Assembly (NCBI GenBank): GCA_900471815.1
Contig: UICE01000007.1
Location: 186,001 to 250,000 of the forward strand
Reading direction: 5' to 3'
DNA length: 64,000 nt
From: Hyphomicrobiales bacterium
GTDB lineage: Bacteria > Pseudomonadota > Alphaproteobacteria > Rhizobiales > Rhizobiaceae
The notes under the pieces are model-generated. The model saw only the letters and a list, made by a program, of their open reading frames with translations, had not been told where the DNA came from and made no database searches. This document shows, piece after piece, positions 1-64,000 of this stretch; the stretch's first letter is position 1, and the number at the start of each line of letters is the position of its first letter. Both the position numbers and the translations under genes were made by a program.

Positions 1-1080
1 CGAAGACATGAGCGAGCCATAGACGCCACCATTGGAAATAGTGAATGTGCCGCCCTGCATGTCCGCCATCGACAGCGCGCCATCGCGTGCAGCTTTACCC
101 AGACGGCCAATATCCTTCTCGATTTCCGCAATGGACATCTGGTCGGCATTACGCACGACCGGAACGACAAGGCCCTTATCCGTGCCGACGGCAACGCCGA
201 CATGGGCAAAATTCTTGTAGATGATGTCGGTGCCGTCAATCTCGGCATTAACCGCAGGAATTTCCTTCAAGGCATGGGTGACAGCCTTGGTGAAGAAACC
301 CATGAAGCCGAGTTTGACACCATGCTTCTTCTCGAAAATTTCCTTGTAGCGGTTACGAAGGTCCATGACCGCAGACATATCCACCTCATTATAGGTGGTA
401 AGCATGGCAGCCGTGCTCTGCGCATCCTTGAGTCGGCGCGCAATGGTCTGGCGCAACCGCGTCATCTTCACGCGCTCTTCGCGCGAAGCATCATCTGGAG
501 CGGAAGCCGGACGGGCAACGGCCTTCGGTGCTTCGGCAGCAGCCGGTTGCGACGTAAAGCCCTTGGCAACGGCATCAAGAACATCACCCTTGAGAACCTG
601 GCCTCGCTTGCCGGAACCTTCGACCTGCGAAACAGATACACCTTTTTCGCTCAACAGCTTGGAAGCAGCCGGGGAAGCTGGCATTTCACTGGGCTTGCGC
701 TCGGAAATAGGCGTATTGCCTGCAACCTGAGCAGCCTTGTTTTCTGCCTCACCTGTGGTTGCCGCTGAACCTGGGCCGGATGCCTGTGCTACCGCGTCAG
801 GCTTGGCTTCTTCTTTCTTGGCAGGTGCAGCGGCCGCGCCCTCGCCGGAGCCGATCATGCCAAGCAAGGCGCCAACTTCAACCGTATCGCCTTCCTTGGC
901 GGTAATTTCGGCAAGCGAACCAGCAGCCGCAGCGGGCACTTCAATGGTCACTTTGTCGGTCTCAAGCTCGACCAGCGGTTCGTCGACAGCAATAGCTTCG
1001 CCGACCTTCTTGAACCATTTGCCGATTGTTGCTTCGGAAACGGATTCGCCCAGTGTTGGGACGCGGATTTCGGTTGCCAT
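1..1080 (-). CDS. sucB: Dihydrolipoamide succinyltransferase, E2 of 2-oxoglutarate dehydrogenase (partial, N-terminal 360 aa)
   Basis: E2 component that transfers succinyl groups from SucA to CoA. The lipoyl domain is at the N-terminus, with the lipoyl lysine in the ETDKVT context near residue 43. An Ala/Pro/Glu-rich linker follows, then the peripheral-subunit-binding domain (residues about 140-175, ending in [11 protein letters not shown]) and the start of the acyltransferase core. The frame is open to base 1, so the C-terminal catalytic HxxxD region lies outside the window. It is the last gene of mdh-sucCDAB, 67 bp after sucA, and starts at an ATG giving [13 protein letters not shown], the usual start for the family. 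Confidence 0.96.
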
Positions 1081-1147
1081 ATTCTCAGCTCTCGTTGATC
1101 TATTTTAACTGCTCAAAGCGACGTCACGCCGCTCTATCTTTGTTTAC

Positions 1148-4100
1148 TTATGAACCCAGAGCATCTTCAAGGAATGCTTCAAGTTGTGCAAGGTGCTTGG
1201 ACATCAGGCCGGTCGCCGTTGAGGCTGCGGCAGGACGTCCGGTGTAACGGACCCGCTGATGCTTGGCATCAATATGCGCCAACACCCATTCCAGATAAGG
1301 ATCGATAAAGGCCCAGGCACCCATATTCTTGGGCTCTTCCTGACACCAGACCATCTCCGCATTGCGGAAACGCGAGAGTTCAGTGATCAGCGCCTTGGCC
1401 GGGAACGGGTAAAGCTGTTCGACGCGCAACAGATAGACATCGTCAATGCCGCGCTTTTCGCGCTCTTCGTAAAGGTCGTAATAGACCTTGCCGGAGCAGA
1501 GAACCACACGGCGGATTTTCGAATCCTTCTGCAGCTTGATCGGCTGATCCTTCAGCAGCTGCGCATCATCCCACAACAGACGGTGGAAGGAGGAATCGCC
1601 GGTGAAATCGCTGATCGACGATACCGCACGCTTATGACGCAGCAGAGATTTCGGCGTCATAAGGATCAGCGGCTTGCGGAAGTCGCGTTTCATCTGGCGG
1701 CGCAGAATATGGAAGTAATTTGCAGGTGTTGTGCAATTTGCAACCTGCATATTGTCTTCTGCACAAAGCTGCAAATAGCGCTCAAGACGAGCTGAAGAGT
1801 GCTCCGGACCCTGACCTTCATAGCCGTGTGGCAGCAGGCAAACCAGGCCCGACATACGCAGCCATTTACGCTCACCCGATGAGATGAACTGGTCAAATAT
1901 GACCTGCGCGCCATTGGCAAAGTCACCAAACTGAGCTTCCCAAAGGGTAAGCGCGCGCGGATCGGACAGCGAATAGCCATACTCAAACCCAAGGACAGCC
2001 TCTTCCGAAAGCATCGAATTGATGACTTCGTAAATTGCCTGACCTTTTTGAAGATTGTTCAGCGGAATGTAGCGTTGTTCCGTGTCCTGATCATAGAGCA
2101 CCGAATGCCGCTGGCTGAATGTACCGCGCTCGACGTCCTGACCTGACAGGCGAACGGGATGCCCCTCAATTGCCAGTGAGCCGAATGCCAGTGCTTCTGC
2201 TGTCGCCCAATCGAAACCTTCGCCGGTCTCGACCATCTTGGCGCGATTATCCTGAAAGCGCTGAATGGTGCGGTGAACATTGAAGCCCGCTGGCACTTCT
2301 GCCAGCTTCTTGCCGATTTCCTTGATGGTCTTCAGCGGAAGCCCCGTTTTGCCACGGCGCTGCTCATCAGCATTATCTGCTGTGCGCAAGCCGCTCCAGG
2401 CACCATCCAGCCAATCGGCCTTGTTGGGCTTGTAGTGTTGACCGGCCTCAAATTCCTGCTCGAGGTTTTCGCGCCACGTAGCACGCAGCTTTTCAAGATC
2501 GGCTTCAGTAATCAGGCCTTCTTCGATCAGCTTGGAGGAATAGAGCTGTACAGTCGTTTTCTGACCGCGAATGGTCTTGTACATCAGCGGCTGCGTGAAT
2601 GCAGGCTCATCGCCCTCATTATGGCCGAAGCGGCGATAGCAGAACATATCAATGACGACCGGCTTGTGGAAGGTCATGCGATATTCGGTGGCAATCTTCG
2701 CCACATAAACAACGGCTTCCGGATCGTCACCATTGACGTGGAAAATTGGCGCCTCAATCATCTTCGCCACATCGGATGGATAGGGCGAGGAACGCGAGAA
2801 ACGCGGATTGGTGGTAAAGCCGATCTGGTTATTGATGATGAAATGCACCGTACCGCCGACGCGATGACCGCGCAGACCGGAAAGGCCAAGACACTCGGCA
2901 ACAACGCCCTGACCAGCAAATGCCGCATCGCCATGCAGCAGCAGCGGCATGATCTTGGCACGCTCGGAAAGCGGCACAACTTCATCACGGTCGCGGCCAG
3001 CGAGCAGATCCTGCTTGGCACGAGCCTTACCCATGACAACCGGATTTACGATTTCCAGATGCGAGGGATTGGCTGTCAGCGACAGATGCACCTTGTTGCC
3101 GTCAAATTCGCGATCCGACGAAGCACCAAGATGATATTTTACGTCGCCCGAACCTTCCACGTCATCCGGTGCGTAAGAGCCGCCCTTGAACTCGTGGAAA
3201 ATGGCGCGATGCGGCTTGCGCATGAACTGGCTAAGCACATTGAGGCGTCCACGGTGAGCCATGCCAAGGACGATTTCCTTGAGGCCCATCGAGCCGCCAC
3301 GCTTGACAATCTGTTCCAGCGCCGGAATCAGCGATTCCGCACCATCAAGACCGAAGCGCTTGGTGCCTTTATATTTGACATCAATGAACTGTTCAAAGCC
3401 TTCAGCCTCGACCAGCTTGGAAAGGATCGCCTTCTTGCCTTCTGCGGTAAAGGCAACGCCTTTATCCGGGCCTTCTATGCGTTCCTGAATCCATGACTTT
3501 TCCACCGGATCGGAAATGTGCATGAACTCCACACCGATCGTCGAGCAATAGGTGCGCTGCAGGATATCGAGCATCTGCGGAATGGTCGCATATTCAAGAC
3601 CCAGCACATTATCGATGAAGATCTTGCGATCATAATCGGCTGGTGAGAAACCGTAGCTCTCTGGCGACAGCTCGTTATAGTCTTCCTTGACCTCGGCCAA
3701 TCCCAGCGGATCAAGCTTGGCATGTAGATGACCACGCATGCGGTATGCCCGGATCATCATGATGGCGCGAACAGAATCGCGCGCCGCATGAATGATGTCG
3801 GAGTCAGATGCCTTCGCTCCGGCAGCGCCGTTTGTTGCCGCTGCGCCGTTGGTGCCTTTCGACTTCAGCTTGTCCGTAATGTGCTTTTCGACTTCGCCCC
3901 AATTGCCATCAAGAGCAGAAACCAGCTCGCCATTACCCGCGATTGGCCAATTTGGCTTTTCCCAGGACGCACCCTTGGCGTTCTTCTGGATATCGTCTTT
4001 ATTATCGCCGAGATTGGCAAAGAATTCCTGCCATTCAGCATCCACCGATGCCGGGTCTTTCTCGTATTGTGCGTGAAGTTCCTCGATATAATGGGCATTG

Positions 4101-4159
4101 CCACCATAGAGAAATGAAGTGAGGGCAAAAAGATCGTTGGCCTGTTCTTGACGTGCCAT
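1148..4159 (-). CDS. sucA: 2-oxoglutarate dehydrogenase E1 component
   Basis: Thiamine-diphosphate-dependent decarboxylase of the 2-oxoglutarate dehydrogenase complex, 1003 aa, the length expected for Brucellaceae. Recognisable stretches are the GMAHRGRLNVL active-site segment, the FHVNGDDPEAV and RFGHNEGDEP regions around the ThDP/Mg site, and the GLVCLLPHGYEGQGPEHSSAR transketolase segment. The frame extends 15 codons upstream of the chosen ATG, but homologues start MARQEQAND, so I place the start at 4159. It lies 173 bp downstream of sucD and is followed by sucB. Confidence 0.96.
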   Translation of the reverse strand: MARQEQANDLFALTSFLYGGNAHYIEELHAQYEKDPASVDAEWQEFFANLGDNKDDIQKNAKGASWEKPNWPIAGNGELVSALDGNWGEVEKHITDKLKSKGTNGAAATNGAAGAKASDSDIIHAARDSVRAIMMIRAYRMRGHLHAKLDPLGLAEVKEDYNELSPESYGFSPADYDRKIFIDNVLGLEYATIPQMLDILQRTYCSTIGVEFMHISDPVEKSWIQERIEGPDKGVAFTAEGKKAILSKLVEAEGFEQFIDVKYKGTKRFGLDGAESLIPALEQIVKRGGSMGLKEIVLGMAHRGRLNVLSQFMRKPHRAIFHEFKGGSYAPDDVEGSGDVKYHLGASSDREFDGNKVHLSLTANPSHLEIVNPVVMGKARAKQDLLAGRDRDEVVPLSERAKIMPLLLHGDAAFAGQGVVAECLGLSGLRGHRVGGTVHFIINNQIGFTTNPRFSRSSPYPSDVAKMIEAPIFHVNGDDPEAVVYVAKIATEYRMTFHKPVVIDMFCYRRFGHNEGDEPAFTQPLMYKTIRGQKTTVQLYSSKLIEEGLITEADLEKLRATWRENLEQEFEAGQHYKPNKADWLDGAWSGLRTADNADEQRRGKTGLPLKTIKEIGKKLAEVPAGFNVHRTIQRFQDNRAKMVETGEGFDWATAEALAFGSLAIEGHPVRLSGQDVERGTFSQRHSVLYDQDTEQRYIPLNNLQKGQAIYEVINSMLSEEAVLGFEYGYSLSDPRALTLWEAQFGDFANGAQVIFDQFISSGERKWLRMSGLVCLLPHGYEGQGPEHSSARLERYLQLCAEDNMQVANCTTPANYFHILRRQMKRDFRKPLILMTPKSLLRHKRAVSSISDFTGDSSFHRLLWDDAQLLKDQPIKLQKDSKIRRVVLCSGKVYYDLYEEREKRGIDDVYLLRVEQLYPFPAKALITELSRFRNAEMVWCQEEPKNMGAWAFIDPYLEWVLAHIDAKHQRVRYTGRPAAASTATGLMSKHLAQLEAFLEDALGS

Positions 4160-4263
4160 ATTCGTGACCGGAGCTGTGCCCCGTCTCCCTTGATAAGAGC
4201 GCACCGGCCTTCCGATGCCACCCTGGGTGAGGCTCGCTCAAGCTATGAGCGTCCCCGCGGATT

Positions 4264-4321
4264 GATCAGGGCAGCAACTGCCCCGATCCTTCTTAGCTCT
4301 GATAAAGGCGAAAGTTCGCCT
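4264..4321 (-). other. Two hairpins in the sucD-sucA intercistronic region
   Basis: Two inverted repeats lie between the sucD stop and the sucA start. One is AGGCGAA/TTCGCCT with a 2-base turn at 4306-4321, only 11 bases from the sucD stop codon. The other is GGGCAG/CTGCCC with flanking GATC pairs at 4264-4288. Neither is followed by a U-run in the minus-strand transcript, so they look like mRNA-processing or 3'-end-stabilising structures rather than full terminators. Function is inferred. Confidence 0.5.
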
Positions 4322-4332
4322 CCTTTAAGGTC

Positions 4333-5247
4333 TTATCCCTTAAGGACTTCGACCAATGTCTTTCCAAGCTGCGCAGGCGATGGCGAAACGCGGATACCCG
4401 CTGCTTCCATTGCTGCGATCTTGTCTTCAGCGCCGCCCTTGCCGCCGGAAATAACTGCGCCGGCATGACCCATGGTACGTCCGGGAGGAGCCGTACGTCC
4501 GGCGATGAAACCGGCCATTGGCTTCTTGCGGCCGCGCTTTGCTTCATCAGCAATAAACTGCGCTGCGTCTTCTTCCGCCGAGCCGCCGATTTCACCGATC
4601 ATGATGATCGACTTGGTTTCTTCGTCAGCTAGGAACATTTCCAAGACGTCGATGAACTCGGTGCCCTTCACAGGATCACCGCCGATACCGACAGCTGTTG
4701 TCTGGCCAAGGCCTTCATTGGTCGTCTGGAACACTGCTTCATAAGTAAGCGTGCCGGAGCGCGATACAACACCCACCGAACCCTTCTTGAAGATATTGCC
4801 CGGCATGATGCCGATCTTGCATTCTTCAGGGGTGAGAACACCCGGGCAGTTCGGTCCGATCAGGCGTGACGACGAACGGTCAAGGCGAGCCTTGACGCGA
4901 ACCATATCCATGACCGGAATGCCTTCGGTGATGCAGATGATCAAAGGAATCTCTGCTTCAATGGCTTCCAGAATGGCTTCTGCCGCGCCCGCTGGCGGAA
5001 CGTAGATCACTGAAGCATTTGCGCCGGTCCGGTCCTTGCCTTCGGCAACCGAAGCAAAAATCGGCAACTGCGCGCTCGAACCGGTAGGCAGATTGCCTTC
5101 CCAGGTCTCGCCACCCTTCTTCGGGTGAATGCCACCAACCATCTGTGTACCGTAATAGGCAAGAGCCTGTTCGGTGTGGAATGTGCCGGTCTTACCGGTC
5201 AGGCCCTGAACGAGAACCTTGGTGTCTTTGTTAACAAGAATAGACAT
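4333..5247 (-). CDS. sucD: Succinyl-CoA synthetase, alpha subunit
   Basis: ADP/GDP-forming succinate-CoA ligase alpha subunit, 304 aa, binding CoA and carrying the phosphohistidine. N-terminal CoA-binding Rossmann domain ([12 protein letters not shown]), the IGPNCPGV segment, and the catalytic histidine in RTMGHAGA (about residue 254). It follows sucC after only 3 bases, as expected for two subunits translated together. Confidence 0.97.
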
Positions 5248-5250
5248 GCC

Positions 5251-6447
5251 TTAGTTTCCCTTCACAGCCTTGACGATTTTCTGCGCCGCATCATCCAGAT
5301 CATCGGCGGAGACGACATTCAGACCACTCTCATTGATGATCTTCTTGCCGAGTTCAGCATTGGTGCCTTCGAGGCGAACAACCAGCGGCACCTTGAGGCC
5401 AACTTCCTTGACCGCAGCGATAACACCTTCTGCGATGATGTCGCATTTCATGATGCCGCCGAAGATATTGATCAGAATACCTTTTACAGCTGGATCAGCA
5501 GTGATGATCTTGAACGCAGCCGTTACCTTCTCCTTGCTGGCACCACCGCCAACATCGAGGAAGTTTGCTGGCTCCGCGCCATAGAGCTTGATGATATCCA
5601 TCGTTGCCATGGCAAGACCTGCACCATTGACCATGCAGCCAATATTGCCATCAAGAGCGACATAGGCGAGGTCATATTTGGATGCCTCGATTTCCTTCTC
5701 GTCTTCTTCGGTGGTGTCACGCAGCTCGACCACATCCGGATGACGGAAGAGAGCATTGCCATCAAATGAAACTTTGGCATCCAGAACACGCAGACGACCG
5801 TCTTTCATGACGATCAGCGGGTTCACTTCGAGCAGGCTCATGTCCTTCTCGGTGAAAGCCTTGTAGAGAATCGGGAAAAGCTTTTCGCCCTCGGCGCGTG
5901 CTTCGCCGCTCAAACCATAAGCATCGCTAATCGTCGCGATATCTTCTGCCGTAACGCCCTTTTCAGGGTCGATTGCAACAGTGATGATCTTTTCAGGCGT
6001 ATCGTGAGCAACAGCTTCAATATCCATGCCGCCTTCCGTGGAAACCACGAATGCGGGACGGCCAACAGCACGGTCGACCAGGATCGACAGATAAAGTTCG
6101 CGATCAATATCAGCGCCATCTTCGATGTAGAGGCGGTTGACCTGCTTACCAGCGGGACCGGTCTGCTTGGTAACCAATGTGTTGCCGAGCATTTCCTTGG
6201 CATTTGCAACAACTTCCTCGACGGACTTGGAGAGGCGCACACCGCCCTTTGCATCCGGACCGAGTTCCTTGAACTTGCCCTTACCGCGCCCACCGGCATG
6301 AATCTGGCTCTTCACCACATAAAGCGGACCGGGCAGTGTCTTTGCCCATTCTTCCGCCTGCTCGACCGAGTAAACGGCAACACCATTGGCGATTGGCGCA
6401 CCGAATGTGTGCAGCAGACGCTTGGCCTGATATTCATGAATATTCAT
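5251..6447 (-). CDS. sucC: Succinyl-CoA synthetase, beta subunit
   Basis: ATP-grasp beta subunit, 398 aa, starting [12 protein letters not shown], which is nearly invariant in the family. It shows the [14 protein letters not shown] nucleotide-binding segment, the EVNPLIV metal-binding motif near residue 207, and the C-terminal GGIMKCD and RLEGTN motifs of the subunit interface and succinate site. It is the second cistron of the operon, separated from mdh by 70 bp that contain a hairpin. Confidence 0.97.
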
Positions 6448-6468
6448 ATGATATTTCCTCTACGAATA

Positions 6469-6490
6469 ATCCTGAGCCGTAGCTCAGGAT
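6469..6490 (-). other. Perfect hairpin between mdh and sucC
   Basis: A 9-bp perfect stem (ATCCTGAGC / GCTCAGGAT) with a 4-base loop sits in the 70-bp mdh-sucC spacer, about 20 bases upstream of the sucC start. In the minus-strand RNA it is followed by GATTATTCG rather than a U-run, so full termination is unlikely. An RNase-protected boundary that adjusts mdh relative to suc mRNA is plausible. Confidence 0.5.
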
Positions 6491-6517
6491 CGTTTCAGAA
6501 TTGTTTCGTGAACCAAA

Positions 6518-7516
<999 letters not shown>

Positions 7517-7758
7517 TTAATGCCTTAACCGACGTCAAAGACCAAAATAACGATTATCAGAAATGCTAGTCGGCAATCTGTCGCCATATGCCTCTGCGTT
7601 GGGTGGTTCGAATATTCCTCTTTCAAAAATAACTCAACTTAAAATTTTCCCCTCAATGAATTCAATCGTTTAGATTTGATGGGACTTACGTAAACGTCAA
7701 TCAGATTTAGCATTTTGAGTTATTTCGATAGTCTCTTTACACGCCAAAAGTATCAGTC

Positions 7759-8928
7759 TCATGAAGCTGCGGCCGTTGGGCGGGCGGCACCTTCAAGATA
7801 TTCTTCGCTTTGCATTTCGAACAGCCGCGACGCCGTACGGTCAAATTCAAAAGCTTCGGTTCCGCGGTTGGCGACATAAAGTTTGTCGGGAGAAGCGGCG
7901 GCCGAAATCACGATGTGCACGTGATTGTCATAGAGAATATCGATAAGGATGATGAAACGCTTGGCCTCATTCCTGCGCGCGTGATCGAGCACAGGTACCG
8001 CATCGATGAAAATCGTCTTGTATCGTTGGATGATGGCTGTGTAGTCCGCCGCCCCGAGCGGTTTGGAGCAGAGATCAGCGAAGGTAAATCTTGCTGCGTT
8101 GGTGCCGGCCTTCGGTATCACCACCGAGCGGCCCTTTACCGTCACGCTGTCGGACGCGACTGTCGCGCCTTCGGTGGCTGCGTGCCATGCCTCATCCATC
8201 AAACGATTCGATTCATCGTTCAGAGGGGAAAGATAAACCGGCATGCGATTAAGCTTCTCCAGCCGGTAATCGGTGCGCGCATCCAGATTGATGACGTCCA
8301 CATGGGTTTTCAGCAAATCAATGAACGGCAGGAATAGCTGGCGATTGAGCCCGTCGCGATAAAGGTTATCGGGCAAAACGTTAGAGGTGGCAACAAGGAC
8401 AACGCCGCGTTCGAACAAGGCTCGAAACAGGCGCGACAGGATCATGGCATCGGCAATATCCGTAACCGTGAACTCATCGAAACAGAGCACCCATGATTGT
8501 TCAGCCAGAGCGTCGGCAACAGGCGGTATCGGATCCTCCTGTTTTGTTTCGCCGTTCTTGAGAGCCTTGCGATGCGCATTGATACGCTCGTGAACATCGG
8601 CCATAAAATCGAGAAAATGGGCACGGCGCTTGCGTTTTACCGGGACAAGTTGATGAAACATGTCCATGAGCATGGTTTTGCCCCGTCCAACTTCACCGTA
8701 AATATAAAGGCCTTTGACGATCTCGTTGCGCGGAGATTTTCGACTGAAAAGCCAACCCAGGGCACTGGATTTCGTCGCAAGACGCTTCGTTGCGACATCG
8801 CGGATAAGCCGGTCGAAACGCAAGGCCAGCTGCTGTTGCGCGGGGTCCATATCAAGCTCCCCCGACTGAACGAGCGCCTGGTAGCGCTCGTTCACCGAGG
8901 GAAACACTTTCAGATTATCATGCGACAT
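7759..8928 (-). CDS. zapE: ZapE/AFG1-family AAA-like ATPase
   Basis: 389-aa P-loop ATPase. Walker A is GEVGRGKTM (residues about 78-86), Walker B is WVLCFDEF, and the sensor-like TSNV motif follows. Bacterial ZapE associates with the Z-ring; the mitochondrial homologue AFG1/LACE1 handles respiratory-chain proteins. It lies upstream of mdh on the same strand with a 278-bp gap. The preceding omp19 gene ends 34 bp before its start, so the two could share a transcript. Confidence 0.92.
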   Translation of the reverse strand: MSHDNLKVFPSVNERYQALVQSGELDMDPAQQQLALRFDRLIRDVATKRLATKSSALGWLFSRKSPRNEIVKGLYIYGEVGRGKTMLMDMFHQLVPVKRKRRAHFLDFMADVHERINAHRKALKNGETKQEDPIPPVADALAEQSWVLCFDEFTVTDIADAMILSRLFRALFERGVVLVATSNVLPDNLYRDGLNRQLFLPFIDLLKTHVDVINLDARTDYRLEKLNRMPVYLSPLNDESNRLMDEAWHAATEGATVASDSVTVKGRSVVIPKAGTNAARFTFADLCSKPLGAADYTAIIQRYKTIFIDAVPVLDHARRNEAKRFIILIDILYDNHVHIVISAAASPDKLYVANRGTEAFEFDRTASRLFEMQSEEYLEGAARPTAAAS

Positions 8929-8962
8929 GCGGGAAGCAGTCTCTCAAGGCCGCGCCTTGTTT

Positions 8963-9496
8963 TTAGCGCGAGAGCGTCAGGTTCTGTCCACCGGATGTCT
9001 GACCGTCAAACTTTGACCCACCTGACGAATAAAGCCGCGCCACAGTACCGCCTGCTGCATCATACAGGGTAAGCTGCTTGCCACTGACTGCCCACGAGGA
9101 CAGCGTTGCTAGCTCGCCGGGGCAACGAAGCGGACCGGCGCGATAGCCCTGGCCAAATTTTGTCTGCGGGGTCGCAATCTTGCAGCTCTGACCGCCCATA
9201 CTCGCATTCCATACACCGGCCACGCTGCCAGCGGTAAGGTCAGGCGCGTTTTCAGGCGGCAACGATGCCACTTGCGTATTGGGTTGAGCGCTTGGAGCCG
9301 CGCCAGCAGTGGTTGGCGCCGTCGGAAACTGATTGCCGCCGGGCGGTGGAAGCTGGCTCTGCCTGACAGAGCCGGAAGGAGCCGCTTGCAACGGTGCTGG
9401 TCCCGAATCCATCGGTTCCATCCGCGAACTCTGGCATCCGGCCAACACCATGCCAACAGCGGCAACGGTCAGCAAATTGACCTTCAAAGTTCCCAT
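8963..9496 (-). CDS. omp19: Outer-membrane lipoprotein Omp19 (AprI/Inh family protease inhibitor)
   Basis: 177-aa lipoprotein, exactly the length I recall for Brucella Omp19. The signal peptide ends in the lipobox LAGC with Cys about 20. A Pro/Ala/Gln-rich linker follows, then a C-terminal beta-barrel inhibitor domain beginning GVWNASMGGQSCKI with a conserved Cys pair (QSCK / LRCPG). The frame extends 22 codons upstream, but the ATG at 9494-9496 has a GAGG Shine-Dalgarno and starts the signal peptide directly. In Brucella the protein inhibits host proteases and is surface exposed; that role is carried over here by homology. Confidence 0.93.
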   Translation of the reverse strand: MGTLKVNLLTVAAVGMVLAGCQSSRMEPMDSGPAPLQAAPSGSVRQSQLPPPGGNQFPTAPTTAGAAPSAQPNTQVASLPPENAPDLTAGSVAGVWNASMGGQSCKIATPQTKFGQGYRAGPLRCPGELATLSSWAVSGKQLTLYDAAGGTVARLYSSGGSKFDGQTSGGQNLTLSR

Positions 9497-9831
9497 AACC
9501 TCAGTTCTCCATCTGCATAATCTGATTCGGGAATACCAACCCATTCCCTTGTGATTAACCATGATACAATGGCCATCTGGCCGAAATTCTCAACCCAAAT
9601 ACCAAAAAAACCACCGTTCAACGGCATTTCCATTGGCAAATGCACCCAAAAGCTGGCCGGAATGACAATATCGCCACACATGACCGCGCCAGCCTTTCGG
9701 TCAGTTGAGTCGCATTAACCAGTTTAAGCATTTCAAGGTGAATAAAGTCTTATTATGTCGTGCGAAGCTGCGACCAAAATTTAAAGCCCAAACCCATTGA
9801 ACTTCCACAAGTGCCGACGTATTTCTTGATA
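9497..9831. other. Divergent intergenic region omp19 / siderophore-interacting protein
   Basis: 335 bp separate two divergent genes. No convincing gene or RNA was found. It must contain both promoters. A GTG at 9760 could extend the plus-strand gene by 24 codons, but no homology-like residues are visible in that extension. Confidence 0.4.
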
Positions 9832-10638
9832 ATGACAGTCATAAATAAAACACCCCAGAGAATTCGTCACGAAACCCGCCTTCGCGTGCTTGAGGTTCAA
9901 GCTGTGAGGCATTTGACGCCGCTCATGTTGCGCGTCACCCTTGCTGGAGATCAACTCGAAGGTTTTACCAGCCCCGGATATGGCGATCACATCAAGATTT
10001 TCTTTTCGCCGCTTGGTGAAGAGCCTGTATTGCCGACACTTGGCCCCGATGGCGTTACCTTCCCGGAAGGCAAGCCACGACCGCAAATGCGCGATTATAC
10101 ACCGCGCAATTATCACGCCGCCACCAACACGCTTGATGTCGATTTCGTCCTGCATGGGGATGGGCCAGCCTCAAGCTGGGCTGCCCAGGCTGCTATTGGA
10201 CAGAAGCTCGTGATCGGCGGGCCCCGAGGCTCGATGATCGTTTCCGATGCCTTCGACTGGTATTTTCTGGCGGGAGACGAGACTGCGCTCCCTGCAATCA
10301 GCCGCCGGTTGGAAGAACTCCCTGCTTCATCCCGTGCCATCGCAGTCATAGAAGTGGCCGGTAAGGAAGAAGAGCAATCGATCAACACCGACGCAAATGC
10401 CGAGATCATCTGGGTTCATCGCAATGGCGCTGAAGCCGGGAATAATGATCTACTGCTACGGAAAATTGAGACGCTCGATCTGCCAAGCGGCGATTGCTAT
10501 GCTTTCATAGCCAGCGAAAGCAGCGCTTCAAAAGCAATACGCCAATATCTGGTTGAGCATCGTGGCCTGAACGGCGAATGGGTAAAAGCAGCGGGCTATT
10601 GGCTGCGCGGCGTTGCAGACGCGCACGAGCCGCATTGA
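9832..10638 (+). CDS. Siderophore-interacting protein (SIP) family flavin reductase
   Basis: FAD-binding ferric-siderophore reductase-like protein, 268 aa from the ATG. The FAD isoalloxazine motif RDYTPRNY (R-x-Y-[ST] type) lies near residue 90. A C-terminal SIP NAD(P)H domain holds the AGDETALPA segment and the closing GYWLRG motif typical of ViuB/YqjH proteins. Such enzymes reduce Fe(III)-chelates in the cytoplasm to release iron. The Shine-Dalgarno is weak, so the exact start is uncertain. It stands alone, 13 kb from the metallophore-like cluster. Confidence 0.88.
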   Translation: MTVINKTPQRIRHETRLRVLEVQAVRHLTPLMLRVTLAGDQLEGFTSPGYGDHIKIFFSPLGEEPVLPTLGPDGVTFPEGKPRPQMRDYTPRNYHAATNTLDVDFVLHGDGPASSWAAQAAIGQKLVIGGPRGSMIVSDAFDWYFLAGDETALPAISRRLEELPASSRAIAVIEVAGKEEEQSINTDANAEIIWVHRNGAEAGNNDLLLRKIETLDLPSGDCYAFIASESSASKAIRQYLVEHRGLNGEWVKAAGYWLRGVADAHEPH

Positions 10639-10702
10639 TCTCTTGACGTTGCGACGTTGAAACGGGTCAGTTAGGCTCGTCTGCAACTCTATGGGAGCAG
10701 TC

Positions 10703-11722
10703 ATGTCACAGCCAACGAATACCCGTATCGTTCTCGCCTCTCGCCCTGAGGGGCGGGTCAAACCTGGGAACTTCCGGATAGAAGAAGCCGCGATCCCAAC
10801 GCCCCGTGATGGCGAAGTGCTACTCAAAATCCTCTATCTGTCGCTCGATCCTTATATGCGCGGCCGGATGGATGATGCAAAATCCTATGCAGCTCCTGTC
10901 GCGATAGATGCTGTGATGGAGGGCGGCACCGTAGCGGAGGTTATTGAAAGCAGGCATCCCGGCTATAAAAATGGAGATTTTGTTCTCTCGCATTCTGGCT
11001 GGCAAAGCTATGCGATTTCCGACGGCGGCGGTTTGCGTAAGCTCGACCCTGAAGTCGCACCACTTTCAACCGCCGTTGGCATCCTCGGCATGCCGGGCTT
11101 TACGGCTTATACGGGCTTACTCACGATTGGCCAGCCGAAACCCGGCGAAACCGTTGTCGTTGCGGCTGCCAGTGGTCCGGTCGGCTCCACTGTCGGCCAG
11201 ATTGCAAGGCTAAAAGGAGCGCGTGCCATAGGCATTGCAGGTGGCCCAGAAAAATGCGCTTTCATCAGGGATGAACTTGGATTCGATGCAGCAATAGACC
11301 ACCATTCGCCTGACTTTTCCGAACAGTTAAAGCTGGCATGCCCGGATGGAATTGACGTCTATTTCGAGAATGTCGGCGGCGCTGTCTGGGACGCTGTCTT
11401 TCCGCTGCTGAATACGTTTGCTCGCATACCGGTTTGCGGCCTCATCGCCCAATATGATGGCCTTGATACGTCCGGTAAGGACCGTCTCCCCCATCTCATG
11501 CGCGATGTCCTGAAGAAGAGCCTCCTGATACGCGGTTTCATACAGCGGGAGTTCGTGGATCAGCGCCCAGCCTTCACTGAAGCTATGGGAAAGTGGCTGC
11601 AGAGCGGTGAGGTGAAGTATCGCGAGGATATTGTCGAGGGCCTCGCCAATGCGCCAGAAGCCTTTATGGGACTGCTTCAGGGGCACAATTTCGGAAAACT
11701 GGTTATCCATGTGACAGATTGA
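10703..11722 (+). CDS. NADP-dependent oxidoreductase, CurA/leukotriene B4 12-hydroxydehydrogenase family
   Basis: 339-aa zinc-free medium-chain reductase. The N-terminal substrate domain carries LSLDPYMRGRMDD; the Rossmann domain follows (AASGPVGSTVGQIAR; GIAGGPEKC) with the typical YFENVGG segment. These enzymes reduce activated C=C bonds of alkenals and alkenones. An ATG four codons upstream exists, but GGGAG lies correctly before the ATG at 10703. Physiological substrate unknown. Confidence 0.92.
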   Translation: MSQPTNTRIVLASRPEGRVKPGNFRIEEAAIPTPRDGEVLLKILYLSLDPYMRGRMDDAKSYAAPVAIDAVMEGGTVAEVIESRHPGYKNGDFVLSHSGWQSYAISDGGGLRKLDPEVAPLSTAVGILGMPGFTAYTGLLTIGQPKPGETVVVAAASGPVGSTVGQIARLKGARAIGIAGGPEKCAFIRDELGFDAAIDHHSPDFSEQLKLACPDGIDVYFENVGGAVWDAVFPLLNTFARIPVCGLIAQYDGLDTSGKDRLPHLMRDVLKKSLLIRGFIQREFVDQRPAFTEAMGKWLQSGEVKYREDIVEGLANAPEAFMGLLQGHNFGKLVIHVTD

Positions 11723-11825
11723 GCAAATGATGCGCGCCGCCAATGCTTGCAGGGACTGGCATTTCTTCACCTTTTCCGCCATATAGACCCGATAGACACG
11801 AAAACTGATGGCAGGACCAGACGGC

Positions 11826-12713
11826 ATGATCACGCGCGCACCCTTCGCGAAGATGAACGGGCTTGGCAATGAAATTATCGTTGCCGACATGCGTGGACGT
11901 GCGGACAGAATTACACCGCAAGCGGCGATAGCGCTTGATCGCGATCCTGCAACCAAGTTCGATCAAATCATGGCGATCCATTCTCCCCACAGCGATGGCA
12001 CGGATGCTTATGTCGAGATCATCAATTCTGATGGTACTCATGCACAAACCTGCGGCAATGGTATGCGCTGCGTCGTGCAGGCGCTCAGCGCCCAGACGGG
12101 CAAGCGCGAATTCTCCTTCGAGACAATCGCGGGAATTCTGACCGCAAGCGAGCACCCGGACGGCCAGATTTCCGTCGATATGGGAAGGCCGCACTTTGAA
12201 TGGCAAGAAATCCCGCTCTCCGAACCCTTCCACGACACGCGTAAGATCGAATTGCAGATCGGGCCTATCGATGCGCCGGTCTTGCATTCGCCTTCCGTTG
12301 TCAGCATGGGCAATCCACATGCCATTTTCTGGGTCGATCAGGATGTCTGGAATTATGATCTGGAACGCTTTGGTCCAATGCTCGAAAACCACCCCATGTT
12401 TCCGGAACGGGCCAATATTTCGATCGCTCACGTAACGAGCCGTAACGCAATAACGCTGCGCACATGGGAGCGTGGTGCGGGCATTACCCGCGCCTGCGGT
12501 TCTGCCGCATGTGCCGCCGGTGTATCGGCGGCGCGCACCGACCGGACTGACCGTGCCGTAACTGTAACTGTGCCAGGCGGCCCGTTGGTTATTGAGTGGC
12601 TGGAAAACGATCATGTCCTGATGACAGGGCCAGCCGAGTGGGAATTTTCAGGCTCTCTCGATCCTCAAAATGGCAACTGGGCACGCAGCGAAGACGCACA
12701 GGGAGCGGCCTGA
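11826..12713 (+). CDS. dapF: Diaminopimelate epimerase
   Basis: Interconverts LL- and meso-diaminopimelate for lysine and peptidoglycan synthesis, 295 aa. Both catalytic cysteines are present, in QTCGNGMRC and [10 protein letters not shown]. The start is the ATG preceded by AGGA at 9-base spacing, which also matches the usual start (M[13 protein letters not shown]); another ATG lies 18 bases upstream. Its stop overlaps the mtaB start by one base (TGATG), so translation is probably coupled. Confidence 0.97.
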
Positions 12714-14008
12714 TGGCTGTGGACGTCGTTACCTTCGGCTGTCGTCTTAACACCTATGAATCCGAGGTGATGAAGCGGGAAGCCGACGCTGCCGGTCTTG
12801 GCACGCTTGAAAATGGCGCAATTATTTTCAACACCTGTGCCGTAACCAGCGAAGCGGTGCGGCAGGCGCGACAAGCGATCCGCAAGGCACGGCGCGACAA
12901 CCCGACTGCCCGGATCATCGTGACGGGTTGCGCGGCGCAAACCGGGGCCGATGAGTTCGCCGCCATGGACGAAGTTGATCTGGTCCTCGGCAATGAGGAA
13001 AAGCTCAAATCCAATTCCTACCGCATGCTGCCGGATTTTGGCGTGAACCAGTTTGAAAAAGTGCGCGTCAACGACATTATGGAAGTGCGTGAAACCGCGT
13101 CACATATGGTAGATGCCATTGAAGGGCGCGCACGGGCATTTGTACAGGTGCAAAATGGCTGTGACCATCGCTGCACCTTCTGCATTATTCCCTATGGCCG
13201 GGGCAATTCGCGTTCGGTGCCGATGGGCGGCGTAATCGAACAGGTCAAGCGGCTTGTCGGCAATGGCTATCATGAAGTGGTCCTGACCGGCGTCGACATG
13301 ACCAGCTATGGGCCGGATCTTCCCGGTAATCTGCGCCTTGGCAAGCTAGTAAAGACCGTCCTGAAAGAAGTGCCTGATTTGCTGCGCCTGCGCCTTTCTT
13401 CCATTGATTCCATCGAGGCCGATGATGATCTTATGGAAGCATTGGCAACCGAGAGCCGTTTGATGCCGCATCTGCATCTTTCGCTTCAGTCCGGTGACAA
13501 TATGATCCTGAAGCGGATGAAGCGTCGGCATTCGCGCGAAAATTCCATCACGTTCTGCGAAACTGTGCGCAGTATCAGGCCGGATATCGTGTTTGGCGCC
13601 GATATCATCGCAGGTTTCCCGACGGAAACAGAAGAAATGTTTGAAAATTCGATCCGCATTGTCGAGGAATGCGGGCTGACAAATCTTCACGTTTTTCCGT
13701 TCAGCCCACGCGAAGGCACACCTGCCGCGCGCATGCCACAAATGAATCGCAGGATAATCAAGGATCGTGCCGCGCGGCTGAGGGCTGCAGGTGATGCGGC
13801 CTATAATAAGCATCTGGGCAGCCTTGTTGGAACGCGTCAGAAAATTCTCGTTGAACGCGAAGGTATTGGCCGCACGGAAGGCTTTACACTTGTCGGTGTT
13901 GATGCCGATGCGGCAGGAACCATCATCGAGCGGACTATAACAGGGCATGATGGTGACAAACTGTTGGCCAACGCCAGTGACAATGGCAGCAATCGCCACG
14001 CGGCATAA
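12713..14008 (+). CDS. mtaB: tRNA (N6-threonylcarbamoyladenosine-37) methylthiotransferase MtaB
   Basis: Radical-SAM methylthiotransferase, 431 aa. The N-terminal UPF0004 domain carries the auxiliary-cluster cysteines (FGCRLN, NTCAVT, GCAAQ). The SAM core has the CDHRCTFC motif (C-x3-C-x2-C), and a C-terminal TRAM-like domain closes the protein. The RLNTYES opening fits MtaB better than MiaB. The frame runs further upstream, but ATG 12713 overlaps the dapF stop and begins the conserved [13 protein letters not shown] segment. Confidence 0.93.
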   Translation: MAVDVVTFGCRLNTYESEVMKREADAAGLGTLENGAIIFNTCAVTSEAVRQARQAIRKARRDNPTARIIVTGCAAQTGADEFAAMDEVDLVLGNEEKLKSNSYRMLPDFGVNQFEKVRVNDIMEVRETASHMVDAIEGRARAFVQVQNGCDHRCTFCIIPYGRGNSRSVPMGGVIEQVKRLVGNGYHEVVLTGVDMTSYGPDLPGNLRLGKLVKTVLKEVPDLLRLRLSSIDSIEADDDLMEALATESRLMPHLHLSLQSGDNMILKRMKRRHSRENSITFCETVRSIRPDIVFGADIIAGFPTETEEMFENSIRIVEECGLTNLHVFPFSPREGTPAARMPQMNRRIIKDRAARLRAAGDAAYNKHLGSLVGTRQKILVEREGIGRTEGFTLVGVDADAAGTIIERTITGHDGDKLLANASDNGSNRHAA

Positions 14009-14025
14009 AAAGTAAAGCAGCATTC

Positions 14026-15534
14026 ATGGCTCTGGGTTTTATCAAGAAAATATTTTCATTCGGCAAGAAGGAGGTTGAGGAAACCCCTGTCGATATTCCT
14101 CTTATTGAGTCGGATAAGACCGAAACGGTTGAGCAGACCTATGAAGATACTGCTGCGCAGGAAACACTGCCTGTTGGAGAAGAGACTTCTGTCATCGAGG
14201 TCGAAGAGTCTGATGCGCCCGCAGAGTCTGCGGCGCACGTTGAAGAACCCCTGCCCGAACCTGAAATTCTGTCTGAACCTGAGCCCGAGATCATCCCGCA
14301 AGCAGATATCGAGTCAACGGAACCTCTCGAACAGGCGATCATCGAAACCGTTGCTCCGGTTGAGATCAAAACACTGCAGGAAGAGCAGATTGAACCGGTT
14401 ATTGAACCAGAACCGGAGCTTCAGCCTGAACCCGAGTTTGCTCCCGAAACAGCGCCGGAGATTATTTCTGAGCCGGAACCGGTAATTGAAACGCCCGTTA
14501 TCGTGGCACCCGAAGACATGCCCGCGACACCCAAGCCGCTGATCAAGAAAGTTACGGTGTCAAAGACTGTTCAGGAAAAGCAGGACGAAGAACCACAACC
14601 GGTAGAACCGGAAAAACGCATCAGCTGGTTTGAACGCCTTCGCAAAGGGCTATCGCGTTCCTCGCAACAACTTGGCGATTCTATCGGTGGTATCTTCACA
14701 AGGCGCAAGCTCGATGAAGATACGTTGCAAGACCTTGAAGACGTCCTGATCCAGGCCGATCTCGGGATGGAAACGGCGATCAGGATTACAGATGCTTTGA
14801 GCGCCACACGCTACGGCAAGGATATCAGCACTGATGAAGTGCGTAGTATCATGGCAACGGAAATCGAAAGGGTGCTTGGACCAGTTGCAAAACCGCTGGA
14901 ACTGGACCTTTCCCATAAGCCGCATGTCATTCTCGTTGTGGGGGTTAATGGCACCGGCAAGACCACGACAATCGGCAAGCTCGCCGCAAAGCTGACAGCC
15001 GGTGGTCTGAATGTCATGCTGGCTGCAGGCGACACGTTCCGAGCGGCAGCAATCGAACAATTGCACATATGGGGCAAGCGCACTGGCGCGCCGGTCGTCT
15101 CCAGCAAGCTTGGTGCCGACGCTGCCGGACTTGCCTTTGACGCGTGGAAGCAGGCCAAGGAAGCGGGAAGTGATGTTCTGATCATCGACACCGCCGGTCG
15201 TTTGCAAAACCGCGTAGAACTGATGGAAGAACTGGCCAAAATCGTGCGCGTTCTCGGCAAGCATGATCCTGAAGCGCCGCACACGGTTCTGCAGACACTC
15301 GATGCGACGACCGGCCAGAATGCGCTTAACCAGGTTGAAATTTTCCGGAACATCGCGGGTGTCAACGGATTGGTCATGACCAAGCTTGATGGCACGGCAC
15401 GCGGCGGCATTCTTGTCGCCATCTCGGCAAAGCATAAATTGCCGGTTTATTTTATTGGCGTAGGCGAGCAGGTCGATGACCTTGAGCCATTTGCGGCAAG
15501 CGATTTTGCCAAAGCCATTGCTGGAGTTGCATGA
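14026..15534 (+). CDS. ftsY: Signal recognition particle receptor FtsY
   Basis: SRP receptor GTPase, 502 aa. A short basic start ([16 protein letters not shown]) is followed by a long acidic A region (residues about 15-185) dominated by Glu/Pro repeats, then the N and G domains. GTPase motifs: G1 GVNGTGKTT (about residue 307), DTFRAAA, G3 DTAGRLQNR, and [10 protein letters not shown]. Its TGA overlaps the ATG(A) of yciB, so the two are translationally coupled. Confidence 0.97.
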
Positions 15535-16202
15535 TGAACGAACCGATTTTCGAGCGCGATCCATCTGATCCCGCACACAAACAGGTCAATCCATTGCTGA
15601 AACTGGCGCTGGAAATGGGCCCGCTGATGATCTTCTTTTTTGCCAATGCAAAAGGTGAATGGCTGTTGGAGCGGTTTCCGGTATTGTCAAATATTGGCGA
15701 ACCGATCTTCGTCGCCACTGCCCTATTCATGGCGGCAACCTTTATTGCCCTCGGAGTATCCTGGGTCCTGACCCGAAGCCTGCCGATCATGCCACTCATT
15801 TCCGGCATCGTCGTATTGATATTTGGCGCGCTGACGCTCTGGTTGCACAATGAGACTTTCATCAAAATGAAGCCGACAATCGTCAATGCTCTGTTTGGCA
15901 TCATTCTGCTTGGCGGATTATATTTTGGTAAAGCGCTTTTGGGCTATGTTTTTGACAGTGCCTTCAAACTCAATGCTGAAGGCTGGCGTAAACTGACTCT
16001 ACGCTGGGGTATCTTCTTTCTCTTTCTTGCAGTGCTGAACGAAGTGGTTTGGCGCAGCTTTTCGACAGATTTCTGGGTGGCGTTCAAGGTATGGGGCACA
16101 ATGCCGATCACCCTGCTTTTCACCTTCGCGCAAATGCCACTGATCATGAAATATTCGACCGAATCGCCAACCAATGAAAAGGCCGCCAGCAAGAAGAATT
16201 AG
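15534..16202 (+). CDS. yciB: Inner-membrane septation/intracellular-spread protein A family (YciB/IspZ)
   Basis: 222-aa polytopic membrane protein with about five to six hydrophobic segments and the family signatures PLMIFFFAN and KMKPTIVN. YciB affects cell envelope synthesis and septation in enterobacteria. Two in-frame ATGs are adjacent (15531 and 15534); the second has the better spacing (7 bases) from GGAG. It converges on ccmG, and its stop codon lies inside a palindrome. Confidence 0.93.
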
Positions 16203-16222
16203 GGCAAAGTTTGCTCTAATTC
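16196..16222. terminator. 27-bp near-perfect palindrome between convergent yciB and ccmG
   Basis: Arms GAATTAGGGCAAA and TTTGCTCTAATTC flank a single central base; the only mismatch would be a G-U pair in RNA. It overlaps the yciB stop and ends over the ccmG stop codon (16216-16218). The AT-rich arm ends give a short U-rich 3' flank on both strands, suggesting a compact bidirectional terminator. Confidence 0.55.
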
Positions 16223-16815
16223 GACTTTAGCGCGGCCTCTATAGCAGGCATCAAATCTGTACGGATCGTCTCTTCAGAAAATGGTCCGACATGCTTGTAG
16301 GCAATGATCCCATCGCGTCCGATGAGGAATGTCTCCGGCACACCGTACACGCCCCACTCGATTGCCGCGCGGCCATTGAGATCGGCACCAATTGCCCCAT
16401 AGGGATTACCGAGATCCTCAAGAAATCCGACTGCGTTTTCCGGCTTGTCTTTATAATTGAGGCCAGTCAGCACAATCCGCTTGTCCTGTGCCAGCTTCAT
16501 CAACAGCGGGTGCTCCTGACGGCAGGGCAGACACCACGAGCCGAATATATTGACCAGCGTGACCTGACCTTTGAACTTGGACGGATCAAGGCCTGGAACA
16601 GCTTCGCCATCCTTCATGAGTCCCGCAACCGCTGGCAGCGAAACATTCGGTGCTGGCTTGCCTAACAATGCGGAAGGGATGACAGATTCATCGCGGCCCG
16701 AAGCAAGCTGCAAAGCAAAGATAGCCGCAAGAATGATAAACAGGATCAAGGGCAGAAAAACGAAGATTGGGTTGCGCTTGCGAGGCATCGATTGCCTTTG
16801 AACGTCCTCGCTCAT
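16216..16815 (-). CDS. ccmG: Thiol:disulfide interchange protein CcmG/DsbE
   Basis: Membrane-anchored periplasmic thioredoxin that keeps apocytochrome c or CcmH reduced for heme attachment, 199 aa. One N-terminal transmembrane helix (residues about 18-38), then a thioredoxin fold with the active site GSWCLPC near residue 95 and the cis-Pro segment YGVPETFLI. A much longer open frame exists upstream, but the ATG at 16815 overlaps the ccmD stop by four bases and is followed by the anchor. Confidence 0.95.
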   Translation of the reverse strand: MSEDVQRQSMPRKRNPIFVFLPLILFIILAAIFALQLASGRDESVIPSALLGKPAPNVSLPAVAGLMKDGEAVPGLDPSKFKGQVTLVNIFGSWCLPCRQEHPLLMKLAQDKRIVLTGLNYKDKPENAVGFLEDLGNPYGAIGADLNGRAAIEWGVYGVPETFLIGRDGIIAYKHVGPFSEETIRTDLMPAIEAALKSN

Positions 16816-16985
16816 GATGCACCATCTTTGCCGAAACCTGAACGACGGCGGACACCACGCGCTTCGAGGTCGCGCAGGGCTTTGAGTTGGTTGCGCTGGT
16901 CGAGGAGAATCCAAGCGATCAAACCTGACAGGGCTATGCCTGCGGAAAGATAGGAAGCGAGTACGAAAGCCATATGATTGCTCAT
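16812..16985 (-). CDS. ccmD: Heme exporter protein CcmD
   Basis: 57-aa single-span membrane protein. The N-terminus MSNHMAFVLASYLSAG leads into one helix, followed by a positively charged tail (RNQLKALRDLEARGVRRR). CcmD stabilises the CcmABC-CcmE heme-chaperone complex. Its start overlaps the ccmC stop by 1 base and its stop overlaps the ccmG start by 4. Confidence 0.92.
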   Translation of the reverse strand: MSNHMAFVLASYLSAGIALSGLIAWILLDQRNQLKALRDLEARGVRRRSGFGKDGAS

Positions 16986-17749
16986 TATGTGGCCTTTCGT
17001 TCTGCGCTGCGCGCCGCGATACGCCGCATGGCAGTGACCCGGCGACGCCATATCTCATTGCGCATGACCATGATGTGCAATGTGAAGAACAGCAGCGTAA
17101 AACCGATTGCCATAACCAATAATGGCCAGAGCAAGGAAGGGTCTATTGTCGAGCCTCCCATGCGAATAACTGACGCTGGCTGATGAAGTGTATTCCACCA
17201 ATCGACGGAAAACTTGATGATCGGGATATTGACGAAGCCCACAAGCGTGATGATGGCAGTGACCCTTGCGGATCTCGCCGGATCATCCATGGCGCGCGTC
17301 AGCGCAATCACACCAAGATACATGAGAAACAACACAAACACCGAAGTCAGGCGCGCATCCCAAACCCACCATGTTCCCCACATGGGCTTGCCCCAGAGCG
17401 AACCTGTCATGAGGGCGAGAGCTGTAAAAACAGCGCCGATGGGGGCCGCTGCCTTTGCCGCAACATCGGCCAGAGGATGACGCCAGACCAGCGTGCCAAG
17501 CGCTGCAATCGACATGATCGTGTAGCACATCATGGAAAGCCAGGCGAAAGGCACATGGATGAACATGATCTTGACGGTTATGCCCTGCTGATAATCATCC
17601 GGCGCCATCATCGACATCCAGAAACCGATCGCAAGCGTGATCAGCGTTGCCCCGGCAAGCCAAGGCAAGACGCTACTCGCAAGGTTCAAAAACCTTGTCG
17701 GGTTCGCCAGATCGGTCCACCGCCCAGATTTGGATGCCACATTGCTCAT
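16985..17749 (-). CDS. ccmC: Heme exporter protein CcmC
   Basis: 254-aa six-helix membrane protein that loads heme onto CcmE. The tryptophan-rich heme-handling motif WGTWWVWDARLTS is at residues about 124-136, with histidines in the FIHVPFAW loop and near the HQPASV loop. It belongs to the ccmABCDG operon, with a 47-bp gap to ccmB. Confidence 0.96.
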   Translation of the reverse strand: MSNVASKSGRWTDLANPTRFLNLASSVLPWLAGATLITLAIGFWMSMMAPDDYQQGITVKIMFIHVPFAWLSMMCYTIMSIAALGTLVWRHPLADVAAKAAAPIGAVFTALALMTGSLWGKPMWGTWWVWDARLTSVFVLFLMYLGVIALTRAMDDPARSARVTAIITLVGFVNIPIIKFSVDWWNTLHQPASVIRMGGSTIDPSLLWPLLVMAIGFTLLFFTLHIMVMRNEIWRRRVTAMRRIAARSAERKAT

Positions 17750-17796
17750 AAATATCTCTTAGCTTTTCATATTTCGTTGCGCAATTCACCAGTCTG

Positions 17797-18462
17797 TCAG
17801 TCGGCGGATGATTTAAGTGCAGCTGCCGCCGCCCACGGACCGATAACCGCAAAGAACAATGTAATCGCACCTAGAATAAGCAAAGGTGCCAGAAATGGGG
17901 CCGGATCTTCAATTGCGCCATAGGACGCAGATACACCGAAGATGAGCACCGGGATGGTAAGAGGCAAAACAATCACCGAAACAAGCAATCCGCCACGCGG
18001 CAGCGAAACAGCGACCGCAGCGCCAACAGCCCCGATCAGGGTGATTGCTGGTGTTCCAATCAGGAGGGTCAATGTGGTTGCACCAATTGCCAGCGGCTCC
18101 ATGTTCATGAACAGGCCCAGCAAGGGCGCGGCAATAACCAACGGCAAAACGCTCACTGTCCAATGGGCAAGGCATTTCACCAGCACCGTGATCGCCAGCA
18201 AGCGGCGTTCGGAGTTCATGATGAGAAGATCAAGCGAGCCATCATCACGATCTGCCTGAAACAGCCGGTCGAGGCCAAGGAGCGTTGCAAGCAGTGCGCC
18301 GATCCACAGCATGGCCGCGCCAATGCGTGCGAGGAGCTTGAGATCGGGCCCGACGCCGAAAGGCACGACAGCAATCACAGCCAGAAAAAACAATATCCCG
18401 ACCAGTGCGCCGCCGCCCGCCCGTAAACCGAGACGGGCATCTCGCACGAACAATGCGCCCAT
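17797..18462 (-). CDS. ccmB: Heme exporter protein CcmB
   Basis: 221-aa membrane subunit with six predicted helices. It pairs with CcmA as the ABC unit that releases holo-CcmE. The family segment LFQADRDDGSLDLL lies near residue 67. It overlaps the ccmA stop by one base. Confidence 0.95.
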   Translation of the reverse strand: MGALFVRDARLGLRAGGGALVGILFFLAVIAVVPFGVGPDLKLLARIGAAMLWIGALLATLLGLDRLFQADRDDGSLDLLIMNSERRLLAITVLVKCLAHWTVSVLPLVIAAPLLGLFMNMEPLAIGATTLTLLIGTPAITLIGAVGAAVAVSLPRGGLLVSVIVLPLTIPVLIFGVSASYGAIEDPAPFLAPLLILGAITLFFAVIGPWAAAAALKSSAD

Positions 18463-19070
18463 CAGTGAACAGCCTCGAGTGTCAGTTCTTGCGAATGCGG
18501 CAATCCGAGAGGCAGATGCGTGGCCGCCACGATGATACCGCCATTGCCAAGATGAGCCTGCATCAACGCCGAAAACTGTGTTTCGGATGACTTATCCAGT
18601 CCAGCGGTCGGCTCATCCAAAAGCCATACGGGCCTGTCACTGGAAAGAAGCCGCGCTATGCTGGCGCGTCGTTTTTGGCCGGTGGAAAGATAGCCAAAGG
18701 GCAAATGGCTGATATCGGCCAATCCCACCATTTCAAGCGCTTCGGACACATGCCGCGCTCCGCCGCCATAAAAGGATTGCCAAAACCGCAAATTTTCGTC
18801 CAGCGTCAGCGCGGGTTTCATCGCATTCATATGCCCGACAAAATGACATGCCGCGCCCAACGTTTCGAATTGCTCACGATTATCCTGCAGCACTATTTCT
18901 CCCTCGGCTGGCCGCAACAATCCTGCCGCGATTCGCAACAAGGTCGATTTGCCGACGCCATTTGGCCCGGTGATGAGTAGGGCTTCGCCAGCCTGAATGG
19001 TAAAGTTGAGGTCAGAAAACAAGATTTCCCCGCCCCGCTCTCCGCCCAACCCTTTGGCCACTAACTGCAT
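18462..19070 (-). CDS. ccmA: Heme exporter ATP-binding protein CcmA
   Basis: 202-aa ABC ATPase. Walker A is GPNGVGKST (residues about 35-43), the signature region is LSTGQKRR, Walker B is VWLLDEPTAGLD, and the H-loop is in ATHLPL. The slightly divergent signature and short length are usual for CcmA. It is the first gene of the ccm operon and is divergent from acnA across 283 bp. The ccmE, ccmF and ccmH genes needed for the pathway are not in the window. Confidence 0.95.
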   Translation of the reverse strand: MQLVAKGLGGERGGEILFSDLNFTIQAGEALLITGPNGVGKSTLLRIAAGLLRPAEGEIVLQDNREQFETLGAACHFVGHMNAMKPALTLDENLRFWQSFYGGGARHVSEALEMVGLADISHLPFGYLSTGQKRRASIARLLSSDRPVWLLDEPTAGLDKSSETQFSALMQAHLGNGGIIVAATHLPLGLPHSQELTLEAVH

Positions 19071-19310
19071 GAAAAACCCGCTTTTTCTGTTTTGAGCGCA
19101 ACCAAATGACCATTTCGCCGCAGCCCGTATTTTTGCGCCTTACGGTCTGGCACAAATCGCGGAAAAACTCTATATACCAGTCAACCATGCCAGCGGTCGG
19201 CATGGAAACAATTTTGGCCGATCTCAAGCGAATACTTCCCGGTATTTGCTGGGACGGACAGCGGAAATGACTGCACCCGCACCTTAGCGCGTCCTTGAAA
19301 CGCGGCAAAG

Positions 19311-19350
19311 GCGTTCGTCCCGGGTTAGGCCGCAGCATAAGGACGAACGC
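19311..19350 (+). promoter_or_regulatory. Hairpin sequestering the acnA ribosome binding site
   Basis: A perfect 10-bp inverted repeat (GCGTTCGTCC / GGACGAACGC) with a 20-base loop ends three bases before the acnA ATG. The 3' arm includes the GGA of the AAGGA Shine-Dalgarno at 19339-19343. Folded RNA would hide the ribosome binding site, so translation of aconitase could depend on a partner, temperature, or alternative folding. The structure is seen in the sequence; the control is inferred. Confidence 0.6.
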
Positions 19351-19353
19351 AAA

Positions 19354-22041
19354 ATGTCTCAGATCGATAGTTTTAAATGCCGTAAAACCCTCACCGTAGG
19401 GGATAAGGAATATGTTTATTTCAGTTTGACCGAAGCCGAAAAGAACGGCTTGGAAGGCATTTCCGCCCTCCCATTCTCCATGAAAGTCCTGCTTGAAAAC
19501 CTGCTTCGCTTTGAAGACAACCGCTCGGTTTTCAAGAAAGATATTGAGAATGTCGCCAAGTGGCTTGTTGATCGCGGTTCTGCCGGGGCAGAAATTGCTT
19601 ACCGCCCTGCCCGCGTTCTCATGCAGGATTTCACCGGCGTTCCAGCAGTCGTCGATCTTGCCGCCATGCGTGATGCAATGGTCAATCTTGGTGGTGACCC
19701 TGAAAAGATCAATCCGCTCGTCCCGGTCGATCTGGTTATCGACCATTCCGTCATCGTCGATGAATTCGGCAATCCACAAGCCTTCAAGCGCAATGTGGAT
19801 CTGGAATATGAGCGCAATGGCGAGCGTTACCGCTTCCTGAAATGGGGCCAACAGGCATTCAAGAACTTCCGCGTTGTTCCGCCCGGCACGGGCATTTGCC
19901 ATCAGGTCAACCTCGAATATCTGGCACAAGGCGTCTGGACCAAGGAAGAAGACGGCGTGACTGTCGCTTATCCTGATACCTGCGTTGGTACGGACTCGCA
20001 CACCACAATGGTCAATGGTCTTGGCGTTCTTGGCTGGGGCGTTGGCGGCATCGAAGCCGAGGCTTCCATGCTCGGTCAGCCAGTTTCCATGCTTCTTCCG
20101 GAAGTCATCGGCTTCCGCCTGACCGGCAAGGTCAAGGAAGGCGTTACGGCAACCGATCTGGTTCTTACCGTTGTTCAGATGCTGCGCAAGAAGGGTGTTG
20201 TCGGCAAGTTCGTCGAGTTCTTCGGCCCTGGTCTTGATTCGATGACATTGGCTGACCGCGCCACCATCGGCAATATGGGTCCGGAATATGGCGCAACATG
20301 CGGCTTCTTCCCGATCGACAATGAAACCATCAACTATATGCATATGTCTGGCCGTGACGAAGATCGTCTGGCGTTGGTTGAAGCCTATTCAAAGGCTCAG
20401 GGCATGTGGCGTGAAGCGGGCTCTGCTGATCCGGTCTTCACCGATACGCTGGAACTGGATCTCGGCACGGTTGTGCCTTCCATGGCTGGCCCCAAGCGTC
20501 CTGAAGGCCGTATCGCGCTGGAAGGAATTGCTTCCGGCTTCCGCGAATCATTGCAGAAGGAATACAAGAAGACTGAACAACTCGATGCGCGTTATCAGGT
20601 CGAGGGCGAGAATTATGATCTGGGCCATGGCGACGTTGCCATTGCCGCCATCACGTCCTGCACCAATACGTCAAATCCAAGTGTTCTGATTGCCGCTGGC
20701 CTCCTCGCCCGCAACGCAGTTGCCAAGGGTTTGAAATCCAAGCCTTGGGTCAAGACTTCGCTCGCCCCCGGCTCGCAGGTCGTTGCCGCTTATCTGGAAA
20801 GCGCAGGTCTGCAGGTTGAACTCGACAAGCTTGGCTTCAATCTTGTCGGCTTCGGTTGCACCACATGCATCGGCAACTCCGGTCCATTGCCTGCGCCGAT
20901 CTCCAAGACCATCAATGATAAGGGTCTGATTGCTGCTGCTGTTCTTTCCGGCAACCGCAACTTCGAAGGCCGCGTATCGCCGGACGTGCAGGCTAACTAT
21001 CTTGCATCGCCGCCGCTGGTTGTCGCTTACGCTTTGGCCGGAACGGTTACCAAAGATCTGACAACCGAGCCGCTCGGCGAAGATCAGAATGGCAATCCTG
21101 TCTTCCTCAAGGATATCTGGCCTTCCAGCCATGAAATCCAAGAATTCATCACCAAGAACGTTACCCGCAAGCTCTTTTCGGCAAAATATGCGGATGTGTT
21201 CAAGGGCGATGAAAATTGGCAGAACGTTAAAGTGCCAGCCGGTCAGACCTATGCATGGGATGACAATTCCACCTATGTGCAGAACCCGCCTTACTTTGTC
21301 GGCATGGGTAAAACCCCGGGCATTGTCAACGACATCAAGGGTGCGCGCATTCTTGGCCTGTTCGGCGACAAGATCACGACCGACCATATTTCTCCGGCCG
21401 GTTCCATCAAGGCCGCCTCACCTGCCGGGCAGTATCTGACCGATCATGGCGTGGCTCCGCTGGACTTCAACCAGTACGGCACGCGTCGTGGCAACCATGA
21501 AGTGATGATGCGCGGTACTTTTGCCAATATCCGCATCCGCAATCACATGCTGGGTGAGAATGGCCGCGAAGGTGGTTACACCATCCATTATCCAACCAAG
21601 GAAGAAATGCCGATCTATGATGCGGCAATGGAATATCGCCGCGAGAATGTGCCGCTGGTGATTTTCGCTGGCGTGGAATATGGCAATGGCTCATCACGTG
21701 ACTGGGCGGCAAAGGGAACAAATCTGCTCGGTGTTCGCGCGGTTATTTCTCAGTCTTTCGAGCGTATCCACCGTTCGAACCTTGTCGGCATGGGCATTGT
21801 TCCATTCGTTCTTGAAGAAGGTACAAGCTGGCAGTCACTGGGTCTGAAGGGTGATGAAATTGTCTCCATCGAGGGGCTTGCCACGATCCAGCCCCGCCAG
21901 AAAACATTTGCGACAGTGACATTCGCTGATGGTCAAGTGAAGCAGGTTCCTCTGATCTGCCGCATCGATACTATCGATGAACTGGAGTATCTGAAGAATG
22001 GCGGCATCCTGCAATATGTTCTGCGCGATCTGGCTGCCTGA
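19354..22041 (+). CDS. acnA: Aconitate hydratase A
   Basis: 895-aa [4Fe-4S] aconitase of the AcnA/IRP type, converting citrate to isocitrate. Cluster cysteines are in AITSCTNTSNPS (about residue 437) and in GFGCTTCIGNSGPL (about 503-506). The substrate-binding DSHTTM and the C-terminal swivel-domain GSSRDWAAKGT are both present. AAGGA lies 10 bases upstream of the ATG, inside a strong hairpin. A 12-bp terminator follows the gene. Confidence 0.98.
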   Translation: MSQIDSFKCRKTLTVGDKEYVYFSLTEAEKNGLEGISALPFSMKVLLENLLRFEDNRSVFKKDIENVAKWLVDRGSAGAEIAYRPARVLMQDFTGVPAVVDLAAMRDAMVNLGGDPEKINPLVPVDLVIDHSVIVDEFGNPQAFKRNVDLEYERNGERYRFLKWGQQAFKNFRVVPPGTGICHQVNLEYLAQGVWTKEEDGVTVAYPDTCVGTDSHTTMVNGLGVLGWGVGGIEAEASMLGQPVSMLLPEVIGFRLTGKVKEGVTATDLVLTVVQMLRKKGVVGKFVEFFGPGLDSMTLADRATIGNMGPEYGATCGFFPIDNETINYMHMSGRDEDRLALVEAYSKAQGMWREAGSADPVFTDTLELDLGTVVPSMAGPKRPEGRIALEGIASGFRESLQKEYKKTEQLDARYQVEGENYDLGHGDVAIAAITSCTNTSNPSVLIAAGLLARNAVAKGLKSKPWVKTSLAPGSQVVAAYLESAGLQVELDKLGFNLVGFGCTTCIGNSGPLPAPISKTINDKGLIAAAVLSGNRNFEGRVSPDVQANYLASPPLVVAYALAGTVTKDLTTEPLGEDQNGNPVFLKDIWPSSHEIQEFITKNVTRKLFSAKYADVFKGDENWQNVKVPAGQTYAWDDNSTYVQNPPYFVGMGKTPGIVNDIKGARILGLFGDKITTDHISPAGSIKAASPAGQYLTDHGVAPLDFNQYGTRRGNHEVMMRGTFANIRIRNHMLGENGREGGYTIHYPTKEEMPIYDAAMEYRRENVPLVIFAGVEYGNGSSRDWAAKGTNLLGVRAVISQSFERIHRSNLVGMGIVPFVLEEGTSWQSLGLKGDEIVSIEGLATIQPRQKTFATVTFADGQVKQVPLICRIDTIDELEYLKNGGILQYVLRDLAA

Positions 22042-22064
22042 TTCGACATCATATAATTGATTTT

Positions 22065-22094
22065 GAAGGGCCGCCGGGCGATCGGCGGCCCTTC
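22065..22094 (+). terminator. Strong stem-loop terminator after acnA
   Basis: A perfect 12-bp stem (GAAGGGCCGCCG / CGGCGGCCCTTC) with a 6-base loop lies 23 bases after the acnA stop codon. The downstream T content is modest, but stem strength and placement fit an intrinsic terminator. Confidence 0.75.
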
Positions 22095-22147
22095 ATCGTT
22101 GAATGGTACAGCATTCGTGATCGAATTCACCTCAAAGTGACTTCCCC

Positions 22148-23002
22148 TTGAATGAACGGACTCCTATCAATCTTCTGGCAACCAATCTGACAGATAAGAT
22201 TTATAAATTTCACGAAGAAAGCCCCGCAATCTTGCTTACGCGCACCACTTCAAAACTCTTGGCGATCGGCCTGCCCGTTTTGGCAGCGATTGCTTATGTG
22301 GTTCCGGTCTGCGCAGAAGATGCGGGAACCAAGCCGGAAGGCGTCGTCGAGCTTTATACGTCGCAAGGTTGCGGTTCATGTCCCCCTGCCGATGCTATTC
22401 TCAAAGAACTGGCGGGGGAAGGAAAGGTTGTGGCGCTGGCTTTCCATGTCGACTACTGGGACTATCGGGGCTGGACCGACAATCTTGCTTTGCCCGAAAA
22501 CACCGAACGCCAGAACGAATATCGCAAAGCCTTGAGTCTCAATGGCGTATATACGCCGCAGGTCATCGTCAATGGACGCGAGCATATGAATGGGCAGGAC
22601 GAAACGAAGATTCGCCGCCGCATTGCCGATATGCGCAATACACCCATGGGGCTGACAGTGTCGGTTTCCATTGAGAAAGCTGCAAAAAACCGGCTTCTTA
22701 TTGATATAGGCTCAGGATCGGTTACGGCTAATCCTGTCCGTGTCGTCCTTGCATATTTCAATCGCGAGAGCATCGTCTCTATCCCCGGCGGCGAAAATAC
22801 CGGACGTATGGTGAGTTATGCCAATAGCGTTCGTGCCATGGAAACCGTGGGCATGTGGGATGGCAATGCTCAAAAGATCGAGATCCCAATGAGTGAGCTT
22901 GCCAGCAAGAAGGCCTCAGGTTGCGCGGTGCTGTTGCAAGAGATGCTTGGCGACGGCAAGCCCGGGCCAATCATCGGTGCGTCAATCATGGCGTCCAAAT
23001 AG
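22148..23002 (+). CDS. DUF1223 thioredoxin-like secreted protein
   Basis: Up to 284 aa. The mature part opens with VVELYTSQGCGSCPPAD, the Cys-x-x-Cys thioredoxin-like motif of DUF1223, and contains AFHVDYWDYRGW and YTPQVIVNG. A hydrophobic signal segment ending PVCAED precedes it. No in-frame ATG exists before the domain, so the start must be a TTG (or similar): either 22148, or a later TTG (about 30 codons on) just before LTRTTSKLLAIG, which would give a more typical signal peptide. Function of the family is not established. Confidence 0.82.
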   Translation: MNERTPINLLATNLTDKIYKFHEESPAILLTRTTSKLLAIGLPVLAAIAYVVPVCAEDAGTKPEGVVELYTSQGCGSCPPADAILKELAGEGKVVALAFHVDYWDYRGWTDNLALPENTERQNEYRKALSLNGVYTPQVIVNGREHMNGQDETKIRRRIADMRNTPMGLTVSVSIEKAAKNRLLIDIGSGSVTANPVRVVLAYFNRESIVSIPGGENTGRMVSYANSVRAMETVGMWDGNAQKIEIPMSELASKKASGCAVLLQEMLGDGKPGPIIGASIMASK

Positions 23003-23014
23003 CTGAAACAAAAA

Positions 23015-23036
23015 CAGGCCGGATAAATCCGGCCTG
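23015..23036 (+). terminator. Stem-loop after the DUF1223 gene
   Basis: A perfect 10-bp stem (CAGGCCGGAT / ATCCGGCCTG) with a 2-base turn begins 12 bases after the stop codon. It lacks a clear T-run, so it may be a weak terminator or 3'-end stabiliser. Confidence 0.55.
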
Positions 23037-23381
23037 AGCTATTGGGGCATGTTGCCAAATATACTGAGATTATTGATCTGATCTGAACAATCCGCTTGGG
23101 CGGGGGGCTTGGGTAATCGAACTGCCCTGATCAAACCATCTCTGGCAACACAGCTGGATGTTCGGTTTGAATTTCGGCGGCAATGCGTAAGGAAGATGGC
23201 GAGAATGTGTCGCATCATCACCATTGGCTTCACCCCGTATTGGTTCGTGAGGTGCGGAAACGAAGGTACTGTTTTCACAAAATTTGCGCAGCAAGAAAAT
23301 TGCAAGCTTGTAAAATTGTCCAGATGGGATCACCTTATTGTCATCCAGGTGTCACACGACAAATTCAAAGGCGGTTGATTG
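23037..23381. other. Intergenic region upstream of DUF2794
   Basis: 345 bp with no gene I would support. An open frame of 89 codons (23109-23378, plus) lacks recognisable motifs. It probably holds the DUF2794 promoter, and a Shine-Dalgarno-like AAAGGCGG lies just before that gene's ATG. Confidence 0.35.
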
Positions 23382-23753
23382 ATGGAAAGCAATGCAGGTG
23401 GCGACGATTCGCAGCGCCAGGCGAAACTCATCCCCCTCGTTCGAAACAATGATTTGCCGATTACCTTCGACCGGCGCGAACTCAATCAAATTTTGCGTGT
23501 TTATGGGTTTATGGTGTCCGCTGGCGAATGGCGGGATTATGCCATTGACCATCTTTCCGACAGGGCAATCTTTTCGGTTTTCCGGCGCACCAGCGAAGTC
23601 CCGATGTTCCGCATTGAAAAGAACCCGAAACTGTCACGCAAACAGGGTGCCTATAGCGTTATCGCCGCAAGCGGCCTTATTCTTAAACGCGGGCACGAAC
23701 TCGACAGGGTCTTGCGCATTTTTGACAAGACGCTGAGCATCGTACGCAGCTAG
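23382..23753 (+). CDS. DUF2794 conserved alphaproteobacterial protein
   Basis: 123-aa soluble protein with the family core ITFDRRELNQILRVYGFMVSAGEWRDYAID and FRRTSEVPMFRIEKNP, ending in a basic IVRS. The family is widespread in alphaproteobacteria and has no established function that I know of. The ATG is preceded by AAAGGCGG at a workable distance. It converges on the MATE gene. Confidence 0.85.
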   Translation: MESNAGGDDSQRQAKLIPLVRNNDLPITFDRRELNQILRVYGFMVSAGEWRDYAIDHLSDRAIFSVFRRTSEVPMFRIEKNPKLSRKQGAYSVIAASGLILKRGHELDRVLRIFDKTLSIVRS

Positions 23754-23840
23754 AACAGGCCGCTCGATAGCGCATGCCAAATCTGCCAAGCGCGATCTTT
23801 GAAACATTGCTCACGCATGGCTTTATCTTTCTGAAGCGCA

Positions 23841-25259
23841 TCAGCCCGATATTATCTGGAAAACTTGCTGATTTTTAGAAATGGCCAGCCGGGCGGTGTT
23901 AAGCTCCGCAATAAAGCGCCACCATAACAGAATGCTTGTACTGCCAAAGCCAAGGCACAACCCGAACCAGATGCCATAGCTGCCCCATCCGAACCCGTAT
24001 GCGCACAACACCATCGCGGGAATCCCGATAAGCCAGTAGCCCACAAGTGTATTGAACAGGGCCACCTTCGTTTTTCCAAGCCCCCGCAGCAAGCCGACAC
24101 AGATATTCTGTGAGCCTTTGAAGAATTGGTGCGCAATGGCGAACCATAATAATGTGGCTGCCGCCCCGAACAGGGATGGATCGGCCCGGCCACCGAGAAA
24201 TGGAAGCAAAACTATTTCAGGCAGGAACACATAGACAAGGCCGATAATTGCCATTGCACTGAAGCTGATCGCGAATGTTCGTCGTGCAATAGCGCTGACT
24301 TGATCTGCCTGCCCCTTGCTGACCGTCCTGCTCACAAGAATTGATGAACCTTGCGAAAGGCCAATATTGAGCTGGTAAACAATATAGGCAAGTTGATTGA
24401 CGATATTGGAAGCCGCCAATGCTAACGGACCGAAGGTTCCCATGAAGACCGTTGCTATCGAAGTGATGGCTGCTTCCGAACCATATGTCAGCGTAATCGG
24501 CAGGCCCATCCGGGTAATGATCGCCAATGTTGCCGGGCGTGCCCGCCATCCATCGAGCGCAAGCAGAGGCCTGAGCGCATCATCACGCCGGACGGTTCTC
24601 AGATAGACCAGAAATGTCCATGCCTGAACCAGGGTGGTGGCAAGGCCAATTCCAGCCAATCCAAGCGGAGGTATCCCGAGCCAACCATAGATGAAGATCA
24701 GGTTCAGGCCAGCATTGACGGCTATGGATATTATCGTAACGGTCAATAAGGAACCGGCGCGGCGCATGCCGACCGCGAACTGCCGCAACACGTTTAGCCA
24801 CAGCATTGGCAGCAAGCCCGGGGCCAAGGTCAGCATGATCGGCTTGGCCAAAGTTGCCACCGCAGTCGCTTGGCCAAGGAAAGTCAGGATTTGGCTGAAA
24901 ATCACCAATATGACGCCGGCAATCGTCGCCGCAATTGTTGCAATCAATATTGAGGCACACAGCAGGTCGCGTATTTCGTCAGTCGCGACGTCGTCAATTG
25001 CAGATGTTCCGGTACGTTTCTCGCTGCGTCCGACCGAAGCAGCAATGAGATTGCCAACCCCCGTCACCATACCAACGCACATGGTACGCAGCTGGTTATA
25101 AAGCAGCAGCGAAAGGCCCCCGGCTGCAACGGCCTGAACACTGATGAAACCCATCATCAGCAGATCGGTGCTTGTCAGGGCAACCTGCGCAAACTGGATA
25201 CCTGCAATGGGCGCAGCCAAATCCAGAATTTCTTTATACTGTCTGAAATTTATCGGCAT
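23841..25259 (-). CDS. MATE family efflux transporter (candidate metallophore exporter)
   Basis: 472-aa multidrug and toxic compound extrusion protein with 12 predicted helices in two homologous halves (first helix LAAPIAGIQFAQVALTSTDLLMMG; second half from about residue 235, MGLPITLTYGSEAAITS). It starts 4 bases after the SbnA-like gene and is the last gene of the biosynthetic operon, so export of that operon's product is the natural inference. MATE proteins use Na+ or H+ gradients. Substrate unproven. Confidence 0.9.
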   Translation of the reverse strand: MPINFRQYKEILDLAAPIAGIQFAQVALTSTDLLMMGFISVQAVAAGGLSLLLYNQLRTMCVGMVTGVGNLIAASVGRSEKRTGTSAIDDVATDEIRDLLCASILIATIAATIAGVILVIFSQILTFLGQATAVATLAKPIMLTLAPGLLPMLWLNVLRQFAVGMRRAGSLLTVTIISIAVNAGLNLIFIYGWLGIPPLGLAGIGLATTLVQAWTFLVYLRTVRRDDALRPLLALDGWRARPATLAIITRMGLPITLTYGSEAAITSIATVFMGTFGPLALAASNIVNQLAYIVYQLNIGLSQGSSILVSRTVSKGQADQVSAIARRTFAISFSAMAIIGLVYVFLPEIVLLPFLGGRADPSLFGAAATLLWFAIAHQFFKGSQNICVGLLRGLGKTKVALFNTLVGYWLIGIPAMVLCAYGFGWGSYGIWFGLCLGFGSTSILLWWRFIAELNTARLAISKNQQVFQIISG

Positions 25260-25263
25260 CGCC

Positions 25264-26331
25264 TTAAGCCCACAACGTCGTCGGAGGCACTGATGCCAAC
25301 CTTATCGATTCAATATAGGCGTCAAAAAGCTGGTCAAGGCGACGATGCGCCGGTTTGTCCAGAAGCTGCCGCTCGTTAAGCCAATCATCATTGAAAACGC
25401 TGTCGAGATATTTTTCTCCGGCATCACAAACCAGGACGACCATAATGCTCTTTGGCTCCACGAGCGCCAAACGTTTGAGAGCAACGTGGATGGCAGCGCC
25501 TGCAGTGCCGCCAACGAGAAGGCCGGTTCTGCGCGCCACCACACGTGCCGCCGTGAATGCATCAATATCTTTTACTGTAAGGCCCTCATCGATCAGTTCG
25601 TGCTCGACATTGGGTCCAACCGTAAAACCGGCCGGCGCTCCGGCCCCGGTCTGCCAGTATTTGCCCGGGGCTCCGCCGAAAATAATCGATCCGGCAGGCT
25701 CCACGCCAATGCTTGTCACATGAGAACCGAGACGATGCAGTTCTTTGACCGTTCCACACAGTGTTCCGCCTGTTCCCACCGCGCCAACCAGATAGTCGAT
25801 ATCTGTTCCAACATCCCGAAGCAGTTCCATGGCTAGCCCGGTATAGCCTTCATTATTGCTCGGATTGTAGTGCTGATCCGGCCAGAAAGCGCCGGTAGCC
25901 TTTACAATCTCGCCAGCTACACGGCGTCTGGCAACCGTGCTCGGACCCTCGGTATTGCTTTCCACGAATACAAGCTCGGCGCCCATCGCTTGCATGACCC
26001 GCAGTTTGTCGCGCGAGGCATGATTATCCACAACGGCCGTAAATTTATAACCACGCTCAAGAGCGATCAATGCAAGCCCGGTTCCTGTATTGCCCGAGGT
26101 TGGTTCAACAATATGTCCTCCTGGTTTGAGCTTGCCATCGCGCTCGGCCGCAAGAATCATCTCCCGGGCCATCCGCACTTTACATGAGCCGGTTGGATTA
26201 AACTGTTCCAATTTCAGCAGCAGCCGGCTGCCCGAACCGGTGCGCGACAGCTCCAATAATGGTGTGTCGCCAATCAGCTCGGAAGATTTGGTTTTAATAC
26301 GTTCAAAGGAAGGATTGCTATACACATTCAT
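25264..26331 (-). CDS. SbnA-like PLP-dependent synthase (cysteine synthase fold)
   Basis: 355-aa fold-type II PLP enzyme. The PLP lysine is K51 in NPTGSCKVRMA, the substrate loop is PTSGNTGTG (about residues 78-86), and GTGGT binds the phosphate. A GSIIFGG segment about residue 220 resembles SbnA rather than CysK. SbnA joins O-phosphoserine and glutamate to N-(1-amino-1-carboxy-2-ethyl)glutamate. Co-occurrence with an SbnB-like dehydrogenase supports a diaminopropionate-type pathway over cysteine synthesis. The start overlaps the upstream decarboxylase stop by 4 bases. Exact substrates are inferred. Confidence 0.85.
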   Translation of the reverse strand: MNVYSNPSFERIKTKSSELIGDTPLLELSRTGSGSRLLLKLEQFNPTGSCKVRMAREMILAAERDGKLKPGGHIVEPTSGNTGTGLALIALERGYKFTAVVDNHASRDKLRVMQAMGAELVFVESNTEGPSTVARRRVAGEIVKATGAFWPDQHYNPSNNEGYTGLAMELLRDVGTDIDYLVGAVGTGGTLCGTVKELHRLGSHVTSIGVEPAGSIIFGGAPGKYWQTGAGAPAGFTVGPNVEHELIDEGLTVKDIDAFTAARVVARRTGLLVGGTAGAAIHVALKRLALVEPKSIMVVLVCDAGEKYLDSVFNDDWLNERQLLDKPAHRRLDQLFDAYIESIRLASVPPTTLWA

Positions 26332-27662
26332 CGGTCAATCCTCCACGTAAAACGCTCATTGTCCTCGGTCACGACGATCTTGGGGGGCAAGGCAAGTTGG
26401 TGAAACTCGCTTTCATTTTTATCCATCTGATAGCCGGCAGTATTGGGGTAGATGATGTGGTCGCCATAACGAGGTGGCGCAGGGAAATTGATTTTCCGCC
26501 ACGTCAGGACGTCATATTCCATACAGCTCGATCCACCGATCGCCGCGCTGACGGGGTTCTGTGGCCGAGCCTCTCCGTGTTGAACAAGAAATGGTGCAGG
26601 CAGAAACTCACTGTTCTTCCATTGCTCGGACAAGCTCATGCTGATCCCTGCAACCGTAACGATCCCGTGTTTGTCGTTCTGTTTATATCCCTGCACCGGA
26701 AAGACGGTCATCCCCGCCCCATCCAGCAGAGCTCTTCCAGGTTCCAGATAGAGCTGAATTTGCGCATCAGCGAGGCGCGAAGCCAAAGTGCCAGTCGTGG
26801 CGGGTGATTGGAGTACGGCATCCAGCATCGCGGCGCCGGTTGGCGACTGGTAGTATGGATAAAAGTGGTTAAAGGTCTTCCCGGCGTGAAACTGTGACGG
26901 GTCCATTGCTTCAAGAAAGGAATGCCAGTCCTGCTCATCGATATAATGACAGGCAAAGCCGCCGCCAATTGAGATAGCGGCACTGGGAAACCCTTGCTTG
27001 CGCGCTTCAAGGCAGCGATCAATGAGCGCCAATGCCAATTCAGCACGCGGAGCGACCGCATAGCCATCAAGGTGGAAAGAATAGCCATTCATGATGACGT
27101 ATTCACGGGATTCGGCGCAACGCTTCAGCGCAGTATCCAGGTCTGCCTGGTTCAGCCCAAAACGACTATTGGGCGCATGGGGAGGCAGCACCCGTAGCAA
27201 AATCTGCAATGGAACAGAATACTTGGCAATGCTGATTGCCCGCTCCAGTTCGTCCAAGGCGTCAATAGCGACAGTTGCTTTATGGCGGCAAGACAGCCAG
27301 AGAAGATCATCACTCTTTGCTGCTCCCGTAACACCGATATTACTGCCGCAAATACCGTTTGCCAGAGCGTGGACAAATTCCGGGACACTGGCAACATCAA
27401 CTGAGCCGTCCAGTTTTGCCACTTCGCGCAACCACGCTCCCGCTTTATTGGCCTTCTTGCCGAAATAGACATGCCCGCTCACATTGCGCTGTTTGAGAAT
27501 AGTCTGGAATGCCTCGAGATTGGCGGCAAAACTATCCGGGTGAATGAGATGAAACGGGCCCTCGATTGCGTTGCTGATCTGGCGCAGAAGAGCGGAATCC
27601 TGTCTTACAGCCAGAGCCCAGGGGCGCTCCAAGGCGCGTACGGAGTTGAGGCCTATTTCCAT
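26328..27662 (-). CDS. Fold-type III PLP decarboxylase, Y4yA/SbnH-like
   Basis: 444-aa alanine-racemase/DapDC-fold decarboxylase. The predicted Schiff-base lysine is K70 in YFGKKANK. Other features are SFHLDGY, the phosphate-binding glycine loop SIGGGFA, EPGRALLDGAG, and the dimer-interface C-x-x-x-D pair in SSCMEYDVL, so it looks catalytically complete. The family includes Y4yA of Rhizobium NGR234 and SbnH, which decarboxylates a citryl-diaminopropionate intermediate in staphyloferrin B synthesis. Overlaps of 10 bases with the SbnB-like gene and 4 bases with the SbnA-like gene indicate translational coupling. Confidence 0.86.
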   Translation of the reverse strand: MEIGLNSVRALERPWALAVRQDSALLRQISNAIEGPFHLIHPDSFAANLEAFQTILKQRNVSGHVYFGKKANKAGAWLREVAKLDGSVDVASVPEFVHALANGICGSNIGVTGAAKSDDLLWLSCRHKATVAIDALDELERAISIAKYSVPLQILLRVLPPHAPNSRFGLNQADLDTALKRCAESREYVIMNGYSFHLDGYAVAPRAELALALIDRCLEARKQGFPSAAISIGGGFACHYIDEQDWHSFLEAMDPSQFHAGKTFNHFYPYYQSPTGAAMLDAVLQSPATTGTLASRLADAQIQLYLEPGRALLDGAGMTVFPVQGYKQNDKHGIVTVAGISMSLSEQWKNSEFLPAPFLVQHGEARPQNPVSAAIGGSSCMEYDVLTWRKINFPAPPRYGDHIIYPNTAGYQMDKNESEFHQLALPPKIVVTEDNERFTWRIDR

Positions 27663-28633
27663 AGCTCAATCCTGTTTCCGCGTCCGGCGGCGATGGCTCT
27701 TGTTGCAAGCGCATGGGCAACAGGAATGTCTGTGATGATCATGCCGCTGCTGAAAGCAAATACGCGGTCCTGCTGTGAACGGCGTCCGCTTTTGCGGCCG
27801 ACAATGATATCAGGCAGTTCTGCATCAATTCTGGCAATGCCATCGGGTCCGGCAAGACGTTTTCCCGTGACGCCCAGCTGACCTTCATTTGTCGCAATGG
27901 CATAGTCGGCATCTCCCAGCGCTCCGCCTGCGACGCCCTTGCTTGCGACCGAAATCAGCAATCCACCCTGTTTCAGCCATTTGGTCTCAACTTTGGGATG
28001 GGCGGCACGACCCGAGGCGGCGATCACAATGTCAGATTCGGCAACTGCTGCGGGAACATCCGTTACCAACTCGATGCTACGACCCGGAAAATAGCGTGCA
28101 AACATTCCCAAGCTGGCAGCTATGCCGTCCGGGTGCGTCCCGAAAAGCCGCAGCGTTTCGAGATCTGGAAGAGCGGTCAAAAGAAAAGGAAGCGTATTGA
28201 TGCCCTGTGCTCCGGTTCCAATCATCAATGCAGAACTGGCATTCTCTTTTGCGCAACTCCTGGCAATAAGTGCCGTTGTTGCAGGCGTGCGCAGGCCGCC
28301 TACGCGATGGCAGTCCATCAACGCAAATGGCAAACCGGTTGTGTCATCGTAAAGGCTGATAGTAGTGTAATATTTTTCCGCGCTCTCGGCGCCTTGACGG
28401 TACGAGGTTTTGAACCCGGCCTGTTGGAGTGCGCCATCATAACCAAGCATTGAATAGGCAACGGCATCGCGCTGCTCGAGCGGTAGCGGCATCATAAGCT
28501 TTGTCGGACAACGGGATTGCCCATTTGCATAGAATGCGTAAGCATCTTCCACGAGCCGGATAATATCAGCTGGCGGCAGCTCAATGTCGGCAAGATCGGA
28601 ACGGGTAAGGATATGAATTGCAGGTGTGTGCAT
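27653..28633 (-). CDS. SbnB-like NAD-dependent dehydrogenase (ornithine cyclodeaminase/mu-crystallin family)
   Basis: 326 aa from the ATG. The active-site lysine lies in GFKTSYRQG (K75), the arginine in GGLRTPATT (R115), and the Rossmann glycine motif is GTGAQG (139-144). SbnB oxidatively hydrolyses the SbnA product to L-2,3-diaminopropionate and 2-oxoglutarate. The first gene of the minus-strand operon. The ATG lacks a good Shine-Dalgarno, whereas a TTG five codons upstream (28648) has GGAAAGAG at 7-base spacing and may be the true start. Assignment to SbnB rather than a catabolic cyclodeaminase rests on context. Confidence 0.84.
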   Translation of the reverse strand: MHTPAIHILTRSDLADIELPPADIIRLVEDAYAFYANGQSRCPTKLMMPLPLEQRDAVAYSMLGYDGALQQAGFKTSYRQGAESAEKYYTTISLYDDTTGLPFALMDCHRVGGLRTPATTALIARSCAKENASSALMIGTGAQGINTLPFLLTALPDLETLRLFGTHPDGIAASLGMFARYFPGRSIELVTDVPAAVAESDIVIAASGRAAHPKVETKWLKQGGLLISVASKGVAGGALGDADYAIATNEGQLGVTGKRLAGPDGIARIDAELPDIIVGRKSGRRSQQDRVFAFSSGMIITDIPVAHALATRAIAAGRGNRIELWK

Positions 28634-29007
28634 ATAGGATTTGGTCAAAATTAATCTCTTTCCAAATGATCTTGTCGCGATGAACAGCAATAATTTCTTG
28701 TGTAATCCATAGTCGGCGCATTGATTGTGCCGATGTAAAATAATCAGGTCAGGTGAAGGCGTTGCTTAAAAGGGCGGTGCCAACAAAATTGAGGGAGGCC
28801 GGACTCCCAAATACCTCCATGAAGGTTGATCTAAAAACGGGATCAATATGAACGGAACGTCTGGTTACTAGCTTTGCAATATGGAATTCGTTGAGCTGTA
28901 AATCGGAAGAGCATTTCAAATACAACGATCATTATTCGCAAGATTATTACATCCCTATTACGTATCGAATACATTTTGGTGACTGGCGGTATTTTCGGGA
29001 CTTCCCG
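28634..29007 (-). promoter_or_regulatory. Probable promoter region of the SbnB-SbnH-SbnA-MATE operon
   Basis: About 370 bp between the ABC ATPase stop and the SbnB-like gene, all on one strand, with no gene that I support. It holds a small GGGAG/CTCCC stem (28793-28808) and a direct repeat TATTAC-ATCCC-TATTAC (28945-28961), i.e. hexamers one helical turn apart in AT-rich DNA. These are candidate regulator sites only. The spacing suggests a promoter separate from the transporter operon. Confidence 0.4.
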
Positions 29008-29643
29008 TTAGAGGTTGCGCACTTCATCTGCCACCGCACCAACCAATTCGTGGTCATGGCTGATCAGCAAAGCACCGCCCCCATTTGCAACAAACCTGCG
29101 GACCGCATTGACAACCGTAGCGGTCGTGGCGGGATCAAGCATCGCACTCATCTCGTCGAGAATAATGTAGTTCGGCTTTGCCGCGACGGTTCTGGCCATG
29201 GCAGCGCGTTGAAGCTGGCCGTCGGAAACCTGCGCGGGGTATCGCTCTAAGAGGTCGCATGTCAATCCGACAGAAGCAATGAGTTCGTCAACATCAACAT
29301 CCGGTTTGGCGATCTGCCGGATGGTTTTCCCCAAGGTCAGTTTTGGATTGCATGAGCGGCGGGGAGACTGGAACATCATGCCTATTCTGCCCTGCACCGT
29401 TCGGCCGGAGCGGCCACGGACATTTCCGACGCTAAAACCATCACAAGTGACCAGTCCGTATGATGGTTGGATAAGGCCCGCCATCACCCGCCCGAGGGTT
29501 GTTTTTCCTGTCCCGGATGGCCCGGTCAAACCCAATATCGACCCGGCATGAACAGTGAGGCAAACCTTGTCGAGAATCCGGACGGGACCAGACTGGGAAC
29601 GCCCGAATTCAACAATTACATTCTCTGCTTTCAAGCAAGCCAT
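29008..29643 (-). CDS. ABC importer ATP-binding protein, OppF/NikE/CntF type (short)
   Basis: 211-aa ABC ATPase, last gene of the Opp/Nik-type importer. Walker A is GPSGTGKTT (41-49), the Q-loop is in MMFQSP, Walker B is YIILDEMSAMLD, and the H-loop is in LISHD. The signature reads VSDGQLQR where most relatives have LSGGQLQR. The protein stops about 18 residues after the H-loop, shorter than NikE-type subunits, which add a C-terminal tail. Start ATG 29643 overlaps the stop of the upstream ATPase gene by one base. Confidence 0.82.
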   Translation of the reverse strand: MACLKAENVIVEFGRSQSGPVRILDKVCLTVHAGSILGLTGPSGTGKTTLGRVMAGLIQPSYGLVTCDGFSVGNVRGRSGRTVQGRIGMMFQSPRRSCNPKLTLGKTIRQIAKPDVDVDELIASVGLTCDLLERYPAQVSDGQLQRAAMARTVAAKPNYIILDEMSAMLDPATTATVVNAVRRFVANGGGALLISHDHELVGAVADEVRNL

Positions 29644-30484
29644 CACAGCGCTCCGGCGGCTGAAAGCCGTGCCGCGTAATTATAGGTTTCGGGCAAATCA
29701 GTAAGCACGGGTGGCACGCCCGGCATCATGTGCAATCCATTGCGGGGTAATGCGGCAAGCAGGTCGCGGGTGTAACGCTCCTTTGCTCCGCCAGCCAATA
29801 TATCGCGTGCTTGCCCGCTCTCTACCATTCGGGAAGCATACATGACGCTTACAGTGTCAGCAGCACCGCTATCGATGAGCTCCGCTATATCATGCGTGAT
29901 GAGGATCACGGCAGCGCCCGCATCTGCGGTCCGGCGTAAAAGGCGCAAGAGCCCCACCGTAAGATCGGGATCCAGAGAAGCCGTCGGCTCGTCAGCAATA
30001 ATTACTTGCGGATTCCCGCCAACGCGAAGGCAACCGCTGCGCGCTGGGCCATTCCGCCGGACAGTTCATGCGGATAGAGGCTGAGCGCGGTGGGGCTGAG
30101 ATCAACATGGCTCATCAGCTCGCTGGGCGTAAGCGGGCCGCCAAGGACAGTGACAGTCTCAGTGAGCTGCGATCCCACGGTGCGCACCGGCGTCAGGAAG
30201 GTGGCTGCCGATTGCGGTATAAGCGCAATATTGCGGCCCGCCAGTTCACGTTCCCGCCCAAAAATGCTCTGCCCATCATAAGTAATATTGCCTGTGACCT
30301 TGGCCGAGCGTGGCAGCATCCCTGTAAGAGCTTGCGCGATCATTGATTTTCCGCAACCGGATTCGCCCACCACCGCATGAATGCGGCCCTGCTCCAGCGT
30401 AAGACTGACCCGTGTAACCGCATGTACGACACCGCCGTTCAAAAGTGGCAGTCGGATGGTGAGATCGTCTATAATTACAGTCAT
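29643..30484 (-). pseudogene. ABC importer ATP-binding protein, OppD/NikD/CntD type, disrupted by a 1-base frameshift
   Basis: The N-terminal part (MTVIIDDLTIRL start, Walker A GESGCGKSM at about 40-48, signature LSGGMAQR) reads to a premature TAA after AFALAGIRK. Shifting one base at the GGG run (30015-30017 on the plus strand) restores NPQVIIADEPTASLD (Walker B), ITHD (H-loop) and an oligopeptide-transporter C-terminal domain ending at 29643. One missing G in a run of three explains it exactly. It could be a real inactivating mutation or a sequencing error; no classical slippery heptamer is present. Without correction the importer lacks a complete ATPase. Confidence 0.85.
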
Positions 30485-31326
30485 CAAATAGAACCCCGCA
30501 CGCCATTCATGCGGCCCGTGAGGTTCGTACCCACAATCCCGATAGACAAGGTAACCGCGATTAAAAACAGGCTTGGAAATACAAGCAGCCACCATTGCCC
30601 AAGCAGCAAAGCCCCTTGCGCATCGGCAAGGAGCGTGCCGAGCGATGCTTTGTGCACAGAGAGTCCAATCCCAAGGAACGACAAAGTCGATTCATGCCAG
30701 ATTGCATGCGGTATGAGGAGTACGAGTCCGATCATGCTTTGACCAAGTGATGCAGGCACAAGATGGTACCAAATGATCTGCCAGCGACTCATCCCTGAAA
30801 GCCATGCCGCCTCGACATATTCGGCATGTCGAAGCCCCAATATCTGCGCTCTCACGATGCGCGCAATCTGAATCCAATGCGTTAGAACAAGAGAGGCAAC
30901 AATTGCCAGCAGTGAGCCTCGGAATAGGGACACGATGATCACCCCGAGCAAAACATGTGGCAACGCGTTCATTCCATCCATAAGGCGCGTAATGGTTCGG
31001 TCGACCCAGCCGCCCGTCATACCCGCAAGAATTCCAAGCAGCATGCCAAACAGGCTTGATCCGACGGCCGTCGTCAGCGCAATCGTCAACGATATTCGCA
31101 GCCCGGCCGCCACTCTGATAAATAGATCATGGCCAGCAGAGTCTGTGCCGAAAAGACCACCTGCACCAGGCGCAAGCCCGCTGCGCGCAAAGTCAGCCGA
31201 TAGGAGATCAACATTGGTTACCCAAGGCACAATAAACGCATAGCCGCCGATCAACATAAGTACAGCCCAGGCTATTGATACGGCTGGAGAGGGCAAAAAT
31301 CGTCGATTCCAGGAGACCTCAAGCAT
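30484..31326 (-). CDS. ABC importer permease, OppC/NikC/CntC type
   Basis: 280-aa BPD_transp_1 permease. An N-terminal helix precedes GLFGTDSAGHDLFIRVAAGLRISL, the hallmark N-terminal segment of OppC-type subunits. The EAA loop (EAAWLSGMSRWQIIWYHLVP) contacts the ATPases. An earlier ATG at 31356 would overlap the preceding gene by 38 bases; the ATG at 31326 gives an 8-base overlap and is preferred, without strong Shine-Dalgarno evidence for either. Confidence 0.9.
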   Translation of the reverse strand: MLEVSWNRRFLPSPAVSIAWAVLMLIGGYAFIVPWVTNVDLLSADFARSGLAPGAGGLFGTDSAGHDLFIRVAAGLRISLTIALTTAVGSSLFGMLLGILAGMTGGWVDRTITRLMDGMNALPHVLLGVIIVSLFRGSLLAIVASLVLTHWIQIARIVRAQILGLRHAEYVEAAWLSGMSRWQIIWYHLVPASLGQSMIGLVLLIPHAIWHESTLSFLGIGLSVHKASLGTLLADAQGALLLGQWWLLVFPSLFLIAVTLSIGIVGTNLTGRMNGVRGSI

Positions 31327-32317
31327 CGGCGTCCACGCGCGGATCGAGAACGACATAGATCACATCCGCCAGCAGATTTCCGATCAGCACCAGCATTGTT
31401 ATAGCAAGCGTGAGAAAGGTCAGCAGAGGAAAGTCCAGAGATTGCGCGCTTCTGACGAGCGCGCTTCCCAAGCCCGGCCAGGCGAAAATTGTTTCAACGA
31501 GAACAGAACCGACAACAAGCTCCGGTAACCGCGCGCCCACCAGCGCTATGAAAGGTGGCAATGCAGTTGGCAGGACGTGTCGGCGCAAAATCATCGGGTA
31601 CGGGATGCCGCGAACACGCGCGCCCCGCACCGCATCAGAGGTCAACACTTCGGCAATTGAATCCTTCAGGCTTAAAACCAGCCATGGTATCTGAGTTACG
31701 CCCAAAACCAGGCCTGGAACCAGAAGGTGGCGCACTGTCGATGCAAAGCCTATTGGCTGCCCCGGATATGTCAGCCCTCCAGTCGGCGCCCAATGCAATG
31801 ACAAAGCAAAAAGACCAAGTGCGGAAAGCGCAAGGACAAATGGAGGGGTTGCCTGCAATATGATCGTCAGAACACCGATCGAGCGACTGATCAGGCTTTG
31901 CGGCCGAAAGCCGGCAATGGCGCCCAACAGGAGCGACACAACCACACTGATCATCAATCCTGTTACACCCAATAGAAGGGTCCATGGCAATCGGTCCCGA
32001 AGAACCTGCGCAACCGGCTGATAGTACGATCGGGATATGCCGAGTTCTCCGCGAAACAGGCTGCTTATCCACTCCCACCATGTCAGATACCAGGGAGTAT
32101 CCAGACGCAATTCTGTGACGAGTTTTGCCTGTTGCGCAATGCTGAGCTCTCCGGCACGGCCGTCCATATAGGCATCAAGAGGATCATAAGGACTCACCGC
32201 CGCAAGCGCAAAGACACCAATGGTGACGAGGACGAGAAGTGGGATCAAAAATCCGAAGCGTCTGGCAACCATGACAAGAATATCGTGGCGCCGACGGCGC
32301 CACCTTTCATGCAACAT
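31319..32317 (-). CDS. ABC importer permease, OppB/NikB/CntB type
   Basis: 332-aa BPD_transp_1 permease with six helices. Seen are the first helix at FLIPLLVLVTIGVFAL, the substrate-channel region beginning RLDTPWYLTWWEW and GELGISRSYYQPV, and the EAA-type motif GARVRGIPYPMILRRHVLP. The frame is open further upstream into the binding-protein gene; the ATG 8 bases after that gene's stop fits operon spacing. Confidence 0.9.
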   Translation of the reverse strand: MLHERWRRRRHDILVMVARRFGFLIPLLVLVTIGVFALAAVSPYDPLDAYMDGRAGELSIAQQAKLVTELRLDTPWYLTWWEWISSLFRGELGISRSYYQPVAQVLRDRLPWTLLLGVTGLMISVVVSLLLGAIAGFRPQSLISRSIGVLTIILQATPPFVLALSALGLFALSLHWAPTGGLTYPGQPIGFASTVRHLLVPGLVLGVTQIPWLVLSLKDSIAEVLTSDAVRGARVRGIPYPMILRRHVLPTALPPFIALVGARLPELVVGSVLVETIFAWPGLGSALVRSAQSLDFPLLTFLTLAITMLVLIGNLLADVIYVVLDPRVDADA

Positions 32318-32324
32318 ACCCACA

Positions 32325-33947
32325 CTATTGCCTCTGCCAATTTTCGATCGCATACCATGGGCCAAACCCCACTCCATGCGTATGAGGCTCCAGAATCGCA
32401 GCATCCCTTGTGAAACCTTGCTGCCGCTTCACATAAACATGATTGAGATAGGCCAGTTGCAGCATGGCAGGCTTCAATCGATATTGCTGCTGTATCTGCC
32501 GGTATAGATCGACCCGCTTACCGGAATCCTGTTGAACGCGCGCTTCATCCAGCAAGCGATCGACAGTCGGATTGATGTAATCAGAACCATTGTCCCATTT
32601 CGCTCCCACTCCGGGCTTGGCATATTTTGAGTGCAGAATATGATAAATCTGGCCATCAATCGAGTAAGGTATGCCGCCGCCGCCCAGCATGACTGGGGTG
32701 CGGGCGTAGACTTCCGCAGTTACTGACTTGGAGTCCTGCGCTACCAGATTGAGCTCAATGCCAATTTTCTTAAGATCACTGGCGGCTGCAAGACTTAGAT
32801 CCTTGCGCGCACGATCACGATTGGGGAAATAGATAACGTCGAAGGCTGCACGCAGACCGTTCCGAGCGCGCACGCCATCCGGCCCCACGACCCACCCCGC
32901 ATTGTCGAGAATTTTCTTTGCCTGTTCGGGATCATATGGAAACTCTTGACCCGGGTCATAGCTGTCACCATAAAACGAAGCCAAAAAGGTGGAATTCGCA
33001 ACGCCATGCCCTTTCAGCACATGCTTGACCATGCTCTCACGATCCACTGCGAGATTAACAGCAAGGCGCACCGCATCGTCACCGGCAACCGGATCGCCAG
33101 CCGGGAGCGTAAGGCCTCGCCAATCGGCAGTAGGAACGGAAATTACTTCAAACTCAGGAGCCTGAAATGTTTGCGCCAGCTCGGCAGCCAGCATACTGCC
33201 ATCGCCCTCACCGGCGCGCAGTTGCTGAGCGCGGGCATTTTCATCGGCCGTGTGGCGGATGATGATCTTGTCGACCTGTGGCTTGCTGTCCCAATAATCG
33301 GCACGCGCACTCATGATAGCCTGGTCTGGCCGAAGTTCGGTCAGCACATATGGACCCGTGCCAATAGGCTTGTCATTAAGCGAAGAGTTTTCCGCTTTAC
33401 CAAGATTGGCGAAATCGAACGCTTCGGAAGGGGCGATTGAATTGAGCAAGCGGCGACCAAACTCCGCCAAGGGTTCCTTGAGTGTAAACTTAACTGCGCT
33501 ACCCTCCGCCTCGACCTTTTCCACTTCGTCCCACGCAGAGATTTCCGACGATGCGGAACGAGGATCAAGCAGGGCCTTGAAGGTGGCCACGACATCCTCG
33601 GGACCAAACGTCGTGCCGTCGGAAAAACGCACACCGGAGCGAAGTGGTACCGTCCAGACGCGATTATTGTCGCTTGGGACACTGGGACCGGAAGCAAGGA
33701 TTGGCGTAAGGGCAGGTTGCTTGTTGAAAACGCCTGTCTCAATCCGATAAAGACCTTGATAGATATGCGAGTCGCCGTTGCGACCGTGACCAGTGATTGG
33801 ATTGTACCGGCCCAGCATATCTCCATCGATGATGATAACGGTGTTGACCGAAGGGGACGATGTTTCCGCCAAGGCAGGCGGAATAACCAAAAAGATGCTT
33901 GTAATTGCAGTAGCGAGCAAGCACCTGACGTTCATTAAAGAGGTCAT
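32325..33947 (-). CDS. ABC importer substrate-binding protein, DppA/NikA/CntA type (SBP_bac_5)
   Basis: 540-aa periplasmic binding protein. The signal peptide runs to about ALAETS. Then come the SBP_bac_5 hallmarks: IYQGLYRIETG, VWTVPLRSGVRFSDGTTFGPEDVVATF, GTGPYVLTEL, and repeated YDPEQAKKILDNAGW blocks. Homologues bind peptides, nickel chelates or opine metallophores (CntA). Start ATG 33947 is preceded by AAGGA; another ATG four codons later is possible. The ligand is not deducible by eye, but location beside the SbnA/B/H operon favours a metal-chelate. Confidence 0.9.
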   Translation of the reverse strand: MTSLMNVRCLLATAITSIFLVIPPALAETSSPSVNTVIIIDGDMLGRYNPITGHGRNGDSHIYQGLYRIETGVFNKQPALTPILASGPSVPSDNNRVWTVPLRSGVRFSDGTTFGPEDVVATFKALLDPRSASSEISAWDEVEKVEAEGSAVKFTLKEPLAEFGRRLLNSIAPSEAFDFANLGKAENSSLNDKPIGTGPYVLTELRPDQAIMSARADYWDSKPQVDKIIIRHTADENARAQQLRAGEGDGSMLAAELAQTFQAPEFEVISVPTADWRGLTLPAGDPVAGDDAVRLAVNLAVDRESMVKHVLKGHGVANSTFLASFYGDSYDPGQEFPYDPEQAKKILDNAGWVVGPDGVRARNGLRAAFDVIYFPNRDRARKDLSLAAASDLKKIGIELNLVAQDSKSVTAEVYARTPVMLGGGGIPYSIDGQIYHILHSKYAKPGVGAKWDNGSDYINPTVDRLLDEARVQQDSGKRVDLYRQIQQQYRLKPAMLQLAYLNHVYVKRQQGFTRDAAILEPHTHGVGFGPWYAIENWQRQ

Positions 33948-34234
33948 TAAAAAATCAATCCTTTTAATACAAACTGCAAAATTAATCGGCGCGGCGTGGA
34001 GAAAAATTTCCAAAACTCAATTCACGTAAATCGATACTTAATAACATAACCTATCTTCTCACAAGCTGTTTTTTATGGCGTGAAATTTTCCGGTTTTTAG
34101 GCCTCGGTAGATGCGATCGGCGCGCTGTTATTGACAGCACCGCATACGGATGATAGCCGTATGATAATATGATTGTTTTAGTCAATTTATATGTTAGATG
34201 ATATATTATTACACATAATCAAGAAGGTCTTATT
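33948..34234. promoter_or_regulatory. AT-rich divergent control region between the two importers
   Basis: 287 bp serve both the Opp/Nik-type operon (minus) and the FecBCDE-type operon (plus). Two perfect inverted repeats sit together: GCTGT-TATTG-ACAGC (34124-34138) and CATACGG-ATGATAG-CCGTATG (34143-34163). A consensus -35 hexamer TTGACA lies inside the first repeat (34131-34136), so a repressor bound here could block plus-strand transcription. No clear Fur, Irr, RirA or Zur consensus was recognised. AAGAAGG lies just before the plus-strand ATG. Confidence 0.5.
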
Positions 34235-35200
34235 ATGCTTGGCAATGGGCTTAAGTCACTTTGTACAATTGGTTTGATTGGTATTTTGACAGTGGGGTCC
34301 GCTACGGCTGACAGCACAAAGACGCAATCTATCGTTGATGAGCGGGGAACGACGGTCCAAGTGCCGGTTGAACCCAAACGCATAGCCGCCATTTCTTATT
34401 TCGCTACGGATGTTGCGTTCGCGCTTGGCATCAAACCAGTGGCGACCACCTACATGGCGGCCGGTCGCGACCCCGATTTTCTTCTGGGCATGACAAAGCA
34501 GATCAAACAAATCGGCCAGCGGGCCAAACCAAATCTGGAATTGCTGTCGGAAGCCAAACCCGACATTATCGTTGCCATGCGCCGCTACACTATCGGCAAT
34601 GCCGAACAGTTGCAGAAGATCGCGCCTTATGTGGCTTACAATATGGAGCTTTTGAGCGAAAGCGATCGCGAGATCTCCCAACTTGCAAAGATACTCGGCA
34701 AGCCCGAGCGTGGCGATGAACTGAATGTGGCATTCTCCCAGCACCTTGCCGAATACAGTGCCAAAGCGCCGAAAAATGTGCATCCGCGTTTTCAGATCAT
34801 GTGGGCTGGAGATACCCCGTGGTCTTTCCATACCGAGAATACGACGGCCTCGATTGTGGCGGCTCTCGGCGGTGACAATATCGCAGGCTCAATGCGTCCC
34901 GGCGGACCATTCGGGATAGAACTCAGTCTTGAGGCTATGCTGGAAAAAGACCCCGAGGTCATTTTTGTCTACGATTCTGGCCCCGACCGCCCCCACGAGA
35001 ATAACCCGATCTGGCAGCAGCTTTCTGCAGTCAAGAATGGCCGCGTTTTTTATGTGGCCGATCATTGGGTAGAAACCAACGGTCCAATCGCCCGCGAAAT
35101 CGTTTTGCGTGAAGCAGCGCACTATCTTTATCCGGACACCTTCCCGAAGGTCGATGTCAGAGCGGAAGCCGCTAAGCTGATACCTTCAGACATTCAGTAG
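34235..35200 (+). CDS. Siderophore/metal-chelate ABC transporter substrate-binding protein (FecB/FepB type, PF01497)
   Basis: 321-aa periplasmic binding protein with a signal peptide ending about GSATADS. The class III binding-protein core carries VDERGTTVQVPVEPKRIAAIS at the N-lobe, PNLELLSEAKPDIIVA before the long linker helix, and the C-lobe LEAMLEKDPEVIFVYDSG. Relatives bind Fe-siderophores, heme or cobalamin. It opens a four-gene operon, has AAGAAGG six bases before ATG, and is divergent from the Opp/Nik-type importer. Confidence 0.9.
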   Translation: MLGNGLKSLCTIGLIGILTVGSATADSTKTQSIVDERGTTVQVPVEPKRIAAISYFATDVAFALGIKPVATTYMAAGRDPDFLLGMTKQIKQIGQRAKPNLELLSEAKPDIIVAMRRYTIGNAEQLQKIAPYVAYNMELLSESDREISQLAKILGKPERGDELNVAFSQHLAEYSAKAPKNVHPRFQIMWAGDTPWSFHTENTTASIVAALGGDNIAGSMRPGGPFGIELSLEAMLEKDPEVIFVYDSGPDRPHENNPIWQQLSAVKNGRVFYVADHWVETNGPIAREIVLREAAHYLYPDTFPKVDVRAEAAKLIPSDIQ

Positions 35201-35233
35201 TTATACTTCTTGGCGCAGCGGCAAAAAACGGGG

Positions 35234-36229
35234 ATGGGGCGATCAGCAACTATGACCGCCCTTATTGTGGCAACAGGCCTGCTGGTTGTGGTTGCCGGCC
35301 TGCTCGTCGGCTCCAAACCGCTAGGATTGTCCAAGGTTCTATCGGTTCTCGTATCGCCCGATGGCAAGATTGAATCAATCCTTGTTTGGACACTACGCTT
35401 GCCCCGAAGCCTTTCGGCCCTTGTGGCAGGCGCGGGGTTGGCGGTGTCGGGCTATCTGTTGCAGGCGCTAACGCGCAACCCTCTGGCTGGTCCGGATATT
35501 ACCGGCGTCGCATCGGGCGCCGTAGCACCCATCGTATTCTGCTTTGTATTTCTACCGTGGATTTCGTCGGTCTATCATCCATTTGTCGGGTTGGCTGGCG
35601 GCCTGACTGCTGCTTCGGTGACACTTTGGATATCGCGTGGCGGAAGGGGCCGTCCGCTGCATCTTGCTCTTGGCGGCATCAGCGTTTCACTTTTTCTGGG
35701 AGCAATAACCACCTATGTTCTGCTGCTCAGCGGACCGCAAACACCTTCCCTCCTTTTCTGGTTATCCGGCGGGTTTCAGGGAAGATCATGGCCGCAGCTT
35801 CTGTACATGACACCTTGGGTTGCTGTTGCCGTGGTCGGCGCTTTTGCCTGCCAGCGTGTCATCGGCATGCTGGCACTCAGCGAGCATGCATCCATCGGCA
35901 TGGGCCTGAATATGAATTTGTGGAAACCGATACTCCTTGTGCTTGCTATTATGCCCGTAGCCGGTGTCGCGCCGGTCGCGGGGCCAGTTGCTTTCGTTGG
36001 TCTTGTCTCGCCCCATATTGCTCGACTGCTCAAGCCGCAGAGCACCCTATGGTCAATTGCCTTGACAACCGCCATTGGTGCCTTGATGGTTGTAACTGCC
36101 GATGTGATTGCCCGCAGCATTGCCCTGCCGCGCGAACTTCCGGTGGGAATTATCACCGCATTGCTGGGTGGCCCATTCTTTGTCTATCTCGTCCAAACGC
36201 AAAGTTTTTCGCTGAAAGGCGGTCATTGA
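35234..36229 (+). CDS. FecCD-family ABC permease (first)
   Basis: 331-aa iron-chelate permease with about nine to ten helices. Family segments: TLRLPRSLSALVAGAGLAVSG, QALTRNPLAGPDITGV, and the C-terminal GPVAFVGLVSPHIAR plus the closing ELPVGIITALLGGPFFVYL. A TTG at 35210 would add eight residues; the ATG chosen (35234) follows an ACGGGG. It is followed by the second permease after one base. Confidence 0.92.
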   Translation: MGRSATMTALIVATGLLVVVAGLLVGSKPLGLSKVLSVLVSPDGKIESILVWTLRLPRSLSALVAGAGLAVSGYLLQALTRNPLAGPDITGVASGAVAPIVFCFVFLPWISSVYHPFVGLAGGLTAASVTLWISRGGRGRPLHLALGGISVSLFLGAITTYVLLLSGPQTPSLLFWLSGGFQGRSWPQLLYMTPWVAVAVVGAFACQRVIGMLALSEHASIGMGLNMNLWKPILLVLAIMPVAGVAPVAGPVAFVGLVSPHIARLLKPQSTLWSIALTTAIGALMVVTADVIARSIALPRELPVGIITALLGGPFFVYLVQTQSFSLKGGH

Positions 36230-36230
36230 C

Positions 36231-37265
36231 ATGACAATGTCCGCCCCGGTCCAACGCCCATCTCTCATTGCACCATTATTCGCTTTGCTCGCATTAATGG
36301 TGCTGGTATTTTTGGCCGCGGTGTTCTTGGGCGTTGCGGATCTTCCGGCGACTGATGTAGCAGCGGTCATGGCGGGCCATGGTTCTGACCAAGCCAAATC
36401 AATCATTCTGGATATCCGGCTACCGCGTATTGTTACTGGAATACTTGCAGGTATTCATTTCGCCGTCGCTGGACTCTTGTTGCAAACCATCACCCGAAAT
36501 CCACTCGCCGATCCCTCGATCATGGGAATTTCGCAGGGTGCAACGCTGGCCGTCACAATTTTCCTTTTGTTTGCCGTCTATATTTACGATCCCGGCTCCA
36601 ATACGCTCGCGGTACTGCCGGTCGCATGGCTACCAGCTATTGGCACTGTCGGCGGCATCATGGCGGGTGGCATCATTTATCTCCTCGCCTTCAGGCTCGA
36701 TCTGGGACCGCTCAGGATCACTTTGTGTGGCATCGCAATCGGCGCCGTCCTGCACGCCGCCGCTATCGGATTGATTGCCGGATGGGGTTCAGCGCGCATT
36801 GAAATCCTCCTGGAATGGTTATCCGGCAGCCTTTACGCACGCAGCTGGAATCATGTGCTTTTCCTCCTGCCCTTTACAGTTGCAGGGCTCGCCGTGTTGC
36901 CGATCCTGCGGCGCTCTATAGACCTTTTGCGGTTCGATCCCCCGGTTGCACGATCCTTCGGTCTCTCCTATCGCAAACAATTGTCGGTTGTTCTGCTGTT
37001 GTCTTGCGCGCTTGCGGCAAGTGCCGTCGGTGCTGTTGGCCCCATCATTTTTGTGGGACTTGTCGTTCCGCATCTTGCCCGTTTTTTGGCAGGAAAACGT
37101 TTCGCGCTTGTACTGCCTTTTACCGTTGCTCTCGGCGCATTCATTGTTACCTTGGGCGATCTTCTTGGCCGTCTCCTCGGACAGACCGAAGAAATCCCCA
37201 TCGGGGTGATCACGGCGGTCTTTGGGGTGCCGGTATTGATCGCCCTGCTTCGCAAGATACCTTGA
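36231..37265 (+). CDS. FecCD-family ABC permease (second)
   Basis: 344-aa permease homologous to its neighbour: DIRLPRIVTGILAGIHFAVAG, QTITRNPLADPSIMGISQGA, GPIIFVGLVVPHLARFL, and EIPIGVITAVFGVPVLI at the end. The two permeases form a heterodimer in this transporter type. It starts one base after the previous stop. Confidence 0.92.
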   Translation: MTMSAPVQRPSLIAPLFALLALMVLVFLAAVFLGVADLPATDVAAVMAGHGSDQAKSIILDIRLPRIVTGILAGIHFAVAGLLLQTITRNPLADPSIMGISQGATLAVTIFLLFAVYIYDPGSNTLAVLPVAWLPAIGTVGGIMAGGIIYLLAFRLDLGPLRITLCGIAIGAVLHAAAIGLIAGWGSARIEILLEWLSGSLYARSWNHVLFLLPFTVAGLAVLPILRRSIDLLRFDPPVARSFGLSYRKQLSVVLLLSCALAASAVGAVGPIIFVGLVVPHLARFLAGKRFALVLPFTVALGAFIVTLGDLLGRLLGQTEEIPIGVITAVFGVPVLIALLRKIP

Positions 37266-37273
37266 GGATCATA

Positions 37274-38071
37274 ATGCCCCTCTCCTGCTCGCAACTGTCG
37301 GTTTTATATGGATCGCGCAAAGCGTTGAACAGCTTCAACATTGACCTGAAGGCCGGAGAGGTTCGGGCGCTCATCGGGCCCAACGGCTCGGGTAAGAGCA
37401 CTGCATTGCAGGCACTCTCAGGTTTGATCGTGCCGCGGGAAGGTCGCGTTGAAATCAACGGCAAACCCGCCAAACTAATGTCGCGACGAACTATTGCCAA
37501 GCAGATGGCTTTCCTGCCGCAACAACCTTCGGCTCCCGACGAGATGACTGTTGAACAGCTCGTCAGGCAGGGCCGCTATCCGCATGTAGGCTTGTTTCGC
37601 AGCTACAACAGCCATGATGAACTGGCCATCGAATGGGCGTTGGAAAGCACAGGGCTGACCGCTCTTGCTGACCGAAGCCTGCTCGAGCTTTCGGGAGGCG
37701 AGCGGCAGCGCGCCTGGATATCAGCGGCGCTGGCACAAGAGGCCCAGATCCTGCTGCTGGATGAACCGACATCGTTTCTCGATATCGGTTTTCAGGTGGA
37801 AGTCCTCAATCTGGTTCATCGTCTTAGCCGCGAAAGGGGCGTGACAATTATCATGGCCATTCATGACATCAATCAGGCCATCTCCGTCAGCGACCGAATT
37901 TCGCTGCTGGAAAAAGGCCAGTTGCTGTTCGATGGCGAGCCCAATGCCCTTGCCGAAAGTGGCCTGATCGAAAAAGTATTCCGGGTTAAAGGCAACTTTG
38001 TCCGCATCACGCCGGAGAGCCGTCCGCACTTTGATATTGAGCTTGCCCGAATGCCAGGCGCCAGGATTTAG
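37274..38071 (+). CDS. Siderophore/metal-chelate ABC transporter ATP-binding protein (FecE/FepC type)
   Basis: 265-aa ABC ATPase. Walker A is GPNGSGKST (about residues 36-44), the Q-loop is in FLPQQP, the signature is LSGGERQR, Walker B is ILLLDEPTSFLD, and the H-loop is in IHDINQA. The frame is open far upstream, but GAGGA before the ATG at 37274 and an 8-base gap after the permease fix the start. It closes the importer operon. Confidence 0.93.
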   Translation: MPLSCSQLSVLYGSRKALNSFNIDLKAGEVRALIGPNGSGKSTALQALSGLIVPREGRVEINGKPAKLMSRRTIAKQMAFLPQQPSAPDEMTVEQLVRQGRYPHVGLFRSYNSHDELAIEWALESTGLTALADRSLLELSGGERQRAWISAALAQEAQILLLDEPTSFLDIGFQVEVLNLVHRLSRERGVTIIMAIHDINQAISVSDRISLLEKGQLLFDGEPNALAESGLIEKVFRVKGNFVRITPESRPHFDIELARMPGARI

Positions 38072-38114
38072 AGCTCTTCTGTAGCGGGCAGAACGATTCT
38101 ATCCAAGCAGAACC

Positions 38115-38663
38115 TTAAGCCTTTAGCGGTGGCTGATCTGGAAGCGTTGATGCCCCGCCATTCATATCAAGCTGCATCAAAACCGTATCCAGCCAGCGAC
38201 CATGCTTGAAGCCAGAGGCTTCTATCTTGCCGCAATGCCGGAAGCCTGCCTTGGTATGAAGCTTTACGGATGCAGAGCCTTCGTGACCGTCGCCGATAAC
38301 CGCGATAAACTGACGGAACCCCAAGGCAGTGCAGTCATCAATCAGTCTCTGGATGAGGATTTTCCCCAAGCCCTTTCCTTTGGCTTCCGGCGCGATGTAG
38401 ATCGAGTCTTCTACTGTCCACCAATAGGCAGGGCGTGACCTGAAATAGCTGGCATAGGCATAACCAATAACCTTACCGCCCTGCTCGGCCACCACATAGG
38501 GAAAGCCATCTGAAACAAGCGAATGAAACCTTTTCGTCATTTCCTGAAGATCGGGCGCGTCGATCTCGTAAGTAGCTGTGCCGTGAAGGACGGCATCGCG
38601 GTAGATTTCAGTGATGGTTTCGAGATCGGCAGGCTGCGCGGGGCGGATATGAATGTCAGACAT
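38115..38663 (-). CDS. GNAT N-acetyltransferase, phosphinothricin/methionine-sulfoximine acetyltransferase-like
   Basis: 182-aa acetyltransferase starting MSDIHIRPAQPADLETI. The acetyl-CoA motif is APEAKGKGLGKIL (about residues 88-100), with the PAYWWTVEDSIY segment characteristic of PAT/MddA (YncA) proteins and a C-terminal GFKHGRWLDTVLMQ. Such enzymes acetylate methionine analogues or phosphinothricin; the true substrate is unknown. An ATG 12 codons upstream is also possible. It lies beyond the importer operon on the opposite strand. Confidence 0.9.
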   Translation of the reverse strand: MSDIHIRPAQPADLETITEIYRDAVLHGTATYEIDAPDLQEMTKRFHSLVSDGFPYVVAEQGGKVIGYAYASYFRSRPAYWWTVEDSIYIAPEAKGKGLGKILIQRLIDDCTALGFRQFIAVIGDGHEGSASVKLHTKAGFRHCGKIEASGFKHGRWLDTVLMQLDMNGGASTLPDQPPLKA

Positions 38664-38767
38664 GGCTTCGCTTGATGAATAATTACTGACAGCTTTCATG
38701 CACCTATTTGGTACAAACTTAAAGGTACTGACACCCCAAACGGGATCAAAAACCTATATTCAAGGCA

Positions 38768-38797
38768 TAAAAAAGGGCAGCTTGCGGCTGCCCTTTT
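38768..38797 (-). terminator. Intrinsic terminator after the Bax-inhibitor gene
   Basis: A perfect 7-bp stem (GGGCAGC / GCTGCCC, loop TTGCG) at 38775-38793, followed on the minus strand by a run of seven U. It lies 22 bp past the stop of the minus-strand Bax-inhibitor gene; a four-T run on the other side allows weaker plus-strand termination. Confidence 0.85.
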
Positions 38798-38819
38798 CAG
38801 TATCACTGCCTGCGCAAAA

Positions 38820-39596
38820 CTATTCGCGGTTGCCCAGGAACTGCAGCAGGAACATGAACATATTGACGAAGTCGAGATAGAGACGAAGTGCACCCATGAT
38901 TGCCTTGCGGCCATAGGAGTCCGAATCGTCACCTTCATAGTACATTTCCTTGATCTGCTGTGTGTCGTAGGCGGTAAGACCTGCAAACACCAGCACGCCA
39001 ATCGCTGAAATAGCGAACTGCAATGCGCTTGACTGAAGGAAGATATTGACCACCGAAGCGAGCAGGATGCCGATTACGCCCATGAACAGGAACGAGCCGA
39101 AACCGGAAAGATCACGCTTGGTTGTGTAGCCATAGAGCGAAAGCGCGCCAAACGACGCCGCTGTGATAAAGAACGTCTGCACAATGCTTCCCGAAGTATA
39201 GACCAGGAAGATTGACGAGAGCGACGCGCCAACGAGCGCGGCATAGACCCAGAAGGTCGTCTGGGCTGCGGCAACGCTCATCGAGTTAATGCGGAAGCTC
39301 AGGAAGAACACTGCAGCCAGCGGCGCGAGCATGACGACCCACTTCAGCGGCGATACGTAGAACGTAACACCGAAGCTGGTCAGCATCTTGCCATTTGGCA
39401 AAGTAGCAGCCGCAAGCGACGGATCATTTGTCGTCGTCATATAAACGATTGCGAGGGCGGCAAGACCGGTCACTGCGAGACCGATCGCCATAAGATTATA
39501 GACCTTCAGCATGTAGCTGCGCAGACCTTGATCGATCCCCGCGTCCACACGCACTCCGGCCGTATTCTGGGCCTGGATGTTGCGATAGTCAGCCAT
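38820..39596 (-). CDS. Bax inhibitor-1/YccA family membrane protein
   Basis: 258-aa protein with seven predicted helices. The last two carry the family's pH-sensor region AYDTQQIKEMYYEGDDSDSYGRKAIMGALRLYLDFVNMF. Prokaryotic members act as pH-sensitive Ca2+ leak channels (YetJ) or associate with FtsH (YccA). Start MADYRN is preceded by GAGGA; a slightly earlier ATG lacks one. A strong terminator follows. Confidence 0.92.
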   Translation of the reverse strand: MADYRNIQAQNTAGVRVDAGIDQGLRSYMLKVYNLMAIGLAVTGLAALAIVYMTTTNDPSLAAATLPNGKMLTSFGVTFYVSPLKWVVMLAPLAAVFFLSFRINSMSVAAAQTTFWVYAALVGASLSSIFLVYTSGSIVQTFFITAASFGALSLYGYTTKRDLSGFGSFLFMGVIGILLASVVNIFLQSSALQFAISAIGVLVFAGLTAYDTQQIKEMYYEGDDSDSYGRKAIMGALRLYLDFVNMFMFLLQFLGNRE

Positions 39597-39788
39597 GGTT
39601 TTCCTCATTGCTTCGTCCCGCCCTTGTGTCGGGGACTATCCCCAGGCTCCGCTGGCGGGACCCCAGCATGCCTTGACAAGAATTATGGTGATTAACCCGC
39701 CCCATAACAAGTCCTGTTTTACTCAAGATTGCGTGCGCAATCGCAAAATAGGGCTCAAATAGTCAAATATTACATGATTTTAATCATT

Positions 39789-42353
39789 TCAGAGGTTTCT
39801 GAGCACCGGCGCAGCCTTTTGTCCCAATATGCGCCATGTTCCTGCAAGGCCGAATCCCACTGTCAGAATCAGGGCTACTGCAACAGTCATGACCGCAACT
39901 TCCGGCTGGAATGAAGCTGGCAGGGACATGACCCTGACGATCACGTACCAAGCTGCCAAACCTCCGGCCAGCAGCGCGAACACCGCCGTCGACAGCCCAA
40001 GCAGCACATATTCCAGCGTAAAGGCCTTGATGAGCGTACGCCGCGTTGCCCCAAGTGTTTTCAGCACCACAGCATCGTGAATACGTGCCCGGTTCCCTGC
40101 CGCCAATGCGCCGCCCAAGACCAGTATCGACGCGATCAAGGCAACGGACGCGGCGGCTCGAATGGCCACTGCCAATTGCCCCACCAGTTCATTGGCAATG
40201 GTGATGGCATCCTTGACGCGAACTGACGTGACGGCAGGATAAACGCTGGTTACCTCCCGCATCACATTGGCTTCCTGTGCCGTGGTCGCGGTGGGATCTG
40301 ACAGCGTTGCCAACCATGCATGTGGGGCGCCTGCAAAGGTGTTAGGCGAGAAAACCATGACGAAGTTGATTGCAAGTGATTCCCATTGCACTTCGCGGAA
40401 GTTGGCAATTCGCGCCGTCATATTGCGGCCGAGCACGTTAACGGTGACTGTATCACCAAGCTTTAGGCCGAGATTGCGGCCCTCTTCTGCTGAAAAGGAC
40501 ACCAATGGTTCGCCCGTATAGTCGGCTGGCCACCAACTGCCTTCAGTCAAGGTTGAATTTTCCGGCACGTTCTTCGCGTAAGTAATGCCTCTGTCACCAC
40601 GCAGCACCCATGCGCCCTCTGGTGAAATAGTCATCTTGGTAATGTCCGTGCCGTTGAAAGCAACGATACGGCCGCGCAGCATAGGCGCGCTTACAATCTT
40701 TCCATTGGGCGCTGATTTTTGCAGCAGATCCTTGAACTGATCTATTTCCCTGCTTTGAATATCCACGAAGAAGAAATTCGGAGCCTTTTCCGGCAGATTG
40801 CCCGCCAATTGCTGCCTGAGGCTACCATCAATCAAGGCTAGGGAAACAAGCAGGGTCAGACCGAGGCCGAGCGACAAAACCACGGAGGGTGTCAAGGCGC
40901 CAGGCCGATGAATATTGCCGATAGCAAGACGGAGTGCTGTCGAGGAGACACGGGGCGCACGACGCGCAAGCCATTGAACCAGGCTGGAAACGGCACGCAG
41001 GATAATGAATGAAACGGCAACGGCGCCCACGAATACAATAGCAATGCGCCGGTCATAAGCGAAATAGATCGCCAGGAGGCAAAGCGCTCCCATCAGCGCG
41101 ACGGCAATGCCGATGTAAGCGGGTTTTGGCCAGCCGCGCTGATCAAAACCCTGCTCGCGGAATAAGGCAGTCGCCGGAACGTCGCGCGCCCGCCCTAAAG
41201 GCAGGATTGCAAAGGCTAGCGTCGTTAAAAGACCGAACAGGGCAGCCCAGAGCAATGCACCGGGATAAAAACCGCCTGCTCCCGCAATGGGAAGAACGTT
41301 TTGAAGTGCGTAGGCTGCAAGATAGGGAATGGCCGCAGCTGCAATCAAACCTACAAGAATGCCGACAATGGCCAGAATGACGATTTGAAAAAGATAGACC
41401 GCAATAACAAACCAACCCGGCGCGCCGAGTGATTTGAAGGTAGCGATAACGCCGCGCTTGCCGTCGAGATAGGAACGAACGGCATTGGCGACACCAACGC
41501 CGCCAACGACAAGCGCCGTCAATCCGACCAGCGTCAGGAACTGTGAGAAGCGTTCAATATTGGCGCTAAGTGATGGCGCAGCATTGGTGCGGCTGCGAAT
41601 TGTCCAACCAGCTTGCGGAAACTTTTCCTGCGCTTCGTCGCGTATGCGTGTGATGGTCTCCTCGCTGGAGGCTGCCGGAAGAGAAATTTTATAATTGTGA
41701 TCGACGAGACTGCCGGGCTGAACAAGTCCGGCGGCGCCGAGTCCTTCAAGCGACACCATGAAGCGTGGTGCAAAACCAAAGCCGTCCGAAAGTGCATCCG
41801 GCTCATTCACAATAACCGAGCGAACCTCAAAACTTGCCGAGCCGAGGAGAATGCGGTCGCCAAGCTTCAAGTGCAGACGCTCCAGAAATATCTCAGCTAC
41901 CGCGGCACCATAGGCGCCTTCTTTTTCATCAAAGAGCGCGCCGTGATCAAGCTTTGGCGTTGTTTCGAGTTTTCCATTCAAAGGATAAGAACCATCGACA
42001 GCCTTGACCTCCACCAATGATTGATCGCTGCCATCGGGAAGCCGTGCCATGGAGCGCATATTGGCACTCACGGCCAACTTGCCCTTGCTTTCAAGGAAGG
42101 CGCGCTCTTCTGCCGTGACTTCGCGCTGGTTAAGCTGGAAGCGGATATCGCCGCCAAGAATGCTTTGGCCCTGGGTGGAAATTCCCGAAGTTACCGAATT
42201 GGCCACCGAGTTGACGCCGCCGATCGCGGCGACACCGAGCGCAATGCAGGCGAGAAATATATAGAATCCCGAAAGACCGCCGCGCATTTCACGCAGCGCA
42301 AATCGCAGAGCCAGTTTCAATGTTGGACCCAAACCAAACGACAAATTGCTCAT
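39789..42353 (-). CDS. FtsX-like ABC permease, YbbP type
   Basis: 854-aa permease with about ten helices. An N-terminal helix (FYIFLACIALGVAAIGGVNSV) is followed by a large periplasmic domain, three FtsX helices around residues 260-390, a second helix cluster, a second periplasmic domain, and three C-terminal FtsX helices. This MacB-like duplicated layout fits YbbP, which pairs with ATPase YbbA. It overlaps the ATPase gene by four bases, and a TesA-type esterase lies divergently upstream, as in ybbA-ybbP-tesA of enterobacteria. Substrate unknown. Confidence 0.9.
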   Translation of the reverse strand: MSNLSFGLGPTLKLALRFALREMRGGLSGFYIFLACIALGVAAIGGVNSVANSVTSGISTQGQSILGGDIRFQLNQREVTAEERAFLESKGKLAVSANMRSMARLPDGSDQSLVEVKAVDGSYPLNGKLETTPKLDHGALFDEKEGAYGAAVAEIFLERLHLKLGDRILLGSASFEVRSVIVNEPDALSDGFGFAPRFMVSLEGLGAAGLVQPGSLVDHNYKISLPAASSEETITRIRDEAQEKFPQAGWTIRSRTNAAPSLSANIERFSQFLTLVGLTALVVGGVGVANAVRSYLDGKRGVIATFKSLGAPGWFVIAVYLFQIVILAIVGILVGLIAAAAIPYLAAYALQNVLPIAGAGGFYPGALLWAALFGLLTTLAFAILPLGRARDVPATALFREQGFDQRGWPKPAYIGIAVALMGALCLLAIYFAYDRRIAIVFVGAVAVSFIILRAVSSLVQWLARRAPRVSSTALRLAIGNIHRPGALTPSVVLSLGLGLTLLVSLALIDGSLRQQLAGNLPEKAPNFFFVDIQSREIDQFKDLLQKSAPNGKIVSAPMLRGRIVAFNGTDITKMTISPEGAWVLRGDRGITYAKNVPENSTLTEGSWWPADYTGEPLVSFSAEEGRNLGLKLGDTVTVNVLGRNMTARIANFREVQWESLAINFVMVFSPNTFAGAPHAWLATLSDPTATTAQEANVMREVTSVYPAVTSVRVKDAITIANELVGQLAVAIRAAASVALIASILVLGGALAAGNRARIHDAVVLKTLGATRRTLIKAFTLEYVLLGLSTAVFALLAGGLAAWYVIVRVMSLPASFQPEVAVMTVAVALILTVGFGLAGTWRILGQKAAPVLRNL

Positions 42354-43054
42354 GCGGTTTTTGCCAAGGCCGGCGCGCCTTCATCCGACTCGATCAGGCC
42401 CGAGCGCACACGAATTTCCCGGTCGCAGCGACCGGCCAAGCTGGTGTCATGTGTGACAAGGACCAAGGTGATTCCCAGTTCGCGCTGTTTTTCAAAAAGG
42501 AGATCGGCGATTTGTCGCCCTGTCGCCGTATCAAGGTTTCCGGTTGGCTCATCGGCAATCAGTATCTTGGGCGACGGTGCAAGGGCTCTGGCAATAGCCA
42601 CGCGCTGTTGTTCACCGCCTGAAAGTTCGCCCGGGTAATGGGTGACGCGATCTGCCAGACCCACGGCCGCAAGCATGCGTTCTGCAATGGCAAAAGCATC
42701 GGAATTTCCGGCCAACTCCAAGGGAACGGCCACATTTTCCAATGCTGTCATGTTCGGAATGAGATGAAATGACTGAAACACAATGCCGATATTCTGGCCG
42801 CGAAAAGCTGCAGTGGCATCCTCGCTTAACGTTTCAAGCCTCGTGCCTGATATTTGAACCGAGCCGGAATCCACATGTTCAAGTCCTGCCAAAACCATCA
42901 AAAGCGTGGATTTTCCGGAACCTGAGGGACCGACAATCCCAACGGATTGACCCGTATCAATATCGAGGGAAATCCCCTTGAGGACATGCACGGCCGAAGC
43001 GCCTGTGCCAAGTGTCAACTCAATGTGATCGAGCTTGATAACGGATTTCGTCAC
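42350..43054 (-). CDS. ABC transporter ATP-binding protein, YbbA/LolD type
   Basis: 234-aa ATPase. Walker A is GPSGSGKST, the signature is LSGGEQQR, Walker B is ILIADEPTGNLD, and the H-loop is in VTHD. The start is probably the GTG at 43054 (GTG-ACG-AAA), with AAGGAAG at 7-base spacing; an ATG 12 codons upstream lacks a Shine-Dalgarno. It forms a two-gene operon with the FtsX-like permease. Confidence 0.92.
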   Translation of the reverse strand: MTKSVIKLDHIELTLGTGASAVHVLKGISLDIDTGQSVGIVGPSGSGKSTLLMVLAGLEHVDSGSVQISGTRLETLSEDATAAFRGQNIGIVFQSFHLIPNMTALENVAVPLELAGNSDAFAIAERMLAAVGLADRVTHYPGELSGGEQQRVAIARALAPSPKILIADEPTGNLDTATGRQIADLLFEKQRELGITLVLVTHDTSLAGRCDREIRVRSGLIESDEGAPALAKTA

Positions 43055-43123
43055 GAAAAGACTTCCTTTGCGATATGGTCCACACAACATGCAACGCAGC
43101 TGATCTGATATGGGTGTCCCGAA

Positions 43124-43813
43124 ATGATATTCAAACCGTTGATAAGAATTGTTGTTTTTCTAAGTCTTGTTGCCTTGCCTGTTTCGGCTTTGGCCAATCA
43201 AAATACCGTGTCCGGACAACCGCTGTCGGTTGTGGGCTTCGGTGACAGCCTGATGTCGGGATTTGAATTACCCGTTCAGGACTCGTTTCCAGCCCAGCTG
43301 GAAAAGGCGTTGAAGGACAAGGGGATAAACGTCACAGTCGCAAATGCAGGCGTGGCGGGTGAGACAACAACTGACGCGGTGAGCAGGTTGGACTGGTCTG
43401 TACCGGAAGGCACGGGCCTGGTTATTCTTGAATTTGGCGCCAATGACGCATTGCGTGGCATTTCACCGGAGATAAGTGAAAAAAACCTCGCGGAAATCAT
43501 CGAAAAGCTGCAACAGCGCAAAGTTCAGGTCATTTTGGCCGGAATGCTTGCGCCACCGAATATGGGCGGTGATTACGAGGACAAATTCAACGCGATCTTC
43601 CCCAGATTGGCGCAGAAATACGACGTCCCGCTCTATCCCTTCTTCATGGAAGGCGTGGCCGCGCAGAAATCATTGCAACTTGAAGACGGTATGCATCCAA
43701 ATACGCAAGGCGTCGCTAAGATGGTGGAAGGGTTTTTGCCGGTCATCGAAAAAACCATCGCCGACGATACATCGTCGTCTAACAAAGCCACAAATTCCAA
43801 CGTATCGCAGTAG
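43124..43813 (+). CDS. tesA: Periplasmic SGNH esterase, TesA-type (acyl-CoA thioesterase I/lysophospholipase L1)
   Basis: 229-aa secreted hydrolase. Signal peptide to about LANQ, then the four SGNH blocks: catalytic Ser in GFGDSLMSG, Gly in NAGVAGETT, Asn in FGANDALRG, and Asp/His in EDGMHPN. E. coli TesA hydrolyses acyl thioesters and lysophospholipids in the periplasm. It is divergent from the YbbA/YbbP-like system, separated by 69 bp. Confidence 0.93.
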   Translation: MIFKPLIRIVVFLSLVALPVSALANQNTVSGQPLSVVGFGDSLMSGFELPVQDSFPAQLEKALKDKGINVTVANAGVAGETTTDAVSRLDWSVPEGTGLVILEFGANDALRGISPEISEKNLAEIIEKLQQRKVQVILAGMLAPPNMGGDYEDKFNAIFPRLAQKYDVPLYPFFMEGVAAQKSLQLEDGMHPNTQGVAKMVEGFLPVIEKTIADDTSSSNKATNSNVSQ

Positions 43814-43926
43814 AACACATACCGTGACCAATTTGTCGCGCAGGGCAAGAATATGAACTTATGGCTTGCCCCCGGACGGGTTCAATGATTCTCTAGGTGC
43901 ACAACTCGATTCGGGGAGGATGCCTT

Positions 43927-44523
43927 ATGCCGCGTCTCTTTACTGCCCTCGAAATTCCGCGCGACGCCGCACTCTCGCTGTCGTTGTTGCGCGGCGGGCT
44001 TCCGGGAGCCCGATGGATCGATGTCGAAAACTATCACATCACATTGCGTTTCATCGGGGATGTCGAAGGTCACGTTGCCGACGAAGTGGCAAACGCTCTT
44101 GACCGCATTCGACGTCCTGAATTTACTCTCCGTCTTTCAGGCGTTAACGCCTTTGGTTCCAAGAAGCCGCACAGCGTAGTTGCTTCTGTAGCGCCCTCGC
44201 CCGATATTCAGGCACTGCAAGCTGAGATAGAGCGTATCTGCCAAAGACTTATGCTTGCTCCCGATCCTCGGAAGTTTACGCCACATGTTTCGCTGGCCCG
44301 GCTACGCAATGTCCGCAACGAGGAAATAGCCCATTATCTCTCTTCACGGGGCAATTTCTCCACGGCACCCTTTCCTGTCGGGCGTTTTGTGCTGATGTCA
44401 TCACGCGATTCAGTCGGTGGCGGGCCTTATATCGTCGAGGAGGCCTGGCCTCTGGAGTCGCGCCGGTCGTCCTATCAGAACCTTGCGGAAAGGCCTTTTG
44501 AGGCCGCAAGGATCATCCGGTAG
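43927..44523 (+). CDS. thpR: RNA 2',3'-cyclic phosphodiesterase (2'-5' RNA ligase family)
   Basis: 198-aa two-histidine phosphoesterase with both H-x-T/S-x motifs: HITLRF (about residue 38) and HVSLAR (about residue 121). GGGGAGG lies before the ATG at 43927. Its last 49 bases overlap the 3' end of the convergent phosphatase gene. Confidence 0.93.
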   Translation: MPRLFTALEIPRDAALSLSLLRGGLPGARWIDVENYHITLRFIGDVEGHVADEVANALDRIRRPEFTLRLSGVNAFGSKKPHSVVASVAPSPDIQALQAEIERICQRLMLAPDPRKFTPHVSLARLRNVRNEEIAHYLSSRGNFSTAPFPVGRFVLMSSRDSVGGGPYIVEEAWPLESRRSSYQNLAERPFEAARIIR

Positions 44524-44945
44524 ATCGCTTCGAAATCAGAATCTGTGCCGTAATAAGGGTCGGGAATTTGCTTGGCATCGCCGAGGGCAACCCCATAAAA
44601 TAGTCCTGTTTGCGCGGATGCACCGGCAGGACGGCGCTTTTCAATGGCAGCCATGTTCATTCTGTCCATGCCGACAATCAGGTCAAAGCGATGAAAATCA
44701 TCGGCCACCAGCTGCCTGCATTGTTGGTTGGAAATATCGATACCATAACGACGCGCTATTTTGATCGATCTCGCATCCGGCGCTTCGCCGGTGTGATAGC
44801 CATTGGTTCCGGCAGAATCGATCAACGCTCCTCCGGCTTTGCCTTCTGCTTCCAACACGGCTCGGAATACGCCTTCTGCCAAGGGCGACCGGCAAATATT
44901 GCCAAGGCAAACAAAAAGAACGGAACGAAGCGGCAAAGTTTTCAT
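44475..44945 (-). CDS. Low-molecular-weight protein tyrosine phosphatase
   Basis: 156-aa phosphatase. The N-terminal P-loop CLGNICRS (C-x5-R-S) contains the nucleophile Cys13, and the general acid Asp lies in DPYYG (about residue 129). Bacterial members dephosphorylate tyrosine kinases of polysaccharide export or arsenate-type substrates; no such partner is nearby. The 3' ends of this gene and thpR overlap tail to tail. Confidence 0.93.
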   Translation of the reverse strand: MKTLPLRSVLFVCLGNICRSPLAEGVFRAVLEAEGKAGGALIDSAGTNGYHTGEAPDARSIKIARRYGIDISNQQCRQLVADDFHRFDLIVGMDRMNMAAIEKRRPAGASAQTGLFYGVALGDAKQIPDPYYGTDSDFEAIYRMILAASKGLSARF

Positions 44946-45076
44946 TTCGGCACCATAATAGGCAAGATAGCGTTGACGATCCCACTTACCAAAGAATTCA
45001 CATCATTGTGAGCAAAACTCTTGCACCGCCCCCTACTCCTTCCCATGTTCTTAACGAACAAATCGAAGGAAAAGGA

Positions 45077-45463
45077 ATGGACGAGATCAAGATCGGCGAA
45101 ATTCTGGAGCCGGGCAGCGCGCATCAGCAGCGCTCGCGCGAGGAACGTGTTCGCGCTTCTTTCTGGAAAACCGTGCGTAAGGCGGCAAAGAATATTCCGT
45201 TTCTTGACGAAGTGGTTGCGGGCTACTTTTGCGCGCTCGATCCTGCCACGCCGACCAAGGTGCGCGGTATATTACTGGCGTCGCTGGCTTATTTTGTCCT
45301 ACCGCTGGATATTATCCCAGACTTCCTCCTTGGTCTCGGTTTTACTGACGACGTGGCTGTGATGATGGCGGCGCTGAGCGCTATCCGAAACAATATCACC
45401 CCTGCACACAGGGCTGCCGCGCGACAGGCGATCGCCGATCTGGACACGGACGAGAAAGATTGA
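45077..45463 (+). CDS. DUF1232 (YkvA-like) membrane-associated protein
   Basis: 128-aa protein with the DUF1232 core KVRGILLASLAYFVLPLDIIPDFLLGLGFTDDVAVMM, essentially one hydrophobic hairpin. AAGGAAAAGGA precedes the ATG at 45077; a GTG 23 codons upstream also opens the frame but lacks support. Function unknown. Confidence 0.88.
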   Translation: MDEIKIGEILEPGSAHQQRSREERVRASFWKTVRKAAKNIPFLDEVVAGYFCALDPATPTKVRGILLASLAYFVLPLDIIPDFLLGLGFTDDVAVMMAALSAIRNNITPAHRAAARQAIADLDTDEKD

Positions 45464-45721
45464 CCGGCATCACAAGAGTGTGAAGTGCCCAAATGCCAAA
45501 GTCTCGCCGCTTTTATTTGGCTGGTGTTACGGCATTGGACTTGAACGAGGCTGTGACCTTTCTAGCTCTAAAAATTGCTTTTTTGACCTGTCTTCACCGT
45601 TTGGTAACCCAGATTAAGCCAAATTAAGACAAGCGAACTGGACAATGCGGCACCCGGATTATCTTCCGGACCATTGCCGGTTCATGAGTTATGAAGTGAA
45701 CAAATAAAACTGGTAGGTAAA

Positions 45722-46225
45722 ATGTTTGGAAAATCGATCGTAGCAACCTCTGTGCTCATGCTTGGGCTGGTGGGGACAGCTTTTGCCCAGACCCCGAGTC
45801 AGATCAGCCAGTTTAACGCGTGGGGTGCCTATAGCTATCAGCAGGGCAAGGGCAAGGTGTGTTACGTTCTGTCGGTTCCAGTCGACAAACAGCCTGCGAA
45901 AATCGATCATGGTGACAATTTCTTCATGGTAAGCCAGAAGCCCGGCCAGAATGTCAGCTTCGAGCCACAGTTCAAGGCCGGATATGATTTGCAGGAGAAT
46001 TCAAAGGTTCTGGTCAAGATTGACGAGCGTACCTTCTCCATGTTCACCAGCGGCAGCCATGGCTGGATGGAAAATGCCGCGGAAGAGCCGCAGCTTGTTG
46101 CCGCTCTCCGGGGCGGTAAGAACATGACCATCAACGCTGTTTCCAAACGTGGAACAAAGACCAGCTACGCCTATTCGCTGAAGGGCGTTTCAGCTGCTCT
46201 TAAAGCGATCTCCACTTGTAAATAA
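45722..46225 (+). CDS. ialB: Invasion-associated locus B (IalB) family periplasmic protein
   Basis: 167-aa secreted protein with a signal peptide ending TAFAQ. The IalB fold follows, with NAWGAYSY near the start, a conserved cysteine in GKVCYVLSVP and a C-terminal STC that could form a disulfide, and MFTSGSHGWMENAAEE. Bartonella IalB contributes to erythrocyte invasion, but the family is common in non-invasive rhizobia. A clear terminator follows. Confidence 0.88.
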   Translation: MFGKSIVATSVLMLGLVGTAFAQTPSQISQFNAWGAYSYQQGKGKVCYVLSVPVDKQPAKIDHGDNFFMVSQKPGQNVSFEPQFKAGYDLQENSKVLVKIDERTFSMFTSGSHGWMENAAEEPQLVAALRGGKNMTINAVSKRGTKTSYAYSLKGVSAALKAISTCK

Positions 46226-46251
46226 TCAACGAAATACCAATCTCCCGCGAT

Positions 46252-46279
46252 GGCCCGGCTCGAATTGCCGGGCCTTTTT
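46252..46279 (+). terminator. Intrinsic terminator after ialB
   Basis: A perfect 8-bp stem (GGCCCGGC / GCCGGGCC) with a 7-base loop and a TTTTT tail, 26 bases after the ialB stop. Confidence 0.9.
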
Positions 46280-46350
46280 GCTTGCAGAGGTGACGTGGCC
46301 GCCGGAACGTGGTATGAGCCGCGCTTCCGTTAAGAACGTTAGAAAAACCC

Positions 46351-47589
46351 ATGTCCGTATCGCTTGACCTGACACATCCTGTTGCCCGGGATAAATCCCG
46401 TGATGCCGTTCGCGCCCCAGCGGCTGAAAAGCCCTCGCTGATCGGCCTGACACGCCCGGAAATTGCGGAGGCACTGATGGCCGTCGGCGTGCCCGAACGG
46501 CAAGTTAAAATGCGCGTAGCCCAAGTTTGGCATTGGCTATATGTGCGCGGCGTTTCTAACTTTGACGATATGCAGAACATTTCGCGCGAGATGCGCGAAT
46601 TGCTGGATAAGAACTTCGATATTGCCCGGCCTGAAATTGTAGAAGAACAGATTTCCAATGATGGCACGCGCAAATGGCTGTTCCGGTTTCCACCGCGTGG
46701 TGCCGGCCGTCCTGTAGAAATCGAGACAGTCTATATTCCCGAAGAAGGGCGAGGTACTCTTTGTATCTCCAGCCAGGTCGGCTGCACACTGACCTGCTCC
46801 TTCTGCCACACAGGCACGCAGAAGCTCGTGCGCAATCTGACCGCCGAAGAAATCCTGTCCCAATTGCTGGTTGCACGCGATCGCCTTGGTGATTTTCCCG
46901 ATCGCAACACACCGGATGGCACCATGGTTCCGGCAGAGGGCCGCAAAGTGTCCAACATCGTCATGATGGGCATGGGTGAACCGCTCTATAATTTCGAGAA
47001 CGTCAAAAAGGCCCTGCTGATTGCAGCGGACGATGCCGGTCTTTCACTTTCACGCCGCCGCATCACCCTTTCAACCTCGGGTGTGGTACCGGAAATTTAT
47101 CGCGCTGGCGAAGAAATCGGCGTGATGCTGGCAATTTCCCTGCATGCGGTGACTGATGATCTGCGTGACATGCTGGTGCCAATCAACAAGAAATATCCTC
47201 TCAAGGAATTGCTTGCCGCGTGCCGCGCCTATCCAAGCCTGTCCAATTCGAAACGCATTACATTTGAATATGTCATGCTCAAGGGCGTCAATGACTCGCT
47301 TGCTGATGCCAAGGAACTGGTAAGAATGCTCAAGGGCATTCCGGCAAAGATCAATCTGATCCCGTTCAACCCGTGGCCAGGCGTCAACTATCAGTGTTCT
47401 GATTGGGAGCAGATCGAGAAATTTGCTGACTATGTAAACGCCGCTGGCTATGCATCGCCTATCCGCACACCGCGCGGCCGCGATATTCTCGCCGCATGCG
47501 GACAGCTAAAATCGGAGTCGGAACGCATGAAGAAAACGGAGCGTCTGGCATTTGAAGCGGCAATGATTGCCGGTCACGGCGAAGACTGA
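46351..47589 (+). CDS. rlmN: Dual-specificity RNA methyltransferase RlmN
   Basis: Radical-SAM enzyme making 2-methyladenosine in 23S rRNA A2503 and tRNA A37, 412 aa. The cluster motif CTLTCSFC (C-x3-C-x2-C) lies after the conserved [19 protein letters not shown] is the SAM-binding GEPL-type motif, and the methyl-carrying cysteine sits in the C-terminal AACGQL. The N-terminal domain carries [14 protein letters not shown]. Confidence 0.96.
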
Positions 47590-47595
47590 ACCGAC

Positions 47596-48015
47596 GTGTT
47601 GTATCTCATACGCTTTGCGCTGATCACTATCGGGTTTGTCTGCGCCACCTTCGCGGCATCGCTGTTTCTGAACATGCTTCTTATCGGCAGCACAGAATGG
47701 CTGGGAGGCGAAGGTCCGTTTTTGTATTTGACCATACCTGTCTTCGCTTCCGCGATAGGCCATAGCGTGCTCGTTCCGGCGGCGCTGATTATCATCTACG
47801 CTGAACTGACCGCATGGCGTGACTGGCTTTTCTATGCGCTCGGCGGCGCTGCCACAGCAGTTGTCATCATTGTCTGGAAGTGGCGCCCGCAAACCGAGGA
47901 TATCAGCACCTTCGCTGCGATCCTCGCCACGGGCGTTGTGGGCGGCTTTGTCTACTGGATGATTTCCGGACGCAGCGCCGGCATCATCCCGCCGAGCCCC
48001 AATAATCAGATCTGA
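47596..48015 (+). CDS. Small four-helix membrane protein, unknown function
   Basis: 139 aa, strongly hydrophobic with four predicted helices (starting LIRFALITIGFVCATFAASL). The likely start is GTG 47596 (TTG 47599 is an alternative), 6 bases after the rlmN stop, so it is probably cotranscribed. I recognise it only as a conserved hypothetical membrane protein. It converges on the LysE-type gene with one base between stops. Confidence 0.7.
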   Translation: MLYLIRFALITIGFVCATFAASLFLNMLLIGSTEWLGGEGPFLYLTIPVFASAIGHSVLVPAALIIIYAELTAWRDWLFYALGGAATAVVIIVWKWRPQTEDISTFAAILATGVVGGFVYWMISGRSAGIIPPSPNNQI

Positions 48016-48016
48016 A

Positions 48017-48658
48017 TCACTTCGCTTGCGCCAACAAAATCTTGGCAGCAAATGCCGAGAACACCCCGGCAAACAACCAGTCCGTAATGCGTGTCACTGT
48101 CGGATTTTTCCTCAGCAGCATCGAAAATCTATCGGCAGCAAGGATCATTGGCGCGACCACTGGCAATGACAGGGGTATGAAAAGTACGCCAAGGAAAAAC
48201 AATTTACCCGGAGCGTGCGGATCGCCCGCAGAAACGAACTGCGGCAGGAATGTCATGAAAAACAGAATGATCTTTGGGTTGAGAAGATTGATACCCAGGC
48301 CCGTCAGCCAGTTCTGAAACAATGTATGGGCTTGGCCGGTCTTTTTTTCCGGCGAGAACGCCGAACCATAGCGGATTGCCTGATAGGCAAGCCACATCAG
48401 ATAGCCGGCCCCCACAACCTTGAGCGCAAGAAATGCGGACGGCGAAGCAACGATCAGTGCCGAGAGGCCAATTGCCACCATGGTCGTGTGTATGACGATA
48501 CCGGTGCAGGCACCAGCCAGACAGGCAAAACCTGCAGCCTTGCCCTCGGACAATGCGCGTCCGACAAACAATGTCATATCCGGTCCCGGGGTAATCGAGA
48601 GGACAAAAGTGGCAACGATGAATTGCAGTATAATTGGCCAATCAGGAATGAAGGTCAT
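48017..48658 (-). CDS. LysE/RhtB family amino-acid exporter
   Basis: 213-aa six-helix exporter with the family signature ITPGPDMTLFVGRAL near residue 24 and GINLLNPKIILFF. The ATG beginning MTFIPDW is chosen; a longer frame of 32 codons upstream is not signal-like. Likely exports an amino acid or homoserine-lactone-like metabolite; substrate unknown. Confidence 0.9.
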   Translation of the reverse strand: MTFIPDWPIILQFIVATFVLSITPGPDMTLFVGRALSEGKAAGFACLAGACTGIVIHTTMVAIGLSALIVASPSAFLALKVVGAGYLMWLAYQAIRYGSAFSPEKKTGQAHTLFQNWLTGLGINLLNPKIILFFMTFLPQFVSAGDPHAPGKLFFLGVLFIPLSLPVVAPMILAADRFSMLLRKNPTVTRITDWLFAGVFSAFAAKILLAQAK

Positions 48659-48829
48659 CACAGGGCTCCGGAAAAAACTGCCGGAAGCTAACGCGAAAAA
48701 CAGCTTCACGCCATACGTATTTGCGCCTGATCTCGTTTTTGCTGTGCTTGCCAATAGCGGCGCAAATGCTACAAGACCCCAACTGAAATTTCAGGATCGC
48801 GACGGCGATCGACAGACAGGACATATGCA

Positions 48830-50053
48830 ATGAATAAATGGAAAGACGTCAAGAAAGTCGTGCTGGCCTATTCGGGCGGGTTGGATACATCGATCATCCT
48901 GAAATGGCTGCAGACAGAACTTGGCGCTGAAGTCGTCACGTTCACTGCCGATCTTGGACAAGGCGAGGAACTCGAGCCCGCACGCAAGAAGGCCGAAATG
49001 CTCGGCATCAAGGAAATCTACATTGAAGATGTCCGCGAAGAATTCGTTCGCGACTTTGTCTTCCCGATGTTCCGCGCCAATGCGGTCTATGAAGGCGTTT
49101 ACCTGCTCGGCACATCGATAGCGCGCCCGCTCATTTCCAAGCACCTCGTCGAAATCGCTGCCCGTACCGGCGCTGACGCAATTGCGCATGGTGCAACGGG
49201 CAAAGGTAACGACCAGGTTCGTTTCGAGCTTTCCGCCTACGCACTCAATCCTGACATCAAGGTCATTGCGCCTTGGCGCGATTGGACCTTTAAATCCCGC
49301 ACAGATCTTTTGGAATTTGCGCGCGAACACCAGATCCCAATCGCCAAAGACAAACTTGGCGAAGCACCTTTCTCCGTGGACGCCAATCTCCTGCATTCAT
49401 CCTCGGAAGGCAAAGTGTTGGAAGACCCATGGCAGGAAGCACCCGAATATGTGCACCAGCGCACAATCTCTCCGATGGATGCGCCCGATAAGGTCACAGA
49501 AATCGAGATCGCTTTCGAGAAGGGCGATGCAATCGCAATTGATGGCAAGCCTCTTTCACCCGCGACACTGCTGAAGACGCTTAATGATCTTGGCCGAGAC
49601 AATGGCATCGGACGCCTTGATCTGGTTGAGAACCGTTTCGTTGGCATGAAATCGCGTGGCGTTTACGAAACACCAGGTGGCACCATCCTGCTTGCCGCGC
49701 ATCGGGCGATGGAATCGATCACACTTGATCGCGGCGCAGCTCATCTCAAGGATGAGTTCATGCCGCGCTATGCCGAACTGATCTATAATGGCTTCTGGTA
49801 TTCGCCAGAGCGTGAAATGCTGCAAGCCATGATCGACAAGAGCCAGGAAGACGTGGAAGGCACTGTTCGCCTGAAACTCTATAAGGGCAATGTCATGGTT
49901 TCAGGCCGTAAGTCGAAAAAATCGCTTTATTCCGACGCACTCGTAACATTTGAAGATGATCGTGGCGCATATGATCAGAAGGATGCGGCAGGCTTTATCC
50001 GCCTGAATGCCTTGCGGTTACGCACCTTGGCTGCCCGCAAACGGAACAGCTAA
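48830..50053 (+). CDS. argG: Argininosuccinate synthase
   Basis: ATP-dependent ligation of citrulline and aspartate, 407 aa. The N-type ATP pyrophosphatase P-loop is AYSGGLDTS (residues 13-21), with the citrulline/aspartate-binding [15 protein letters not shown]. It stands alone with its own terminator, as in many alphaproteobacteria. Confidence 0.98.
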
Positions 50054-50061
50054 AGACAATA

Positions 50062-50086
50062 AACGGCGGGCTGGTCCCGCCGTTTT
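50062..50086 (+). terminator. Intrinsic terminator after argG
   Basis: A perfect 9-bp stem (AACGGCGGG / CCCGCCGTT) with a 5-base loop ending in TTTT, nine bases after the argG stop. Confidence 0.88.
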
Positions 50087-50158
50087 CATTTTCGCCGCTT
50101 GTGACCCTTGCATCGGTATCTTAGATATTAACGACCCAATTCATACGATGGAGTTCCC

Positions 50159-52207
50159 ATGTCGTCTGCCAAACCGGCCATCAACACTGCATTGACGAAC
50201 TGGACAGGGCCTCTTGGTCTGCCGGACTTTACAGCTTTTAGCGATCAGGATTTTCCCGCGGCATTTGATATGGCCCTAGCGGATGATCTTGCCGACATTG
50301 ATGCGATTATCGGCCATCCTGAAGCGCCCACCATCGAAAATACCCTCAAAGCGCTGCAGCTTTCCGGCGAGTCGCTGGATCGGGTGTCTTCCATTTTCTG
50401 GACGCTGGCCGGGGCAAATACCAACGACGCGATACAGGCATTAGAACGGTCCATTGCGCCAAAACTGTCGCGCCATTCATCGTCCATCATGATGAATCCG
50501 CACCTGTTTGCCCGCATAGACTCACTTTACGAACAGCGTGATCTTCTCGGCCTTGATGCCGAAACAGACCGCGTTCTGGAAAAGATCTGGAAAAGCTTTG
50601 TGCGCAGCGGCGCGCGACTGGATGAAAAGGGCAAGGCACGTCTTGCAGATATCAATGAGACGCTCGCCAGTCTCGGTGCGCAGTTTGATCAAAATGTTCT
50701 CAAGGATGAGTCGGACTGGGCTTTGTTCATCACAGACGAGGCAGATCTTGCAGGATTGCCGAATTTTGTGCGCGATGCGATGCAAGGAGCTGCCGAGGAG
50801 CGTAATCGCACAGGCACCTGGGCCGTTACATTGTCGCGTGAAATCATCGAACCCTTTCTCTCATTTGCCGAGAACCGGGATTTGCGGGAAAAAGCCTTCC
50901 AGGCTTGGGCGGCACGGGGCGAAAATGGCGGCGATACGGACAATGTTGCCATCGTTGCCCAGACGGTAGCTCTCAGATCTGAAAAGGCAAAGCTACTCGG
51001 GTATAAAAGCTTTGCCGCGTACAAGCTCGACAACACCATGGCAAAAACGCCAAAGGCAGTTATGGATCTGCTGGAGCCCGTTTGGCAAAAGGCAAAGATA
51101 CGTGCCAGCGAAGAAGAAAGTGATCTACAACAATTGATCTCCAATGAGGGCCGTAACCACAAGGTAGCGCCCTGGGACTGGCGGTTTTACACGGAAAAGC
51201 TGCGCAGCGAACGCTTTGCGTTCGATGAAGCCGAGTTGAAGCCATATTTGCAGCTCGAGAAAATCATTGAAGCCTGTTTCGACGTGGCAACGCGTCTGTT
51301 CGGTATTACGTTCAAGGAAAAAACCGGCATAGCTGCCTGGCATCCGGATGTGCGGGTCTGGGAAGTCTTCAATCCGGATGGAACAGAATGCGGGGTATTT
51401 CTTGGCGATTACTTCAACCGCCAGTCAAAGCATTCCGGCGCATGGATGAGTGCATTGCAGTCACAACACAAACTTGGCAGCGTGCAAAAGCCGATCATCT
51501 ATAATGTGATGAACTTCGCCAAGCCGCCAAAAGGGGAGCCGGCCCTGCTTTCGCTTGATGGCGCACGTACCCTATTCCACGAATTTGGCCATGCTTTGCA
51601 CGGGTTGCTGTCAGACGTTACCTGGCCTGTAGTTTCAGGCACATCAGTGTCACGGGACTTTGTGGAGCTGCCCTCCCAGCTTTATGAGCACTGGCTGACT
51701 GTGCCAGCAATCCTTGAAAAATACGCAATCCATTACCGTACTGGCGAGCCTATGCCGAAAGCTCTGCTCGACAAGGTATTGGCCGCGGATACTTTTAATG
51801 CTGGTTTCAAAACGGTCGAATTCACGTCGTCTGCCTTGATTGATATGGCATTCCATGCCGATGGCACCCCTCCGGAGGACCCCATACAGTTTGAAGCGGC
51901 AACGCTTCGGCAGTTGGACATGCCAGAGGCGATTATCATGCGCCACCGGACACCGCATTTTAAGCACGTGTTCTCCGGCGATGGGTATTCCGCAGGATAT
52001 TACTCATATTTGTGGTCAGAAGTATTGGATGCCGATGCATTCAAGGCTTTTGAGGAAACCGGCGATACATTCAACGGTGCCCTCGCCGCGAAGCTGAAAA
52101 AATACATCTATTCAGCTGGTGGCAGCAAAGATCCCGAAGAGCTTTACAAGGCTTTCCGGGGCAAGATGCCCACGCCCGATGCGATGATCGAAAAGCGTGG
52201 GCTTTAA
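50159..52207 (+). CDS. M3 family oligopeptidase (PrlC/Dcp type)
   Basis: 682-aa zinc metallopeptidase. HEFGHALH (HExxH) lies at about residue 475, with the third ligand Glu in the RDFVELPSQLYEHW segment about 25 residues later, typical of M3. It lacks a signal peptide, so it is cytosolic and probably degrades oligopeptides. Dcp or PrlC cannot be separated by eye. Confidence 0.92.
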   Translation: MSSAKPAINTALTNWTGPLGLPDFTAFSDQDFPAAFDMALADDLADIDAIIGHPEAPTIENTLKALQLSGESLDRVSSIFWTLAGANTNDAIQALERSIAPKLSRHSSSIMMNPHLFARIDSLYEQRDLLGLDAETDRVLEKIWKSFVRSGARLDEKGKARLADINETLASLGAQFDQNVLKDESDWALFITDEADLAGLPNFVRDAMQGAAEERNRTGTWAVTLSREIIEPFLSFAENRDLREKAFQAWAARGENGGDTDNVAIVAQTVALRSEKAKLLGYKSFAAYKLDNTMAKTPKAVMDLLEPVWQKAKIRASEEESDLQQLISNEGRNHKVAPWDWRFYTEKLRSERFAFDEAELKPYLQLEKIIEACFDVATRLFGITFKEKTGIAAWHPDVRVWEVFNPDGTECGVFLGDYFNRQSKHSGAWMSALQSQHKLGSVQKPIIYNVMNFAKPPKGEPALLSLDGARTLFHEFGHALHGLLSDVTWPVVSGTSVSRDFVELPSQLYEHWLTVPAILEKYAIHYRTGEPMPKALLDKVLAADTFNAGFKTVEFTSSALIDMAFHADGTPPEDPIQFEAATLRQLDMPEAIIMRHRTPHFKHVFSGDGYSAGYYSYLWSEVLDADAFKAFEETGDTFNGALAAKLKKYIYSAGGSKDPEELYKAFRGKMPTPDAMIEKRGL

Positions 52208-52217
52208 GCGGTTGTAA

Positions 52218-53195
52218 TCAGGACTTGGCAAAAGCCAGAAGATCCGCGTTCAGCTTGTCCTTGTGCGTCGTAGCCAAACCATGCGGCGCACCGGCATAGA
52301 CGTTCAAAGTGCCGTTCTTTACAAGCTTCACGGCTTTGCGGGCCGTGTCATCAATGGGCACGATCTGGTCATCATCGCCGTGGATAAACAATGTCGGCAC
52401 ATCAATCTTCTTCAGATCTTCTGTGAAATCCGTTTCTGAAAACGCCTTGATGCAGAAATACGAGGCTGGCATTCCGGCCATCATACCCTGCAGCCAGAAA
52501 GCGTTTCTAATGCCTTCAGACTCTTTGGCGCCAGTCCGATTGTAGCCATAAAAGGGCAGCGACAGATCCTTGAAGAACTGTGAGCGATCGGCAATCACGC
52601 CATCACGAATGCCGTTGAAAACATCGATAGGCAGACCCTCAGGATTTGCAGCGGTTTTCAGCATCAGAGGTGGCACTGCCCCCACAAGAACGGCCTTGGC
52701 GACACGCTTCGTACCGTGACGGCCGATATAGCGGGCGACTTCGCCGCCACCAGTTGAATGCCCAACCATGATCGCGTCTTTCAAGTCGAGCTTCTCGAAT
52801 AGTTCGGCCAGATCATCGGCATAGGTGTCCATGTCATTGCCATTCCAAGGTTGGCTGGAACGGCCATGGCCCCGGCGGTCATGAGCAATCACACGGTAGC
52901 CATTGGACGCAAGAAAGAACATCTGATCTTCCCAGGCATCCGAAGTGAGCGGCCAGCCATGGCTGAAAACTACCGGCTGCCCTGTTCCCCAATCCTTGTA
53001 GTAAATCTCTGTGCCGTCCTTCGTGGTGATCGTGGTCATTGTCCTTTGTCCCTTTACTGGCTGATTGGATTTAAGTTGCTTGGATTTATCGGTGGCCATC
53101 GCGGGAATGGAAGGGAGGCTGATAGCAGCCGCCACTCCAATACCCGCCGTCAAAACAGAACGGCGCGAGGTCAATTTCTTCAGGCTGTTGATCAT
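52218..53195 (-). CDS. Alpha/beta hydrolase, non-heme chloroperoxidase/arylesterase-like, with a Tat-like leader and an internal start
   Basis: The catalytic domain (273 aa from the internal ATG at 53039) has the oxyanion HGW, nucleophile Ser in GHSTGGG, acid Asp in HGDDDQIVP and His in GAPHGL. Family members usually begin [18 protein letters not shown], exactly at the internal ATG, which has AAAGGGACAAAGGAC just upstream. The frame also extends 52 codons to an ATG at 53195 that encodes a Tat-like signal (TSRRSVL, hydrophobic stretch, AMA cleavage), but that ATG has no obvious Shine-Dalgarno. Exported, cytosolic, or both forms are possible. It lies just downstream of ohr on the same strand. 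Confidence 0.85.
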
Positions 53196-53216
53196 GACGC
53201 TGGAGCAAATTTTGCG

Positions 53217-53639
53217 TCAGTTAATCGAAATGCGTACGTCGAGATTGCTGCGCGTTGCTTCCGAATAAGGGCAAACAATATGTGCTGCATCCACAAGCTC
53301 GCGTGCCTGCCCAGCCTCGATACCGGGTAATGTGACAGCCAGAGCAACGTCCAGCCCGAAACCCTTGCCATCTTCGCGAGGACCGATGCCGACGGTTGCT
53401 GTTACGGCGGTCTCTTCCGAAAGCTTGATCTTCTTCTGGGAAGCAACGAATTTCAACGCGCCAAGAAAACAAGCCGAATACCCTGCTCCAAACAGTTGCT
53501 CAGGATTGGTGCCCTGCGCACCATTACCGCCCAGTTCCTTGGGGGTTGAGAGCGTTACTTCCAAACGGCCATCTTCGCTCTTCGCGCTGCCGTCGCGTCC
53601 ACCTGTTGCCGTCGCCTTGGTTGTATAAAGAATGCTCAT
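53217..53639 (-). CDS. ohr: Organic hydroperoxide resistance protein (Ohr)
   Basis: 140-aa thiol peroxidase of the Ohr/OsmC fold. The two catalytic cysteines are in FGAGYSACF (about residue 57) and IVCPYSEATR (about 122); the Arg and Glu of the family are present. It reduces organic hydroperoxides using lipoyl proteins. It is divergent from ohrR, with the operator between them, and may be cotranscribed with the downstream hydrolase (21-bp gap). Confidence 0.95.
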   Translation of the reverse strand: MSILYTTKATATGGRDGSAKSEDGRLEVTLSTPKELGGNGAQGTNPEQLFGAGYSACFLGALKFVASQKKIKLSEETAVTATVGIGPREDGKGFGLDVALAVTLPGIEAGQARELVDAAHIVCPYSEATRSNLDVRISIN

Positions 53640-53680
53640 CTGGTTTTCCTCTCGAAGTTGATTTTCTCAATGCCTATTAA

Positions 53681-53707
53681 ATTGCACACAATTGAATTGT
53701 GTGCAAT
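53681..53707. promoter_or_regulatory. OhrR operator (perfect 27-bp palindrome)
   Basis: ATTGCACACAATT and AATTGTGTGCAAT flank a single central G, a perfect palindrome whose core matches the known OhrR-site pattern (AATT-x-AATT). It lies 42 bp upstream of ohr and 88 bp upstream of ohrR, so one site can control both. Confidence 0.88.
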
Positions 53708-53739
53708 ATTTATTTTATAGATGATGAAAAATTAAATGA

Positions 53740-53757
53740 TGCACAATTGAATACGCA
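53740..53757. promoter_or_regulatory. Second, degenerate OhrR-like site
   Basis: TGCACAATTGAATACGCA keeps one half-site and the central AATTGAAT of the main operator but has mismatches in the other arm. It is closer to ohrR (38 bp before its ATG), so it may tune autoregulation. Confidence 0.5.
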
Positions 53758-53794
53758 TGGCTATTATAGTCCAGGCCTTTGGGAAGGAAGACAA

Positions 53795-54259
53795 ATGAAC
53801 GCTGGAACGCAAAAACCGGAATCGCAGTTGAAGCTGGAGAATTTCCTTTGCTTCGCCATTTATTCCACCGCCAACGCCGTGACACGTGCCTATCAGCCTC
53901 GGCTGTCGGCGTTAAAGCTGACTTATCCGCAATATCTTGTGATGGTGGTATTGTGGGAAGAAGAGAACCAGACTGTCAGGGCAATCGGAGACAAGCTCAG
54001 TCTGGATTCCGGCACATTGACGCCGCTCTTGAAACGCTTGGAAACAGCCGGTCTGATATCACGCCAACGTGACAAGACCGACGAGCGTCAAGTGCTGATA
54101 AATTTGACAGAAGAGGGTCGCGCCTTGCGGGCCCGCGCGGAGTCAGTGCCCCTTGCCATGGGACAGGCATTTGGCTGCACGATGGACGAAGCACGTGGCA
54201 TGCGGGCTGAACTCATCAGCTTGCGCGACAATCTCGTGGCAAGTATCGACAACGCATAA
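53795..54259 (+). CDS. ohrR: OhrR, MarR-family organic peroxide sensor
   Basis: 154-aa winged-helix repressor. The reactive cysteine lies in NFLCFAIYS near residue 20, as in OhrR, with a wing DERQVLINLT and recognition region LDSGTLTPLLKRLE. GGAAGGAAG precedes the ATG. It is divergent from ohr and should sense organic hydroperoxides by cysteine oxidation. Confidence 0.94.
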   Translation: MNAGTQKPESQLKLENFLCFAIYSTANAVTRAYQPRLSALKLTYPQYLVMVVLWEEENQTVRAIGDKLSLDSGTLTPLLKRLETAGLISRQRDKTDERQVLINLTEEGRALRARAESVPLAMGQAFGCTMDEARGMRAELISLRDNLVASIDNA

Positions 54260-54263
54260 AAAA

Positions 54264-54284
54264 GGCGCTGTCACCAGCGCCCTT
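54264..54284. terminator. Bidirectional stem-loop between ohrR and asd
   Basis: Stem GGCGCTG / CAGCGCC with loop TCAC, flanked by an A-run on the left and a short CTTT on the right. It lies between two convergent genes; the A-run gives a good U-tail for asd transcripts. Confidence 0.8.
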
Positions 54285-54308
54285 TCAGGTTTTTCATCCG
54301 CCTTTAGA

Positions 54309-55343
54309 TTATGCGGCAATCTTTTTGGGCTGGATAAGCCCACGTGCAACCAGGAGTTCTGCGATCTGAACGGTGTTCAGGGCCGCGCCTTTGCGAAGAT
54401 TGTCAGAAACGATCCAGAGCGACAGGCCGTTTTCGACCGTTATGTCTTCGCGGATACGCGAAATATAGGTGGCATCTTCACCGGCCGCTTCATAAGGTGT
54501 GATGTAACCGCCGTCTTCATGACGATCGATGACAAGGCAGCCAGGCGCATCGCTCAGAATGTCCCGCGCTTCTTCCGCGCTCATTGGGCTTTCAAACTCA
54601 ATGTTCACTGCTTCGGAATGGCCGATGAAAACAGGCACCCGCACGCAGGTTGCTGTGAGCTTGATCTTTGGATCAAGCATCTTCTTGGTTTCAGCAACCA
54701 TCTTCCATTCTTCCTTCGTGTATCCATCTTCCATGAATACATCGATATGTGGAATAACGTTGAAGGCAATTCGCTTGGTAAACTTCTTGGCTTCCACCGG
54801 ATCTGCAACGAAAACTGCGCGTGACTGCTGGAAAAGTTCATCCATGCCATCCTTGCCTGCCCCAGATACGGACTGGTAGGTGGAAATCACGAGGCGCTTG
54901 ATGCGCGCCTTGTCATGCAACGGCTTCAAGGCAACGACAAGTTGCGCCGTGGAGCAATTGGGATTGGCAATGATGTTCTTCTTGCTAAAACCGACAATCG
55001 CATCAGGATTTACTTCAGGCACAATCAAAGGCACGTTGGAATCATAGCGCCAAGCGGATGAATTATCGATAACGACACATCCCTGTGCGCCAATCTTCGG
55101 CGACCATTCCTTCGAAATATTACCACCTGCAGACATCAGGCAGATATCGGTATCGGAAAAGTCATAGGTATCGAGCGCTTTAACCTTCAGCGTCCTGTCC
55201 CCGTAGGAAACTTCAGTCCCCTGCGACCGGCGTGAAGCCAGAGCAACAACTTCGCTTACGGGAAAGCCGCGCTCTTCCAGTATTGTCAACATTTCGCGGC
55301 CCACATTGCCTGTGGCACCAACAATCGCAACCTTGAAACTCAT
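54309..55343 (-). CDS. asd: Aspartate-semialdehyde dehydrogenase
   Basis: Reduces aspartyl-phosphate to the semialdehyde for lysine, threonine, methionine and diaminopimelate, 344 aa. NADP motif GATGNVGRE (residues 9-17), catalytic Cys in NPNCSTAQL (about residue 132), and His in the GHSEAVN segment. A GC-rich hairpin lies 59-80 bp upstream. Confidence 0.97.
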   Translation of the reverse strand: MSFKVAIVGATGNVGREMLTILEERGFPVSEVVALASRRSQGTEVSYGDRTLKVKALDTYDFSDTDICLMSAGGNISKEWSPKIGAQGCVVIDNSSAWRYDSNVPLIVPEVNPDAIVGFSKKNIIANPNCSTAQLVVALKPLHDKARIKRLVISTYQSVSGAGKDGMDELFQQSRAVFVADPVEAKKFTKRIAFNVIPHIDVFMEDGYTKEEWKMVAETKKMLDPKIKLTATCVRVPVFIGHSEAVNIEFESPMSAEEARDILSDAPGCLVIDRHEDGGYITPYEAAGEDATYISRIREDITVENGLSLWIVSDNLRKGAALNTVQIAELLVARGLIQPKKIAA

Positions 55344-55924
55344 TATGTATTCTCCTGTCCCTCTCCGCTGCTTCGAACCCGCTGGCCACCGCGGGTCTTA
55401 TCCCCCGAGCCGGGCTCGGGAGGGGGCGAGCAGGCCAAGGGAAATCAGACCGTTTTAGTGGTCGTTTTCGAGAGTTTTTTGGCCGAAATTTTGGTCTGGA
55501 AAGCAGGCACACCGACACATCCGGCGATAATGCCGGAACTGTTCAGCAAAAATAGCGACGTTGATTCGCTGCGCACCAAAGGCTCTCCTGTTCCGCCTGT
55601 GCTTGTACGCGGTTTCCAAAAAGAGTCAATTACATCTTTAAAGGGCAAGAATATGTCGTGTTACGCACAATTTTAGACATTTGGTATAAGTTACGGGCTT
55701 TGCTTTCTTCAATATTTAGTCAACAATTGAATAGTGCATTGGGTTGTATGACCTTGGGGGGAAAGAAATTCACAAGGACATTGGCTGGCGCGCGATGTGC
55801 ATTAGCAACAAGCTAAGCAAAAATGACGCGCGAAATTATCGATAGTGGGGACATGACAAAAGGTTTGGGCTGAGCATGTCTCTTTGACTTTGGGCTTAAT
55901 TGCTATTTACTGGGAGGAATAGAA
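55344..55924. other. Intergenic region between asd and the MHS transporter
   Basis: 581 bp separating two divergent genes. Near asd it holds a GC-rich hairpin (CCCGAGC/GCTCGGG plus flanking pairs, 55402-55423) in the probable asd leader. The rest becomes AT-rich towards the transporter, whose ATG is preceded by GGGAGGA. Two overlapping open frames on opposite strands (about 55445-55676) show no recognisable motif and are not called. Confidence 0.4.
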
Positions 55925-57811
55925 ATGGCATCCACTACCGTGTCCGGCACTACCAGCCGGGGGATGACGCGGGAAGAAAAGAAGGTGATCTTCGCTTCTT
56001 CTCTCGGCACCGTTTTTGAATGGTACGACTTTTACCTTTACGGTTCATTGGCTGTCTTTATTGGCGCCGCCTTCTTCAGTGAATATCCGGAAGCAACGCG
56101 CAACATCTTTGCTTTGCTTGCATTTGCCGCGGGCTTTCTCGTTCGTCCGTTCGGCGCACTGGTGTTCGGACGCATCGGCGATCTCGTCGGCCGCAAATAT
56201 ACTTTCCTTGTCACAATCCTGATCATGGGTCTGTCGACATTTCTGGTCGGTATTCTGCCAGGTTCCGCGAGCTGGGGTATCGCAGCGCCGATCATTCTGA
56301 TCGCTTTGCGCATGCTTCAAGGTCTTGCGCTCGGCGGCGAATATGGTGGTGCGGCAACTTACGTTGCTGAACACGCGCCAAGCAACCGGCGCGGTTTCTA
56401 TACATCATGGATTCAGACGACAGCAACGCTCGGACTTTTCCTGTCACTTATCGTTATCCTCATCATCCAGAATTCGATGACGAAAGAAGCGTTCTCCGCA
56501 TGGGGATGGCGCATTCCTTTCATTCTGTCATTCGTTCTTTTGGGCGTTTCGGTCTGGATCCGCTTGTCGCTTAGCGAATCGCCAGCCTTCAAAAAGATGA
56601 AAGAAGAAGGCAAGGGATCAAAGGCACCGCTGTCTGAAGCATTTGGACAATGGAAGAATGCAAAGATTGCATTGCTGGCGCTTTTTGGTCTTACAGCCGG
56701 TCAGGCGGTTGTCTGGTATTCAGGTCAGTTCTACGCCCTGTTCTTCCTGCAGAACGTCCTGAAAGTTGACGGGCAGTCCGTCAATATCATGATTGCTATT
56801 GCGCTCTTGCTAGGCACTGGCTTTTTCGTTTTCTTCGGCTGGTTGTCGGATAAGATCGGACGTAAGCCAATCATCATGGCTGGTCTGGCACTTGCCATTC
56901 TTACCTACTTCCCTCTGTTCAAGGCCTTGACCTGGGCCGCCAATCCAGCACTGGCCTCATCTCAGCAGAATGTGCGTGCAACTGTAACTGCGGCACCTGG
57001 AGATTGTAACTTCCAGTTCAATCCGGTTGGTACAAGAAAGCCGCTCACATCCTGCGATATCGCAACTGACTTCCTGGCTAAAAACTCCATTCCTTATGAC
57101 ATCGCAGCAACGGCTCCGGCCGGATCTGCCGCAACAGTCAAAATTGGCCAGGAAACGGTTGAATCCTACGATGCAACCGCTGCGGGTGCTGAAGCTGCCG
57201 CGAAGGATGGTGCATTCAAAAAAGGCGTAAACCTTGCGCTTCAGGATGCTGGTTACCCGCTGGTTCGCGATCCAGCAAAGGTTGCAGACAGCAAGCTTGA
57301 TGCCTTGGTTGCAAGCAATCCGAAACTGGCATTGGATGCAGCTGCGATCCGTGCTGGCGAAAAGACGGTCGTGCCTGTGGCTCAAGCTATCAAAGACAAG
57401 CTGATCACAGCAGAAGAGGCGGCAGGTGCCACCGAAGTTACCGTTTATAGCGTGCCAAAAGCTGGTGCATTCAAGATGGTAGCCGACCCGGCAGCGGTCA
57501 ACTGGACAATGATTATCGGTATTCTGTTTATCCTGGTCCTTTATGTGACGATGGTTTATGGGCCGATTGCAGCAATATTGGTTGAAATGTTCCCAACCCG
57601 TATCCGCTATACCGGCATGTCCCTGCCCTATCATATCGGCAATGGATGGTTCGGCGGTCTGCTACCGGCGACGGTCTTCGCGATGAGCGCCGCCAAGGGC
57701 GATATCTATTACGGTCTGTGGTATCCGATTGTGATTGCCGCGATGACGCTGATCATCGGTCTGCTCTTCGTTCGCGATACAAAAGATACCGATCTGGATG
57801 AAGTAAAATAG
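55925..57811 (+). CDS. MHS-family MFS transporter with a large soluble insertion
   Basis: 628 aa where relatives usually have about 430-450. Helices 1-8 are normal (WYDFYLYGSLAVFIGAAFF; LALGGEYGGAATYVAEHAP; GWLSDKIGRKPIIMAGL). Between residues about 338 and 522 lies a polar Ala/Lys/Asp-rich insertion with a Cys pair (GDCNFQF and LTSCDIA, about 361 and 376), followed by the last helices. If the helices are numbered correctly the insertion faces the periplasm, where the cysteines could pair. MHS members import dicarboxylates, osmolytes or shikimate-like acids; substrate unknown. Confidence 0.88.
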   Translation: MASTTVSGTTSRGMTREEKKVIFASSLGTVFEWYDFYLYGSLAVFIGAAFFSEYPEATRNIFALLAFAAGFLVRPFGALVFGRIGDLVGRKYTFLVTILIMGLSTFLVGILPGSASWGIAAPIILIALRMLQGLALGGEYGGAATYVAEHAPSNRRGFYTSWIQTTATLGLFLSLIVILIIQNSMTKEAFSAWGWRIPFILSFVLLGVSVWIRLSLSESPAFKKMKEEGKGSKAPLSEAFGQWKNAKIALLALFGLTAGQAVVWYSGQFYALFFLQNVLKVDGQSVNIMIAIALLLGTGFFVFFGWLSDKIGRKPIIMAGLALAILTYFPLFKALTWAANPALASSQQNVRATVTAAPGDCNFQFNPVGTRKPLTSCDIATDFLAKNSIPYDIAATAPAGSAATVKIGQETVESYDATAAGAEAAAKDGAFKKGVNLALQDAGYPLVRDPAKVADSKLDALVASNPKLALDAAAIRAGEKTVVPVAQAIKDKLITAEEAAGATEVTVYSVPKAGAFKMVADPAAVNWTMIIGILFILVLYVTMVYGPIAAILVEMFPTRIRYTGMSLPYHIGNGWFGGLLPATVFAMSAAKGDIYYGLWYPIVIAAMTLIIGLLFVRDTKDTDLDEVK

Positions 57812-57826
57812 CATCCTCACAAATAC

Positions 57827-57861
57827 AAAAGCCCGGCGCGATCACTCGCGCCGGGCTTTTT
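57827..57861. terminator. Bidirectional terminator between the MHS transporter and leuB
   Basis: A stem of about 15 bp (AAAAGCCCGGCGCGA / TCGCGCCGGGCTTTT) with loop TCAC and U-tails on both strands, between convergent genes. Confidence 0.93.
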
Positions 57862-57878
57862 ATTTCAGCCGCTATATA

Positions 57879-58991
57879 TCAGGCGGCCAGCGCTTTGAAC
57901 TTCGCAAGAATGGCATCGCCCATTTCGACGGTTCCGACTTTGGTCATACCATCGGACATAATGTCAGCGGTGCGAATTCCGTCATCGAGGACACCTGCAA
58001 TAGCCGCTTCCAGCCGATCCGCTTCAGCCACCATATTGAACGAATAACGCAGGCACATGGCGAACGAGGCGATCATCGCAATTGGATTGGCCGCCCCAGT
58101 ACCAGCAATATCCGGTGCAGAGCCGTGTACGGGCTCATACAGAGCCTTACGGCTTCCTGTCTTGCCATCGGGCGCACCAAGCGAGGCTGAGGGCAGCATG
58201 CCCAGAGAACCCGTCAGCATTGCCGCAATATCGGAAAGCATGTCGCCGAACAGATTGTCTGTTACGATAACGTCAAACTGTTTCGGCCAACGTACGAGCT
58301 GCATGCCACCGGCGTCAGCGAGCATATGATCGAGTTTGACATCCGAATATTTTGCCTTGTGGGTTGCAGTAACAACCTCATTCCACAAGACGCCCGACTT
58401 CATGACGTTGCGCTTTTCCATTGAGGTGACTTTGTTGCCACGCGTCCGGGCGAGCTCGAAGGCAACTCCGGAAATCCGCTCGATCTCATATGTATCGTAA
58501 ACCTGAGTATCAATGCCGCGCTTCTGACCATTGCCAAGATCGCGAATTTCCTTCGGTTCCCCGAAATACACGCCACCAGTCAGCTCGCGCACAATGAGAA
58601 TATCCAGACCTTCGACGATTTCCTTTTTCAGGGAAGATGAATCGGCAAGTGCAGGATAGCAAATGGCTGGGCGCAGATTTGCAAACAGCTCCATATCCTT
58701 GCGCAGGCGCAGCAAACCGGCTTCCGGCCGAACATCGTAGGGAACGCTATCCCACTTTGGACCACCAACGGCACCGAACAGCACGGCATCCGATGCCAAT
58801 GCCTTTTCCATATCTGTCTCGGAAATGGCCTTTCCGTGGGAATCATAAGCGCAACCACCGACCAGACCTTCGTCCAGTTCAAAGTCGCTTTTCAACTCGG
58901 CATTCATATAGGCAATGATCTTGCGGACCTCGGCCATTGCCTCAGGACCGATACCATCGCCAGGAAGAAGGAAAAGCTTTTTCGATGCCAT
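57879..58991 (-). CDS. leuB: 3-isopropylmalate dehydrogenase
   Basis: 370-aa NAD-dependent decarboxylating dehydrogenase of leucine synthesis. Motifs: [10 protein letters not shown] at the N-terminus, substrate arginines in [25 protein letters not shown], and the NAD-binding [20 protein letters not shown]. It lies 177 bp downstream of leuD with a terminator between them, so the two are separately transcribed. Confidence 0.97.
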
Positions 58992-59123
58992 GCTGGAAAC
59001 CTCGTTATGTGATTGGCTCTCGTGGGAATGGCGCGTACTTAGCGCAACTTGAGCAAAGAAGAAAAGCGTTTTGGGAAATTATCTTAAATCCCCTCACCGA
59101 TATGCGCGCCTGTCGGGCACGAA

Positions 59124-59147
59124 AAAGCCCGGCAAAAACCGGGCTTT
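59124..59147 (-). terminator. Terminator after leuD
   Basis: Stem AAAGCCCGG / CCGGGCTTT with a 6-base loop. On the minus strand it ends in a U-run and lies 22 bp after the leuD stop. Confidence 0.85.
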
Positions 59148-59168
59148 GGTAATACTGACCTAAAATGG

Positions 59169-59774
59169 TCAGGCCCAAGGACGCGCTTGCGCATTGGACG
59201 CTTCGAAACTGTCGATCTTCGATGCCTTTTCCATCGTCAAACCAATGTCATCCAAACCGTTCAGCATGCAGTAGCGGCGGAATTCGTCAATCTCAAAGCT
59301 GATTGTTCCACCGTCCGGCCCCTTGATGGTCAAGGCCTCAAGATCGATTGATACCGTGGCGTTGGAACCGCGCTGCGCATCGTCCATGAGCTTATCAAGA
59401 TTTTCCTGGCTGACCCGGATCGGCAAGATACCGTTCTTGAAGCAGTTATTGTAGAAAATATCAGCAAAGCTCGTTGAGATGACACAACGAATACCAAAAT
59501 CCAGCAAAGCCCACGGTGCATGTTCGCGGCTTGAGCCGCAACCGAAATTGTCACCAGCGACGAGAATCTGTGCCTTGCGATAAGCTGGCTTGTTGAGAAC
59601 GAAATCAGGATTCTCGCTGCCATCTTCGTTGTAACGCATTTCAGCGAACAACCCCGTACCCAAGCCAGTGCGCTTGATCGTTTTAAGGTAGTCCTTGGGA
59701 ATGATCATGTCTGTATCGACATTGATGATGGGCAGTGGGGCGGCAACGCCCGTGAGCTGGGTGAATTTATCCAT
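59169..59774 (-). CDS. leuD: 3-isopropylmalate dehydratase small subunit
   Basis: 201-aa swivel-domain subunit. Hallmarks are [33 protein letters not shown] and [16 protein letters not shown] longer frame exists upstream; the ATG giving MDKFTQLTG is the family start. The large subunit leuC is not in the window. Confidence 0.97.
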
Positions 59775-59924
59775 AATAGCTGCCTGTACGGTCCATGCGT
59801 AGGTGAGATTTATCCTTGGCTTTACACCAGCTCGGCCATGAATCAAAGCTTTTCGCCTGTGGCACTTTATGCTTGGCAAATCTCAGCCCTTGCCTTGCTT
59901 CTGTCTTCGGGGCAAAAAGTTGTC

Positions 59925-60809
59925 ATGAGCAAGCTTTTCCGTCCGCGTCGATCTGTACTTTATGTTCCGGCCTCCAATCCGAAAGCCTTGGCTAAAGTGG
60001 CGTCGCTCAATGCCGATGCGATTATTTTCGATCTCGAGGATGCGGTCGCTCCGGAAGCCAAGGAAGATGCCCGCGAAGCTCTGCGCGCTTATTTTGCAGC
60101 CAATCCTGCAGGCAAGGCTGAGCGCATCATCCGTATCAATCATCTCACCAGCGAATGGGGCGGCGAAGACCTTCTGGCCGCACGCGCCTGTAAGCCCAAT
60201 GCGATCCTTCTACCAAAGGTAGAGAATCTGCAGGATGTGACCGGAGTGGCGGAAGTCTTGGAAGAAACCGACGCATCAGAAAACGTGCGTTTGTGGGCGA
60301 TGATCGAAACGGCACGCGGCATCATCAATGCCGACGAGATTGCCGAGCTTGGCCTGCGATCAACCTCAAGACTGGATTGTTTTGTCGTAGGCACGAATGA
60401 CATTGCCAAAGAAACCGGAACTGTTCTGGAAAAAGGCCGGCATTTTTTCACACCGTGGCTCATGCAGATTCTGCTATGCGCCAAAGCCGGTCATCTTGAT
60501 ATTATTGATGGCGTCTACAACGACTTTAACGATATGTCCGGCTTTGAAAGTGAATGCGGCGAGTCTTTCAAAATGGGGTTTGATGGGAAAAGCCTTGTCC
60601 ATCCATCGCAAATTGAACCGGCAAACAAAGCGTTTACCCCCGGTTCCGAGGCAGTGACTGATGCCCGCTCTATTGTCCAAGCCTTCGACCTTGCCGAAAA
60701 TGCAGGCAAGGGCGCAATTTCGTTGAATGGCCGGATGGTGGAGCGGATGCATCTTGAAACCGCCCAAAAATTGCTGGCAAGGATTGAAACAATCAATCAT
60801 TCAAATTAG
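59925..60809 (+). CDS. HpcH/HpaI aldolase, CitE-like (malyl-CoA lyase/thioesterase family)
   Basis: 294-aa TIM-barrel enzyme starting MSKLFRPRRSVLYVPASN. DLEDAVAP holds the acidic metal ligand (Glu/Asp), MIETARGI contains the second metal-binding glutamate, and the segment GKSLVHPSQIE is typical of CitE/malyl-CoA lyases. It could cleave malyl-CoA or citramalyl-CoA or hydrolyse malyl-CoA; no citrate lyase alpha or gamma subunits are nearby. Frame continues upstream without a motif, so the ATG at 59925 is chosen. Confidence 0.88.
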   Translation: MSKLFRPRRSVLYVPASNPKALAKVASLNADAIIFDLEDAVAPEAKEDAREALRAYFAANPAGKAERIIRINHLTSEWGGEDLLAARACKPNAILLPKVENLQDVTGVAEVLEETDASENVRLWAMIETARGIINADEIAELGLRSTSRLDCFVVGTNDIAKETGTVLEKGRHFFTPWLMQILLCAKAGHLDIIDGVYNDFNDMSGFESECGESFKMGFDGKSLVHPSQIEPANKAFTPGSEAVTDARSIVQAFDLAENAGKGAISLNGRMVERMHLETAQKLLARIETINHSN

Positions 60810-60844
60810 TGCAAATCTGACAAGCACGAGAATGGGAATTCACT

Positions 60845-61054
60845 ATGAAGCTCTACAGATTTTTGACTGGTCCCGATGATGCGAGCTTTTGCCATAAAGT
60901 AACAGCCGCTCTTAACAAGGGCTGGCATATTTATGGCTCACCGACATATGCGTTCAATTCTGTAACCGGCATCATGCAATGCGGGCAGGCTGTGGTCAAA
61001 GATGTCGATGGCGTCGACTATATACCCGGCACAACAAAGCTCAGCGATCACTAG
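60845..61054 (+). CDS. DUF1737 small protein
   Basis: 69-aa protein of the DUF1737 type: LYRFLTGPDDASFCHKVTAALNKGWHIYGSPTYAF. It lies 35 bp after the CitE-like gene, probably cotranscribed, and its stop overlaps the convergent YunG-like stop by four bases. Function unknown. Confidence 0.82.
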   Translation: MKLYRFLTGPDDASFCHKVTAALNKGWHIYGSPTYAFNSVTGIMQCGQAVVKDVDGVDYIPGTTKLSDH

Positions 61055-61392
61055 ACACCCAACCGACGCTTGAGCGCCTGATATTGCGGTTCTGACGTAT
61101 CAGCCATGGCTTCATCGCGCGTGGCTGGTCTGTCCTCAAACGGAATGGGCCGGTCAAACTGGCTAATGGTCATATCCCAGCGAACGCCATCGATCAGATT
61201 GTAAAAGTGAGTGCCGCCATAGGTCTTCGTCTTGAGGATCGAGCCGCCAAATATGTCCTGCACAATAAGCGATGTTACGCTGCACTGGCCTTTTGCGGGG
61301 TTTTCAGCCGACCAGGAGGCTGAGCTTTCCCTGCTCCATGCGGATTTGAGGCTCTCATATAGCCCGTATGGCGTTGAGTAATCGGCGGTCAA
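61051..61392 (-). CDS. YunG-like conserved hypothetical protein
   Basis: 113 aa with AENPAKGQCSVTSLIVQDIFGG and THFYNLIDGVRWDMT, as in YunG-family proteins (a Cys/His arrangement suggesting a papain-like fold, function unproven). The start is TTG, preceded by AGGGGA at a 5-base spacing. It follows the zincin-like gene after 18 bp. Confidence 0.75.
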   Translation of the reverse strand: MTADYSTPYGLYESLKSAWSRESSASWSAENPAKGQCSVTSLIVQDIFGGSILKTKTYGGTHFYNLIDGVRWDMTISQFDRPIPFEDRPATRDEAMADTSEPQYQALKRRLGV

Positions 61393-61410
61393 GGCAATCC
61401 CCTGTGATAG

Positions 61411-61833
61411 CTATTCGACGCTAGCCTCTATACGTTCCATCTCCTCATCGGACAATCCGAAATGATGCCCGATTTCGTGGATAAGGACATGCGTGACAAT
61501 ATCGCCAAGCGCCTCTTCATATTCCGCCCAATAATCAAGAATGGCCCGTCGATAAAGCGTTATGCGATTGACCTGGTCGCCTGTCTGCAATGAAAAACGT
61601 TCACCGATACCATTGCCCTCAAAAAGGCCCATGAGATCGAAAGGCGATTCCAGCCCCATATCTTCAATAATCTGATCATCGGGAAAGTCAGAAACCTGCA
61701 TGGTGATTTCACCGCACAGACTGCGGAAATTTTCCGGCAGATGGGCATAGGCATCAATTGCCAGTGATTCAATTTCAGCGATTGAAGGCGAAAGGCGGTT
61801 CGCCCAGTCAGCCGTTTGGTTACTTCTGGCCAT
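61411..61833 (-). CDS. Metallopeptidase family protein (minimal zincin, HExxH)
   Basis: 140-aa protein with HVLIHEIGHHFGLSDEEM near the C-terminus, the HExxHxxG zinc motif of the small zincin-like family (often annotated as acetylglutamate-kinase-associated or DUF1025 type). AGGAATTG precedes the ATG. It is the upstream partner of the YunG-like gene. Confidence 0.85.
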   Translation of the reverse strand: MARSNQTADWANRLSPSIAEIESLAIDAYAHLPENFRSLCGEITMQVSDFPDDQIIEDMGLESPFDLMGLFEGNGIGERFSLQTGDQVNRITLYRRAILDYWAEYEEALGDIVTHVLIHEIGHHFGLSDEEMERIEASVE

Positions 61834-61896
61834 CACAATTCCTGATAAGGTGTTTATGGCCCTATATAGTGCGTCAGCAGCATGGATGCGAGGGCA

Positions 61897-62091
61897 TCAA
61901 TCCTCAAGCGCACGCGCCTCGGAGGGAAGCATGATGGGAATACCGTCTCGCACGGGATAGGCTAACCGCGCTTTTTTGGAAATCAATTCAGATTTTTTCT
62001 TGTCATAGGTGAGTGGTCCTTTTGTCAAAGGACAAACCAGAAGCTCCAGCAACTTGCGATCAAGGGGTGTTTCACGATCAGCTTCTGTCAT
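61897..62091 (-). CDS. Trm112/UPF0434 family protein
   Basis: 64-aa protein with [47 protein letters not shown], the standard bacterial Trm112-like fold. Eukaryotic Trm112 activates methyltransferases; the bacterial role is unproven. It is last in a minus-strand run after the thioredoxin-TPR and LON-domain genes. Confidence 0.9.
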
Positions 62092-62100
62092 AGCGGCGTC

Positions 62101-62763
62101 CTATTGGAGGCTTGATTCATAATCGTCCTGATCCTTCGCAAGAGCTATCTCGGTAATCGCGATCAAGGTTTCGGCTCTTGTTTTCAGATCTGTCGCTTCC
62201 AGCAAAGCCTGTTTTTCCGCTGCGCCGAAGGGAGACATCATGGCAAGTGCATTGACCAGTGTTTCATTGCCAGCCCGAGAAATACCTTCCCAATCAGCCT
62301 CCAGGCTATTCGCGTCCAGATAGGCGCGGAAAACACGCAGCAATGCAGCCCTGTCCACCTCCCTGTCGTCCGCCTCGTCGAGATCCGCACGCAAGGGCGC
62401 AATCTTGCACTGACGGAAGGGCGTGCGTGTTGAGAGCTCTTTCACAACTCGGAACCGGCAAATACCTTGGAGCGTAACCAAGATCCGGCCATCACCGGTT
62501 TCTGCAAACGAAGTTATTCTTCCAAGACATCCCACTTCGCTCAGCTCAAGACCTTCCTCATCTTCTTGGTCAAGGCGAGGTTGAATCATGCCGATGATAC
62601 GCTTGGAGGCGAGCGCGGCATCTATCATCGCAAGGTAGCGTAGCTCGAAAATATTGAGCGGCAATTGCCCACCTGGCAGCAGCAACGCTCCCGAAAGAGG
62701 AAAAATCGGAACGCTTTCAGGAATATCGTCCAAAGTACGATAGCGTACATTTCCAGCTTGCAT
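62101..62763 (-). CDS. LON N-terminal substrate-binding domain protein
   Basis: 220-aa stand-alone LON N-domain: IPIFPLSG-type opening (VPIFPLSGALLLPGGQLPLNIFELRY), then the beta-barrel with GRITSFAETGDGRILVTLQG. It lacks the ATPase and protease domains. Such proteins are conserved next to thioredoxin-like genes in rhizobia; function unclear. Nine bp separate it from the Trm112-like gene. Confidence 0.92.
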   Translation of the reverse strand: MQAGNVRYRTLDDIPESVPIFPLSGALLLPGGQLPLNIFELRYLAMIDAALASKRIIGMIQPRLDQEDEEGLELSEVGCLGRITSFAETGDGRILVTLQGICRFRVVKELSTRTPFRQCKIAPLRADLDEADDREVDRAALLRVFRAYLDANSLEADWEGISRAGNETLVNALAMMSPFGAAEKQALLEATDLKTRAETLIAITEIALAKDQDDYESSLQ

Positions 62764-62814
62764 AACTAGCTCCGGGCCAAGCCCTTTAATCTGCTTTTCT
62801 GTATACTATACTTG

Positions 62815-63786
62815 TCAGGAAAACAGCAGGGAGGAAAGTTTGCGACGTGCACTCATGGAAGCAGGATCGCCCGCTCCCCACGCATCAAAAAACTGCAAGA
62901 GTTGCTTTCGCGCGCCGTCCTCGTTCCAATTACGATCTGCCTTCATGATGGCGAGAAGATGGTCAGCCGCCTCATCACGTTGATCCTTGGCGTTGAGTAT
63001 CATGGCCAGATCATATCGTGCCTGATGGTCAGCCGGATTGGCCTCAAGGCGAGCTTCCAAGGCCGTTGGATCTCCGAGTTCAGCCACTTGCAGGGCCAGT
63101 GCAATTTTGGCTTGAGCGGCCCTGACTCCCGCATCCTCTTTCCCGGCTGGCGGCACCATGTCCAGCGTCGCCTGTGCCGTCGGGATATCCCCAAGCTCGA
63201 TCAGGCAATTTGCAAGACCTGCAAGTGCCGCCAGATGATCGGGAACCTCGGCAAGCACAGCAGAATAAATCTGGCCGGCCTGTTCAAAATCAGCAGCCTC
63301 GACCATTTGAGCCGCAGCAGCAAGCGCATCCTTTATCGCTTCGTCACGTCCACCATTTGGTGAGGAAATCTTATCGATGAATTCCTTCACCTTGGATTCG
63401 GGCAAGGCGCCCATAAATCCATCTACGGGTTTGCCATCAGAAAACGCGATCACCGCAGGTATTGATTGAATACCCAGCTGCCCGGCAATCGCCGGATGAT
63501 CGTCAATGTTCATTTTGACAAGTTTGACGCGACCGCCAGCCGCCTGAACCGCCTTTTCCAGAATTGGAGTGAGCTGCTTGCAGGGCCCGCACCACGGAGC
63601 CCAGAAATCAACAAGGACGGGCTGTTTTTTTGATTCAGCAATAACATCGGCCGAAAATGCAGCGGTTGTCGTATCCTTTATGACATCGCCTGCCGGTGCA
63701 GAGGCTTCATTGGAACCGAAAGTCAGCGTCGTTGCTGCTGACTCGCTGCCATATCCACCGCTGAACGGATTATCTATATTGCTCAT
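62815..63786 (-). CDS. Thioredoxin-TPR protein (CnoX/YbbN type)
   Basis: 323-aa fusion of an N-terminal thioredoxin domain, active site WAPWCGPCK (about residue 62), with a C-terminal TPR-like helical region from about residue 155. The C-x-x-C is intact, unlike E. coli CnoX, so it may be redox active. CnoX chaperones protect proteins from oxidation and deliver to GroEL. Start MSNIDNPFSGG is chosen over an ATG 16 codons upstream. Confidence 0.92.
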   Translation of the reverse strand: MSNIDNPFSGGYGSESAATTLTFGSNEASAPAGDVIKDTTTAAFSADVIAESKKQPVLVDFWAPWCGPCKQLTPILEKAVQAAGGRVKLVKMNIDDHPAIAGQLGIQSIPAVIAFSDGKPVDGFMGALPESKVKEFIDKISSPNGGRDEAIKDALAAAAQMVEAADFEQAGQIYSAVLAEVPDHLAALAGLANCLIELGDIPTAQATLDMVPPAGKEDAGVRAAQAKIALALQVAELGDPTALEARLEANPADHQARYDLAMILNAKDQRDEAADHLLAIMKADRNWNEDGARKQLLQFFDAWGAGDPASMSARRKLSSLLFS

Positions 63787-63857
63787 AAAATTCTCCGTCA
63801 CCTTTGGATGAATTAACTGCCGACATGCCGGCATGTCTAGAACACTCAGTTCGGGTT

Positions 63858-64000
63858 TTATGCTTCAATTTTCAAGATCAAAGGCGAGTGCCCGGTCTCT
63901 TTGAGAAATCTTAAAAGATCGTCCGGGCGTATCGACGTCGTCGCTTCATTGGTCAACGGGTGCGCATTGATCATTTCATGGTGGAACAGGCTTTCGTCAA
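63858..64000 (-). CDS. YbaK/PrdX-type aminoacyl-tRNA deacylase (partial, C-terminal 46 aa)
   Basis: The frame entering from the right edge encodes LFHHEMINAHPLTNEATTSI then RPDDLLRFLKETGHSPLILKIEA and a TAA stop. This is the C-terminus of PrdX/YbaK-type proteins that hydrolyse mischarged Ala- or Cys-tRNA(Pro). Only the tail is present, so the exact subfamily is uncertain. Confidence 0.82.
   Translation of the reverse strand, partial: DESLFHHEMINAHPLTNEATTSIRPDDLLRFLKETGHSPLILKIEA

Follow-up and report, generated by a model that had tools for sequence, protein, structure and literature searches.

A putative aes-type (EDDS/EDHA) metallophore island responsive to zinc, probably acquired horizontally, in a presumed Phyllobacterium genome

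[S,S]-EDDS, a biodegradable isomer of EDTA, is specified by the aes genes of Amycolatopsis japonicum, and its synthesis is described as controlled by Zur. The EDHA cluster of Streptomyces scabiei (scab_5231-5311; BGC0002567) is described as 11 kb long and iron responsive, with four genes named AesA-D. For N. mangyaensis, an aminopolycarboxylate cluster has been reported or predicted to be under an iron regulator. Here we compare these systems with a locus in a 64-kb stretch of DNA, referred to as the window. Its host is a root-associated bacterium. We infer that the host genus is Phyllobacterium.

The region from 23841 to 38071 contains four biosynthesis and export genes, a Nik/Opp-type importer (29008-34013, minus strand), and a FecBCDE importer (34235-38071, plus strand) (Table 1). 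All genes named in the original prediction were found at these coordinates. Its total of thirteen holds only if the two pieces of an Opp ATPase are counted as one broken gene, and the real unit is a slightly larger insertion. In a blastn comparison with the closest genus relative, the alignment ended at 23751 and resumed at 38121, which delimits a 14,369-bp insert (23752-38120), and the relative had only 5 bases between the two aligned arms. Matches to the flanking genes were 742 to 807 bp apart in 19/19 other genus genomes, compared with 15,118 bp here, so the junction is empty in those genomes. No tRNA was found between 20000 and 42000, and no repeats of at least 14 bases bracketed the insert.

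Table 1. Features of the island and its predicted regulatory sites (window coordinates)
Feature	Coordinates	Strand	Basis
Inserted island	23752..38120	.	blastn against closest relative; flanking-gene spacing
MATE-family exporter	23841..25259	-	TIGR00797 155.2 bits (above cut-off, 147.4)
CysK/SbnA-like PLP enzyme	25264..26331	-	PALP 228.8 bits; NCBIfam SbnA 234.6 bits (below cut-off, 349.95)
Y4yA/SbnH-like fold-III PLP decarboxylase (Orn/DAP/Arg-decarboxylase fold)	26328..27662	-	Orn_Arg_deC_N 46 bits
OCD/mu-crystallin-family dehydrogenase (SbnB-like)	27653..28648	-	PF02423 95.6 bits; NCBIfam SbnB 90.5 (below cut-off, 326.9)
Zur-like box upstream of biosynthetic operon	28936..28952	.	13.7 bits, third best window site
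Opp/Nik-type ATPase (OppF/NikE-like)	29008..29646	-	TIGR02769 129.6 bits (below cut-off); ABC_tran 84.7
Opp/Nik-type ATPase (OppD/NikD-like), broken	29643..30595	-	Split between two frames: 30595-30002 and 29957-29643
Opp-type permease C	30484..31356	-	NF045476 178.4 bits (below cut-off); BPD_transp_1 92.1
Opp-type permease B	31319..32404	-	NF045472 225.6 bits (below cut-off); BPD_transp_1 123.4
Family-5 solute-binding protein (NikA/YntA-like)	32325..33947	-	SBP_bac_5 233.4 bits; NikA model 155.3 (below cut-off)
Zur-like box upstream of Opp operon	34036..34052	.	15.4 bits, second best window site
Zur-like box upstream of fecB	34198..34214	.	16.6 bits, best window site
FecB/FhuD-type binding protein	34235..35200	+	PF01497 91.9 bits
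FecCD-type permease (first)	35210..36229	+	Reading frame; 58-74% identity to near-quartet permeases of 11 proteobacterial loci
FecCD-type permease (second)	36231..37265	+	Reading frame; 60-78% identity to near-quartet permeases of 11 proteobacterial loci
FecE-type ATPase	37274..38071	+	PF00005 110.5 bits

The biosynthesis and export genes form a quartet encoding an OCD-family enzyme, a Y4yA-type decarboxylase, a CysK-like enzyme, and a MATE protein. This order was kept in 69 of the 80 best loci, which come from Actinobacteria and Proteobacteria, with MATE as the final gene, and the window agrees with it. Such strict order argues against a chance association. A genome-neighborhood check, as proposed with the original prediction, found the quartet with either importer across genomes. 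The SbnA and SbnB labels hold at the family level, as do the transporter labels, and the scores for the specific SbnA, SbnB, and Opp/Nik models are under their cut-offs; the MATE model is passed. The decarboxylase is at most 76% identical to plasmid-borne relatives, some of which are annotated as Y4yA family, and its profile matches the structures of diaminopimelate and N-citrylornithine decarboxylases. The OCD reading frame opens at 28690, but comparison with locus L007 makes 28648 the likely start.

Two groups of loci were used to place the quartet with respect to EDDS and EDHA. An OrfP/VioC-type, arginine-hydroxylase-like gene lies just upstream of the quartet in 17/17 Streptomyces-type loci and in one Nocardia locus. 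The search for arginine beta-hydroxylase (E 1e-5) matched 18 of 86 loci, with no match in the window or the other 68. Judged on these 17 Streptomyces-type loci, the EDHA cluster resembles the window in having the quartet and an Opp-type importer, and their Opp-to-MATE span is 10.8 to 11.2 kb in 13 of the 17, in agreement with the 11 kb published for S. scabiei. It differs in its additional hydroxylase-like gene and in its Opp importer, which belongs to a distant lineage (22-39% identity); moreover, a FecB/C/D set was not found near the Streptomyces-type quartets. Judged on other Amycolatopsis loci, the aes genes share with the window a predicted Zur-type box and the lack of an arginine hydroxylase. 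The quartet itself is like the free-standing one of Amycolatopsis loci L058, L062, L063, L070, and L072. They differ in that the window has two importers, and mean identity to the Amycolatopsis group is 55 to 70%. For the OCD protein, mean identity is 70% to the Amycolatopsis group versus 46% to the Streptomyces group, and in a tree the window clusters with Nocardia A and Amycolatopsis and is well separated from Streptomyces. We infer that the quartet corresponds to AesA-D, a match made by gene context in other Amycolatopsis and Streptomyces-type loci. By sequence, the window copy, which has no hydroxylase, groups with the EDDS side, and the best reading is that EDDS or a close analogue is the candidate product.

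Three enzymes would suffice on paper for this chemistry, with no NIS synthetase, so the earlier suggestion of an intermediate completed elsewhere is not needed. The CysK-like enzyme would attach the amino-acrylate derived from O-phosphoserine to aspartate at its amino group. Decarboxylation of the resulting diaminopropionate unit by the Y4yA-type enzyme would then give N-(2-aminoethyl)aspartate, whose free amine the OCD-family enzyme would couple reductively with a 2-oxo acid; with oxaloacetate, the result would be EDDS. The MATE protein would export the chelator. The metal chelate, perhaps of a size to pass porins, would be recovered by the NikA-like Opp importer, FecBCDE, or both, and ample zinc would let Zur repress all three transcription units. 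The substrates, product, metal, transport direction, and importer roles are thus all assigned by prediction. Rhizobial loci have a small SerK-like gene of the ParB fold ahead of the OCD gene. Its protein scored 37.7 bits against NCBIfam SerK (below the cut-off of 380), had no Pfam match, and matched the structure of a free serine kinase at E 1.9e-4, with SbnI reaching only E 0.43. We considered an island-specific serine kinase, but one ParB-fold query had no match in this genome (a search run without a positive control). Therefore, general serine biosynthesis may supply the O-phosphoserine.

Staphylopine and pseudopaline (cnt) systems use an ABC importer with a family-5 binding protein to take up the metal-opine complex, and the window has an importer of this kind. 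A scan of ten cluster proteins found no nicotianamine-synthase-like family, and the cluster has no staphylopine-type opine dehydrogenase, its only biosynthetic families being PALP, Orn_Arg_deC_N, and OCD. The family-5 protein matches PDB structures including NikA, YpYntA, and SaNikA, and it shares 45 to 50% identity with proteins linked to the quartet at 13 actinobacterial loci. Its reading frame opens at 34013, and the ATG at 33947, where there is a signal-peptide-like stretch, is the likely start. Opp-type importers adjoin the quartet in Nocardia, Kribbella, and Streptomyces. The N-terminal piece of the OppD/NikD-like ATPase alone scored 97.1 bits against the NikD model, below the cut-off. 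Its break, which counts against the metallophore reading, is either a true frameshift or a sequencing error, which are indistinguishable here.

To examine metal control, we derived a Zur matrix from the zinc genes of this genus and scanned the 64-kb window. The three top sites were all in the island's two intergenic promoter regions, ahead of its three transcription units, and 0 of 1,000 permuted matrices matched this. A single site was dropped as proof because random sequence attains such scores (1 of 30 random 64-kb sequences reached 16.6 bits). Two results tell against the zinc reading: promoters of quartet-free fec copies in four genus genomes scored at most 6.5 with the Zur matrix, and of 15 proteobacterial relatives only 5 had a site of at least 13.8 bits tied to a cluster promoter. 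The genome that carries the island has znuA with a FUR-family gene some 2 kb away. The predicted boxes suggest that all three transcription units are Zur controlled. With the recurrence of the quartet and its context match to the EDHA/EDDS sets, they support the proposal of a metallophore module. We consider it probable that the island was gained horizontally and specifies a zinc-responsive metallophore of the aes (EDDS/EDHA) kind.

Among other readings, the zinc chelator of the proteobacterial branch could, at perhaps one chance in four, be something other than EDDS or EDHA. Two unrelated importers, one of actinobacterial affinity and one rhizobial, would then share one Zur circuit, for example with one taking the zinc complex and the other another metal or the free ligand. 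Relatives that keep FecBCDE alone would be xeno-metallophore users. Somewhat less likely is a rhizobactin core or another new ethylenediamine opine, in which the same three steps would use a different amino acid, such as lysine, and a different 2-oxo acid, such as pyruvate. The substrates cannot be read from the sequence, and rhizobactin is described as ethylenediamine coupled with alanine, lysine, and malic acid; PMC7676072 links rhizobactin B to rhbAB. Against this, the window enzymes resemble the presumed EDDS group more closely than they do the EDHA group.

Ferric uptake is the classical role of FecBCDE-type importers, and the same kind of enzymes could make an aminopolycarboxylate that serves Fe(III) acquisition, with FecBCDE as the main uptake route. 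The Nocardia B branch of the quartet had iron boxes in 7/7 loci, and the mixed actinobacterial group was split. Together with the iron control described for N. mangyaensis, this indicates that the metal can differ between quartet clusters, and the iron response described for EDHA also fits. However, the promoters in the window fit the Zur box of the genus, and the sister branches mostly have Zur-type boxes (at a control fraction of at most 0.05, Amycolatopsis 5/7 and Nocardia A 11/14). The same scan ahead of OCD was uninformative for Streptomyces, where the hydroxylase gene takes up most of the scanned sequence. The island also has no TonB receptor, with four elsewhere in the genome, a lack that counts against the zinc reading as well. 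We therefore regard an iron-siderophore island as unlikely.

A staphyloferrin B-like (sbn) route, with L-Dap supplied by SbnA/SbnB-like enzymes and the decarboxylase using citryl-Dap formed by an NIS synthetase encoded elsewhere, is very improbable. The three enzymes all have remote Sbn relatives, including an SbnH-type fold. The Proteus proteobactin (pbt) and S. fredii y4xMNOP-y4yAB loci cluster decarboxylase, CysK-like, and oxidoreductase genes as here, but pair them with a siderophore synthetase and an MFS exporter that are missing from this locus. IucA/IucC had 0 matches in the whole genome (E 0.001; the control was positive in E. coli and Haloferax), and NIS completion elsewhere was rejected on this ground; the SbnA and SbnB scores are well short of their cut-offs. 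A degenerate locus that now makes nothing, or one for amino-acid catabolism, can be put aside as hardly credible: one ATPase is frameshifted, but all other island frames are open, a MATE exporter and two importers are present, and the quartet is conserved across phyla, often with importers.

Returning to the aes-type reading, the combination was first thought to lie outside any described system, which does not apply to the enzymes; by context, they match the Aes type known for EDDS and EDHA. The chemistry is of a known kind, and what is unexpected is the importer pair and the presence of the island in this genus. A widespread, little-read quartet, which includes the rhizobial "Y4yA" genes, would thereby be tied to natural EDTA-like chelators, with NikA-like and FecBCDE systems as candidate importers for them. 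A testable sequence rule follows: clusters with a hydroxylase gene should make EDHA, and clusters that lack it but have a Zur box should make an EDDS-like zincophore. Gram-negative EDDS producers near roots would bear on soil metal nutrition.

The genes named by the original prediction were all present in the window between housekeeping-type flanks, as judged by reading frames and profile matches. Together they form a metallophore island of the kind that makes EDDS or EDHA (ethylenediamine-type aminopolycarboxylates), which is real and well bounded and is probably zinc responsive. In all 19 other genomes examined from the genus, which we infer to be Phyllobacterium, only 742 to 807 bp separate the matches to the two flanking genes (DUF1223 and GNAT-like), versus 15,118 bp here. 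The alignment with the closest relative (84.5% identity over the left flank) ends at position 23751 and restarts at 38121, with five bases between these points in the relative. At an E value of 1e-30, the decarboxylase had no match in the 19 other genus genomes, and it had matches of only 32 to 36% identity in 3 of 118 other relatives and in 2 of 396 other genomes sampled from the order. Gain of the island is a simpler reading than repeated loss. The literature matches listed, including the first 15 of 106 for the genus name, contained no report of such an island in Phyllobacterium; they were listings and abstract openings, with subscription journals mostly outside coverage.

Features of the island, its flanks, and the hydroxylase loci used for comparison
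Feature	Coordinates	Strand	Remark
Island	23752-38120		inserted block of the window
MATE exporter, CysK/SbnA-like enzyme, fold-III decarboxylase, OCD-family dehydrogenase, Opp/Nik-type importer		minus	
FecBCDE importer		plus	
Frame split in OppD-like ATPase gene	near 30002-29957	minus	between signature motif and Walker B
One flank			aconitase-like gene (by eye), DUF1223, DUF2794
Other flank			GNAT-like gene (by eye), Bax1-I gene
Zur-like boxes	34198-34214 and 34036-34052		divergent region between Opp operon and fecB; among three best window sites
Zur-like box	28936-28952		about 290 bp before OCD; among three best window sites
Hydroxylase gene in other loci	e.g., L077 7904-8893		L075-L092 (without L089) and L064

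An alignment of the decarboxylase was searched against 84,980 species genomes, and the best 80 of 215 relatives were analysed. The order OCD, Y4yA, CysK, MATE (the quartet) was found in 69 of these 80 loci. A more distant CysK (34 to 35% identity) took first place in 7, and at least one member was missing within the stretch examined in 4. The original prediction had recognised no described system that combines such enzymes with a Cnt-like importer; the quartet itself is of a known kind. On the Mycobacterium avium plasmid pMAH135 (L010, 9262-14753), a quartet with the distant CysK first adjoins copper-handling genes. Two Ti plasmids, pTi_CFBP1905 (L009, 14560-18420) and L021, have ParB-fold, OCD, Y4yA, and CysK genes with no MATE match, and these sets likely make a different product; in L009, they adjoin genes for phosphoenolpyruvate mutase and a CDP-alcohol phosphatidyltransferase. 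In 17 loci, including A. vitis L007 (14299-14757), the quartet or a distant relative of it is preceded or closely accompanied by a small gene of the ParB fold, resembling the free serine kinase SerK. In size and place this gene seems to resemble y4yB, which is unexplained and belongs to the type III secretion locus of S. fredii.

The genes of the EDDS operon are named aesA-D. Five loci from Amycolatopsis (L058, L062, L063, L070, and L072), which we take to be close to the EDDS producer, have the quartet without Opp or Fec relatives. Their tree neighbours include L068, with an OppA remnant, and L060, with a full Opp set. All 17 Streptomyces-type loci, as well as L064 of Nocardia aurea, have a different context: a gene for an Fe/2-oxoglutarate hydroxylase is immediately 5' of OCD. 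Of the 86 loci searched at an E value of 1e-5, the remaining 68 had no match to it, and neither did the window. The L077 protein matched L-arginine beta-hydroxylase (PDB 4m23; E value, 6.3e-53). However, its top PDB match, 6daw, is named only as a non-heme iron hydroxylase, and its NCBIfam scores are below the cut-off both for GntD, the enduracididine hydroxylase (265.5 bits), and for VioC, the arginine hydroxylase (222.2 bits). Therefore, arginine hydroxylase is a likely but not proven name. The Opp-to-MATE span is 10.8 to 11.2 kb in 13 of the 17 Streptomyces-type loci; of the other four, three are cut short and L078 contains a further, distal match. Extracts from published accounts describe the S. 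scabiei EDHA cluster as 11 kb (scab_5231-5311) (PMC8914351), the EDHA operon as comprising four genes, AesA-D (PMC10702961), the EDHA family as mainly in Streptomyces, Nocardia, and Corynebacterium (PMC11888242), and a Nocardia "aminopolycarboxylic acid metallophore" cluster as listed with MATE and an iron regulator (PMC10920908). Because the hydroxylase and 11-kb context is as expected of EDHA and the free-standing Amycolatopsis operons are as expected of EDDS, we identified the quartet as AesA-D; this conclusion comes from context rather than direct comparison. The EDHA-type branch is marked by the arginine-hydroxylase-like gene just before the quartet, and the window has no match to that gene. 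A tree of the three quartet enzymes (77 sequences, read without support values) put the proteobacterial loci beside the Nocardia A branch and then the Amycolatopsis group, with Streptomyces remote. Mean OCD identity to the window was 73% for Nocardia A, 70% for Amycolatopsis, and 46% for Streptomyces.

The expectation that the quartet would occur with either importer in other genomes was borne out. With flanks of up to 10 kb and score thresholds applied, an Opp importer whose OppA is 45 to 50% identical to that of the window was found in 13 of the best 80 of 215 loci, and a FecBCD set was near the quartet in 7. The window was alone among 92 loci in pairing its two importer lineages; in A. vitis L007 and Xaviernesmea L017, FecBCDE is accompanied by a different Opp lineage (25 to 36% identity). 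The closest plasmid relatives of the window OppA are from Rhodococcus (up to 46.5%), all 16 plasmid records are from Actinobacteria, and at an E value of 1e-90 there was no match in the other 384 of 385 genomes sampled from the class. Therefore, the Opp importer looks actinobacterial in affinity. FecBCDE is rhizobial by sequence; its nearest DNA match (78.8%, covering 26% of the island) is a copy without the quartet on a plasmid of Phyllobacterium.

PDB matches make the Opp binding protein a relative of NikA, YpYntA, and SaNikA, families that bind metal chelates such as FeEDTA. The OppD/NikD-like ATPase gene is in two frames, which is either a true break or a sequencing error; with this ATPase broken, the importer that still works may be FecBCDE. 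There is no TonB receptor gene in the island, and there are four elsewhere in the same genome. Four of the 19 other genus genomes have FecB-type importer genes (L160, 8971-12785; L164-L167) without the quartet decarboxylase. Their FecB promoters have no Zur-like box (scores of 6.5 or less); in three of them, another promoter block is conserved. Xeno-metallophore import is a possible role. Two Rhodococcus plasmids (L161, 8917-13909; L162, 8986-13972) encode a related Opp importer; their annotation shows no quartet close by, and ArsR/SmtB metal regulators are within a few kilobases.

Zinc control was assessed with a 17-base Zur matrix built on four distinct boxes, which occur in 10 of the 19 loci examined from the genus; the nine box-less loci were left out. 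These boxes are downstream of a znuA-type gene and before what we take, by eye, to be an aztD-like or COG0523-like gene. A FUR-family gene (39 bits) is about 2 kb from znuA in the same genome. The three best window sites all fell in two island promoter regions, which none of 1,000 column-permuted matrices reproduced; at least two fell there with 22 and at least one with 243. For the divergent region by itself, 0.94% of composition-matched random sequences gave a best score as high. Counting against the boxes, one of 30 random sequences 64 kb long had a site scoring as high as the window's best, and the low FecB promoter scores of the four quartet-free genus genomes point the same way. Among 15 proteobacterial relatives, only 5 (L007, L011, L013, L014, and L017) had a promoter-tied site of at least 13.8 bits, and the site of 15.6 bits in L022 had no tie to any gene. 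Extracts from work on EDDS state that the aes genes were located via Zur sites and that zinc inhibits EDDS production (PMC9252823, PMC13379591).

Actinobacterial loci were scanned with consensus boxes, trying two promoters where Opp leads the operon. At control fractions no higher than 0.05, Zur-type sites preceded the operon in 5 of 7 loci from Amycolatopsis and in 11 of 14 from the Nocardia A branch, whereas all seven Nocardia B loci (L037-L042 and L057; L042 is titled Arthrobacter) had iron boxes with two to four mismatches upstream of OCD. In a mixed group of nine other loci, four had Zur-type and two had iron boxes, one of the latter having both. Given these differing boxes, the same quartet appears to answer to zinc in some lineages and to iron in others. 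The iron boxes of Nocardia B, set against the mostly Zur-type boxes of its sister branches, would represent a metal switch inside one biosynthetic family.
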